A stretch of 41,757 bases of DNA from a virus, in the IMG/VR virus record IMGVR_UViG_3300014060_000002, positions 1-41,757 of that record. One strand, given 5' to 3'. Under the pieces are notes generated by a model. It was not told where the DNA came from, did no database searches, and was given only the letters and a program-made list of their open reading frames with translations. The translations under genes and the position numbers were made by a program. Positions within the stretch are counted from its first letter, which is position 1; the number at the start of each line of letters is the position of its first letter. Of the stretch, positions 1-41,757 are shown in pieces.

Positions 1-144
1 TTAGGTGCTAGGTTTATTAAAACATATAGAGATAAAAAAAAAAATAAAACTAAATGCAGTTTCTATTGTGAATGTGGGGTAGTGGTAGAAAGACGTATAG
101 ACGGCATGTCCTCTACTCTTTATGCAGACCCTGCACGTACATAA
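1..144 (+). CDS. C-terminal fragment of an unidentified phage protein
   Basis: The window opens inside a plus-strand reading frame that runs 47 codons to a TAA at 142-144. The segment is basic (a DKKKNKTK stretch) and has three closely spaced cysteines (C-x4-C-x-C, around residues 19-26 of the fragment), followed by a hydrophilic end. Such a tail could belong to a small zinc-binding module, but no family is recognisable from this much sequence. It lies 59 bases upstream of the Sak4-like ATPase gene on the same strand, so it is probably part of the same replication/recombination operon. The start codon lies outside the window. Confidence 0.55.
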   Translation, partial: LGARFIKTYRDKKKNKTKCSFYCECGVVVERRIDGMSSTLYADPART

Positions 145-189
145 GAATTCATAAGGATAAATAACTATGAAAATACAATATACCACAAG

Positions 190-206
190 CATGGAGGTGC
201 CTCATG
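190..206 (+). promoter_or_regulatory. Strong Shine-Dalgarno possibly paired with the start codon
   Basis: GGAGG at 193-197 sits six bases before the ATG at 204 and decides the start of the Sak4-like gene. The flanking bases form an imperfect inverted repeat (CATGGAGG / CCTCATG), so the ribosome-binding site and the start codon could pair with each other and limit initiation. The stem is short and the loop very tight, so regulation is only a suggestion. Confidence 0.4.
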
Positions 207-909
207 TCAGCTAAAGTACTGTTATCAGGCTTAGCCTAACTCAGGTAAAACTAAGCTACTAAGCACGCTGATTAACGGATTCGTTATATCACATGATGGT
301 AAGCGTTTCGCACTAAAGATACCACACATTAATATAAACGAATTTGTTGACATGGGATCATTCATTGACACATGTAACGCAGCAGCAGAAGCTTATAAAG
401 CTAAAACAGGACAGTACCCAGATACTATCGCGATAGATTCAGTATCACGTGTATTCACTAGTGCATACAATGCATTGAATGTAAAATTTAATGGAGATAA
501 CTTCAAAGTATACGCAGCATTGGATCGTGAAATTAAGCTATTCACTGACTACCTTGAAGACATTGTTAGCAATGGTATCTCATTAGTAATTATTTCACAC
601 TCAATCTTTGATGAGAAAACAGCTAGATACTCTTTAGTAGACTCGGGTAAATTCGGCAAACTCGGAGGTTTTCTCAGTGTCGTGGATTTCAGCGTATTCG
701 TAGAAGTTAAAGCCAAGAAAAGAGTTGCTATTCTTCGTGATTCTAACAAAGCCGCACGATGTGTTCTGAGTATAGAAGAAGTGCCTGAATCAATGCCAAT
801 TACACTAGATGGTGAAACAGCAAAAGACGGGGATTTTAATCTACAAGATTACATCGACTTGATTAAATCAAAACATTCCGAAGTAGAAGAATTTGAATTC
901 AAGCTATAA
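204..909 (+). CDS. Sak4-like RecA-family recombinase ATPase, broken by a +1 frameshift
   Basis: A P-loop ATPase of the phage Sak4/RecA-like type, which loads onto single strands and supports annealing or strand exchange during replication. Starting at ATG 204, the frame reads MSAKVLLSGLA and then meets TAA at 237-239. Skipping one base (T237) continues as NSGKT and joins the long frame that ends at 909. The join rebuilds a perfect Walker A, G-L-A-N-S-G-K-T (GxxxxGKT), and a Walker B follows (TIAIDS, bases about 423-440). The merged protein has 234 residues, normal for Sak4. The next gene encodes a probable ssDNA-binding protein, the usual partner. The shift may be a sequencing error, a real mutation or programmed +1 frameshifting at GCC-TAA-C. 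The downstream part alone, from ATG 352, would lack the P-loop. Confidence 0.72.
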
Positions 910-967
910 GCCTGGATTCTTCAACACATTTGGCATTAGCCACTAACAAATAAGGAGCCAATTAACA

Positions 968-1651
968 ATGGCAAGAGTTATAAACAGAACGGCAGTAGCA
1001 AAAAGTGACGAAGGTGGTAATTTTATCACTACATCTGGCATATACAATACACACTTAAAATGTGTAGAAGTCGAGTATAAAGACTCAGGTGCAATGTTCG
1101 CTAACTACTTTTTCACAAACGGTATGTCTTATAGTAACTTACTCAAAGACAAATCAGGTAAAGACGCATACGGATTTAATCAACTTGATAGCTTAGGTAT
1201 TATCGAAGATCTTGAGTCATACAGCATTGCACAGAACGAACTTGAAGAGTATGAAATGGTATTTAAGAACTCAACTAAAACGCTTATGGTTATACCAGAA
1301 TTTACTGATATTGATGTCACTGTATTCGTACAATACATGTATGAAGTATATGAAGAGCAAATCAAAGAGCGTGTTGCTGTTAAACGTTTCTACAGACCAT
1401 CTGACAATGCATCATCTACAGAGATTGTCGATGAAACACCAGTTGGAGTTAGGTTCGCTAGCGATACTGAGAAGTATGCATCTACCGTAATCTATAAAGA
1501 AACGGATGCAGAAGCAGTTGCAGCTTGGAAAGAAGCCCAGAAGTCTGGTGCAACAACTCCAGCAGTAAATGGTGGGGCAGCTAAAGCAGCAGGTTTTTCT
1601 GGAGGCGCAGCAGCTCGCAAAGGGTTCGGAAGACCTAGTAGTAACCAATAG
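968..1651 (+). CDS. Probable single-stranded DNA-binding protein (Sak4 partner)
   Basis: A 227-residue protein starting at ATG 968, with AAGGAG upstream. The first ~125 residues alternate short strands and look like an OB-type ssDNA-binding core. The last ~45 residues are a low-complexity Ala/Gly tail (GGAAKAAGFSGGAAARKGFG) ending in basic and polar residues. A long flexible tail is typical of phage SSBs, although the acidic tip seen in E. coli SSB is absent here. Lying directly downstream of the Sak4-like ATPase is the strongest argument, since phage Sak4 recombinases are regularly paired with an SSB. In N4, the phage SSB also activates late transcription by host RNA polymerase, so this product may have a second role. 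Identification rests on context and layout. Confidence 0.62.
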   Translation: MARVINRTAVAKSDEGGNFITTSGIYNTHLKCVEVEYKDSGAMFANYFFTNGMSYSNLLKDKSGKDAYGFNQLDSLGIIEDLESYSIAQNELEEYEMVFKNSTKTLMVIPEFTDIDVTVFVQYMYEVYEEQIKERVAVKRFYRPSDNASSTEIVDETPVGVRFASDTEKYASTVIYKETDAEAVAAWKEAQKSGATTPAVNGGAAKAAGFSGGAAARKGFGRPSSNQ

Positions 1652-1654
1652 TTT

Positions 1655-1674
1655 TAGTAGCTTAACCGCTACTA
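1655..1674 (+). terminator. Post-stop hairpin after the SSB gene
   Basis: A perfect 7-bp inverted repeat, TAGTAGC (1655-1661) and GCTACTA (1668-1674), with a 6-base loop. It starts three bases after the SSB stop codon. No T-run follows, so it is better read as a message-stabilising or processing hairpin than as a full intrinsic terminator. Confidence 0.45.
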
Positions 1675-1710
1675 TGATCCAACAGCACAAATTAACATAA
1701 AGGTCACAAT

Positions 1711-1998
1711 ATGGCAAAATTTACAAAAATACAATTAGTAGAAGAGATTAGTTTATATGAAACTATTTCCTCAAAAGCAGAAGCAGGTCGTATCCTGGAG
1801 CATATCAAAAGCACCATTAAACGTGAGCTATTAGCAGGCAATGCTGTAGCTTTAGGGCAGGACTTTGGTGAATTTTACGTTACAACTCAAGCAGCTAGAG
1901 CAGGTGAAGTAAATGGTGTACCATACACATCACCAGCTAAATCAGTTGTTAAGTTTGGTGTATCCTCACCATTGAAAGCATTAATTGCAGGCAACTAA
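1711..1998 (+). CDS. HU/IHF-like DNA-bending protein
   Basis: A 95-residue protein with the length and layout of bacterial histone-like HU proteins. Two N-terminal helices (KIQLVEEI, then AGRILEHIKSTIKRELLAGNAVAL) lead into a conserved FGEF turn. A basic strand follows (TTQAARAGEVNGVPYTSP) that corresponds to the DNA-gripping arm, and then a closing VVKFGVSSPLKALI segment. HU dimers bend and compact DNA, here probably helping replication, recombination or packaging of phage DNA. The canonical GxNPxT tip of the arm is altered (GEVNGVPYTS), as in many phage members. A ribosome-binding site AAAGG precedes ATG 1711. It lies between the SSB and ribonucleotide reductase genes on the same strand. 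Confidence 0.85.
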   Translation: MAKFTKIQLVEEISLYETISSKAEAGRILEHIKSTIKRELLAGNAVALGQDFGEFYVTTQAARAGEVNGVPYTSPAKSVVKFGVSSPLKALIAGN

Positions 1999-1999
1999 C

Positions 2000-2104
2000 A
2001 TGTCTAACGAAATTAAGGGTAGTGCACTGTACCAATGTACTAAACAAGTGACTGCTACACCGATGACACGATTTGCAACTCATTACAAACCATTAGAGGA
2101 GTAG
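2000..2104 (+). CDS. Small conserved-looking phage ORF, 34 residues
   Basis: A short ORF, ATG 2000 to TAG 2104, placed tightly between the HU gene and nrdB; its last codons hold the GAGGAG ribosome-binding site of nrdB. The core YQCTKQVTATPM resembles the start of small phage proteins of unknown function that share a Y-x-C-x-K-x-V-x-A-x-PM pattern. If so, this copy is shorter than its relatives. No function can be assigned. The close packing with both neighbours supports translation. Confidence 0.5.
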   Translation: MSNEIKGSALYQCTKQVTATPMTRFATHYKPLEE

Positions 2105-2105
2105 C

Positions 2106-3116
2106 ATGAGCATTAAACTACCTATAGAAACAGAAAACCCGTTATTTGGACGCATTCTATATCCGGTAGCTGAAGAGATACGCAAACTACAACAAGACAT
2201 TTTGTGGACTGCTGAGGAAATACCAGTAGAGAAAGATGTAAACGACTTTAGGCAGAGAATGCTTCCAGAGCAATTTGCCTTAGCGAGTATTACACTAGAC
2301 TCATTTGTTATTACTGAGCAGCAAGTTGGAGACACATGGGCAGAAATTGCTTCATGGTTTCCACATTCAGAAATTGATGGCGTAGCCTCACAGATAGCAG
2401 CCGTAGAGAAAGCAGTACATGCACCATTCTATCAGAAAATGTCTGATGAGATGAATATCGACCCAGAGGATACAGCTCAAAACCAAAAAGAAATCATAGT
2501 TATACGTGATAAGCTACAAATGATTAAACGTATAACTAGCAATCTCAGCAGTAACAAGTTATTAGCGCTTGCAACAGTATCAGGTATTGAACAAGTATTA
2601 TTATTTGGCAACTTCGCTATGCTAAAATCATTTCAAGCCAATGGTAATAACTTAATAACTAATACTATAGTTGGTGTAGACTTTGTCAAAAACGATGAAG
2701 TACTTCATGGGATGCTAGCTGCATCTTTGCATAACACATACCTCAACGAGGCAAAAGTAGCTGGACTTCATATAGACATACAACAACATACAGATGATGT
2801 GCATACCGTAATGCGAGAGATAATCTCTCACGAGGATGCTATTGTTGACTATGTTTATAAGGATATTAAGTCTATAAACGACATAACACCTGCGCAGCTT
2901 AAGGCATTTGTTAGGTCACGAGTAGATGAGGTACTTACCATGCTGCAACTGCCAACTATGTATGGTATAACAAATAACCCTATAGCAGACTGGTTCTATA
3001 AAGGTGCTAAGTCTATCAAGATCCACGACTTCTTCATATCTGGAACTAACAGCTATAGACGTAGTTGGAAGACAGAAAACCTGTCACGACTACCTCTTAT
3101 AAAGAAGGAGAAATAA
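2106..3116 (+). CDS. nrdB: Class I ribonucleotide reductase, small (radical) subunit
   Basis: The 336-residue R2 subunit of aerobic ribonucleotide reductase, which holds the radical used by NrdA to make dNTPs for phage replication. Recognisable metal-site positions are D65 (TLDSF), H105 followed by candidate radical tyrosine Y109 (VHAPFY), E162 (GIEQVL), and E198 with H201 (NDEVLH). One position is odd: the residue three before H105, normally a Glu ligand in ExxH, is Lys102, with Glu at 101. The subunit is somewhat shorter than E. coli NrdB. Its stop overlaps the nrdA start (TAATG), so the two subunits are translationally coupled. The start at ATG 2106 follows GAGGAG. Confidence 0.9.
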   Translation: MSIKLPIETENPLFGRILYPVAEEIRKLQQDILWTAEEIPVEKDVNDFRQRMLPEQFALASITLDSFVITEQQVGDTWAEIASWFPHSEIDGVASQIAAVEKAVHAPFYQKMSDEMNIDPEDTAQNQKEIIVIRDKLQMIKRITSNLSSNKLLALATVSGIEQVLLFGNFAMLKSFQANGNNLITNTIVGVDFVKNDEVLHGMLAASLHNTYLNEAKVAGLHIDIQQHTDDVHTVMREIISHEDAIVDYVYKDIKSINDITPAQLKAFVRSRVDEVLTMLQLPTMYGITNNPIADWFYKGAKSIKIHDFFISGTNSYRRSWKTENLSRLPLIKKEK

Positions 3117-4858
3117 TGGCAATGACTAAATACGAACGTTTATCGCATGAACGTAAACAATTGCAACGTGAGAACTTAGCTCCTAACTGGTTATCTACAT
3201 CTGGATTACAGATGCTAACAGAGAAGCATTACTTGAACGTAGGGGAAAAACCTATTGATATGTACATTAGAATAGCTAAGCGTGCAGAGGAGCTCACAGC
3301 AGTGCAAATCCCAGTTAACTATGGTTACTTAAACTGGTATGATGCATTCCTGGATGTGATGTGGAAAGGATACGTATCCCCATCAACTCCTGTGTTAACG
3401 AACATGGGTAACAACAGAGGGCATCCTATAGCATGTTCTGGAAGCCACTTGGGAGACTCGATTCGGTCATGGGGCATTGCACGCCTAGAGATTGAGCAGT
3501 TAACTCAACGTGGCTATGGGACATCTACTGTACTTGACCCAGTACGCCCACGAGGCTCACCAATCTCCAAAGGCGGAACTTCTAGTGGTATCATGCACCC
3601 AGCAGATGATTTAGTTAACTCCATGAAGAAGATCTCCCAAGGTAATTCTCGCCGTGGTAACATTGGCATGTACCTTGACCCATTACATGCGGACTTTGAT
3701 GAGCTAGTTGATCAACTACTAGCAGATGATGACACATGGAACATCGGGTGGAATATCACTAATGAGTTCGAGGAGCTATTTCATAAGGATCCAGCACGTG
3801 CTGATCATATATGGAAACGTATGCTTCGTCTTAAACTTATCAAAGGTAAGGGATATTTCTTCTTCCTAGACAAAGTAAACAAAAGCGCTCCTCAGATGTA
3901 CAAGGATCGGGGCTTCAAAGTTAAGGGGTCTAATCTGTGTTCTGAGATACAGTTAATGTGTGATGAGGACCACTCGTTTACATGTGTACTAACATCCATG
4001 AACATAACTAAATTCGATGAATGGAAAGATACTAAAGCTGTGGAAATAGCGACTGTATTACTTGATGCTGTAATAGAGGATATGCTAATCAAAGCCAGAC
4101 AAGAACCTGGGTTTGAACGCACAATTGCATTTACAGAGAAATCTAGAGCAATTGGTCTTGGTATGCTTGGTGAAGCGACTTACTATCAACAGCAAAGCTG
4201 GGTATTCGGCGACCTCCAATCTACTATATTTAACAAGCAATTAGTTAAACTATTAGATGATAGAACACTAGAAGTATCTAAGTGGTTAGCTGTAGAACTT
4301 GGCGAACCTGAGTGGTTGAAAGGGTATGGGCTACGCTTTTCACATAGATTATCATTTCCGCCTACTAAGTCAACTGCAGAAATTCTTGGGGGTCCGTCAG
4401 AAGGTCGTGAGCCAGTCTTTGCCAACGTATACGAGTCTGACACAGCAGGTGGCACAGTCTACAGAATCAATCCTATATTCCTAGCTCTTATGAAGGAACG
4501 TGGAATGTATACTGAAGAAGTAATGCAACGTATCGCAGAAGACCAAGGATCTGTGCAAGCCGAGGATTGGCTAACTACCCATGAGAAAGCTGTATTCAGG
4601 ACTGCATTCGAAATCAACCAACGTGACATTATACGTATGGCTGCAGATGCTCAACGAGCCATGAACGCAACGGGTGGGGGCCAAGGCCAATCTACTAATC
4701 TGTACTTCCCAGCAGACGCTAAGGAAGAGGATATCTCAGATATCCACCATGAAGCATTCATTAACCCGGACGTAGAAGCATTATATTACATACGCTCGCT
4801 TAATGGGGCCACTAAAGTTAAAGTAGATACATCAATTTGTTCCAGCTGCGAAGGGTAG
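3116..4858 (+). CDS. nrdA: Class I ribonucleotide reductase, large (catalytic) subunit
   Basis: The catalytic subunit, which reduces ribonucleoside diphosphates with the radical from NrdB. The ATG at 3116 overlaps the nrdB stop and follows AAGGAG; an in-frame extension to 3065 would run deep into nrdB and lacks a signal. In this 580-residue protein the key residues are visible: redox cysteines C107 (IACSGSHLGDS) and C290, the active-site loop N273-L-C275-S-E277, the radical-transfer tyrosine pair Y557/Y558, and a C-terminal C575-x-x-C578 tail for re-reduction. It is much shorter than E. coli NrdA (761 residues). The protein begins almost directly with the catalytic core, so the N-terminal ATP cone that gives dATP feedback inhibition appears to be missing. 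Confidence 0.95.
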   Translation: MAMTKYERLSHERKQLQRENLAPNWLSTSGLQMLTEKHYLNVGEKPIDMYIRIAKRAEELTAVQIPVNYGYLNWYDAFLDVMWKGYVSPSTPVLTNMGNNRGHPIACSGSHLGDSIRSWGIARLEIEQLTQRGYGTSTVLDPVRPRGSPISKGGTSSGIMHPADDLVNSMKKISQGNSRRGNIGMYLDPLHADFDELVDQLLADDDTWNIGWNITNEFEELFHKDPARADHIWKRMLRLKLIKGKGYFFFLDKVNKSAPQMYKDRGFKVKGSNLCSEIQLMCDEDHSFTCVLTSMNITKFDEWKDTKAVEIATVLLDAVIEDMLIKARQEPGFERTIAFTEKSRAIGLGMLGEATYYQQQSWVFGDLQSTIFNKQLVKLLDDRTLEVSKWLAVELGEPEWLKGYGLRFSHRLSFPPTKSTAEILGGPSEGREPVFANVYESDTAGGTVYRINPIFLALMKERGMYTEEVMQRIAEDQGSVQAEDWLTTHEKAVFRTAFEINQRDIIRMAADAQRAMNATGGGQGQSTNLYFPADAKEEDISDIHHEAFINPDVEALYYIRSLNGATKVKVDTSICSSCEG

Positions 4859-4861
4859 TCT

Positions 4862-5434
4862 ATGGTACTAATACTAACAGGTCACTCAGGTGCCGGCAAA
4901 GATACTGTGAGTAATGCTCTCCAAGAGAAAGGGTACTTTACAGCCATTACACCACATAGCACTCGAGCTATGCGTACAGGGGAAGTAGAGGGCAACCCAT
5001 ACTTCTTCATTACAGTGCCTGAATTCAAAAATATGGCAGATACAGGGAAGTTCATAGAATATGCAAGTTACACAACGCAATTTGATGGAGTCGAGGATAC
5101 AGCTTACTACGGTACGGCTTACACCTCAATTCCTGAGGGATGTGATTCAATAGTAACTATTGGAGTACTAGCTGGGCTAGAATTGAAAGTGTGGCTTGGA
5201 GAACAGGCTATACTAGTATATCTCCATGTAGATGATGCTACTCGTGAAGCTCGTGCCAAGGCTCGTGGTTCATTTGATCTTACAGAATGGGATAATAGAC
5301 TAAAGCAAGATCATGAACGATTTGCTAATGGTCTACCAAATGGTATCGATATCAGAATAGATAATATGCAGTCATTAGAACTTACTGTAGCAGTTATTCT
5401 AACACATTTAAAGGTAACTAATGAAAGTAACTAA
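4862..5434 (+). CDS. gmk: Guanylate / deoxynucleoside monophosphate kinase
   Basis: A 190-residue P-loop kinase. Residues 7-15 (GHSGAGKDT) form the Walker A, and residues ~34-52 (STRAMRTGEVEGNPYFF) match the guanylate-kinase nucleotide-binding pattern TTRxxRxGExxGxxYxF. YYGTAY near residue 80 corresponds to the Y-G-T segment that follows. It would phosphorylate (d)GMP, feeding dGTP synthesis together with the reductase subunits encoded immediately upstream. The gene starts three bases after nrdA. The third residue after the P-loop Lys region carries an Asp (GKDT rather than GKST), as seen in some phage dNMP kinases, so substrate range could be wider than GMP. Its end overlaps the next gene by 14 bases. 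Confidence 0.85.
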   Translation: MVLILTGHSGAGKDTVSNALQEKGYFTAITPHSTRAMRTGEVEGNPYFFITVPEFKNMADTGKFIEYASYTTQFDGVEDTAYYGTAYTSIPEGCDSIVTIGVLAGLELKVWLGEQAILVYLHVDDATREARAKARGSFDLTEWDNRLKQDHERFANGLPNGIDIRIDNMQSLELTVAVILTHLKVTNESN

Positions 5435-6599
5435 ACCACAATTCTTTGAAGCTGTAGGCACATACGGCCCATCACCAAAAGCTATACAAGCTGGTATATT
5501 GTTAACGCATGGTATAGAGCTAAGTCAGAACGGGATAACTTCACGTATTACGAGAGCTCGACAAAATGGTAGCCTTCCACTTGAATCGGGCAACTCCGTT
5601 CAAGACGGATTAGCACTACTTGGTACTAGCACTCTTTATGATAGTGAAGGTAACATTAAAATCCAATGGGTCAAGACTAACGCTAAACATAACTCTGAAC
5701 TGCATTACTTTCAACAAGCAATTGAGGATTTCATTAACTCAGCACGTATACGTGCAGCCACACCCATAGCTACTCCAGCACTAACACACTCTGATACTAT
5801 GTCCGTGTACTCAATTGGTGATGCCCATATTGGGCTACTGGCTTGGGGTGAGGAAGTTGGTGAGGACTACGACTCTGATATAGGAACAGCTGACTTACTA
5901 TCAGCAATTGATCTGCTAGTTATACAAGCTTACCCATCTGAAGAAGCCTTCATCATTGACACTGGTGACTGGTATCATTCTAATGGACAGCAGAACACAA
6001 CCACAGCTGGTACTCGTGTGGATGTTGATTCACGCTTTGCTAAGATGATTCAAGTAGGGCTAAACCTAGCTGTATCATTAGTAGAGAAAGCGTTAACTAA
6101 GCATAAGCTAGTTAGATGGCGTTCTGCTATTGGTAACCATGATACGTACTCTTCACTATATGTGACGTGTTTCCTACAAGCTTGGTTTAAAGATGAACCA
6201 CGTGTTATAGTGCACGACACACCATCCGTATTTATGTATCACCAATTTGGTAAGAACTTAATTGGAATTACACATGGGCATACAGTTAAACCAGAGAAAC
6301 TAGGTGAAATTATGTCTGTGGATTGTAAATCACAATGGTCAGATACTGATCATAGATATTGGTATACCAGGCATGTGCACCATCAGCAAGTCAAAGAATT
6401 CTCCAACTGTGTTATAGAAACGTTCAATACACTAACGGGAAAGGACGCATGGCATGCCGCATCTGGTTACCGCTCCAGTCAATCTATGAAGTCAATTACA
6501 CTTCATAAACTGTACGGAGAGATATCCCGTAACACAGTAACTCAGGCACTAATCAGAGCACACCAACATAGGAACGATTCTATTGAATCAACAATTTAG
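5421..6599 (+). CDS. Calcineurin-like metallophosphoesterase with N-terminal winged/HTH-like region
   Basis: A 392-residue protein carrying the ordered metal-binding motifs of the calcineurin-like phosphoesterase family. These are GDAHIG (about residue 133), GDWYH (about 180), GNHDTY (about 236), THGHTV (about 288) and a late RHVHHQQ. The first ~100 residues are not part of this fold; they include a helical stretch compatible with a DNA-binding HTH (GILLTHGIELSQNGITSRITRAR). Such phage enzymes sit in replication operons and are annotated as metallophosphatases or SbcD/Mre11-like exonucleases, but the true substrate is unknown. The start codon lies within the end of the kinase gene, indicating translational coupling. 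Confidence 0.85.
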   Translation: MKVTKPQFFEAVGTYGPSPKAIQAGILLTHGIELSQNGITSRITRARQNGSLPLESGNSVQDGLALLGTSTLYDSEGNIKIQWVKTNAKHNSELHYFQQAIEDFINSARIRAATPIATPALTHSDTMSVYSIGDAHIGLLAWGEEVGEDYDSDIGTADLLSAIDLLVIQAYPSEEAFIIDTGDWYHSNGQQNTTTAGTRVDVDSRFAKMIQVGLNLAVSLVEKALTKHKLVRWRSAIGNHDTYSSLYVTCFLQAWFKDEPRVIVHDTPSVFMYHQFGKNLIGITHGHTVKPEKLGEIMSVDCKSQWSDTDHRYWYTRHVHHQQVKEFSNCVIETFNTLTGKDAWHAASGYRSSQSMKSITLHKLYGEISRNTVTQALIRAHQHRNDSIESTI

Positions 6600-6616
6600 T
6601 GCACTCCCCGTGCACT
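6598..6616 (+). terminator. Post-stop hairpin after the phosphoesterase gene
   Basis: A perfect 7-bp inverted repeat, AGTGCAC (6598-6604) and GTGCACT (6610-6616), around a TCCCC loop. It overlaps the last two bases of the phosphoesterase stop codon. No T-run follows; it probably stabilises or processes the transcript, with weak termination possible. Confidence 0.45.
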
Positions 6617-6632
6617 TACATAAAGGTAAATC

Positions 6633-6968
6633 ATGAACAATAACAATAACATAAGAATGCTATCAGTATCGGGCGAAGACCTAATGGACTTGCTTAAGCA
6701 ATTTACACAGGAAACAGAAGATGAGTGCGCATGCTGTAGCAACGAATGCACAGTTAGGAATGAAAGCCAAGCCGAGCCATGCTATGTACCACATGACTAT
6801 CTCAGTCCGGGTGATGCAGACTACAGAAAGGCTGAGCACATCATTAGTCTCATAGAGGACATAACTATCAATACATTATCTGCAGATGGAACAATTTCCC
6901 CAGAGTCGGCACATACACTGCTTACGCTTGCAAATCTTCGCACGGGGTATATACCAGATGCAAAGTAA
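6633..6968 (+). CDS. Small acidic Cys-rich protein of unknown function
   Basis: A 111-residue protein starting at ATG 6633, with AAAGG upstream. It begins with an Asn-rich stretch and a helix (GEDLMDLLKQFTQETEDE). A cysteine cluster follows (CACCSNEC, with one more Cys about 13 residues on), which could bind zinc. The C-terminal half looks helical (YRKAEHIISLIEDITINTL, then a final helix). No family is recognised. Its stop codon overlaps the start of the pyrophosphohydrolase-like gene, so it belongs to the same nucleotide-metabolism operon. Confidence 0.7.
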   Translation: MNNNNNIRMLSVSGEDLMDLLKQFTQETEDECACCSNECTVRNESQAEPCYVPHDYLSPGDADYRKAEHIISLIEDITINTLSADGTISPESAHTLLTLANLRTGYIPDAK

Positions 6969-7401
6969 AAAACAGCTCTTCCAATTATTCTCAGACATTG
7001 CACATCTAAACGACACAGCATGGGGCAACCACGCTGGGTCGTATGATGCTAATAAGGCCGCTGCACTTCTAATCGAAGAAGCACTTGAGTCTATTGGAGC
7101 ATACGCTCCACGTGAGTTGGCAAGAGAGATAGTAGCTACCAGAAGTACAGTAGCATCTGAGCCAGTTACACCAGTATCTGCATTTGATTCACTTCTTGAT
7201 GGACTCTACATAGCTATTGGGGAACTACACAAGTTAGGCCTTACACCACACCAAATGGTAGATGGCTTACAGATCGTGCATAATGCAAATCTGCAGAAGC
7301 TCGGTGCTAAGGACTCTGAGGGCAAGATAATTAAGCCTATTGGGTTTGTTCCACCAGAAGAGCGGCTACAAGAAATTTTGGACAATCGAGTTGTTAAGTA
7401 A
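6958..7401 (+). CDS. MazG/HisE-like all-alpha nucleotide pyrophosphohydrolase
   Basis: A 147-residue, largely helical protein. The middle and C-terminal parts (LLIEEALES, FDSLLDGLYIAIGELHKLGLT, then DGLQIVHNANLQKLG and KPIGFVPPEERL) match the layout of phage all-alpha NTP pyrophosphatases related to MazG and phosphoribosyl-ATP pyrophosphohydrolase, where acidic residues in helices bind Mg2+. Such enzymes remove non-canonical or excess nucleotides or alter the host alarmone pool; which applies here is unknown. ATG 6958 is chosen because it overlaps the preceding gene's end (11 bases); a longer in-frame extension to 6886 would run inside that gene. It is the last gene before a structured gap. 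Confidence 0.75.
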   Translation: MQSKKQLFQLFSDIAHLNDTAWGNHAGSYDANKAAALLIEEALESIGAYAPRELAREIVATRSTVASEPVTPVSAFDSLLDGLYIAIGELHKLGLTPHQMVDGLQIVHNANLQKLGAKDSEGKIIKPIGFVPPEERLQEILDNRVVK

Positions 7402-7538
7402 ATTAGTAATTAAGTTGCATTGACTCGCTAATCTCAACTAGTCCCTCGTGGTTAGAGATTTATGTACACTCAGCTTCGCTTCGTTACTATAAATCTAATC
7501 CCGGCGACCACATTTTGGTGGCTCGTGGGTAGTAGATA
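7402..7538 (+). ncRNA. Structured intergenic region with mutually exclusive helices
   Basis: A 137-base gap between two plus-strand gene clusters with dense self-complementarity. Helix A pairs AATCTC-AAC (7430-7438) with GTT-A-GAGATT (7451-7460). Helix B pairs AGATTTAT (7456-7463) with ATAAATCT (7489-7496). A and B share 7456-7460, so only one can form at a time. Helix C pairs CGACCAC (7505-7511) with GTGGCTCG (7518-7525, one bulge). CTCGTGG occurs twice (from 7445 and from 7522). The arrangement suggests an attenuator, leader or small RNA. A tRNA fold was tried and does not work. The type call is tentative. Confidence 0.4.
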
Positions 7539-8180
7539 GTGGCATGTATTCACACTATATATGTATACATATTAGCTTATTTATGGTATAACACTGTATA
7601 CATACAAAAGGACTATAAAATCGGAAATATCAGAATAGACACACAATCACAGAACAGGCTACAGGAATTATCAGAATGTACTGGTGTGTTCATGGCAGCA
7701 ATGTTGAAAGAGTTAATAAGTGATGGGTATGTTAGTAGGGCAATGCATCCTAAGTATAAGAGGCTAGATGAACAGCACACATTGCTATATAAAGTATACA
7801 AAATAACATTCGAAAGTGGTAAAGTTTATATAGGAATGACTAAGACATTATACACTAGAATGCAACAACACACTAATAGGTTTAGCGCAACTGATTTAAT
7901 AAAAGACGTAGAAGTACTTCTAAATACAGATGATGTAATGGAAGCATCCGCATTTGAGCTATTGACTATAAGTAAACACATTACTGAAACCACTTATAAT
8001 AAAGAGGGCGCAATCCCTTACTATACACAATATGTACAACAGAAAGCGGAACCGGCTCATAGTGAAATATTTCTAGAGTTGCAGGACATCCATAATCAAC
8101 AACAATTACGTAAAACCAAACAGAAGCAAATGCACAAATTAACCAAGAAGGTAACAAATGAATCTACAAACATTAGCTAA
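7539..8180 (+). CDS. Ribbon-helix-helix plus GIY-YIG domain protein
   Basis: The N-terminal part from about K27 (KIGNIRIDTQSQNRLQEL, then FMAAMLKELISDGY) has the strand-helix-helix layout of ribbon-helix-helix DNA-binding domains. It is followed by a GIY-YIG-type core: VYKITFESGKVYIGMTKTLYTRMQQH. The fold cleaves DNA in homing and repair nucleases; this copy might be a mobile or regulatory nuclease. The start is uncertain. A clear ribosome-binding site AAGGA (7608-7612) is followed by no ATG, GTG or TTG in frame. The only canonical start that retains the RHH domain is GTG 7539, whose first ~25 residues look non-coding. ATG 7692 would remove most of the RHH domain. Initiation may use a rare codon near 7617-7620, or a start base may have been lost. 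Confidence 0.68.
   Translation: MACIHTIYVYILAYLWYNTVYIQKDYKIGNIRIDTQSQNRLQELSECTGVFMAAMLKELISDGYVSRAMHPKYKRLDEQHTLLYKVYKITFESGKVYIGMTKTLYTRMQQHTNRFSATDLIKDVEVLLNTDDVMEASAFELLTISKHITETTYNKEGAIPYYTQYVQQKAEPAHSEIFLELQDIHNQQQLRKTKQKQMHKLTKKVTNESTNIS
7559..7572. promoter_or_regulatory. Perfect 14-bp palindrome, possible operator
   Basis: ATATGTATACATAT reads the same on both strands and lies upstream of the GIY-YIG cluster. Its core ATGTATACAT recurs at 32776-32785 in a minus-strand gap, so it may be a protein-binding site rather than chance AT-rich sequence. Confidence 0.35.
7587..7592 (+). promoter_or_regulatory. Candidate -10 box (TATAAC)
   Basis: The context TTATGGTATAAC resembles the ATGGTATAAT boxes found in minus-strand late gaps (29361, 38829). 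No good -35 is visible. It would serve the GIY-YIG gene cluster. Confidence 0.3.
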
Positions 8181-8424
8181 CGCAACTATCACACATATAG
8201 CTTCCAACCATACCAAGCTATTCATAGCAGGGTACAGATTACTCTATAGTTATGACTCACTCATCGTCGTGATCGAACCATCAGGACAAGCCCTACTAGG
8301 AGCAGACTGGAAATTCTCTAAGACGACATCCAAGTTTCGTTCGCAGTTCTTGAATGAATCGACAGCAGAGACAGAGGCTAAGCTAGCATCTGGTGAGTAT
8401 AAGCTATTAGCAGACCAACTATGA
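8158..8424 (+). CDS. Small phage protein of unknown function, 88 residues
   Basis: An 88-residue protein beginning within the end of the GIY-YIG gene, with AAGGT upstream. The pattern LLYSYDSLIVVIEPSGQALLG followed by FSKTTSKFRSQFL resembles a family of small phage proteins with a Tyr/Ser strand (SYxTxVA...) and a later TTxKHxxxFL-like segment, whose role is unknown. It is predicted to be soluble and mixed alpha/beta. It overlaps the next gene by four bases (ATGA), so the cluster is translated as a chain. Confidence 0.7.
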   Translation: MNLQTLANATITHIASNHTKLFIAGYRLLYSYDSLIVVIEPSGQALLGADWKFSKTTSKFRSQFLNESTAETEAKLASGEYKLLADQL

Positions 8425-8636
8425 TACATGCTCAAGCAACGCTACATGACTATCATAAGGGCTATGTGCGTGCCAGCATCTGCGTAGACGTACTCCTTAC
8501 AGCTATTGAGCATTCATATCCACAGCTAAACTCTCATTTCACCAATGACACACCAGATATACCAGACGAATCAATTATACCACTACTAGAGGAGATCATT
8601 AATAATGACACTACAAATAATACTAAAACAAACTAA
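8421..8636 (+). CDS. Hypothetical protein, 71 residues
   Basis: Starts at ATG 8421 in a four-base overlap with the preceding stop. Helical N-terminal half (ASICVDVLLTAIEHSYPQL), acidic centre (PDIPDESIIPLLEEII) and an Asn/Thr-rich end. No family is recognised. Its end overlaps the next gene by about 30 bases; tight packing on both sides is the main evidence that it is real. Confidence 0.6.
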   Translation: MIHAQATLHDYHKGYVRASICVDVLLTAIEHSYPQLNSHFTNDTPDIPDESIIPLLEEIINNDTTNNTKTN

Positions 8637-8790
8637 AGAGGTAGAAACTCATAACTATAATAACGTTAGAGCGTACTATTTCAATAAGACTTTCCTAGAG
8701 GTATTCTATGAAAGTGGGCGTAAGCGATATGTTAAACTATCTTCAGTGCTAGAAATCGCAGAAGTGGAGGAAGAACAGTTATGCACATAA
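8605..8790 (+). CDS. Hypothetical protein, 61 residues
   Basis: A short ORF overlapping both neighbours. The middle (NVRAYYFNKTFLEVFYESGRKRYVKL) reads as two or three beta strands with basic turns, followed by an acidic helix (SSVLEIAEVEEEQL). This could be a small barrel-type domain, but no family is recognised. It is translationally chained to the genes before and after. Confidence 0.6.
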   Translation: MTLQIILKQTKEVETHNYNNVRAYYFNKTFLEVFYESGRKRYVKLSSVLEIAEVEEEQLCT

Positions 8791-9074
8791 ACGATAATAG
8801 ATTAACAGCCATAGAAACTGCATATGTAACTGCATTACTACATAAGTGTAATGATGTAATAGCAGTATGTAACTTAGTACTTACTGATGGGTATGAGGCA
8901 CATGATGTGTTCAATGCGGTTCATAGCACTAATCGTGAATTACTCAAACTGGCGATAAAACAATTAGTGGCTACAACAACTGAGATGCTAGATAGCAGAG
9001 GCTTTGAGTTACTAGTTAGCCCAACAAACTCAATAAGGGTAAACAATGATACAACAACTACCAGTAATAACTGA
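8781..9074 (+). CDS. Hypothetical helical protein, 97 residues
   Basis: Starts at ATG 8781 inside the end of the previous gene, with GGAGG (8767-8771) upstream. Predicted mainly helical (RLTAIETAYVTALLHKCNDVIAV and RELLKLAIKQLVATTTEML), ending in a Thr/Asn-rich tail that overlaps the next gene. No catalytic motif or membrane segment is seen and no family is recognised. Confidence 0.62.
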   Translation: MHINDNRLTAIETAYVTALLHKCNDVIAVCNLVLTDGYEAHDVFNAVHSTNRELLKLAIKQLVATTTEMLDSRGFELLVSPTNSIRVNNDTTTTSNN

Positions 9075-9366
9075 ACTTTCACTTAAGTACATACCATATC
9101 CAACTAATGGAGGCATTCCATGTGAACACGAGAGTGGTTGCTATGGTATGTCTATGAAAGGGGTATTAGTTACACCAGCGGGTAGAACTACTATACATGG
9201 TAGAGGGGCACGGTTCACAACTTCTCAATCAATTGCAGAGAGTATTTTAGAGTTAACTAAAATGCACGAAGAGGCGTACAAAGCACAATGTGATTGCTAT
9301 GCCGAAACAGGTTCTGTAACACATCATTCAAAAGAACTACATGATGCAGCTGCCCGTTCTATATAA
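9046..9366 (+). CDS. Hypothetical protein with scattered Cys/His, 106 residues
   Basis: Starts at ATG 9046 within the end of the previous gene. The first half is strand-rich with Gly/Pro turns. It contains two nearby cysteines (CEHESGC) and, toward the end, a second pair (CDC), with His residues in between, so metal binding is possible but unproven. The C-terminal part is helical (SIAESILELTKMHEEAYKAQ). The end overlaps the ligase gene start by 26 bases. Confidence 0.62.
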   Translation: MIQQLPVITELSLKYIPYPTNGGIPCEHESGCYGMSMKGVLVTPAGRTTIHGRGARFTTSQSIAESILELTKMHEEAYKAQCDCYAETGSVTHHSKELHDAAARSI

Positions 9367-10441
9367 AGCAACCAAAAATGGATCTACTCAGTTCTGTTCC
9401 ATCACCATATCAGATGACACGTTCACGGTTACATGGGGGCAAGTAGGAGGCAAAGAGCAATCTAAGTCGACGCAGTGCTCCACCACTAATGCAGGACGCG
9501 CCAACGAACGTACGCCTAAACAGCAAGTACTGCTCGAAGCACAAGCGAAGTGGCAGAAAAAGGTTGATACTGGTTATACAGTCCATCTGCCAAGTGAAGC
9601 ACCTGCTGACTTTACAGCTATTAACTTACCACAGAAAGTGAAAGTTTTTCAAGAACAACTACACAACGTAGCAGATAACGTATACGTGTCTGATAAGCTA
9701 AATGGCATTAACGGTCTCTACCGTTTAGACAATGACTCCTTGACCCTTTATTCACGTGGTGGTTTATCATATCCTGAGCTTCCTCACTTAACTGTTGACA
9801 TACTCCGTATAATGAAGACTAATTCGCTAACTTCACTCAATGTAGAACTCTATATTCATGGTGAGCATTTACAGGATATACAATCAGCTGTTACTAAGCC
9901 TAATGAGTTATCCCCACGTGTACAAGCATGTATATTTGAATTACCTGATGAAGCAGGTACATATACAGTACATCGCACTAAGCTTAAGCATATTAGTGAT
10001 TACTGCACTACTACACATGTATTAGTAATTCCATCTATATTAGTAGATAAGCGATTAATTGAATCTATATACATTAATGCAATATCTCGTGGTTGTGAGG
10101 GAGTTATTATACGTAATCCTACTGGTATATACAAGTATAATGAACGCTCATCAGATGTGTTTAAGTATAAAAAAATGCTTCAGAATGAGTATCACATAAC
10201 TGGTTATGAGCTGGATAAAGACGGTTTCCCTAAACTAATATGTGAATCAGCAGGTGGAGAGTTTACTGTAAGGCCTAGGGGTGATCTGGAATCACGTAGA
10301 GTAATGCTTGCAAACATAGATAGTTACATTGGTAAATGGTATACTGTAGACTACGAGGTACTCACTAAAGCAGGAAAGCCTGCAAAAGGTATAGGGGTAG
10401 CTTTACGTGCCTGTGACCCTACAGGTGAACCTATTGAATAA
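9341..10441 (+). CDS. ATP-dependent DNA ligase with N-terminal WGR-like domain
   Basis: A 366-residue protein that seals nicks in DNA. Residues ~5-75 look like a WGR domain (VLYKATKNGSTQFCSITI, then FTVTWGQVGGKEQ), a nucleic-acid-binding module better known from PARPs and some ligases. The nucleotidyltransferase core follows: motif I at K119-L-N-G-I-N (adenylated lysine K119), motif III LNVELYIHGE, motif IV CEGVIIRN and motif V VFKYK. The C-terminal OB fold spans roughly the last 90 residues. Start ATG 9341 (tandem ATGATG) lies inside the previous gene. It would join Okazaki fragments or recombination products of this phage. No ligase gene is known in N4 itself. Confidence 0.9.
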   Translation: MMQLPVLYKATKNGSTQFCSITISDDTFTVTWGQVGGKEQSKSTQCSTTNAGRANERTPKQQVLLEAQAKWQKKVDTGYTVHLPSEAPADFTAINLPQKVKVFQEQLHNVADNVYVSDKLNGINGLYRLDNDSLTLYSRGGLSYPELPHLTVDILRIMKTNSLTSLNVELYIHGEHLQDIQSAVTKPNELSPRVQACIFELPDEAGTYTVHRTKLKHISDYCTTTHVLVIPSILVDKRLIESIYINAISRGCEGVIIRNPTGIYKYNERSSDVFKYKKMLQNEYHITGYELDKDGFPKLICESAGGEFTVRPRGDLESRRVMLANIDSYIGKWYTVDYEVLTKAGKPAKGIGVALRACDPTGEPIE

Positions 10442-10808
10442 CTATGAACTATACTTTAACGTATTCCATGCGTTACTAGGGTTATTCTCCTTGCTAGGCA
10501 TAACGATAATAGTAACATCTATGCTATTAGTTAAACCAGAACTGGTACGTGATGGGATGGAAGCACCCATGCATATCGAACACTCTTCTCCACAGATAAA
10601 CCGATTAGCATGTCAAGTAGAGCTACGTCCTGCACGTGAGTTTACAGATACCCAACGGTACAACTGGTATATGCGGCAGATAGCTAATCAACTTAAACAA
10701 CAACTTGCAGATAGTATAGTAGAAACTATAACAATCCGCGAAGAAGAGTATGCTCACTTAAGACGTAATGTATTGCGTGCAGACATAGGGATAGTACGTC
10801 TTGGATAA
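10434..10808 (+). CDS. Small membrane-anchored protein of unknown function
   Basis: About 124 residues with one N-terminal transmembrane segment (VFHALLGLFSLLGITIIVTSMLLV), then a soluble domain with a helical end (YMRQIANQLKQQLADSIVETI). No ATG is available in frame. TTG 10434, preceded by AGGTG, is the likeliest start, giving a short tail before the membrane helix; GTG 10407 is an alternative. The topology (N-in, C-out) resembles inner-membrane spanins, but a dedicated spanin pair lies elsewhere in the lysis cassette, so the function is open. The gene overlaps both the ligase end and the next gene. Confidence 0.6.
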   Translation: MNNYELYFNVFHALLGLFSLLGITIIVTSMLLVKPELVRDGMEAPMHIEHSSPQINRLACQVELRPAREFTDTQRYNWYMRQIANQLKQQLADSIVETITIREEEYAHLRRNVLRADIGIVRLG

Positions 10809-10995
10809 GATACTTACACAATACAAAGAGGCTATCAAACAGATAACATCTCTAACCAGTCAGCTAACTAAAGCCAATGCACGAATCGAATCGTTAGAAG
10901 CGCAACTAGCCGAAGAAGTTGAAGATTGGAGCATCACTCCCACCTCTAAACAAGTTGGTCATACTATCAATTGGGCTGAGTCTTCTACCGAGTGA
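10801..10995 (+). CDS. Short coiled-coil protein, 64 residues
   Basis: The first ~40 residues form a clear heptad pattern (YKEAIKQITSLTSQLTKANA and on to LEAQLAEE), which argues for genuine coding. Start TTG 10801, with AGGGA upstream. The final 25 residues overlap the 3' end of the convergent 1435-residue virion gene on the other strand by 90 bases. Function unknown; the coiled coil suggests oligomerisation or pairing with the membrane protein encoded just upstream. Confidence 0.55.
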   Translation: MDKILTQYKEAIKQITSLTSQLTKANARIESLEAQLAEEVEDWSITPTSKQVGHTINWAESSTE

Positions 10996-13900
10996 TTGAA
11001 ATATATTTGAATGATATATTCCGGCATCAGGGGACAATCCAACCTTCTGAGCGGCTACATCCATTAGTACCTTGAATGTATTCTTTCGTAGTCGATTTAT
11101 CTGTACTCTCTGGATATTAGCCCAGTATTTCCAGAACGCTTCTGGTCCCATTCTATCTAACCATTGCACGAACTTTGAGTTTATTACCTTTGAGTAGTTG
11201 ATGAAATTTTCCTTAACATCACTCATAATCTCAGCTTCAGGGATTCCTTTCGCAATACCATGCCAATAAGTAGCAGCTCTAAAGTGGAAGTCACTCTCTT
11301 GAGTTACTCCTACCATGAATCTACCTAGTGCTGACTTCTTAGTTAGGAATACTGTCTGGACAACTTCATGCAGTAATGTTCCTTGAGGTACAACTTTTAT
11401 AACTTGCTTCTCAATTGCATTGCTAACCACATTATTATCATCTTCTCTTAACGATACGCCCTCAACTACCGATTGGAATAATCCAGCGTCCATTAATGGT
11501 TTCAATGGGTTGGCATTCATGCTACTAATTGTATCTGCACGTAATCTCTTGTACTTACCTCGCTCATTACCTTCAGTACTAGCAATTAATCTTTCGTATC
11601 TATGCTGTAGAACTTCATCAGCTTTCCACTGTTTTAAACTCTTTCTACTTAATGATAAGTTATCAATCGCTTGTCTTGGACTCATTCCAGAGTACACTAA
11701 GAACTTAGCATTACTCAGTATGTTCCCATATATAGTCGATGGCATCTTAACTACTACGTTACTTTTTAGTACAGCAACAAATGCTTTGAAGTAGTTCTCA
11801 GCTAGTCGTACGTTTCTATCAACCTTAGCGGATACCTTAAGAGGTATTTTACCTATCTTCTTTATATCCATAATACTTGGCTCATTATATGCGAATAGCT
11901 GGTTTATTAAATCTCTACGTACATATAATTCACGTCTTGGCTTAATATCCCGCTTATCTCTAATGTTCTCGTCCTTATTACTCTTCCAGTCCTCTTCTCT
12001 ATTTTTCTCAATTATGTAGTTACGTGCATCAGGAGGAAGTAGTCCCCATAACTCCTCACCCTCCGTCTTGAATCCATATTTACCTTTATCCTCTAACTTC
12101 AGCGTACCGTGCTTGTACGCTGCAACTCTTTCCTCATCAGTCATATCAAATTCTTTAGGCTGAATCTTTATGTACAAGTGTGCATTGTTTTTGTACATAT
12201 CACTACTAGTATCACGTTCCGCACTATCTTTCCTAATTATATCTATTAGGTTTCTATTCTGCTCATTAGTCATTGTCATTGTGCCAACTTGCCCGAATGA
12301 TCGCCCTAACTTCTCAACCCCATTCACACTCATATCTAACTTACTAACCTTGTCTTCTTTACTAATAACATATCTGAAGTCTTGTATATCCCCTAATGGT
12401 GAGTACACTGGTTGCATGCTCACATCACCTTTGTTCCTGTATACATCTATAGCTTTCTTCTTCTCTTTAGCTATCACGTCCCAAAGTGCTTTGTCCTTTA
12501 GATGTGGATTTGACATCCTAACCTTATCACTTAGTAGTAATCCTGGAATATTACGTCTTTGCAAACTTACTGCACCATCCACACGTTTCCCTATACCAGC
12601 ATTGTTACTATAGAACATGCCATAGGCTGTCTTATCAAAGTCGCCTAGAGCTATCTCCATACGTTTCACGAATGCGTAGCCTTGTGCTTCCATATCGACT
12701 CTATTATACATAGGAGCATACTGTATATCTTTGTTAGGGTCTAGTCGGTCATTAGTCTGCCCTTTAACGAAGTTCTCATGCTCCCCACCTGCTTCCATCT
12801 CTTCTTCGGTACTTCTAATCATACCTCTTGCAGTTTCCATATAGTTTCTTACACCATCTGGATCTTGCTCAAGTAACTCGGCTAACTCGGCACGCCCAGC
12901 AGCTTCTTTCAACGCGTATAGTGTTATTAGCTTATCAATTACTTGCTCTCTATCACTATATGGATTACCAATTCCCTCAGGGAACGACTGGGCATGACCA
13001 TACATATTAACTATGTTTCTAGCATTTGATCGCAACCCGGTACCAGTTACCATGAACTGTGCGACTGATTTTGCTTCACGCTGCCACATCTCGCTAGCAT
13101 ACTCCCCAACTTTAGCTAATTCGCCTACTATCTTAGTTATCTCTGCATCAATTACATCATCACTATTAACTAATCTAGTCAATCCATCAATGCCTATATC
13201 TAATCCAACTGACTGTAAATCAATAGATAGTACAGCACTTTCTAGCGCTTCTCTATACTTCTTATTTTTCGTATCATTGATCTTTATCTTAGTGAACCCA
13301 TTTACTATGTCTTCTAGTGTACCTTCAAAGTTCTTCTCACGCAATCTATCTATATGTGCTCTGAACTGCATAGTCATATCCGCCGCTTGTACCAACGTAG
13401 TACGTCCCGTAACGAAGTCAGCCATTACCGCGGCAGCAAATGACCCCTCGCCCAATCCCATTTGCTGTAATAACTTACTTTGTACATTAGCTAACCCTTC
13501 ATTATTTATCGTACGCTTCATTACTTTATTCATATGACGTATATTCTTCAGTGTAGTAGCGGCTTTGTACATTTGCTTGATGTATCCATCAGTCGGTTTA
13601 GGAGCATTCTTAGCTAGTGCTTCTCCCAGCTTATTTACGTATATAGCTGCTTCCATCCTACGCCCAGCATCTACTTCTTCAGCAACCCATTCACGTATAA
13701 ACTCTGACTTGTATGCCATCTGTATAACTGGATCATTACTTAGTGACATAGCAGTTAGCCCTGGTGTTTCTCGTATTATCTTATCTATCTCCGCTTTAGT
13801 GTGCTTACTACGTGGTGATATAGTACCCGTATCCTCTCCTACTGTCTTCTCTAGTATCCAATCAACTGGTTTACCTAATAATGCATCTAGTTTATCTGTC

Positions 13901-15213
13901 TGCTTATTGACCATGCCCATTATCTTTTCATCTAATGGCATACCCTGCATCTGAGTAGCTTTGCTAGCATATCTATCCTGTACGGCAGTCATTGCATACA
14001 CCAACTTAGTAGTTTCTTCTAGGAGATTCTCACCTTTGATCTTCTTAGCTTTAGTTACAAATATTTGGAATGCATTCCATATCCATCTACTTAGCGTTTC
14101 TAATAGGTTTTCACCGTCTACCTTCTCTCTTAGCACGTTCTCTGGTAACTTTTGACTAAGTGCATAACCTAGTGCTTTGTTAGTCATTGCATGTGCCATG
14201 AACTCCTGTAGTCTAGCATCAGCATCAGCTACTGTCTGTATCTCACTATTTGTACCAAATATATAATCATATCTCGCTTGGGCCTTCTGCTTCTCTATGT
14301 TAGTGTATACACCTTTGTGCTCTGGCATGAAATCTTCTACAGTTACTACTTTGCTAGCATACTTGTACAGTCCACGTATCTGCAATTTTAATGCCTGGCC
14401 AACAGTCTTGTCAGTAGTATGGAATATCCAATCTAATGCAGCATGTACTAGCTCGTGCGTCATTGCTTCTTCATTTGTCATAGTGAACTTATTTCTAGCT
14501 TCTTCACCTAGACTACCTCTGATTAATCTGATCTTGTTATCAGTTGCATTAGGATTGAATTCGCCTATTGGTTCTACTATACTAGCTACTTTATCTTTAG
14601 TTACTAGTATGTTCATACCTGCTATGGTCTTCGATAGTCTTTGTAGCTCTGTAGTTACACCTTTTAGTGCTTCACTATGCTCTGCATCCCAGTCACCACC
14701 TAGTGCTTCTTGATCAGCTTTCTGCATTGCTAGTTGTATGTTATGCACTGTATCATTAGTCGTATCTGCATCCATGAATGCTCTATCTATGTATTCTTGT
14801 GTTGTCCCACTTTGATTGTATAGTGTTGTGCCATCTACTAATCCATGCTCAGCATTTTCTTTGACCATCCTATCTAGTACACCTTTTGTAAAGTTGTACT
14901 TACCATTGCCTATATTCAGCCCATAGCTATCGACATCTATCTTGTCGACCCCATTCTTCGTAGTAGGGTTAACATTAATACTATAACCATAAGTAGTTTT
15001 AGTTACTCCTAGTATGTCCACGATCTTATGAAACTTCTCTCCATTAGCTTTATAACCATACGCGGTCTCACGTACAACCCTTGCGGAATCAGCTGCATCA
15101 TTGTACATTTGTATTTTGAGTTGTTTATACTCTTCTACCCTGTCATCTAGTTCTTTACCTGATAGTCCTTCGCCAGCTAATATGTTTCTTATTTTATCTA
15201 TGTTACAATTCAT
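10906..15213 (-). CDS. Giant virion/ejected protein with N-terminal zincin metallopeptidase domain
   Basis: A 1435-residue protein at the end of the late operon, probably carried in the capsid and injected. The N-terminal ~400 residues hold a gluzincin-like site, H253-E-L-V-H257 followed by E337 in QEFMAHAM, resembling the MPTase domains of phage polyvalent proteins. The remaining ~1000 residues are mostly helical with no recognised enzyme motif. The start MNCNIDKI mirrors the MACEIDKT start of the neighbouring 374-residue zincin, so the two N-terminal regions are probably paralogous. Start ATG 15213 follows AAGGA. The protease could mature virion proteins or cleave host factors. The 3' end overlaps the convergent left-arm operon. 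Confidence 0.85.
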   Translation of the reverse strand: MNCNIDKIRNILAGEGLSGKELDDRVEEYKQLKIQMYNDAADSARVVRETAYGYKANGEKFHKIVDILGVTKTTYGYSINVNPTTKNGVDKIDVDSYGLNIGNGKYNFTKGVLDRMVKENAEHGLVDGTTLYNQSGTTQEYIDRAFMDADTTNDTVHNIQLAMQKADQEALGGDWDAEHSEALKGVTTELQRLSKTIAGMNILVTKDKVASIVEPIGEFNPNATDNKIRLIRGSLGEEARNKFTMTNEEAMTHELVHAALDWIFHTTDKTVGQALKLQIRGLYKYASKVVTVEDFMPEHKGVYTNIEKQKAQARYDYIFGTNSEIQTVADADARLQEFMAHAMTNKALGYALSQKLPENVLREKVDGENLLETLSRWIWNAFQIFVTKAKKIKGENLLEETTKLVYAMTAVQDRYASKATQMQGMPLDEKIMGMVNKQTDKLDALLGKPVDWILEKTVGEDTGTISPRSKHTKAEIDKIIRETPGLTAMSLSNDPVIQMAYKSEFIREWVAEEVDAGRRMEAAIYVNKLGEALAKNAPKPTDGYIKQMYKAATTLKNIRHMNKVMKRTINNEGLANVQSKLLQQMGLGEGSFAAAVMADFVTGRTTLVQAADMTMQFRAHIDRLREKNFEGTLEDIVNGFTKIKINDTKNKKYREALESAVLSIDLQSVGLDIGIDGLTRLVNSDDVIDAEITKIVGELAKVGEYASEMWQREAKSVAQFMVTGTGLRSNARNIVNMYGHAQSFPEGIGNPYSDREQVIDKLITLYALKEAAGRAELAELLEQDPDGVRNYMETARGMIRSTEEEMEAGGEHENFVKGQTNDRLDPNKDIQYAPMYNRVDMEAQGYAFVKRMEIALGDFDKTAYGMFYSNNAGIGKRVDGAVSLQRRNIPGLLLSDKVRMSNPHLKDKALWDVIAKEKKKAIDVYRNKGDVSMQPVYSPLGDIQDFRYVISKEDKVSKLDMSVNGVEKLGRSFGQVGTMTMTNEQNRNLIDIIRKDSAERDTSSDMYKNNAHLYIKIQPKEFDMTDEERVAAYKHGTLKLEDKGKYGFKTEGEELWGLLPPDARNYIIEKNREEDWKSNKDENIRDKRDIKPRRELYVRRDLINQLFAYNEPSIMDIKKIGKIPLKVSAKVDRNVRLAENYFKAFVAVLKSNVVVKMPSTIYGNILSNAKFLVYSGMSPRQAIDNLSLSRKSLKQWKADEVLQHRYERLIASTEGNERGKYKRLRADTISSMNANPLKPLMDAGLFQSVVEGVSLREDDNNVVSNAIEKQVIKVVPQGTLLHEVVQTVFLTKKSALGRFMVGVTQESDFHFRAATYWHGIAKGIPEAEIMSDVKENFINYSKVINSKFVQWLDRMGPEAFWKYWANIQRVQINRLRKNTFKVLMDVAAQKVGLSPDAGIYHSNIFQSLGRRLSPIDSMTNLFRGGSDAPIFNFFG

Positions 15214-15222
15214 TATTAGTCC

Positions 15223-16347
15223 TTATTTACATGCATCTTTGATTGCTTGAATAGCTTCAGTGGATAGTCCTCTATTGAAGTACTCTTCATTTGTGACGAT
15301 TACATCTAATTTACCTAGTAGTGCCTCTAGTTCTGGATAACTTCGCTTATCTTGCGCTTGTTGTGCTTCTACCATTGATATGTAACCATCTAGCATGTAC
15401 TCGAATGCATTAGTCAATTCTTTACCCTTCAATCCTAGCATCTTTAGTAATGTGTCTACTAATGTCTCGAACACATTACTTAATTTATCTAACTTAGCAG
15501 TAGGTTCTAACTTTATTAGCTCGCCTATTAGCTGTGGGTTACTTAATGCCTCCGCTAGAAATTCATCTGTACTAGTTTTCCAGTAGTTGAAGTTAACAGT
15601 CTTAGTTATATTAGCTTTAGCTAGCTCAAATAACTCATTAACTCTTACTGTTGCAGGATGATCTGGGAATTCTCGCATAAACTCAAATGAGCCAGCATGT
15701 ATTAGTTCATGCACGACTGTATGATCATTCTGATTACTACGTAGCACGCGAGATACCATATCAACATATTTCTTAGATAGCTCTGGTGTACTCTCTACCG
15801 CTGGTAAAGCACCTAATTCTACTGCTTTGACTAGCCTACTATCTACCTCTGTCTTAATCTGCTCACCACTTATTCTATTGAATTGAATTATCTTGGAATA
15901 CGGTAAGTATTCCGCAGCAACAGCTGGTTGTCCCATAATTATATTTTTAATTGCAACTGCAGATAGCTCAGTAGATCTCTTAATTTCTGGACCTATCAAT
16001 TTCATTACTACCTTACGCATACCCTTATAGTACTGTCCCGTATCTAACCCACTACCTTCATACTTACCAAATACTTCTACTTTGAGGCTTTTTAACTGCT
16101 TATAATCTTGTGGTTTCTCAGTTAGTGGTGTTTTATTATATGGTTTCACACCCTCAACTACTCTAGCTGTGTCGACTTTAGCCAGTTGTTCCACTATACT
16201 TTCATTACTTGTGTTATCTCGCAGGGCAACCAACGATTCCAGCTTGCCCAGTGCAGCAGTTACTAACTTACGCTGCACATCAGTAGTCTTAGATCTGCTT
16301 AGTATGGTTTTGAATTGTTCTATTGTTTTATCTATTTCACATGCCAT
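15223..16347 (-). CDS. Zincin-like metallopeptidase, virion-associated candidate
   Basis: A 374-residue protein with an intact HExxH motif (H213-E-L-I-H217, context VVHELIHAG) and a downstream glutamate in DEFLAEALSNPQL (E262, possible third zinc ligand). A helical C-terminal part follows. It sits between the virion RNA polymerase gene and the 1435-residue protein with a related domain, and starts only three bases after the polymerase stop. The spacing and shared M-x-C-x-I-D-K start suggest duplication of an ancestral domain. Zincins with this HELxHA...EFxAEA pattern are frequent in phage polyvalent proteins, where they are thought to act on proteins after injection; the target here is unknown. 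Confidence 0.82.
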   Translation of the reverse strand: MACEIDKTIEQFKTILSRSKTTDVQRKLVTAALGKLESLVALRDNTSNESIVEQLAKVDTARVVEGVKPYNKTPLTEKPQDYKQLKSLKVEVFGKYEGSGLDTGQYYKGMRKVVMKLIGPEIKRSTELSAVAIKNIIMGQPAVAAEYLPYSKIIQFNRISGEQIKTEVDSRLVKAVELGALPAVESTPELSKKYVDMVSRVLRSNQNDHTVVHELIHAGSFEFMREFPDHPATVRVNELFELAKANITKTVNFNYWKTSTDEFLAEALSNPQLIGELIKLEPTAKLDKLSNVFETLVDTLLKMLGLKGKELTNAFEYMLDGYISMVEAQQAQDKRSYPELEALLGKLDVIVTNEEYFNRGLSTEAIQAIKDACK

Positions 16348-16350
16348 GGA

Positions 16351-19300
16351 TTAGCATCCTTTTAGTATTTTATTCAGTACACCAAGTATACCTGCAGTTC
16401 CATCAGCTTCTTTAGTAGCATTGAACTCTGTATGTATAGCTTCTATATCAGATAGTATACCTTCTTTAGTCTTAGCCTTTGCTGGTTCTACAGGTTCTGG
16501 TATATTGAACTCGTCGCTCAACTTAACCTCTGGAACTTGTTTCTCGTACGCTTTTGCTTCTGTAATTACACTAGCACCATCCACTGCTAACGCTGAATGT
16601 TCTATGTATAGTGACTTATTATTGAGCAGCTCGTATCGACCATCTTCACTGAGTCTTTGTAGGTCACGCATGCTAGTGTATATAGCAGTTGCAGTCTGCA
16701 ACTCAGCTTCATTGAAGTTCTCAACGAATTCACCTAGTCCGGCCTCCCTTAGGGCTTCTAATTGTATTGACTGCCAGCCTTTGTCATCACTAACCAGCGC
16801 TTCTACTATCTCACGCATATCGTCGCGGATAGCTGTAGCTACTTGAGCATTTACATTCTTAGCACTCAGTGCCCTGTTCAGGTTGAACTCGACTGCTTCG
16901 GATTTATACCTGCTATCTAACTCTTTTAGCCCCTCTATACCTATGGTATTCATTGTGCTATTCATGCTACTTAGTATTTCCGTTGTTAAGCTATATGTTT
17001 CGGCTAGTTTAGCTACAGCTTCATTATATGCTCTTGTTCCTGGAACTGCATTAACTACATCTAGTATGTTAGCATCATGTACACCTATACTCTCTATCTT
17101 TGATAGTACAGCTGCTTGTATCATTGCATCCATGAAGTGCACTGTTATTGGAGCACCGCCGGTGTATGACTCAACCATTTTGTATAATGTAGTACTTGCA
17201 TTGAGCGTATTTCCATCACCTACACCATATATCGTACCCTGTGCCTGATCATTGGTGTCCATACTAGTATCATATTGTCCTTTACCGCGCTTAGCTATTA
17301 GCCCTATATTTGAACTATTATCAGCAAATGCCATCTTGAATATTGGTAGCACATTTACTAAGTCTTGCATTACCTCTTTAATCTCACTATTAGTAAGGGA
17401 TCTTGGGCTACCATTTATGTATGCACCTAGCTCTTCTAACTTAGCATCCATTCTAGCTCTTATCATTGGCTCAGCAGCTCTGAACATCATTTGGAATGAG
17501 CTATTGATTGTTTTAGTAGCTTTAATGAAATCCCCATACTGCTCGTTGAACATCTCAGTCAATGGGTCTTTTAGTACAGCTATTACCACATCTTTAACCA
17601 GTTGTATGTTCTTAGCACCCATATCGAATTCTAGCATCCCTTTATCTTTGTGTGCTTGTTTGAGCCTATGGATTACACTGTTATGTACACCAGCCACTTC
17701 CATTATACGTACTAACTCCTGTCTAGCACCTGTATCAGTATGCGCTTTAGTCAGTAGTTTGTATATATTAGCCTCGGCTTCTCGAGCCTTACTATCAATT
17801 ATGGTAGTTATAGCTGATCCATAATTTAATGTCATGAACGGCTTCTTCATAAATCCTCTAGATATGCCTTTATCCAAGTTTTCACCTAATAAGTCCATTA
17901 CTACATTAACTCTCACAATAGCTGTCGAATTTACCATAGTATCTTTTAGTTTAGTAGTAGTCAACTCAGCAGGTACTTCATATGAGTCTTTATTACCTTT
18001 AGTACTTCTCCATTCACCATATGCCTGTTTCTCACTTTCTTTTAGCACTCCACCTCTAGCCAGCTCTCTATACACTTTGCCCATGTCTAGGCTGTTCCCC
18101 CCATTAGTGAATACTGGCATTTGTAGTATCTTCAGTATGTACCCAGACGTGATTGCATCTGTCTCTATAGTCATTCCGCTATAGAACTTAGTTCCAGCAT
18201 CTCTAGATTCTTTGTATGCTATGTACTCAACTAGTCCAAGCAATGCTAACTCAGGTTCACCGGCCATGCCATTGTTTACCATATACTCGAACCCAACTTT
18301 AACTTTGTTGTCTGGAGAAGCATCTAGTATTTTATCTAATGCATTAGTAACTCTCTGTAACTTCTCCATTGACTTCTCATAGTTTTGCTTATCAATGCTT
18401 ACGTCCATAGCTTGCGCTATACCTAACTTGAATACCTGCTCTTCTACACTGTCTTTAGCTATTAGCACCTTACGTTTCTCTACGGAATGTCTATGCAGCT
18501 TTTTATCTTGCCAGTTGAATGTGTTTGACTTAATACCAAATCTATTATTACTCATTATGTACCATTTAGCATACATAGGTGCGTTATTTCGTTTCTCACT
18601 CTCTAACAGTGCTTCTTGGTAATACTTTAGTTGATCTTGTATACCTAAGTTCTTACCATGTGTAGCAGCTCTATCTTCTTTGTGTACTGTAGCATCGACA
18701 CCCTCAGTATAACCCATCACTTTAGCAAAGTACCCAATACCTACTTCTTTTAATCCATCAGTGAATCTGTTATTGAATACACGACCATCTGCATTTTGTT
18801 TTTCAATTGCATCTCTCTGCATCTCAGTAGTAGTCGCGTCTAGCTCGCCAGTTAGCCCTTCATTAAGTATAGAATCTCTATCTACTTTAGTATCTTCTGC
18901 ACTCCAGTATACTCCAGTACTTACTCGTATATCAGTATTTAGTATATTCTTAGCTATATCCTGACTACCTGCAACTATACTACTATTGATTACCCCATTA
19001 CCTGTAGTAGTATTTGCTATTTCATCATTGAGCGTTCCATCTTGTACACCACTAGTTACTTTGTATGTAGCTATTGTAGCACCTACAGAAGCTGTATAAC
19101 CGAATAACTTAGTTTGTAGTACACCTTTCTCTATGGTAACTAACCCAGCTTCTTCAGCGGCCAGCATAGCAAGTAATCCTAGCTCGGTTTTCATATTAGC
19201 TTGCATTAGATCTCTATTCACTACATCCGTCGAACGCTTAGCTTTTAACCCCAAGTAGTCCCATATAGCAGCTCCTAGTGTGTCAGATGCAGTCGGTACT

Positions 19301-20898
19301 GTACCATCTATATCAGCGACTCTAGCCCGTTCCTCTGCAGTGGATTTAGTCTTTGAGTCTATCTGAAGTAATCTATTAGTATCAGCTTCACTTCTAACCT
19401 CAGCACGCATTGGCGCAGCCATTGTACCGAGCCAGTCCACAAACCCTAGCGCTATCGCTGTCTTTACATCTTTGTTAATCTCGAAGTGACTGAGTACTGT
19501 ATTACCATTAGGGACTACTTTAGTTGCAACACTCATCATTAGTCTACTTACGTTCTTGAATCCTTTCCCAAATCTTGGTGCCATTGGGTCGTACGCGATA
19601 TGGTAATCTTCAGTCATTGTAGCTATCTTATCACTACGCTCTAGTGATCCTAGTGCGCTAATCAGCTTACCTACTGTCTCCAGTGTGCTTTTAAGTGGCT
19701 TCAGTTCCTTAGTGTTAAGTGGTTCCAAGTCTTGTAGCAGATCACCTATTACAGTGGTGTCAACACCTTTACCATTGAATGTAAAGTGTGTCCCTAGCCC
19801 ATGATTCTCTGATATGGTTTTAGCCTTCATAGGCACTTTAACCTTAAGAGGATTAGTTGCATTGTACTTTCTAATTACATCCTCTTTACTTTTCATCTTA
19901 TTCGTATCTACTGCGTCTATTAGTTGCCCACCAATTGATGCCTCATATGCTTCTTCTTGCTTTTGTGTGTCTATAGCAACATTGTACGCCTCGATCCGCT
20001 TCTTATTCTTAGTAATATTAGCTTCTAACTCTGCCGTAAATGCTGCCATATTATTTACACTGCGTAAGTCGTCTTTACGTTTAGCTAATCCTTCCACACT
20101 AGTAGCTTCCTTCAACTTCTCCGTAACTTTATTAGTAGCGCTATTCGCTTGTTTGACGGCCACTTCTTCTTGGCGTAATCGTTGTGTGCTATCCGATTGC
20201 TTTCTGCCTTTAATAGTGGCTAACTGTTTATCTAATATTTCCGGTATCCTAGCTAGGTTTTTACGTAGCGCGTCAATCTCATTAGCATATTTATCCTGTA
20301 ATTTCGTAGCCACTAACTGTGCGCTCTTCGCTATACCGTATCTATGGTATGGCACACTCAACTCATGAAGTAACGCTAACTTCATATTGGTATCAGCTTT
20401 AATTGTAGCTAACTCTGCTCGCATTTGTATTATGAGTTCTGACTCTACCTCGGCAGGCTCTACTATTTTTGTAGTTGCTTTATCTTGTCTGCGGCCTTCT
20501 GCGCTCGGCTTAGTAATATTGTCACTAACTTGTTCTCTTCCTTGGCTTGTTGTAGTTCCTGATGTAACTGTTCTGTTTTCTGGTTGTCTTTCATTTTGTT
20601 GTTCTCCTAATTTAGTTTCTGCTATTTGCTCAGCCCTCTTTGATTGTGATAAGCGCTCTACCTCTTGTGGAGTACTATCCTGTATTTGGGAGTCTTCTAA
20701 AGTACGTGAGATCTTGCTAATTAGTTTATCACCGACATACGCTTCTACTGAACTACTAGAATCTGCGGGCTGACTATCAATTTGCATGTCAGCATCTTTA
20801 GCAGTAAGTTGCAGTGCACTGCTAAGTTTCTTAGTTACAGGTAGCTCTGGGTATTTTGCTATGTACTTTATAGCTATCTCTTGTAATGGGCATCGCAT
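16351..20898 (-). CDS. Virion-associated single-subunit RNA polymerase (N4 vRNAP type)
   Basis: A 1515-residue protein containing the three palm motifs of T7/N4-type RNA polymerases in order. Motif A is TDAITSG (D914). Motif B is R1014-x3-K1018-x3-M1022-T-L-N-Y1026-G, with the same spacing as T7 R627/K631/Y639. Motif C is H1274-D1275 in GVHDAN. D914-to-D1275 is about 360 residues, wider than T7 (275) and close to my recollection of the N4 virion enzyme. A degenerate TxxGR-like region lies near residues 780-805. About 600 residues precede the catalytic core, with a charged low-complexity stretch at ~80-160. N4 vRNAP is packaged, injected and transcribes early genes from hairpin promoters on single-stranded DNA; the same is inferred here. 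N4's protein is about 3500 residues, so this one is compact. Start ATG 20898 follows GAAGGA. Confidence 0.92.
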   Translation of the reverse strand: MRCPLQEIAIKYIAKYPELPVTKKLSSALQLTAKDADMQIDSQPADSSSSVEAYVGDKLISKISRTLEDSQIQDSTPQEVERLSQSKRAEQIAETKLGEQQNERQPENRTVTSGTTTSQGREQVSDNITKPSAEGRRQDKATTKIVEPAEVESELIIQMRAELATIKADTNMKLALLHELSVPYHRYGIAKSAQLVATKLQDKYANEIDALRKNLARIPEILDKQLATIKGRKQSDSTQRLRQEEVAVKQANSATNKVTEKLKEATSVEGLAKRKDDLRSVNNMAAFTAELEANITKNKKRIEAYNVAIDTQKQEEAYEASIGGQLIDAVDTNKMKSKEDVIRKYNATNPLKVKVPMKAKTISENHGLGTHFTFNGKGVDTTVIGDLLQDLEPLNTKELKPLKSTLETVGKLISALGSLERSDKIATMTEDYHIAYDPMAPRFGKGFKNVSRLMMSVATKVVPNGNTVLSHFEINKDVKTAIALGFVDWLGTMAAPMRAEVRSEADTNRLLQIDSKTKSTAEERARVADIDGTVPTASDTLGAAIWDYLGLKAKRSTDVVNRDLMQANMKTELGLLAMLAAEEAGLVTIEKGVLQTKLFGYTASVGATIATYKVTSGVQDGTLNDEIANTTTGNGVINSSIVAGSQDIAKNILNTDIRVSTGVYWSAEDTKVDRDSILNEGLTGELDATTTEMQRDAIEKQNADGRVFNNRFTDGLKEVGIGYFAKVMGYTEGVDATVHKEDRAATHGKNLGIQDQLKYYQEALLESEKRNNAPMYAKWYIMSNNRFGIKSNTFNWQDKKLHRHSVEKRKVLIAKDSVEEQVFKLGIAQAMDVSIDKQNYEKSMEKLQRVTNALDKILDASPDNKVKVGFEYMVNNGMAGEPELALLGLVEYIAYKESRDAGTKFYSGMTIETDAITSGYILKILQMPVFTNGGNSLDMGKVYRELARGGVLKESEKQAYGEWRSTKGNKDSYEVPAELTTTKLKDTMVNSTAIVRVNVVMDLLGENLDKGISRGFMKKPFMTLNYGSAITTIIDSKAREAEANIYKLLTKAHTDTGARQELVRIMEVAGVHNSVIHRLKQAHKDKGMLEFDMGAKNIQLVKDVVIAVLKDPLTEMFNEQYGDFIKATKTINSSFQMMFRAAEPMIRARMDAKLEELGAYINGSPRSLTNSEIKEVMQDLVNVLPIFKMAFADNSSNIGLIAKRGKGQYDTSMDTNDQAQGTIYGVGDGNTLNASTTLYKMVESYTGGAPITVHFMDAMIQAAVLSKIESIGVHDANILDVVNAVPGTRAYNEAVAKLAETYSLTTEILSSMNSTMNTIGIEGLKELDSRYKSEAVEFNLNRALSAKNVNAQVATAIRDDMREIVEALVSDDKGWQSIQLEALREAGLGEFVENFNEAELQTATAIYTSMRDLQRLSEDGRYELLNNKSLYIEHSALAVDGASVITEAKAYEKQVPEVKLSDEFNIPEPVEPAKAKTKEGILSDIEAIHTEFNATKEADGTAGILGVLNKILKGC

Positions 20899-20899
20899 A

Positions 20900-23800
20900 T
20901 TAACATCCTTCTAAGTTTATATCATTTGCTTTGGCAAAGTTTCTAAATGCCACTTTCAATTTACCATCTTTGCCTAGCATTATACCTTTTAGTGCCTTAT
21001 TAATAGCTGCATCTACTACTTCAGTATTACGCTCAGTAATAGAGGTTATCTCTTGAGCCGGTTCATTAACAGGTATTTGTTTAGCACCCTCAGATACAAG
21101 TGTGCTGCCTTCTAACTCTGCTATCCTATTGCGTATACCCTCAATCTTAGTCTGGTTAGCAGACGCTAGTGATGAATCATCTATAGTTTCTCTATCTAAT
21201 CTTGATATCTCACTTTCTAGCTCATCGATAGCTCGCGCTGTGGTTACACCTACTGTGCTATCATCATTTGTAGTGTACGCAGATGATGGCTCACCACTGA
21301 CTGTCTCAGCATAATCAGCAGACTGTTCTTTGCTTTGCTTTGTACTATCCTGTTGTACTGTATCGTTACTAACAGGAGAGGTATCACTTTCTTCCGAAGC
21401 ATCAGTAGTACCTATGTACCTAGCGCCTACTTTGCTTAGTATGCCAAATTCTTTTTGCTGTGGAATTAATAGCCCTTTCTCGGAACGACCATCATACACT
21501 TTACCATCCCCTAGCTCAACGGAAGGGGCCTCCCCAGTTTGGTCCCATGTAGCTAGCTTCTCATCATACTCTTTCTTAGCGGTCTCTAATTTATCTAATT
21601 TTACTTTCTGAGTATCTATAAAGTGATTTAGCCTCTGCTTGAAGTACTCATACAACTTACTATCGGGGTCTGTATTCTCTAGTGCGTCTATGTACGTTAG
21701 TAGTCCAGTTCGTTCTTGCCCATCTACTCTACCACCATAGAACTTGAGTGCATGACTCTGTACAGCACTCATGCCTGATTCTTTTGATACACTAACACGT
21801 TCAGTGCCTGGTGACTGTGTTGGTAGCCCTGCTATTTCCTTCTCTACACTTAATCTAAATAGTGCTTTTTCATCTGGAGTGTCTTTACTTTGCTCAGCAA
21901 CTACATCAGCCTCTATTTCACCAAGTGGTCTGCTGTTTAGTGCTGTACCTTTACCACGAGCCATTGCAGCTTTCATTGCTACGGCATTAGCTAAGCCATC
22001 TACTACACTATCACGTGTTTTAGCGGTCACAGAATCAGGCATACTATCTAGTTCAGTATTCAGTGCAGTTATGTGATGATCAACCCATGCATGGTGTGCT
22101 TCAGTGGCAGGTATTTCCCCACTAAGTACCTTCTTCACACCTTCATGCTCAGAAGCGCTCATTATGTCTTGTAAACTGCTCTCCGCCATAGCACTAACTA
22201 CATAATCACCATCTGACTGTGAAGCTGGCGTCAGTGTAGATCTTAGTTTAGATGGTATTTCTTTTAATGTGTTAGCGTCAGGAATATATTTTGATGCAAC
22301 GTCGATAGCCTTCATTCCAGGACCTGATGCTGCCCCGCCAGCTGCAGCTTTGTAGACTTGTTTAATGTACTTATCTTGCAATGCTCTATCTAGATCTTGC
22401 GTGCCACCAAGAACTGTTGTAGCCTCAGTTGCTCCTTCTTGTGTGAATTCTGTACCAATAAGAGTTGCCAGCTTTGAAGTACCCTTAAGTGCTACTTGTG
22501 CGACTGTAGTAGGCACTTTAGCTATTAACGAGTCAATGAGTGCGTTAGTTTTAGCAGCTAGGGCGGTGCCACCTGATTTATCAAATAATAACTTTGCTTG
22601 AGCCATATCCATTAACGTACCTAAGGCGCTGAGTGCTGCTATATTCCTAAGAGCTTCACCTTCAGGTTTTAATCCATACTCTTTCTCATATATTTTTGCA
22701 GCCTCTGTAGCGTTATCGCTCCACGTACCGAGTACAGCTGGTACAGCTACAATACCTTTAGCGGCCATAGCTTTACTAAAAGCAAAACTTTCTGATGCCA
22801 GCTCAACAGCTCCTACAGGGTTAGTTACTATTGCCCCTAACATACCAGTTATGTAGTTTTCAGTATCATAGGCATCTCCAAACTCTTTTTGCAGTTTTTT
22901 AACCCTAGTATCATCAAAGCCTATGTACTTTTTGTCAAGTGCATTAATAACAGCAGAACCATCTGCCATAGTATCGATTACAGACTTCACAACTTTACTA
23001 TATGTAGGATTTTCTTTAGCGAATTCACTTATAGGCTCTAGATAATCACCACCTAATAACTCGTATAACTTCTTAGGGGCTTCCGAAATAGATGCAGCTA
23101 CGCTAGCCATGCCATGGGCAATACCTTTTCCAATATTGGCAGATTTATCTATAAATGTGGCATCCTCTTTCTCATTTATCCATGAACCAGTACGAAGTGC
23201 TTCTATTGCTTTCTCCTGTATACTCGGCTCACTCTTGTTACCTAGCTGGGAGGTATCCGCTACTATAGTATCTGGTTCATATAGCATGCCTTGCTTAGCT
23301 AGCTCTGCATTTTGCACGTATGTGTTACCTTCATCTCCTACATATTGTACCTGTCTCCCAAATGACTCTTCTCCTGTATCATACACACTAACAGGGACAT
23401 TTAATGGTAGCTCTTTTGAGCCAAGTATCAATGGATCATTCTTTGCATCATACTTAATTGGCCCAGGAACCCACTCTTTTCCATCTTTACCTACAGGCCT
23501 GCCCATCATATCATATAGCGTTTGTAGTCGTGCAGTCTCACTTAACTTATACACTTCTTCAGGTGTGGTCACACCATATTGCTGCATTTGCTTTGCTATT
23601 CTGGCTTGTTCTTTACCTGACTCACTGAACTTACCATGGTACGATTCTGGAGCATCTACCCAACCTGCCGAGTTGTTAGGCATTGTTGGGTCACCAGCAA
23701 GCCTATTACCACTAGCTGCACCTATCATCGTTAAACTATCAGCATCTGGAATTGATTCAAGCATCGCAGGTGAATACTTGGACTTGTCTATAGCCTCTAT

Positions 23801-24016
23801 TCTCTGCGCAATTTGCTGCCCTCGCGTGAGCCCTAATCTTTCTTCTTTAGCTTGTCTTGCCTGCGTGAGTTTGTCTATCTTTTTTTGTAGTAGGGATCGC
23901 TGTTGTGAGAGGCTCAATGCATCAATTTGTGCTTGACCTTCTGGGGTTGTGTAGCCTGTTAGTGATGAAGCTACATCCGCTCCAGCCAATTGTGTTATTG
24001 CGTCTTGTATGCTCAT
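20900..24016 (-). CDS. Large virion/ejected protein of unknown function, 1038 residues
   Basis: A 1038-residue protein encoded directly upstream of the virion polymerase, with one base between stop and start. The N-terminal ~130 residues include a helical charged segment (SLSQQRSLLQKKIDKLTQAR). The centre (~285-560) is rich in Ala/Gly helices with mildly hydrophobic stretches (YITGMLGAIVTNPVGAVELA, and ALSALGTLMDMAQAKLLF), which could contact membranes. The last ~200 residues are acidic and Ser/Thr-rich with coiled-coil potential, ending in NLEGC. No lytic transglycosylase or other enzyme motif was found. By position it matches the ejected proteins next to vRNAP in N4-like phages. The start MSIQDAIT at 24016 is preceded by AGGATACCT, and a -10-like box lies upstream. 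Confidence 0.8.
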   Translation of the reverse strand: MSIQDAITQLAGADVASSLTGYTTPEGQAQIDALSLSQQRSLLQKKIDKLTQARQAKEERLGLTRGQQIAQRIEAIDKSKYSPAMLESIPDADSLTMIGAASGNRLAGDPTMPNNSAGWVDAPESYHGKFSESGKEQARIAKQMQQYGVTTPEEVYKLSETARLQTLYDMMGRPVGKDGKEWVPGPIKYDAKNDPLILGSKELPLNVPVSVYDTGEESFGRQVQYVGDEGNTYVQNAELAKQGMLYEPDTIVADTSQLGNKSEPSIQEKAIEALRTGSWINEKEDATFIDKSANIGKGIAHGMASVAASISEAPKKLYELLGGDYLEPISEFAKENPTYSKVVKSVIDTMADGSAVINALDKKYIGFDDTRVKKLQKEFGDAYDTENYITGMLGAIVTNPVGAVELASESFAFSKAMAAKGIVAVPAVLGTWSDNATEAAKIYEKEYGLKPEGEALRNIAALSALGTLMDMAQAKLLFDKSGGTALAAKTNALIDSLIAKVPTTVAQVALKGTSKLATLIGTEFTQEGATEATTVLGGTQDLDRALQDKYIKQVYKAAAGGAASGPGMKAIDVASKYIPDANTLKEIPSKLRSTLTPASQSDGDYVVSAMAESSLQDIMSASEHEGVKKVLSGEIPATEAHHAWVDHHITALNTELDSMPDSVTAKTRDSVVDGLANAVAMKAAMARGKGTALNSRPLGEIEADVVAEQSKDTPDEKALFRLSVEKEIAGLPTQSPGTERVSVSKESGMSAVQSHALKFYGGRVDGQERTGLLTYIDALENTDPDSKLYEYFKQRLNHFIDTQKVKLDKLETAKKEYDEKLATWDQTGEAPSVELGDGKVYDGRSEKGLLIPQQKEFGILSKVGARYIGTTDASEESDTSPVSNDTVQQDSTKQSKEQSADYAETVSGEPSSAYTTNDDSTVGVTTARAIDELESEISRLDRETIDDSSLASANQTKIEGIRNRIAELEGSTLVSEGAKQIPVNEPAQEITSITERNTEVVDAAINKALKGIMLGKDGKLKVAFRNFAKANDINLEGC

Positions 24017-24034
24017 CGTAGGTATCCTGTAGAT

Positions 24035-24040
24035 ATTATA
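24035..24040 (-). promoter_or_regulatory. Candidate late-promoter -10 box (TATAAT)
   Basis: Minus-strand TATAAT, in the 76-base gap before the 1038-residue gene that opens the giant-protein block. No recognisable -35. The position 19 bases before the start codon is close for a promoter with a leader, so this is the weakest of the set. Confidence 0.3.
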
Positions 24041-24092
24041 AGTTACAGTATAATATCACAGATATACTTACGTGGTGCTTTAGTACATAGTA

Positions 24093-25781
24093 TCACTTAA
24101 CCAGAGGAGCACTCGGGTTAGTGTTATATAGGACATCATGCGCATAGGCATTCTTTTCTTTACGCTCCAGTCTTCCCCTTTCATTAGAAGAAAGATACCT
24201 ACGAGCATCTTTATTCAATTCCATGTACCTTTTTAGTATATCGGCAGGTAAGTTGCGTGTATTAATAAGTCCCTTGTTTATGCCATCTATTAGCCCAGAC
24301 CATAACGCTTTATTAGACTCTGACATAGGCCCTAAACCACTACGTGTTACAGAACTATTCAATCTTTCTGCAAGTTTACGTTTTTGTAATTGAGTGCGTA
24401 AGGCTTCTAACTGATCGTACTCCTTAACAGTTTCTGGTTTTCCTATAGAAGCAATTTGTTTTGCTATTGCCACTGTAGTAGCGTCAGACCCCTTTTTAAT
24501 TGCACTGGTATCTACGTTTAATTGGTCAACCGACTGTTCTGGTGTAAGTGCGCCACCATTAGCGTTTAGACTCTCCGTAGTCACTGTCTGGTTAGAATCC
24601 TTTTTAGTAATTACTTGTGGCGTCCTCATACGTGGAACAGCATTCTCCGTAGCCCGCTGAACATACTCAGCGAATAGTGGTGCTAGTTTTTCTCTTGCTT
24701 GCATATCCATACGCTCATTGTATCCCATTCCCAGTTTAGTTAACTTGTCTTGGGCCTGTAACTTTTGAGCCTCTAGTCTATGTGCCATCTCTCGTCGCGC
24801 ATCCACACCAGATAGATCAAGCGGTCTAGTAGTGGTACCTTTCCCAGACTGCCCAACAAGTTCTGCAAGTCTTTTACCCATTTGATTGATCTCATCTTTA
24901 CCTAATTTCTTCTTGGTCAACGTAAATTCTGTAGCTACTTGATTTAGTAATGCTGGAGTTAGTCCACCTGTATTAGCAGCTGCAGTTAGCATTTTTCGCA
25001 TTTCGGGGGCATTATTTTCATCCGTTAGGTTGTACCAAGCAGTACCTTGACCACTTATCAGGCTATCAGCCAACTCCTTAGACTTTTGGAGGTCGAACTT
25101 AGCAGATTTACCTCCTCCGCTAGAAGTGTATGTTTCACCATCTTCACCAACTACAGTGCCGCCAACCCTATTCATCAAAGATGCTTTTTTATCTATAGCT
25201 CCTAGCGAGTATTCTGCTCTCTTACGCTCTATATCATTTATTTCTTTTCCGTACTGTGCACGTAATGCATCCTCTTTAGCTTGTTGAGCAGCTTGAGCTA
25301 CCACAGCTGCCTCAACCCCTTTCATGGATGTTCCATATTGTCTAGTTAACCTATTATACATCTCTGGTTGAGACTCTAATTGGTCCATAGCATGTGACCC
25401 TAGTTCCTCTTGCGCCTTTGAACGTCTTTTGTACTCAGCAGTTCCCTTGGTTAACCCTTCCAATGATATAGAGTCTAAGAATGTTTGCCCATCAGGGCTG
25501 GCGACTGCATTTGTTAACCAATTATCTCTTGCTTGTGGTCCTTTCGCAGCACCTGCAAATATATTCTTTGTTATCGCTTCTTCGGCCACACCTTTATTGT
25601 ATATATCGGTAGCTCTATCATCCAGTACCTTGGTTCTAGCTCGCTCTAAGTCTCGTACATTTCGTTTGTCCGCAGCAACTTGGTTAGCTGCCATGATGTT
25701 ACCTATATTATCTAGCGCGCTTTGTAGTCCAGCACCAGTATTACTTGGGGCCATTCTACTAAAATCCTGTCTTAATGCCAT
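24093..25781 (-). CDS. Internal virion/ejected protein candidate, 562 residues
   Basis: A 562-residue, predominantly helical protein without membrane segments, rich in Ala, Gln, Lys and Arg. It begins MALRQDFSRMAPSNTGAGLQ and continues with long amphipathic helices. In position (after a Gly-rich gp14-like gene, before the giant genes) and composition it resembles the gp15-type internal core or ejection proteins of podoviruses. No enzyme motif is visible. Start ATG 25781, with AAGGATA upstream. Confidence 0.72.
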   Translation of the reverse strand: MALRQDFSRMAPSNTGAGLQSALDNIGNIMAANQVAADKRNVRDLERARTKVLDDRATDIYNKGVAEEAITKNIFAGAAKGPQARDNWLTNAVASPDGQTFLDSISLEGLTKGTAEYKRRSKAQEELGSHAMDQLESQPEMYNRLTRQYGTSMKGVEAAVVAQAAQQAKEDALRAQYGKEINDIERKRAEYSLGAIDKKASLMNRVGGTVVGEDGETYTSSGGGKSAKFDLQKSKELADSLISGQGTAWYNLTDENNAPEMRKMLTAAANTGGLTPALLNQVATEFTLTKKKLGKDEINQMGKRLAELVGQSGKGTTTRPLDLSGVDARREMAHRLEAQKLQAQDKLTKLGMGYNERMDMQAREKLAPLFAEYVQRATENAVPRMRTPQVITKKDSNQTVTTESLNANGGALTPEQSVDQLNVDTSAIKKGSDATTVAIAKQIASIGKPETVKEYDQLEALRTQLQKRKLAERLNSSVTRSGLGPMSESNKALWSGLIDGINKGLINTRNLPADILKRYMELNKDARRYLSSNERGRLERKEKNAYAHDVLYNTNPSAPLVK

Positions 25782-25805
25782 ATCTTATCCTTATCATGAA
25801 TAGTG

Positions 25806-26405
25806 TTATAGTTTACCATACCTATCACCAAACACCTTGTTATACACATCAGTACCTGCTGCATCATTCTTAACACTTTTATCCATTACGTATTTATTTG
25901 CAGCTATTTGTTGGTCTACTAAGGCTCTATTCTTCTTAGCTGTTTTCTCATTATCTAAGTAGCTGAGTACGCCCAGTCCGAGTTGCCCAGCACCTAGTGC
26001 TAGTCCCCCATAACCTTCCATTCCCCACCCTGGCCCTTTATCTGTGGTACTACCTCTAAATCCGCCACCTACTTGATTACCAGCAGCATCAAATTGCGCA
26101 CCGCCTATCTTTGTTGCAAGTTCTGGGTTGGCCTCTCCCCAGGTAAATACCTGGTCACCTGTAGCAAGTTTATCTCCAAAGTACAAGTTACCATCTTTCA
26201 TACTAGCAACACCTAAGTCCTGCACTGCAGAGTTAGGAGCACCAGCGCCATATATAGGAGTGCTTCCTAGTTGCTTAATATTGCTAATAGAGGCAATATC
26301 CCTACGTACACCATCAGTCAGCGTATTAACTGAGGGACTCCATGGGTCCACTATAGCAGCTGCACCCTCGTAAGTTTTACTTTTTAGGAAGTCTTCTGAG
26401 TTCAT
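25806..26405 (-). CDS. Gly-rich internal virion protein candidate (gp14-like layout)
   Basis: A 199-residue protein. The centre is Gly-rich and moderately hydrophobic (GYGGLALGAGQLGLGVLSYL, ~residues 132-151). It is followed by a charged helix (DNEKTAKKNRALVDQQIAAN) and a tail containing DKSVKNDAAGTDVYNKVFGDR. A short apolar glycine-zipper-like segment before a coiled helix is the layout of T7 gp14-type ejection proteins, which insert in the outer membrane. Similarity is in layout and genome position only. Starts at ATG 26405 with AAAGGATA upstream. Confidence 0.68.
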   Translation of the reverse strand: MNSEDFLKSKTYEGAAAIVDPWSPSVNTLTDGVRRDIASISNIKQLGSTPIYGAGAPNSAVQDLGVASMKDGNLYFGDKLATGDQVFTWGEANPELATKIGGAQFDAAGNQVGGGFRGSTTDKGPGWGMEGYGGLALGAGQLGLGVLSYLDNEKTAKKNRALVDQQIAANKYVMDKSVKNDAAGTDVYNKVFGDRYGKL

Positions 26406-26456
26406 TTTTATATCCTTTATCTTGTTATCGTAGTTATATGCTTTGTAGCATACCAG

Positions 26457-26481
26457 AGTTAAACTGTATTCTAGTTTAACT
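26457..26481 (-). terminator. Post-stop hairpin after the 647-residue gene
   Basis: A perfect 9-bp inverted repeat (AGTTAAACT / AGTTTAACT, 7-base loop) that begins within the TAG stop of the upstream minus-strand gene. It is AT-rich and without a T-run, so a processing or stabilising hairpin is more likely than strong termination. The rest of the 26406-26479 gap holds only the next ribosome-binding site. Confidence 0.42.
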
Positions 26482-28423
26482 ACCCATTTTTATAGTACTT
26501 ATTGAATGAGTTAACAATCAGCCCTTCCGTCATGTTATAGGGGGCTAACTCCATTACAGTGTTTAGCTCGTAGCAGTAGTTATCGTCTAAGTACACCTGT
26601 GTCAACAAGACAGCCTCTGTACTGACTGGTTCTACTGGATCTGGCATGGTGCCTGGGTCAGTATGAGGTGCGACGTATGCTAAGTATAAGTTACCTACTG
26701 TGGTAACATTCTTTATACTAGCCATTAGTAGGTCTTGTGTACTCATATTAGTAAACCCACCAAAATTAGGCAGCATTAGTTCAATCGTAGCAGTAACATA
26801 GTTACTTAATGTAGGTGCTATTGGTTGTACCACACCATTTACTAGTATATCACCTGTTATAGTGCCTACGTACTCAGTCCCAGAAGCACCTAGCTCTGAC
26901 ACCAGCGTCGCTGTAGCTTCTGCAGTTGCGAGTTCGCCTAGCTTAGTAAGTACTTGTGCTACACCCATTGCCATAAGCAGAATCCCAAAGGTCTGCTGAG
27001 CCATACCTATTATTGTTAGAACGCTTCCTATCATCATTGCCTGATACGTGCCACCAGCTCGTTGGTAGGCTACTGCTATAGCGGATAATACCAGAGTCTC
27101 TAGTGTAAGCACTAAAGCTATACCAGTGAGGAATGCTAACTCTGCCCCCGCAACACCCAACCCAGCAGTTACTGCTGGAATCCCATTAAGTGTAGTACCG
27201 CCAGATGGTACTGCCAGTGCTATCGCCACTGCTATAAGTGCCACTGCTAATAGAAATATAAAGAATCCCCCTCCCTCTCGATGATAAGATACATCGACAT
27301 CTAGTGATTCTTGCACCATACCAACGAACTGTTCCCCTGTAAGCAGTGCCGCGACATCCTTTTTTATGTAGCCCCTATCGGACCCATCATTTGGTACCAG
27401 CACCAAATCGCTGTCAATAACAGGCTGTATGGTACGTCTACAATCATCAATTTGGTTAACCATACTGGACTTCACAGTAGTTCCTAGATAATAGGCCATG
27501 GTAAGTGTAGTACCATCAGAGGGATTTGTAATTACCACTTCTTTAGGGACTAGATTTAAGTTATCAAGTATTTCTTGTATTACAGCAGAGCCTGCTGGAT
27601 CACCGGCATCTACTTCCCTAGCGAATGTAAACCTAACCGTTGCAAGTACATCGTATGCGGGACGTCTCCCCGAGTGTGTGCTAATTACCTCTTGGCTAAT
27701 TACATCAGCACTTCTAGTAAACAGTGTATTTTTAGTATCGTGTAGTGCTGCGAATACTACTTTAGACGAGTTGGTGTCATACTCTATCTGTCCGTTCAGA
27801 AATAAGAATGGCATATGTGGAGGAATGCGCTCACCACGCACACCTCTACCGAGATACTGCAAGAATGTGTTGGACACAGCAGTGACTCCCCCGAGTACTA
27901 CTTCTGCTATAGCTGAACTTGTCATGCTATGCACGCCTGTAGTACGCACAACCTTATATGCATTTTTGTATAATCTAGTCGTAAACACTACATCAACAGA
28001 CACATCTGATAACTCCTTGTTAGTATGCACTAACCTTTCTGTGGGTAAGCCTTCGTTCACAACTGTGTACTCTCGCTTAACTGAATTGTTATTAATGTAG
28101 CTTACTACATCTTGAGTAGTGAGTGTAGGTGCTGCTATGTTATATGGTTTTAAGTATAAGTCTGCTTCATCTATCTCGCTTTGCCCATATTCAAGCAATG
28201 TATCATTTGATAGTCCTAGCATTTTATATATAGCTTTTATGTTAGTAGGTTGTACGTCTATCGTGGCTTGGTCTATGGAAGTATGGTGTAGAGATATCTC
28301 ACTAAACACTTCCACACCTCCTATAAATTTAGTGGGGAAGTATCGCATAAATGTATTCTTGAACCGCAGATTACTAACCCAATCACATACGATCGGGGAG
28401 GCTATATCAAAAGTCATATACAT
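26480..28423 (-). CDS. Virion protein with a hydrophobic multi-helix core
   Basis: A 647-residue protein. Residues ~1-380 are soluble and strand-rich. Residues ~384-495 are strikingly hydrophobic, with three or more membrane-length segments (FFIFLLAVALIAVAIALAV, then LAFLTGIALVLTLETLVLSA, then MIGSVLTIIGMAQQTFGILL). The last ~150 residues are soluble again. A large soluble head carrying a membrane bundle, encoded among the tail and ejection genes, suggests a component that inserts in the host envelope to form or extend a DNA channel; this is inference. No homologous family was recognised. Starts at ATG 28423 or the nearby ATG 28417. Confidence 0.75.
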   Translation of the reverse strand: MYMTFDIASPIVCDWVSNLRFKNTFMRYFPTKFIGGVEVFSEISLHHTSIDQATIDVQPTNIKAIYKMLGLSNDTLLEYGQSEIDEADLYLKPYNIAAPTLTTQDVVSYINNNSVKREYTVVNEGLPTERLVHTNKELSDVSVDVVFTTRLYKNAYKVVRTTGVHSMTSSAIAEVVLGGVTAVSNTFLQYLGRGVRGERIPPHMPFLFLNGQIEYDTNSSKVVFAALHDTKNTLFTRSADVISQEVISTHSGRRPAYDVLATVRFTFAREVDAGDPAGSAVIQEILDNLNLVPKEVVITNPSDGTTLTMAYYLGTTVKSSMVNQIDDCRRTIQPVIDSDLVLVPNDGSDRGYIKKDVAALLTGEQFVGMVQESLDVDVSYHREGGGFFIFLLAVALIAVAIALAVPSGGTTLNGIPAVTAGLGVAGAELAFLTGIALVLTLETLVLSAIAVAYQRAGGTYQAMMIGSVLTIIGMAQQTFGILLMAMGVAQVLTKLGELATAEATATLVSELGASGTEYVGTITGDILVNGVVQPIAPTLSNYVTATIELMLPNFGGFTNMSTQDLLMASIKNVTTVGNLYLAYVAPHTDPGTMPDPVEPVSTEAVLLTQVYLDDNYCYELNTVMELAPYNMTEGLIVNSFNKYYKNG

Positions 28424-28442
28424 CGTAGCTACCTTTACTTAT

Positions 28443-29333
28443 CTATGGTGCAGGTGTTATTTCATTTAAGTAATCAACAGCTAAGGACCACGCAGTAAAT
28501 GCGGGTGTAGTCTTGTCGATATTATCTGTACTAGTTAGTAAACTAACCATATTTGCTGAACTATTTGCAACGTGCTGACGCATGTTGTCATCGAACGCTA
28601 TCTCTTGTCTAATAGCAACATTTTCTTGAGCCTTAGTGAGCCCTGGAGTATTAGGAGCTAGGTCGGTAATTACATCTATCTTATTAGTAGTGTTGTCCAC
28701 TGTCCATGTAATTACACCACTCTCTCTATAAGCTTTAGCTAGTGTAGCATACACAGACATCTTAACCTGCTGTTCTTGCTCCCATTTTGACCCTTTATCC
28801 GACATAGCTATTGTAGGTAATTTAGTCTCTGTTATTGCTGGTAGGTTAGCAAGCACTAGTCCATTCTCACGTACCATGTCTGATTGTACCTTCCACCCTT
28901 GTATCACAGCAAGTTGCTTATCAACTTCTGCCCTCTCAACTGCTTTATTAGTTGCTGTGGTATCTGCTTCTATTTTGAGCACATTAGCTTGAGCAGCTTC
29001 TGTATCAACTCTTAACTTAGTAAGCACGTATGGAGCATCTCTATTCTCCTTAGCTACACTAACAGCAGTTTGCATAGCAGCATTTGTAATGCTCACAGCC
29101 ATCTCACTAACTAGCTTAGCAAGCATATCCGCTTTCTCTCTAGTTGAGAGCTGGTTACCTATACCTACTCCATCTATAGATGCATTACCTTCTATAGCAC
29201 CGAAGTACTCTAGTAGGCTCTCTTTAGCCTTTATGTACGCACTATGCTTACCTGTAGATGTTTCCATCAGTGACTCATAGATTGTGGTTACATCTAAGTT
29301 AGGTAGTGTTTCTTTTACTACTCGTTGTGACAT
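28443..29333 (-). CDS. Helical structural protein of unknown role, 296 residues
   Basis: A 296-residue protein with long helices, including an extended coiled-coil-like stretch at ~100-165 (KLRVDTEAAQANVLKIEADT onward). A short strand-rich segment follows near residue 210 (GVITWTVDNTTNKIDVITDL). No membrane segment or enzyme motif. It is encoded between the fibre gene and the hydrophobic-core protein, so a tail or tail-tube role is plausible. Start ATG 29333, with AAAAGGAACAAG upstream and a TATAAT box 28 bases before the start. Confidence 0.7.
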   Translation of the reverse strand: MSQRVVKETLPNLDVTTIYESLMETSTGKHSAYIKAKESLLEYFGAIEGNASIDGVGIGNQLSTREKADMLAKLVSEMAVSITNAAMQTAVSVAKENRDAPYVLTKLRVDTEAAQANVLKIEADTTATNKAVERAEVDKQLAVIQGWKVQSDMVRENGLVLANLPAITETKLPTIAMSDKGSKWEQEQQVKMSVYATLAKAYRESGVITWTVDNTTNKIDVITDLAPNTPGLTKAQENVAIRQEIAFDDNMRQHVANSSANMVSLLTSTDNIDKTTPAFTAWSLAVDYLNEITPAP

Positions 29334-29360
29334 ATCTTGTTCCTTTTATCTGTTGTTGTA

Positions 29361-29366
29361 ATTATA
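29361..29366 (-). promoter_or_regulatory. Candidate late-promoter -10 box (TATAAT)
   Basis: Minus-strand context CTATGGTATAATTAC in the short gap after the fibre gene. It shares ATGGTATAATTA with the box before the portal gene. No matching -35 at 16-18 bases upstream. Confidence 0.42.
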
Positions 29367-29391
29367 CCATAGTTACAATGTGACTTACCAT

Positions 29392-31665
29392 CTATAGGTT
29401 TGAGAGTAAAGCTCTATTGTCAGTTACATTAGCTGGTTGGATCGTAGCATACACACTTCTTATTACCACCTTTAGGGATCCTTCCCCAGATAATGTAAAA
29501 GCCCCCGTGAATGATCTAATATACACGGAGTCAGTGTAATCCCCATTATTCCTACTATAACTGGTAGTACGTGAGAAAGTAATTCCTGCCACCTCTCCTC
29601 CCCTACCGTTTATCCTGCCAGTGCCAAGTAGCGTACTGCCAATATATATCGCAACATATATAGCATTCGGCGTCCCCCTGTAACTCGTAAGAATACACAA
29701 TAGAATAGGGCTGTATATACTTATACTAGTTCCTATGAGTGATGATGCTGCTCTGATAGGAGTTCCGTACGTACTAACAACTGACGTGGCATTGTACGCA
29801 TAGAGATTAGTGTAACTTACCATCTCATTATAAATGGGGAGGGTATTAGTAAAGAACAGCGTACCTATGGCAACTGTTGAGTACCCAGCATCAGTAACTA
29901 CCTGCAAATCACGTACCCTAATTGTAGAACCAACGAAATCAGTAGACGTAATAGTACCACCATTAATGCGTGCTCCAGTAATAGTACTACCATTAATGCA
30001 TGCTCCAGTAATAGTGCCAGTAGCAGTTATATTCTCAGCAAATACCCTATTAGCGAACACAGCATCTGTAGTAATCTTACCACCATCAATTGTAGTGATA
30101 TTGGTATTGATAGCGGTAGCCACATCAGCTGGCAGCACCTTACTATCAGCTATTTCTTTTAATTTTGTACTAATAGCATTAAGAATCAACTGTCTTTCTG
30201 AGTAGTACATTCTAAATGAACCTCTAAAGGCGCTGCGGTTTATAGGTGTGTTAGTCGTCAAGTTTACATCTGCCAGCCATGTAGGAACTATAGGGTTACT
30301 AACTAACCACGCAACTCCCGCATTTAAGTAAGTACCTAAGTACTCTAAGGCCTCTCTATAACCTATAGCACTTACTGCTAGACCTGCTGCCTGGTCGGCT
30401 ATTAATACTTGCTCAGTAACTAATATTTCCCACTCTTTACGTACTAAAGTTTTTTCTCCTGGATCTAGTACACTATCTGAAGCTATGTCAGTTAACTGAG
30501 TAAGTGCTGCTATAGCATTTGCTTTAGCATCTGCGGCTTCTGTCTGTGCTGCTGCGACACTAGATATCGTAGGTATATATGTACCAGAATCACTAATACT
30601 ACTAAATGTTACTTTACCATTAAAATTCACATCACTACCAACAATGCTGAATGGTGTATGTCCTGTAAGACCATCGCTTATACTGAAGTTTGTAGCTTTT
30701 ATCTGAAAATTACTAACTGCATTACTACCATCTGAGAACCCCCATCCAGTGATACTTCCATCAGGCCCTGTTATAAGTTTACTAGAACTTGCAGACCACG
30801 CATTAGCCTCAACAGCCGCTCGTTCAACAGTAGTGAGCGCAACAGATACCTCATTTACACTAGCACTTAGTGTGTCTAAGTATCCTGCAGATGCAATACC
30901 TGTACCATCAGGTGTTATCCCAATTGTCGTATATCCCTCAGACAACTTCGTAGCTGTTGCAGCTATACCTGTATTTACATCATTTACACTAGCACTTAGT
31001 GTGTCTAAGTATCCTGCAGATGCAATACCTGTACCATCAGGTGTTATCCCAATTGTCGTATATCCATCATACAACTTCGTAGCTGTTGCAACTGTACCTG
31101 TATTTACATCAGTTAGCGTGGATGTGAGTAGCTCAACTTGCGTAGCACTAGCTAAGTTATTACTTGCATACACATCAGTTACATCTAATGCCCATGCCTC
31201 CACCTGGTCCTTAATTACCCCTAATGCATCAGTCTTTACTGCTTTAGCTAGCTCAGGAGATACAATTGTATCATACTGCTCTATGGCTGCTGCTATATCA
31301 CCTTGTAGTTCACTCTTAACTGTAGTTAAGTATTGTGATTGACTTACCACCTCATTCTGTACACTGGCAATACTTTGATTTACACCTAGCTCTATACTTT
31401 GAACTAGTACGTACAAGTCATTCACTAGTTGGCTAATATTAAGCGTACCAGCTGTTACTTGCGCTATTATTGCATCTGTAAGCCATGTAGGTACCCCATT
31501 GTGGATATTACCACTGTACACACCACCTGTACTCAGTACGTATGTGTTAGTCGATACCTCAGCTATTTTAGGAGTAGCTACATTTACATCAGTGGTGGTT
31601 ACCTCAGTAGTTACCTCAGTGGTAGCACCACTTGTAACTAATGCGCTATCTGCAACCACTTCCAT
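29392..31665 (-). CDS. J-like tail tip / receptor-binding fibre protein
   Basis: A 757-residue fibre-type protein. An N-terminal Thr/Val repeat (TEVTTEVTTTDV) is followed by a helical region. Two near-identical 43-residue tandem repeats come next (residues ~186-271, unit beginning DVNTG and ending LSASVN). A helical segment around 395-420 contains DPGEKTLVRKEWEILV, a pattern I know from lambda J-like tip proteins. A region ending KITTDAVFANRVFAENITA is also typical of their C-terminal part. A short repeat series (TGACINGSTITGARINGGTI) leads into a strand-rich C-terminal domain that is the best candidate for receptor contact. The layout is that of a trimeric fibre. The stop lies 58 bases before the next gene. 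Which receptor it binds cannot be told. Confidence 0.78.
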   Translation of the reverse strand: MEVVADSALVTSGATTEVTTEVTTTDVNVATPKIAEVSTNTYVLSTGGVYSGNIHNGVPTWLTDAIIAQVTAGTLNISQLVNDLYVLVQSIELGVNQSIASVQNEVVSQSQYLTTVKSELQGDIAAAIEQYDTIVSPELAKAVKTDALGVIKDQVEAWALDVTDVYASNNLASATQVELLTSTLTDVNTGTVATATKLYDGYTTIGITPDGTGIASAGYLDTLSASVNDVNTGIAATATKLSEGYTTIGITPDGTGIASAGYLDTLSASVNEVSVALTTVERAAVEANAWSASSSKLITGPDGSITGWGFSDGSNAVSNFQIKATNFSISDGLTGHTPFSIVGSDVNFNGKVTFSSISDSGTYIPTISSVAAAQTEAADAKANAIAALTQLTDIASDSVLDPGEKTLVRKEWEILVTEQVLIADQAAGLAVSAIGYREALEYLGTYLNAGVAWLVSNPIVPTWLADVNLTTNTPINRSAFRGSFRMYYSERQLILNAISTKLKEIADSKVLPADVATAINTNITTIDGGKITTDAVFANRVFAENITATGTITGACINGSTITGARINGGTITSTDFVGSTIRVRDLQVVTDAGYSTVAIGTLFFTNTLPIYNEMVSYTNLYAYNATSVVSTYGTPIRAASSLIGTSISIYSPILLCILTSYRGTPNAIYVAIYIGSTLLGTGRINGRGGEVAGITFSRTTSYSRNNGDYTDSVYIRSFTGAFTLSGEGSLKVVIRSVYATIQPANVTDNRALLSNL
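29941..30030. repeat. Short ~30-bp tandem repeats in the fibre gene
   Basis: ACCATTAATG-C-TGCTCCAGTAATAGT-type units repeat about every 30 bases and encode the TITGA-INGGT series, a beta-helix or triple-stranded fibre rung pattern. Confidence 0.55.
30852..31109. repeat. Two tandem 129-bp repeats in the fibre gene
   Basis: Copy one spans 30852-30980 and copy two 30981-31109. The offset is exactly 129 bases (43 codons), with only about four differences seen by eye. A further stretch beyond 31109 starts similarly but diverges quickly. The in-frame unit length keeps the fibre open and suggests recent duplication by recombination or slippage. Confidence 0.9.
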
Positions 31666-31667
31666 GT

Positions 31668-32069
31668 TTACACGCCTGTCGGTATAACATATATTTTATC
31701 AAGTATAGTGGTAATAGTTGGGGTGCTATCACTAAATGCTATTTTTATAATTCCTTGATATGTAGGTTTCAAGTAATACCCATCAGCCTTAGTCGCTCTT
31801 TTAGATTCGAATCCTGTACCATTATTAACTGCTATGCTATCTGCTTCTGTAATAGTCCCTCGTAGTACACCCTTTTGAGAGTCTTCACTAGTAGGTACTG
31901 GTACTACCATAGTTATAGTATGTGTAGTAGTATCAGGATCAGTTAATGGGATTATCCCCATTGTAGCAGATATACAGGCATCCAGGTTTTGTGCTATAAA
32001 CGTGTTAGCTTCTTTTACTTCTATTCTAAAATCAAACGCTTGGTTCTTTGGTATAATAAAGTCTGCCAT
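31668..32069 (-). CDS. Small strand-rich structural protein
   Basis: A 133-residue protein dominated by beta strands (FIIPKNQAFDFRIEV, THTITMVVPVP, GIIKIAFSD, ILDKIYVIPTGV). It ends two bases before the fibre gene start, and its GTATAACATATAT end merges with that gene's leader. A small beta protein between head-neck genes and the fibre could be a fibre adaptor or a neck protein. No family is recognised. Start ATG 32069; no strong Shine-Dalgarno is visible (AGGA at 32080-32083 on the minus strand is the best). Confidence 0.68.
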   Translation of the reverse strand: MADFIIPKNQAFDFRIEVKEANTFIAQNLDACISATMGIIPLTDPDTTTHTITMVVPVPTSEDSQKGVLRGTITEADSIAVNNGTGFESKRATKADGYYLKPTYQGIIKIAFSDSTPTITTILDKIYVIPTGV

Positions 32070-32128
32070 GTATAGTCCTATAATTTTAATTATCTGTTTA
32101 GTTCAACCCTCCTAAGAGGAGTGTATAA

Positions 32129-32722
32129 CTAGATACGTTTGAGCAACTGCTCTTGTCTATGCGCTTCGAAGTCAGCTTCTGTCCAACCTTCTGTATGTGC
32201 TATACTAAAGCGTTTACGATTACGGTTAACTACTTCCTGGCCATCAGCATTCTTTACATTCTGTGCAAGTGTAATTTTTTTCAGTCTGATAACAGCCCCT
32301 TTAGGTAAGTACTGCATTCTGCCGTGTACTGGTACATTAGTGGTATACCCACCAATAACGGGGTTACCCCAACGAATTGCTACCGTACGGCCTTCTATAT
32401 CTTCGTTTATTACAACTGAGGTATCATGGTCAGTAACTATTACCGGTATCATTGTATGTAGATCATCAGCTTTAACTAATGCCTTTTCAGCACTGTTATT
32501 TACTTTAACTGAGGTAGTATCATTTGCAGTAGTCTCTTTAACTACATCTACATTGTCGATGTCCTGCTTAGCTTTAAATGCTTCTAGTACTGCAACGTAC
32601 TCTGCATTAGTAATCTTCTCAGGGTCTTTAGCTGCAGCTAGTGCTACATCCTCTAATTTTAGAAACGCAATCGCACCCTCTAATTCGGTCTTGTTCATTT
32701 TATCAAATGTTTTTTGTGCCAT
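32129..32722 (-). CDS. Head- or neck-associated protein candidate, 197 residues
   Basis: A 197-residue protein. The N-terminal ~55 residues are helical and resemble a HeH/SAP-type small domain (FDKMNKTELEGAIAFLKL). A linker rich in Thr, Asn and Val follows. The C-terminal domain has IRWGNPVIGGYTTNVPVHG, then QYLPKGAVIRLKKITLAQN, and a basic end. It lies directly after the capsid gene in transcription order, separated by a 218-base gap containing a -10 box. A decoration or head-completion role is plausible but not shown. Starts at ATG 32722 with AAAAGGACAG upstream. Confidence 0.68.
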   Translation of the reverse strand: MAQKTFDKMNKTELEGAIAFLKLEDVALAAAKDPEKITNAEYVAVLEAFKAKQDIDNVDVVKETTANDTTSVKVNNSAEKALVKADDLHTMIPVIVTDHDTSVVINEDIEGRTVAIRWGNPVIGGYTTNVPVHGRMQYLPKGAVIRLKKITLAQNVKNADGQEVVNRNRKRFSIAHTEGWTEADFEAHRQEQLLKRI

Positions 32723-32770
32723 TATCTATCTGTCCTTTTGGTTGAGCTATACTCATTACCATTATTTAAT

Positions 32771-32794
32771 TTGACATGTATACATTACAGTCAA
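32771..32794. promoter_or_regulatory. Nested inverted repeat, possible operator
   Basis: TTGAC (32771-32775) and GTCAA (32790-32794) flank the perfect palindrome ATGTATACAT (32776-32785). The same 10-mer occurs at 7561-7570 in the left arm. It lies between the capsid and the 197-residue gene. The TTGAC/GTCAA arms could also read as -35-like elements. Confidence 0.35.
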
Positions 32795-32844
32795 CATACC
32801 TATTGGTGCTATGGTACTACATCTAGTACTACTATATCTCCGTT

Positions 32845-32850
32845 ATTATA
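32845..32850 (-). promoter_or_regulatory. Candidate late-promoter -10 box (TATAAT)
   Basis: Minus-strand AGAGTATAATAAC inside the 218-base gap downstream of the capsid gene, after the UUCG hairpin. It would restart transcription of the neck, fibre and ejection genes. No convincing -35. Confidence 0.4.
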
Positions 32851-32897
32851 CTCTTGTTTATCTTAAGTTGGGTTGAAGTTTATGAGTGTGTAGCAGA

Positions 32898-32915
32898 AGC
32901 AAGCCGAAGCTTGCT
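32898..32915 (-). terminator. UUCG-loop hairpin after the capsid gene
   Basis: On the minus strand AGCAAGC-TTCG-GCTTGCT forms a 7-bp stem closed by a TTCG loop, 26 bases past the capsid stop. In RNA this is an exceptionally stable tetraloop. No clear T-run follows, so it may cap and stabilise the abundant capsid message or partly terminate it. Confidence 0.55.
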
Positions 32916-32940
32916 ATGTAAATAAGCACAGAACCACAGC

Positions 32941-34500
32941 CTAAGCTGCAGTTGTTACGCCTGTTCGTGTCGCAGTATAAGCAAGCATCTTGATACGCTC
33001 TGGTCTATATGGGAGGAATCCATAGCTCCACTTCGCTGAAACTCCACCTACCTCTCCGTACATGTCGTTATGTACATCAGCTTTAGGCATGATATGTTTA
33101 GCAGAAGTAGACTCGCCACCAAAACCGGTGATTGAGTAACTGTCATCACCAACAACTACCATTGCAAATACATCATAAAATGTACCATCAGTCTTAACTG
33201 TTTTGTATGCAGCAGATCTAGTTGCAGCATTTGCCAAGTCACCATCGGACGAGTCAGCTGTGCCTGTACCAGCACCTACACCAGTAGCAATAAACTGAAC
33301 ACCCACGGCGCTGGTAGGTGCACCAATCAATGTAAAGTCAGTGCTACCAACAGTTCTGATTACATACGTATCACCCACAATGAATGCACCAGCAGTTACA
33401 GTAGTAAGTGTGCCACCAACAGCAGCGCCTGCACCACGGTATACAGCAAGATCAGGAACAACAACAAAACGGAATGAGCCAATTGAGCCTTGCTCACCTT
33501 CAAGTAATGTAGTACCAGCAGCATACTTAGATTTTTCAACCCATACAAGTGCTCCACCAGGACCTGTGATTCTACGTAAAACTGGAATTGCTTCACGGTT
33601 CACATATGCAATGTACGCATCTTCAACTGTAACAGTATCAATCAAATCTACACCTTGTAGGATTTCAGTATCCAATGGAACATCATCACGCTGTAACTCT
33701 TGCTCGAATGCAGTAAGTGCCTCATATGTAAGTGTATCCATACCATCCATATCAGACATATCAACAACATATGCTTTAGTTGTAGATGGCATCATGTTAA
33801 GTTCAGCAGCAGCTAAAACAGAGTTTTGAACTTGCATTTCTTTAAGCTCAATAACAGCACGAGAAAGATCTTTAATCTTAGTAGCTACTTGGCCCATACG
33901 TGAGTCTAGCTCCACAGAACGAACAGTATACTTAGAAGCAATACCATGGAACGAAATCTTAGCACTAACTAGTTTACTAGAACTATTTAGTAAGTTAACA
34001 ACTCCACCCTCTTCGGGTAGTTCGGCAAGTGGTCCAGTAGACGTGTTATAACCAGCAGCACCATTCAAGATAGAACCAGCAGTAGACTTAACTTCTTCAC
34101 CGGCTTGTAAAGCAGCAACAGCAGCAGCGCGTGCAGCAGTTCTAGCATCAGCAAGTGATACAGACCCATCAGATGCAAGGTAATTCTCTACATTGTAACG
34201 TTGAACAACTAACCCTGTAGCAGAAACAACACGAGCATACTCGTTCTTGATTATAGATGCAACAGTAGCATCAACACCACCATCTACCATATTATCTTTA
34301 TGTAGCATTGGAAGTTTTACTTCTTTAGTCAACGTGTCACCATGATTTTTTGGCATAGCCACTTTGTTAGAACGGTTAGAGAAAAATCTCTTACGAGCTG
34401 GCATTTCAACTATAGCTTTAGTTACGAACTCTGGTGTAAACTGTCTTTCAATCGTGTTTGAAGTTGTTCCACCATCATTAAATGTACTTGTGATACCCAT
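32941..34500 (-). CDS. Major capsid protein, N4 gp56 family, with an inserted repeat domain
   Basis: A 519-residue HK97-fold capsid protein of the N4 gp56 type. The N-terminal region (FTPEFVTKAIVEMPARKRFF, then PKNHGDTLTKEVKLPML) and the later VYVNREAIPVLRRI-like and RFVVVPDLAVY segments follow that family's order. Residues ~370-415 (AGAFIVGDTYVIRTVGSTDF and on to GAGTGTA) match a small domain found in many unrelated phage structural proteins (pattern GxxYxIxxxGxTDFTxIGA...GxGTGTA). It appears inserted near the C-terminal part. It could stick out on the capsid surface as a decoration. Start ATG 34500, with AAGGATCC upstream. Directly follows the scaffold gene and is capped by a hairpin. Confidence 0.9.
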   Translation of the reverse strand: MGITSTFNDGGTTSNTIERQFTPEFVTKAIVEMPARKRFFSNRSNKVAMPKNHGDTLTKEVKLPMLHKDNMVDGGVDATVASIIKNEYARVVSATGLVVQRYNVENYLASDGSVSLADARTAARAAAVAALQAGEEVKSTAGSILNGAAGYNTSTGPLAELPEEGGVVNLLNSSSKLVSAKISFHGIASKYTVRSVELDSRMGQVATKIKDLSRAVIELKEMQVQNSVLAAAELNMMPSTTKAYVVDMSDMDGMDTLTYEALTAFEQELQRDDVPLDTEILQGVDLIDTVTVEDAYIAYVNREAIPVLRRITGPGGALVWVEKSKYAAGTTLLEGEQGSIGSFRFVVVPDLAVYRGAGAAVGGTLTTVTAGAFIVGDTYVIRTVGSTDFTLIGAPTSAVGVQFIATGVGAGTGTADSSDGDLANAATRSAAYKTVKTDGTFYDVFAMVVVGDDSYSITGFGGESTSAKHIMPKADVHNDMYGEVGGVSAKWSYGFLPYRPERIKMLAYTATRTGVTTAA

Positions 34501-34517
34501 TTTATGGATCCTTTATA

Positions 34518-35807
34518 TTATTTCTTTCCCATCATCATTCTATCTAGCATATCTGCAATCTCTTTACCACTTAAGGCCATAGGATCGTGTTTACTAGATG
34601 TAGTGACAGTACTCTTAGGTTTGCTAGCAGCGGTTGCTTTTTCTCGCTCTGCTTTAGCCTTCTCATTTCGATTTTTATTCACCTTGGCCTTGTACTCCTC
34701 AACAGCTTTAGCGGCTATTTCAGCCGCTTTAGCAGCAGCAATAGCCTGTGTATCAGCTGCTACTGCTACAGGAGGAGTTACCACTTTTTGTACAGGTGCT
34801 GTTTCTCGGTTAAGCTCAGTGATAGCGGCTCTGTACTTATCAACCATCTTCATGCCTGCGAACCTATCATCGAGTACGGATAAGGAGGACACCTTATCCA
34901 TAACTACATCATAGGTGCCATCAGCCATCTGCATTATAAGGTCTTTTTGTACAGCACTATTACCAATGAACTCTTTGAAGCTATCATCATCCCACTCTTT
35001 TAATACAGTAGTATAGATTTTATCTTCAACTCCATAGGATTTAGCTACATCTAATGCGTCTTCTATAGCTAGGGCATCTCGACTAGAAGTTTTAGGAGCT
35101 GCCGCATACTTAATAGAGTCCATATCCAATTCCATTGGATCTACACCTATGTTAGCCATATGCTGCTTTAATGCTTCCTTATCACCATCTATCAAGCTCA
35201 TAGCAAGATCAAACTTTGTCGGATCATCTAACATGCCACGGTCTTTTAACGGACCCATGTATGGACGATACGCTTTGAATCCTGCCATCTTTTCACTATA
35301 GTTATATGCCATTTGCTGCGCTTGGATAATCTTTTGGGGGTCTTTGAATCCCTCAACTTCTTTACCATTAGCTTTGAACTTTACACCAGCGACTTTTTCA
35401 TAGAACTCAGTAGCTTCTTTAGATTTCTCTAATAACTCTGCATACTGTTTCTGGTAGTCAACAGCTTCCGTTGTCTCTACTGCTGAGCCGGTCTCAGTCG
35501 TATCTGTTTCTTTGCTGTTTTCTGTAGTAGTTAAGGCTTCCTTAGTCGTACCTTCATCCTCCACATCTAAACTATCAGCATCTACTGGAGTGTTTTCCTC
35601 ACCTTCATTTTCAGCACCTTCATCAGTATCCTGGCTAAGCTCGGCAGCTTCACCATCCGTTTCTGCTCCAGTATCATCATTTTCAGTGTGATCTGTGTCC
35701 TCGTTGTTAGCATCTAAATCCTCAGTAATTTCAGAGGAGTCATGTTCATGGTTACCTCTTATCATTGCATCTAATTCATCTGCTACACTATCGTATGTTT
35801 TTGCCAT
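34518..35807 (-). CDS. Capsid scaffolding protein candidate (N4 gp57 position)
   Basis: A 429-residue protein with typical scaffold properties. It has a very acidic, low-complexity N-terminal ~115 residues (EITEDLDANNEDTDHTENDD), helical middle regions, and an Ala/Lys/Glu-rich coiled-coil-like C-terminal part (AAKAAEIAAKAVEEYKAKVN) ending in a basic patch before the last helix, where scaffolds usually contact the capsid protein. It is encoded immediately before the major capsid gene. No protease triad is seen. Starts at ATG 35807 with AGGGTATATAAT upstream. Confidence 0.8.
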   Translation of the reverse strand: MAKTYDSVADELDAMIRGNHEHDSSEITEDLDANNEDTDHTENDDTGAETDGEAAELSQDTDEGAENEGEENTPVDADSLDVEDEGTTKEALTTTENSKETDTTETGSAVETTEAVDYQKQYAELLEKSKEATEFYEKVAGVKFKANGKEVEGFKDPQKIIQAQQMAYNYSEKMAGFKAYRPYMGPLKDRGMLDDPTKFDLAMSLIDGDKEALKQHMANIGVDPMELDMDSIKYAAAPKTSSRDALAIEDALDVAKSYGVEDKIYTTVLKEWDDDSFKEFIGNSAVQKDLIMQMADGTYDVVMDKVSSLSVLDDRFAGMKMVDKYRAAITELNRETAPVQKVVTPPVAVAADTQAIAAAKAAEIAAKAVEEYKAKVNKNRNEKAKAEREKATAASKPKSTVTTSSKHDPMALSGKEIADMLDRMMMGKK

Positions 35808-35809
35808 TA

Positions 35810-36199
35810 TTATATACCCTCTTTACCTGATTGTATATCAAGTAGTAATTGTTTATTTTCTGCTACAAGTCTATCAGCATTAGCTGCTGTAGTTAACTGC
35901 ATCTGCAGGAATTTACTAAGATATCGTAATGACTTCAATTCAACTAATGTTTCAGTTTCTAACTCTTCAGTTATGGTAGGGTCTGTAAGCTTAACAGCTA
36001 TACCAGCTGCATATTCTTTTAGAAGCCCATCAAGAATAACTATTTTGAAATTAGCATTTTCATATAATTCTTTAAATGCTTTAGCATACGTAGCTTTAAT
36101 TTCTAGCTCTTCTATTTCTTTTACTAATGCATCAATGCACTGCCCCATAGTAGTATCTGATTCGAAGTTAGTTGCAGTTGCATCCATTGCTTGACTCAT
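35810..36199 (-). CDS. Small helical protein between portal and scaffold genes
   Basis: A 129-residue protein made mostly of helices (IDALVKEIEELEIKATYAKA, ETLVELKSLRYLSKFLQMQL and RLVAENKQLLLDIQ), likely a coiled-coil bundle. In N4-like phages one or two small genes lie between portal and scaffold with unknown roles in head assembly; this one fits that position. Starts at ATG 36199, with AAAAGGATACGGG upstream, and ends two bases before the scaffold start. A TATAAT box lies about 44 bases before its start. Confidence 0.7.
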   Translation of the reverse strand: MSQAMDATATNFESDTTMGQCIDALVKEIEELEIKATYAKAFKELYENANFKIVILDGLLKEYAAGIAVKLTDPTITEELETETLVELKSLRYLSKFLQMQLTTAANADRLVAENKQLLLDIQSGKEGI

Positions 36200-36242
36200 C
36201 CCGTATCCTTTTAATTATCCAACCCTAAGCTGTCATACTAGA

Positions 36243-36248
36243 ATTATA
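36243..36248 (-). promoter_or_regulatory. Candidate late-promoter -10 box (TATAAT)
   Basis: Minus-strand CTCTAGTATAATTCTAG in the 72-base gap before the scaffold-capsid block. The box sits in a partial palindrome (CTAGTATAATTCTAG). No good -35. Confidence 0.42.
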
Positions 36249-36271
36249 CTAGAGCTAACCTTAATTCTTTA

Positions 36272-36622
36272 TTAGGACATCATCCCTTGTATAGTAGCTT
36301 TTGCCCCACCACTAATGTTTGGATCATTCATAACATCCATAGGATTAACTTGCCCACTACGTACAGCCTCTATAGCATCTTGATCTAGACTCATTGACCG
36401 CATAGTGGGGACCACTTGCCCTAATCCTTGTTGGACCGTTGGTGGTACCATGCCATCATTTACCTGACGTACTGTCCCAAGCCCTGTACCACTATTTGTT
36501 CTAACTCTCTCCACTATCTCTGCATTCTTTCTATTAGCGGTGTCTACTGTGAACTCTGCTTGTGGAGGCTGTGGTTGCCCACCAAGTTGCCCTAGCCCTT
36601 GCTCTGTCATATCTCCAACCAT
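36272..36622 (-). CDS. Small Gly/Gln-rich protein downstream of portal
   Basis: A 116-residue protein rich in Gly, Gln, Pro and Met, with little predicted regular structure except a short helix near AEIVERVRTNS. ATG 36622 is preferred because GGTGG lies about 8 bases upstream and the codon falls just after the portal stop; an in-frame GTG at 36634 would overlap portal. Flexible proteins at this position may be head-assembly or portal-ring accessories. Function unknown. Confidence 0.65.
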   Translation of the reverse strand: MVGDMTEQGLGQLGGQPQPPQAEFTVDTANRKNAEIVERVRTNSGTGLGTVRQVNDGMVPPTVQQGLGQVVPTMRSMSLDQDAIEAVRSGQVNPMDVMNDPNISGGAKATIQGMMS

Positions 36623-36627
36623 ATTAA

Positions 36628-38778
36628 TTACCACCTTGTTTTTTGGTTACGTGTGCCGACCGTTTTTAGATGATTCTTAACAGTAGCAGCATACTCTAAA
36701 TCTTGAATTTCCCTCTCACGGGCACTGCCACTATCTACATCAATAAACTTCTGATCTAGTACATCTGCCTCACTCTTAGCTTTCTCAGCCATAGCTAACG
36801 CTAATTCAGCTTGAGCCGCTCTTAACTCTGCTTGTGCTAGTTTGTTCTTAATATCAGCTTCCGTATTCTCTATCATTCTGCTTGTGCGTTCTTCTACTAA
36901 ACTTTGTTTAGCAATCATATCCATCTTCAGCATTTCATTTTGGAGCCTAGTATTCTCATACTGCATCTCTTGTATCTTAATCTGCATTGGATCTGGCTCT
37001 GGTTCGTACTTCTCATATTCTTCTGCTAAGTCTGGCTGATACTGTAATCTAAGTATCTTACCCATAGTCTTAGCATACAACTTAGGAGGCATACTAGCAG
37101 CATTAGTCTGTAGTAGCATCATTAACGACTGAGCTTGTTGGTCATCTTTCTCAGGTGTACTGATACTAATTCGCAAGTCAAAGTCGCCTTGTAAGTCATC
37201 TCTGGCTATCTCTACAAACTCAGTATCCGTTATTCTAATAGTCTGCTTTTCATCCATATACGCTTGGTTCATGCTAATAACCATCTTAGCCATATCCACA
37301 AATAGTGTGCTCATTCTGCGTAGTACAGATAGCTCACGTTTAGCTGTGCCATCTAATGACATCTTAGCTAGCCCTAGCCCCTGTGCGCCATTGGTACCCC
37401 CAAACGGCCTAGTGCCTGTTAGATTCTCTGCCTCTTGTGTGTTAATCTGCATAACTTGTAGTATTGAACTGTCTATTGGATCTACTGAGCGCCTATGTAT
37501 AGCACGTTTAGGGTCCATGTGACTATTGAAGTATACTGTATTACCTTTCTCATACTGATTTTTATCTGCTATAGTACTAAAAAAGTTAGCATCTATGAAC
37601 TCCTGCCCAGTAGCCGCTGTGCTAGTTATGTCGTGCATAGCCCTAGTCATCTTACCATTTGACTCTTGGTTATCAGCCAGTAGTACAGCATCTGGCTCCC
37701 CACGAGTGCTTCTCAGCACTGGCATATAGTATGCTATACTAAATGGTAGTCTCTTATGTGGGTATGGGTTCTCTTCTAGTCTAATCAGAGTACTTCCCAC
37801 CCATTCTGCAACTATACTAACTAATACACCATCACCTTGCACATCCCAGTAGCCCCAGTACTCGATTGCTTTGAACTTCTTTCTAGCCTTATCACTATAT
37901 ACGAAGTTACTGTAATCTTTGGACTTATTCTCAAAGTAAGCTACATCTGAATCGGCTGCAATTGCTTCATCTATGTTTTTGTAGTACCCTCTAGTTGAAC
38001 CATCTGGGAGCTCTTCATACTTATTCTTAATTAGCTCTGCCCAACTAGTATCATATTCATGCCATATGAACCCGGCTAAGTTTAAGTCTCCCTCACAGTT
38101 TGGGTCTATACCTACGTTAGCGCCGTCCAGTACTGTATGCGTAGGCTGATTCTTAGTAAGTACTTCCTCTTCCTCTTCGTAGTCTTCTACACCGATTTCC
38201 ATTGGTTGGCCACTAGTAATCATATCCTGTGCCTGTTCAGGTGTCATTTGGCCTGACTGTACCGCGGCATCTATTATCTGTAAACTATCCTCAGCAGACG
38301 CAAATATCGGGCGTTGCTTAGTGACCATTTTCATTTCGTACTTGGATTCCCAGCCAGTCTTGACTATTACAGTACCTTCATCTTCGAATACTCTAGCTAC
38401 ATCCCCAACTAGTTTTACTTTATTAATCAACGTCTCATACTGGTAGTTAATTAACATTGAGTTCTGGTGTGCAGCAGCAGCGTCTCTAGGACCACGTGGC
38501 ATTATTTGGAACATATTAGGTGTGTTTAAGAAGGGTTCCTCTAGTGCAGGGTATTTCCACTCCTGGTGCTTACGTACCATCTTAGGACGTATAGCACTTT
38601 TACCTGGTTTCACCTTAACAGGTTTTCCACCCTGTTTTAGTATCTTGTATGTTTCTAAGTCTGATCGTATCTCATCCTGTATACCAGAACTAGCCTCTAC
38701 ATCCGCATTTAGCTTGAGGTAATCAGGGCAGTTTTTCCATCCAGGCTGCAATACGTCACTCTTCTTTCTAGTACTCAT
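36628..38778 (-). CDS. Portal protein, N4 gp59 type
   Basis: A 716-residue protein forming the dodecameric ring through which DNA is packaged and ejected. The N-terminal part (WKYPALEEPFLNTPNMFQIM, then PRGPRDAAAAHQNSMLINYQ and VIVKTGW) has the pattern of large podovirus portals of the N4 group. The C-terminal ~120 residues form a long Gln/Glu/Ala-rich helix (MQYENTRLQNEMLKMDM), the barrel or crown. Length is close to N4 gp59 (763). The start at ATG 38778 is chosen because GGAGAT lies just upstream; an in-frame ATG at 38802 lacks a Shine-Dalgarno. It opens the head-gene block. Confidence 0.9.
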   Translation of the reverse strand: MSTRKKSDVLQPGWKNCPDYLKLNADVEASSGIQDEIRSDLETYKILKQGGKPVKVKPGKSAIRPKMVRKHQEWKYPALEEPFLNTPNMFQIMPRGPRDAAAAHQNSMLINYQYETLINKVKLVGDVARVFEDEGTVIVKTGWESKYEMKMVTKQRPIFASAEDSLQIIDAAVQSGQMTPEQAQDMITSGQPMEIGVEDYEEEEEVLTKNQPTHTVLDGANVGIDPNCEGDLNLAGFIWHEYDTSWAELIKNKYEELPDGSTRGYYKNIDEAIAADSDVAYFENKSKDYSNFVYSDKARKKFKAIEYWGYWDVQGDGVLVSIVAEWVGSTLIRLEENPYPHKRLPFSIAYYMPVLRSTRGEPDAVLLADNQESNGKMTRAMHDITSTAATGQEFIDANFFSTIADKNQYEKGNTVYFNSHMDPKRAIHRRSVDPIDSSILQVMQINTQEAENLTGTRPFGGTNGAQGLGLAKMSLDGTAKRELSVLRRMSTLFVDMAKMVISMNQAYMDEKQTIRITDTEFVEIARDDLQGDFDLRISISTPEKDDQQAQSLMMLLQTNAASMPPKLYAKTMGKILRLQYQPDLAEEYEKYEPEPDPMQIKIQEMQYENTRLQNEMLKMDMIAKQSLVEERTSRMIENTEADIKNKLAQAELRAAQAELALAMAEKAKSEADVLDQKFIDVDSGSAREREIQDLEYAATVKNHLKTVGTRNQKTRW

Positions 38779-38998
38779 ATAAGTATCTCCAATTGTCTTC
38801 ATGTCGGTATTACATTACTTCTAGTATAATTATACCATCTTCTATACTATCTAAGTATTAGTTATGCAAATTTTAGCCTACTTCTGCTTTCAACTACCTT
38901 TAGTGTATACAAGCCCAGCTTATCTTACAAGATTTCAGCACTAACTTCTTCATTGGTATTAATAGCAGTAGTAACCTCGGCACGCTGTTTATAGTAAG
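38779..38998 (-). other. Leader region before the portal gene
   Basis: A 220-base gap between the endolysin and portal genes. It holds a TATAAT box (38829-38834), a TGTATACA palindrome (38901-38908 region), and the end of an open but start-less frame (38925-39086) that enters from the endolysin gene. Nothing else is recognised. Confidence 0.5.
38829..38834 (-). promoter_or_regulatory. Candidate late-promoter -10 box (TATAAT)
   Basis: Minus-strand GATGGTATAATTATAC, about 50 bases before the portal start. It shares ATGGTATAATTA with the box at 29361. The best -35 at 17 bases (TACTTA) matches the consensus poorly, as expected for an activator-dependent late promoter. Confidence 0.45.
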
Positions 38999-39481
38999 CT
39001 ATTGGTATAGCTTCTTCAAATAGTCTATGGTTACTATTTGGTAGTTGTGCCTTGAATCTTTTAGCTTTAGAGTTCTTTCGTTCTCCCTACCTTTTTGAAT
39101 TGCAGAGTGTACCCAGCCAGCTTCGTTGTTATTCCTATCAAAGTACTCGGCTATTAGTTCAGTAAACTCACAGTGCTCATACACCCATAGTAGGTACTCA
39201 AAATTACTGACTTTTTCATACCTAATTTCAGAGTCACCAGCACAGCCTATTGCGTGAAAACTCGTTTTGTCTGAACCTATAGCTTCACATAGCTTAACAC
39301 TTCTGTACCCACTACTTACATCTATAATTCCGAAGTTATCTCTTGCTGGTTGTAGTATCTTTGCACATAAGTATTTCATGTTTTCTATGTGCGCTGATGT
39401 AGGCACATTATCTATGCCCAATCTTATAGCAGTATTTGATTTTACGAACGATTTTAGTGAGAAGTTTTTAGATAACATCAT
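38999..39481 (-). CDS. M15-family peptidase endolysin
   Basis: A 160-residue peptidoglycan peptidase. The M15 zinc site is complete: H-x2-G-x-A-x-D in SFHAIGCAGDSEI (ligands His and Asp) and the C-terminal W-x-H in GWVHSA. SSGYRS before it is the usual arginine-bearing turn. M15_3 enzymes cleave L-Ala-D-Glu or D-Ala peptide bonds in the cell wall. No signal peptide, so release depends on the holin encoded upstream. Its ATG lies one base after the o-spanin stop, following AGGA. Unlike N4, whose lysin is a muramidase, this is a peptidase, so lysis chemistry differs. Confidence 0.88.
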   Translation of the reverse strand: MMLSKNFSLKSFVKSNTAIRLGIDNVPTSAHIENMKYLCAKILQPARDNFGIIDVSSGYRSVKLCEAIGSDKTSFHAIGCAGDSEIRYEKVSNFEYLLWVYEHCEFTELIAEYFDRNNNEAGWVHSAIQKGRENERTLKLKDSRHNYQIVTIDYLKKLYQ

Positions 39482-39727
39482 TTATTTTGTCCTATATGTT
39501 TTTAGTACTAATTCATGCTCTGCAAGGCACTCCATTATCCCGTCAACCTTTTCTGTTAGCGTGCTATTACTATCTATGTAGCATTTAACTTCTGGTAGGA
39601 CACATGGTGTAGCTATTATCTTTTTAACTACTCTATCTTCATAAATAATTTGCTTGCTAGTGCATCCCCCCATTGTTAATGTAGTTAACAGCATTATTAA
39701 TCCTAATTGTAACAGCTTCAATCTCAT
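39482..39727 (-). CDS. o-spanin, Rz1-like outer-membrane lipoprotein
   Basis: An 81-residue lipoprotein: N-terminal MRLKLLQLGLIMLLTTLTMGGC forms a type II signal with Cys22 as the lipidation site. The mature part is short, with two further cysteines that could form disulfides. It starts inside the i-spanin gene in another frame (71 bases of overlap), the classic Rz/Rz1 arrangement. Together the pair bridges both membranes and fuses them at the last step of lysis. The start ATG 39727 follows AGGAGG. This pair implies a Gram-negative host. Confidence 0.82.
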   Translation of the reverse strand: MRLKLLQLGLIMLLTTLTMGGCTSKQIIYEDRVVKKIIATPCVLPEVKCYIDSNSTLTEKVDGIMECLAEHELVLKTYRTK

Positions 39728-40055
39728 TACTCTTTACCTCCTGCTCTATAAATTTGTATAGCACTTCATAGCGTACTTTTGGTGGCTTTAAAACTTCCGC
39801 TTTGTACTTCTCATCCATATCGTTGTATATAGCGCCCAACTGCTCATTAGCCTCGTTCACTTCATTTAGGGTTGTGTTAAGGGCTTTATAGTTACGCTCA
39901 CAAGTTCTGCTGATTGCTTGCATATCACTTAGGTCTTTCGTAGTCTCTAACAGTTCTGATTTTAATGAGCTTAGTTTACTCTCGTAAGTGACTACACTAA
40001 CTATGAACACTAGCAGTACTCCTACTGCTGCTATTATTTGTATTTTATCGAACAT
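39657..40055 (-). CDS. i-spanin, Rz-like inner-membrane protein
   Basis: A 132-residue protein with one N-terminal membrane anchor (IIAAVGVLLVFIVSVVTY). A long periplasmic coiled-coil follows (ESKLSSLKSELLETTKDLSD and ALNTTLNEVNEANEQLGAIY), then a C-terminal region that should contact the o-spanin. ATG 40055 is preferred because AAGGA lies seven bases upstream; an in-frame TTG at 40070 would give five extra residues. The start overlaps the end of the holin-like gene. Its 3' end contains the o-spanin start in a different frame. Confidence 0.82.
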   Translation of the reverse strand: MFDKIQIIAAVGVLLVFIVSVVTYESKLSSLKSELLETTKDLSDMQAISRTCERNYKALNTTLNEVNEANEQLGAIYNDMDEKYKAEVLKPPKVRYEVLYKFIEQEVKSNEIEAVTIRINNAVNYINNGGMH

Positions 40056-40245
40056 CACCTGTTCCTTCAATTGAGGTAGTTGTCACATTACGAAGGACTA
40101 TTCCAATCCCAGATATCAACATAAGCACAAACCCATAGTAATTCCCTAATGTATTTTGCAGCAGATGTAAGTTAATCTCAACCATGCCTATTATTCCCAA
40201 GCTTATATTAAACCAGTGAAATTTACTCTTGTACCACTTCTTCAT
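40045..40245 (-). CDS. Holin-like small membrane protein
   Basis: A 66-residue protein with two hydrophobic segments (FNISLGIIGMVEINLHLL and GFVLMLISGIGIVLRNV) and a charged N-terminal head (MKKWYKSKFHW). This layout is shared with small phage membrane proteins annotated as holins, which form the inner-membrane lesion that releases the endolysin. The neighbours (spanins and endolysin) support a lysis role. It starts in a four-base overlap with the coiled-coil gene upstream. Confidence 0.7.
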   Translation of the reverse strand: MKKWYKSKFHWFNISLGIIGMVEINLHLLQNTLGNYYGFVLMLISGIGIVLRNVTTTSIEGTGDVR

Positions 40246-40640
40246 TTGATTATCACCAGACTTAACACAGCTCCTAGCACTGCAAGGAGAATTAATTTAT
40301 TGACCCACCCTAACGCACTATCAATTCTACTTATTCGCTTATGTGCAGAGGTAGCGGCCGGGCACCCATCTAGCTCATGTTTTTCTTTAGCTGTCTCTAG
40401 TTTTCCTACCCTTGTGCACACTCCACTAAATGACTCTTTGAGGGACAGATCCATATTGGAGAATCTCTCCATAAGGATATTTTGTGTATTAAGCATTCCT
40501 GTTATACCTTCCATCTTTCGATTAGATGAGCTGATGCCATTTGCCAATTGGTCTATACTATTAGCTACTTGCTCAATAGATATTTCCAGTTTATCTATCT
40601 TTTTGTCATGGTCATATAATAACCGTTGCTGCTCACCCAT
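40242..40640 (-). CDS. Tail-anchored coiled-coil membrane protein of the lysis cassette
   Basis: A 132-residue protein with a long heptad-rich region (DKKIDKLEISIEQVANSIDQ onward, and SSNRKMEGITGMLNTQNILM). It ends in a C-terminal hydrophobic anchor (LILLAVLGAVLSLVIIK). The pattern resembles XhlA-type hemolysin or holin partners. It overlaps the holin-like gene by four bases, so the two are probably co-produced and may act together on the inner membrane. Function is inferred from position and topology. Confidence 0.62.
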   Translation of the reverse strand: MGEQQRLLYDHDKKIDKLEISIEQVANSIDQLANGISSSNRKMEGITGMLNTQNILMERFSNMDLSLKESFSGVCTRVGKLETAKEKHELDGCPAATSAHKRISRIDSALGWVNKLILLAVLGAVLSLVIIK

Positions 40641-40693
40641 CGCTCTAATATCCTTACTTAAACTTATCGTACACGTATTGTACCATTATTTCG

Positions 40694-41170
40694 TTATTTT
40701 GTATAACTTATTAACTCTGTTATTGCTAAATGTAGTGCATTTGGGCTAGTTTTACTAGGCACCAGATCCATTACCAACCCAATTTGTTGTAGTGCTTTAG
40801 TACTTACTTCAGAGCAGAACTCCTTGTCAGGATCGTCTGCGTTTTTAAACACAAACCCAAAAACCCCTAAGTAGTCATACTTTTTTCCAATTTGTGATTC
40901 ACAGAAGCTTCTTACTATTATTTCCTCTTCACTAGTTACACTTAGAGGTAATCTTATCCAAGCTTTACCAGTCATGCTATGTTTCTTGAATCTAGTAGTA
41001 TTTTCATACTGACTAGCACTAAACATCATACCATCGCTGAATAGTATTTCACAATGACTTACTGAATCTCTCCATTTACCATTAAACTTATCTTTAGTGC
41101 TTGAAGTCCACCAACGTATCAGTTTACTACCTAAATGACCATAATGGTTCCCATAGAATACTACTTGCAC
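40694..41170 (-). CDS. Permuted NlpC/P60 (YiiX-like) papain-fold protein
   Basis: A 158-residue protein. The putative catalytic histidine comes first (SHCEILFSDG) and the putative nucleophile cysteine late (KEFCSE), the circularly permuted order of YiiX/LRAT-like NlpC/P60 proteins. Conserved-looking GKKYDYLGVFGF lies between them. Such enzymes hydrolyse amide or ester bonds in peptides, lipids or cell-wall fragments. A helper in lysis or a tail-entry hydrolase is possible. Starts at GTG 41170, overlapping the stop of the 41-residue ORF. No signal peptide. Confidence 0.75.
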   Translation of the reverse strand: MQVVFYGNHYGHLGSKLIRWWTSSTKDKFNGKWRDSVSHCEILFSDGMMFSASQYENTTRFKKHSMTGKAWIRLPLSVTSEEEIIVRSFCESQIGKKYDYLGVFGFVFKNADDPDKEFCSEVSTKALQQIGLVMDLVPSKTSPNALHLAITELISYTK

Positions 41171-41286
41171 ACTACTTCCTCAGCTGTGTAACCTGTTGGG
41201 TAATTTCGTAGTATACCATTAGTAATTGATTCAACTTTTATCTCTTTTACTGCTTTACCATTAGCATCTTTAATTACTACTATCAT
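41161..41286 (-). CDS. Small ORF of 41 residues
   Basis: ATG 41286 to TAG 41161. It starts in an ATGA overlap with the DUF4376-type gene and stops within the first codons of the YiiX-like gene. The product (MIVVIKDANGKAVKEIKVES start) reads as a small beta-hairpin protein with GYTAEE near its end. Chained overlaps at both ends argue for translation. Function unknown. Confidence 0.62.
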   Translation of the reverse strand: MIVVIKDANGKAVKEIKVESITNGILRNYPTGYTAEEVVCK

Positions 41287-41732
41287 ACTAAACCCTTAAC
41301 AATTTCACCAACTTTTTGTATAGAGAGAACTAATGCCTGTTTTAGCTCATCTAAAGTCACTAAGGTAGGAACATTATCACTCATAACCCATTCTGTTTCT
41401 GTAATGTTTAGTAATGTAGCTGCTTGTATAGCTGCCATTATACTCACTTGGTCCTTAGCTCTGCCATCAAATACCTTACCATTTACAGTTACTGTAATAG
41501 AGTTGAGGGCTAATTGCTTGGCTGCTTTTGCCTCTCTTGAAGTAATGCTAAGCAATTCTGTTGCAGCTGGAGCACCATAATCTGGCTCTTCCCCTTCTAT
41601 AAAATCAAGCTCAAACTTAGGCAAATCTATCCAAGTATCTCCCTGACTAGCGTGCCAATCTAGAGCCTCTTTAGATATCTCTCCATACTGTGTTCCCGTA
41701 TATTTACCGTGTTTATTTATTATTGTTATCAT
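41283..41732 (-). CDS. DUF4376-type tail-associated protein, possible fibre chaperone
   Basis: A 149-residue protein. The C-terminal ~90 residues (REAKAAKQLALNSITVTVNG, GKVFDGRAKDQVSIMAAIQA and WVMSDNVPTLVTLDELKQAL) have the layout of DUF4376, a domain common in small phage proteins encoded next to tail fibres and suspected to help fibre assembly. The N-terminal ~50 residues are separate and probably specific to the partner. Starts at ATG 41732, with AGGGT upstream. A tail fibre gene may lie just outside the window on this strand. Confidence 0.75.
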   Translation of the reverse strand: MITIINKHGKYTGTQYGEISKEALDWHASQGDTWIDLPKFELDFIEGEEPDYGAPAATELLSITSREAKAAKQLALNSITVTVNGKVFDGRAKDQVSIMAAIQAATLLNITETEWVMSDNVPTLVTLDELKQALVLSIQKVGEIVKGLV

Positions 41733-41757
41733 TTTTTACCCTATTCTATTTATATAG

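Follow-up and report, generated by a model that had tools for sequence, protein, structure and literature searches.

How can a giant virion RNA polymerase (vRNAP) be delivered when it is made in pieces? The question is raised by the window, a stretch of 41,757 nucleotides from IMG/VR record IMGVR_UViG_3300014060_000002, in which the slot of N4 gp50, one 3,500-residue gene in N4, is occupied by four abutting genes.

A polymerase encoded by four genes

The gene at 16351-20898 had been singled out in a preliminary description as encoding an N4-type vRNAP, and profile, T7-like single-subunit fold and motif residues all support that assignment. The ORF is real, running over 1515 aa from an ATG to a TAA on the minus strand, a strand that the description did not give, and the plus strand here is dense in stops. 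All five residues named in the description (D914, R1014, K1018, Y1026 and D1275) are where it placed them, with TDAITSG starting at 913, MTLNYG at 1022 and GVHDAN at 1272; R786, in NNRFG, is likely the arginine of the T/DxxGR motif. These six residues are invariant in 22/22 aligned relatives, so the motifs are not a product of chance. Because Pfam yielded no family for this piece and a single-sequence phmmer search gave no real relative in the PDB, profiles were needed to place it: phrog_2206 (PHROG 2206, ‘virion RNA polymerase’) matches the protein at 6e-83, and a profile built from its own family finds the crystal structure of N4 vRNAP (PDB 2po4) at 2e-51. The best PDB match of the predicted structure (1,186-aa model, pLDDT 79.7, pTM 0.78) is N4 mini-vRNAP (E=1e-29, TM about 0.61-0.66), with mitochondrial and T7 RNAPs ranking behind it.

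On its own, this gene supplies just the catalytic segment of an N4-type vRNAP. The description of the enzyme as ‘compact’, ‘less than half the N4 size’ and a ‘minimal example’ fails, because three neighbouring genes bring the total to 4,362 aa, in the order NTD (1038 aa), RNAP (1515 aa), an extra middle piece (374 aa) and CTD (1435 aa; Table 1). The 1435-aa protein matches the C-terminal part of the vRNAP family (phrog_2206 positions 2521-3028), and the CTD profile matches residues 2673-3449 of the N4 structure (9pnr; E about 1e-71). An NTD profile found no relative in the PDB; this piece is identified by its position and its collinearity with residues 171-838 of an intact NTD-RNAP chain in relative L103 (E=2e-76). 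By position, the middle piece corresponds to a 360-aa piece in L103 and a 224-aa piece in L018; a fold predicted for it from two sequences has a pLDDT of 37 and cannot be used. The analysis shows both that the vRNAP of the window is split into separate proteins and that the RNAP and CTD pieces are homologous to the known enzyme; each break falls at, or close to, a flexible linker of the undivided ancestral chain. The same set of four ORFs is found in three IMG/VR contigs (the window, L002/L010 and L003/L011). The preliminary description had passed over the neighbours at 20900-24016, 15223-16347 and 10906-15213, which form the rest of the same enzyme.

Table 1. Features of the vRNAP locus in the window, in the direction of transcription for the vRNAP pieces.
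Feature	Coordinates	Strand	Remark
Gene at N4 gp52 (ejection protein) position	25806..26405	-	199 aa, no Cys; position only
Gene at N4 gp51 (ejection protein) position	24093..25781	-	562 aa, no Cys; position only
NTD piece	20900..24016	-	1038 aa; sole Cys is the last residue
Codon C1038, C-terminal Cys of NTD piece	20903..20905	-	break 1, upstream side
RNAP piece	16351..20898	-	1515 aa; Cys only at 3 and 1515
Codon C3 of RNAP piece	20890..20892	-	break 1, downstream side
R786	18541..18543	-	likely T/DxxGR-motif arginine
D914	18157..18159	-	motif A aspartate
R1014-K1018-Y1026	17821..17859	-	motif B
D1275	17074..17076	-	motif C aspartate
Codon C1515, last residue of RNAP piece	16354..16356	-	break 2, upstream side
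Extra middle piece	15223..16347	-	374 aa; HExxH (zincin-like) motif; Cys only 3 and 373
Codon C3 of 374-aa piece	16339..16341	-	break 2, downstream side
Codon C373 of 374-aa piece	15229..15231	-	break 3, upstream side
CTD piece	10906..15213	-	1435 aa; HExxH at 253; sole Cys is residue 3
Codon C3 of CTD piece	15205..15207	-	break 3, downstream side

The four genes hold the gp50 position within a schitovirus-like gene order. An N4-like portal (phrog_1216, 7e-147), MCP (phrog_1357, 3e-49) and gp57-like protein (phrog_2120, 3e-43) were found, and a terminase (2e-80) lies on a 101-kb contig carrying the same vRNAP; portal, MCP and terminase in N4 gene order agree with the Schitoviridae. At 101,225 bp, this contig with an identical vRNAP falls outside the 59-80 kb range given for the family (PMC7650795). 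A single-sequence query with N4 gp16, from the two-subunit RNAPII (gp15/gp16), which may miss homologues, matched 4/14 related contigs but neither the window nor the 101-kb contig. Kinship and gene position suggest that the window's vRNAP is packaged and injected and transcribes from hairpin promoters.

Cysteines at the breaks

Published work explains the lack of Cys in vRNAPs as a means of preventing disulfides from forming during ejection (PMC3715699, PMC2784036, PMC3915230), and the single-chain enzymes of N4, LIT1, JA-1, pVco-5 and Littlefix contain none. An N4-type vRNAP would be one Cys-free chain of about 3,000-3,800 aa; the window has four ORFs, totalling 4,362 aa, whose six Cys occupy the six inner ends, with none at the outer ends. 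Under random placement, the chance of six Cys falling at the six inner ends is about 8e-17. Nineteen CTD pieces share an invariant C3, in surroundings that are only 28% conserved, and 10 NTD pieces an invariant C1038.

Across 31 split systems with 45 breaks, Cys are placed at the breaks and almost nowhere else. Both sides of all 45 breaks carry one, within 10 aa at 44 of them and, at the 45th (L028), after correction of the start. Of 94 Cys in these systems 90 are at breaks; the other four, one extra each in L012, L013, L014 and L067, are the only ones elsewhere in 124,209 residues, and the Cys count is exactly twice the number of breaks in 27/31 systems. The rule also holds where partner genes are 2.4-5.8 kb apart (L026, L027, L053 and L086; in these and L083 the NTD gene is several genes away), and it predicted missing partners that were then found in L026, L033 and L083. 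CTD-based scans yielded no further split systems. On the RNAP tree, the break states require at least 8 + 2 changes, and the splits represent several breakage events.

But what about chains that are not broken? Only one of 40 single-chain ORFs has a real Cys, three more having one only through misassigned starts. L103, in which break 1 of the window is intact, has no Cys at that place; L122, one chain of 4,252 aa, has none at all, and neither has Shigella phage pSb-1, a false split caused by frameshifts. The apparent exceptions proved to be frameshifts without a start codon (L039, L056, L078, L083), an in-frame stop (L041, L115), misassigned starts (L062, L077, L087) or cases in which the true starts are internal (L022, L028, L112, L124).

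A proposed re-joining of the pieces

The restriction of Cys to piece boundaries strongly suggests that the pieces are re-joined via disulfide bonds, and we consider it quite probable that each break of the window's four-piece giant vRNAP is bridged by a terminal Cys pair. At each break, a Cys from the C-terminal tip of one piece would pair with a Cys from the N-terminal tip of the piece that follows, and the resulting interchain disulfides would produce a head-to-tail daisy chain. This chain would be packaged via the CTD and would pass the tail as one string, NTD first; the reducing host cytoplasm would then cut the links, probably freeing the polymerase from its anchor and the inhibitory CTD. 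We lean towards such a redox-cleavable chain, threaded through the tail and reduced apart in the host. Breaks appear to have been gained or lost repeatedly, each time with a Cys pair, in an otherwise Cys-free protein. According to unpublished data cited in PMC4496689, N4 depends on the NTD to inject its vRNAP and on the CTD to encapsidate it; pieces that are not joined would thus fail.

Some points count against a disulfide chain. The unbroken N4 enzyme works without Cys-linked pieces, and virion assembly takes place in a reducing cytoplasm. With three breaks, mispairing of Cys is possible, and the extra Cys in four systems (L012, L013, L014 and L067) also departs from the pattern. No phage-encoded thiol oxidase was found, in a search that for Erv1 had no working control, and thioredoxin is confined to the AD45 clade, leaving either protein unsupported as a general helper.

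The paired Cys could instead serve pieces that associate non-covalently, by holding a shared metal ion or making another non-disulfide contact. A Cys on either side of each break fits a shared site, but such a site would need more ligands, and the residues around the Cys are not conserved: the position before the C-terminal Cys is most often G, E or K and that after the N-terminal Cys most often T, N, K or E, while no His, Asp or second Cys is conserved. We regard this explanation as unlikely. Still less probable are disulfides between non-consecutive partners, as in homodimers of the vRNAP or bonds with other proteins of the virion. Such pairings are conceivable since N4 packages several copies (4 +/- 1; PMC12633501); however, the Cys, twice as many as the breaks in most systems, face each other across them, the outer ends never carry one, and intact chains lack both together.

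It is very improbable that errors of sequencing or gene calling created the breaks, or that read-through or frameshifting turns the pieces into one chain, even though 3 and 9 nt separate the genes at two of the window's three breaks, both of them in frame, and true frameshift artefacts exist in some contigs and in pSb-1. The same four ORFs recur in three contigs, a start codon follows each break, short overlaps are frequent, and 31/41 adjacent breaks are out of frame, including that of AD45 (gap 7 nt); false splits such as pSb-1 lack the Cys, and 4/45 curated pairs are non-adjacent, which refutes errors in general. Just as improbable is the earlier idea of a compact, free-standing polymerase in which the 1515-aa protein acts alone. 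Its catalytic domain is complete, and N4 mini-vRNAP (about 1,100 aa; structures 2po4 and others) is active alone in vitro, but NTD and CTD genes with matched terminal Cys are kept alongside, and the corresponding N4 domains are reported to be necessary for injection and encapsidation (PMC4496689). That the terminal Cys are by-products of translation signals at the junctions (Shine-Dalgarno, start/stop overlap) has next to no probability: AAGGA, a possible ribosome-binding site, precedes the Cys codon at two window junctions, but the Cys lies at varying positions (-1 to -5; 2 to 11) and is encoded by either TGT or TGC, the gap differs between junctions, neighbouring late genes with similar junctions have no terminal Cys, and L026, L027, L053, L083 and L086, with genes kilobases apart, refute it. 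Stop-codon reassignment was dropped as an explanation, as TAA, TAG and TGA all terminate genes in the window.

The split enzyme among known systems

N4 gp50 (PDB 2po4, 9pnr) resembles the window enzyme in its catalytic motif residues, HExxH-bearing CTD, gp51/gp52 neighbours, near-absence of Cys and flexible linkers between NTD, RNAP and CTD (PMC12633501). It differs in being a single Cys-free chain without the additional HExxH piece. Uncultivated relatives from IMG/VR and MAGs (L103, L018, L012-L022, L109, L112, L122 and others) have collinear pieces and follow the same Cys rule with different sets of breaks. Interchain disulfides are known in phage virions from the portal-vertex and tail proteins of crAss001 (PMC10172136); those are in structural proteins, whereas the ones proposed here would join an ejected enzyme head to tail.

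The absence of Cys from vRNAPs thereby becomes a rule: Cys is excluded from the protein apart from those places at which a broken chain has to be linked again. This suggests that the parts of a giant ejected protein must stay covalently in series, and the breaks offer natural points at which to test how an enzyme of 380 kDa gets through a channel of about 35 angstroms. As the CTD inhibits the polymerase in this family (PMC12633501), reduction in the cytoplasm would be a possible activation trigger.

The idea of a daisy chain is directly testable in the culturable Alteromonas phages AD45-P1 to P4 (Efbeekayvirus), whose split vRNAP has one Cys per break side (C2493 of 2495; C4 of 1409) at a single break, RNAP|CTD, compared with three in the window. 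The AD45-P1 split has been treated as a gene-calling error or read-through, and merging or filtering such splits as errors (PMC10654107) has hidden a large part of the group, a database habit that our findings correct. In GenBank, the AD45 split carries the label ‘potential frameshift’.

A virion RNA polymerase in four genes

The open reading frame that the preliminary description had taken for a compact, free-standing N4-like virion RNA polymerase (vRNAP) is real, on the minus strand; read on the plus strand, that stretch is full of stops. D914, R1014, K1018, Y1026 and D1275 all stand at the positions claimed and, together with R786, likely the T/DxxGR arginine among the catalytic motifs, are invariant in 22 of 22 aligned relatives. 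The protein matches PHROG 2206, "virion RNA polymerase" (6e-83), and a profile built from its family hits structures of the N4 vRNAP (2e-51). When residues 330-1515 were modelled with AlphaFold2 (mean pLDDT 79.7, pTM 0.78), the closest structure in the PDB was N4 mini-vRNAP (E=1e-29, TM about 0.61-0.66), with mitochondrial and T7 polymerases ranking below. Judged by sequence and predicted fold, it is a member of the N4-type vRNAP family.

What does not hold is that the enzyme is compact. The window comes from a late region of N4-like type, where genes for a portal, a major capsid protein and a gp57-like protein are also present, and is a fragment, since the same DNA is found in one 39-kb and one 101-kb IMG/VR contig. 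In N4, gp52 and gp51 are followed by one 3,500-aa gp50, whereas here four minus-strand genes come after the corresponding positions, with gaps of 1, 3 and 9 nt between them in order: an N-terminal piece (NTD), the RNAP piece, an extra piece and a C-terminal piece (CTD). The CTD piece also matches PHROG 2206, in the C-terminal part of that family, and the profile of its own family matches residues 2673-3449 of N4 gp50 (about 1e-71). The NTD and RNAP pieces are collinear with an intact 2,393-aa protein of the relative L103, and the RNAP and CTD pieces with a 4,252-aa protein of L122, a Campylobacteraceae MAG contig; the vRNAP is therefore split. The extra piece, which has counterparts of 360 aa in L103 and 224 aa in L018, may be a duplicated zincin-like domain; it and the CTD piece each carry an HExxH motif (HELIHA, HELVHA).

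Features of the window and of related vRNAP loci
Locus	Feature	Position	Length (aa)	Cysteines	Remarks
Window	NTD piece		1038	C1038 (last residue)
Window	RNAP piece	16351-20898, minus	1515	C3, C1515 (last residue)
Window	Extra piece	15223-16347, minus	374	C3, C373 (second last)
Window	CTD piece		1435	C3
Window	ORF among early genes	7539-8180
Window	Repeat-containing protein	29392-31665	757
L139, Shigella phage pSb-1	vRNAP annotated as three genes	294-11082		none
L009, Alteromonas phage AD45-P3	Two-gene vRNAP	1564-13288
L014	RNAP piece	8924-17389	2,821	one internal (371)	nearly twice usual size; large additional region of unknown nature
L033	Middle piece	13177-18828	1,883		has an HExxH of its own (1128); a CTD piece that begins MKC comes next; a further multi-break design
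L115	In-frame stop	about 1105-1107			directly upstream of motif C (IDGA*MGSII...IHDA); error or unusual

Cysteines at the breaks

Two usual features of the family, the single giant chain and the absence of cysteine, are missing in the window, and the way in which they are missing together accounts for both. The lack of cysteine in vRNAPs is already known (also mentioned in PMC10747016), and earlier papers see in it a means of avoiding disulfides during ejection (PMC3715699, PMC2784036, PMC3915230); the single-chain enzymes of N4, LIT1, JA-1, pVco-5 and Littlefix contain none. The four window proteins contain six among 4,362 residues, one at each inner end and none at the two outer ends, a pattern with a chance of ~8e-17 under random placement. 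What is new is that the cysteine-free rule is broken exactly, and almost solely, where the chain is broken; literature searches of open-access papers gave no account of this pattern.

About 90 vRNAP loci came out of a survey that covered IMG/VR, GenBank phages and one GTDB genome set; the curated set comprises 31 split systems with 45 breaks. Cysteines flank 44 of the 45 breaks on both sides within 10 aa, and the last (L028) fits when the start is moved to an internal MACK. Breaks account for 90 of the 94 cysteines in these systems, and L012, L013, L014 and L067 have one additional cysteine each; of the 40 single-chain ORFs with 2,950 aa or more, L044 alone has a genuine one. At N-termini the cysteine mostly occupies position 3 or 4, and at C-termini it is one of the last five residues. 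C3 is invariant across 19 CTD pieces, while the following 150 residues average 28% conservation.

Alternative causes and history of the breaks

Junction signals, gene overlap or read-through cannot explain the cysteines, because in five loci (L026, L027, L053, L083, L086) the genes for NTD and RNAP-CTD are kilobases apart and separated by other genes, and both carry matching cysteines. The cysteine rule in fact predicted, and so led to, several distant NTD partners and the third piece of L033. Terminal cysteines are absent from the other late genes of the window. An earlier survey, which dropped proteins under 2,500 aa, noted two split vRNAPs, concatenated them and suggested read-through (PMC10654107). 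Simple read-through is excluded for most adjacent breaks, since 31 of 41 are out of frame, including that of AD45 (gap 7 nt). The pSb-1 enzyme, counted as a three-way split in that survey (PMC10654107), seems to be interrupted by two frameshifts, either sequencing errors or true mutations, and not to be really split: the frameshifts fall within coding sequence, one of them adjoining the HExxH motif, and the enzyme has no cysteine. All AD45 GenBank records carry a 'potential frameshift' misc_feature, and no vRNAP protein is annotated in them because a real two-gene enzyme is hidden beneath it.

In a tree built from the RNAP domains of 79 sequences, the NTD/RNAP break changed state at least 8 times and the RNAP/CTD break at least 2 times, counts that are approximate because the tree was made by a quick method and has several long branches; for either break, a change may be a gain or a loss. 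L103, the nearest relative of the window, differs in the NTD/RNAP break and both its cysteines. L122 is placed within the split clade and has no breaks and no cysteines.

A possible role for interchain disulfides

The genes are split and their cysteines are paired across the breaks, from which we infer interchain disulfides; phage virions do contain such bonds (PMC10172136). In N4, injection is reported to require the NTD, and encapsidation the CTD (unpublished data cited in PMC4496689), which gives a reason to keep the pieces in series: on this N4-based reading, an RNAP piece on its own would fail both in packaging and in injection, and disulfides would maintain the stoichiometry and order of the pieces. 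Residues 907-1006 and 2102-2123 of the N4 chain are disordered linkers, and the chain is thought to traverse the tail as beads on a string (PMC12633501); the NTD/RNAP break of the window falls within a low-complexity stretch. The N4 CTD inhibits the RNAP, and the reducing cytoplasm of the host could then release RNAP from CTD. The AD45-like clade has a thioredoxin/glutaredoxin-like protein of about 90 aa (L127-L132, on contigs of L063, L071 and L095), absent from the other split clades searched; as AD45 also has ribonucleotide reductase genes, this protein may serve that enzyme.

The structural genes of the window phage are Schitoviridae-like, whereas a relative with an identical vRNAP has 101 kb, compared with the 59-80 kb given for Schitoviridae (PMC7650795). 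One query for RNAPII found no match. The early-region ORF contains a GIY-YIG-like sequence (VYKITFESGKVYIGMT), judged by eye, and the 757-aa protein, a probable tail or fibre protein, has an internal near-perfect repeat (GYTTIGITPDGTGIASAGYLDTLSASVN, twice).
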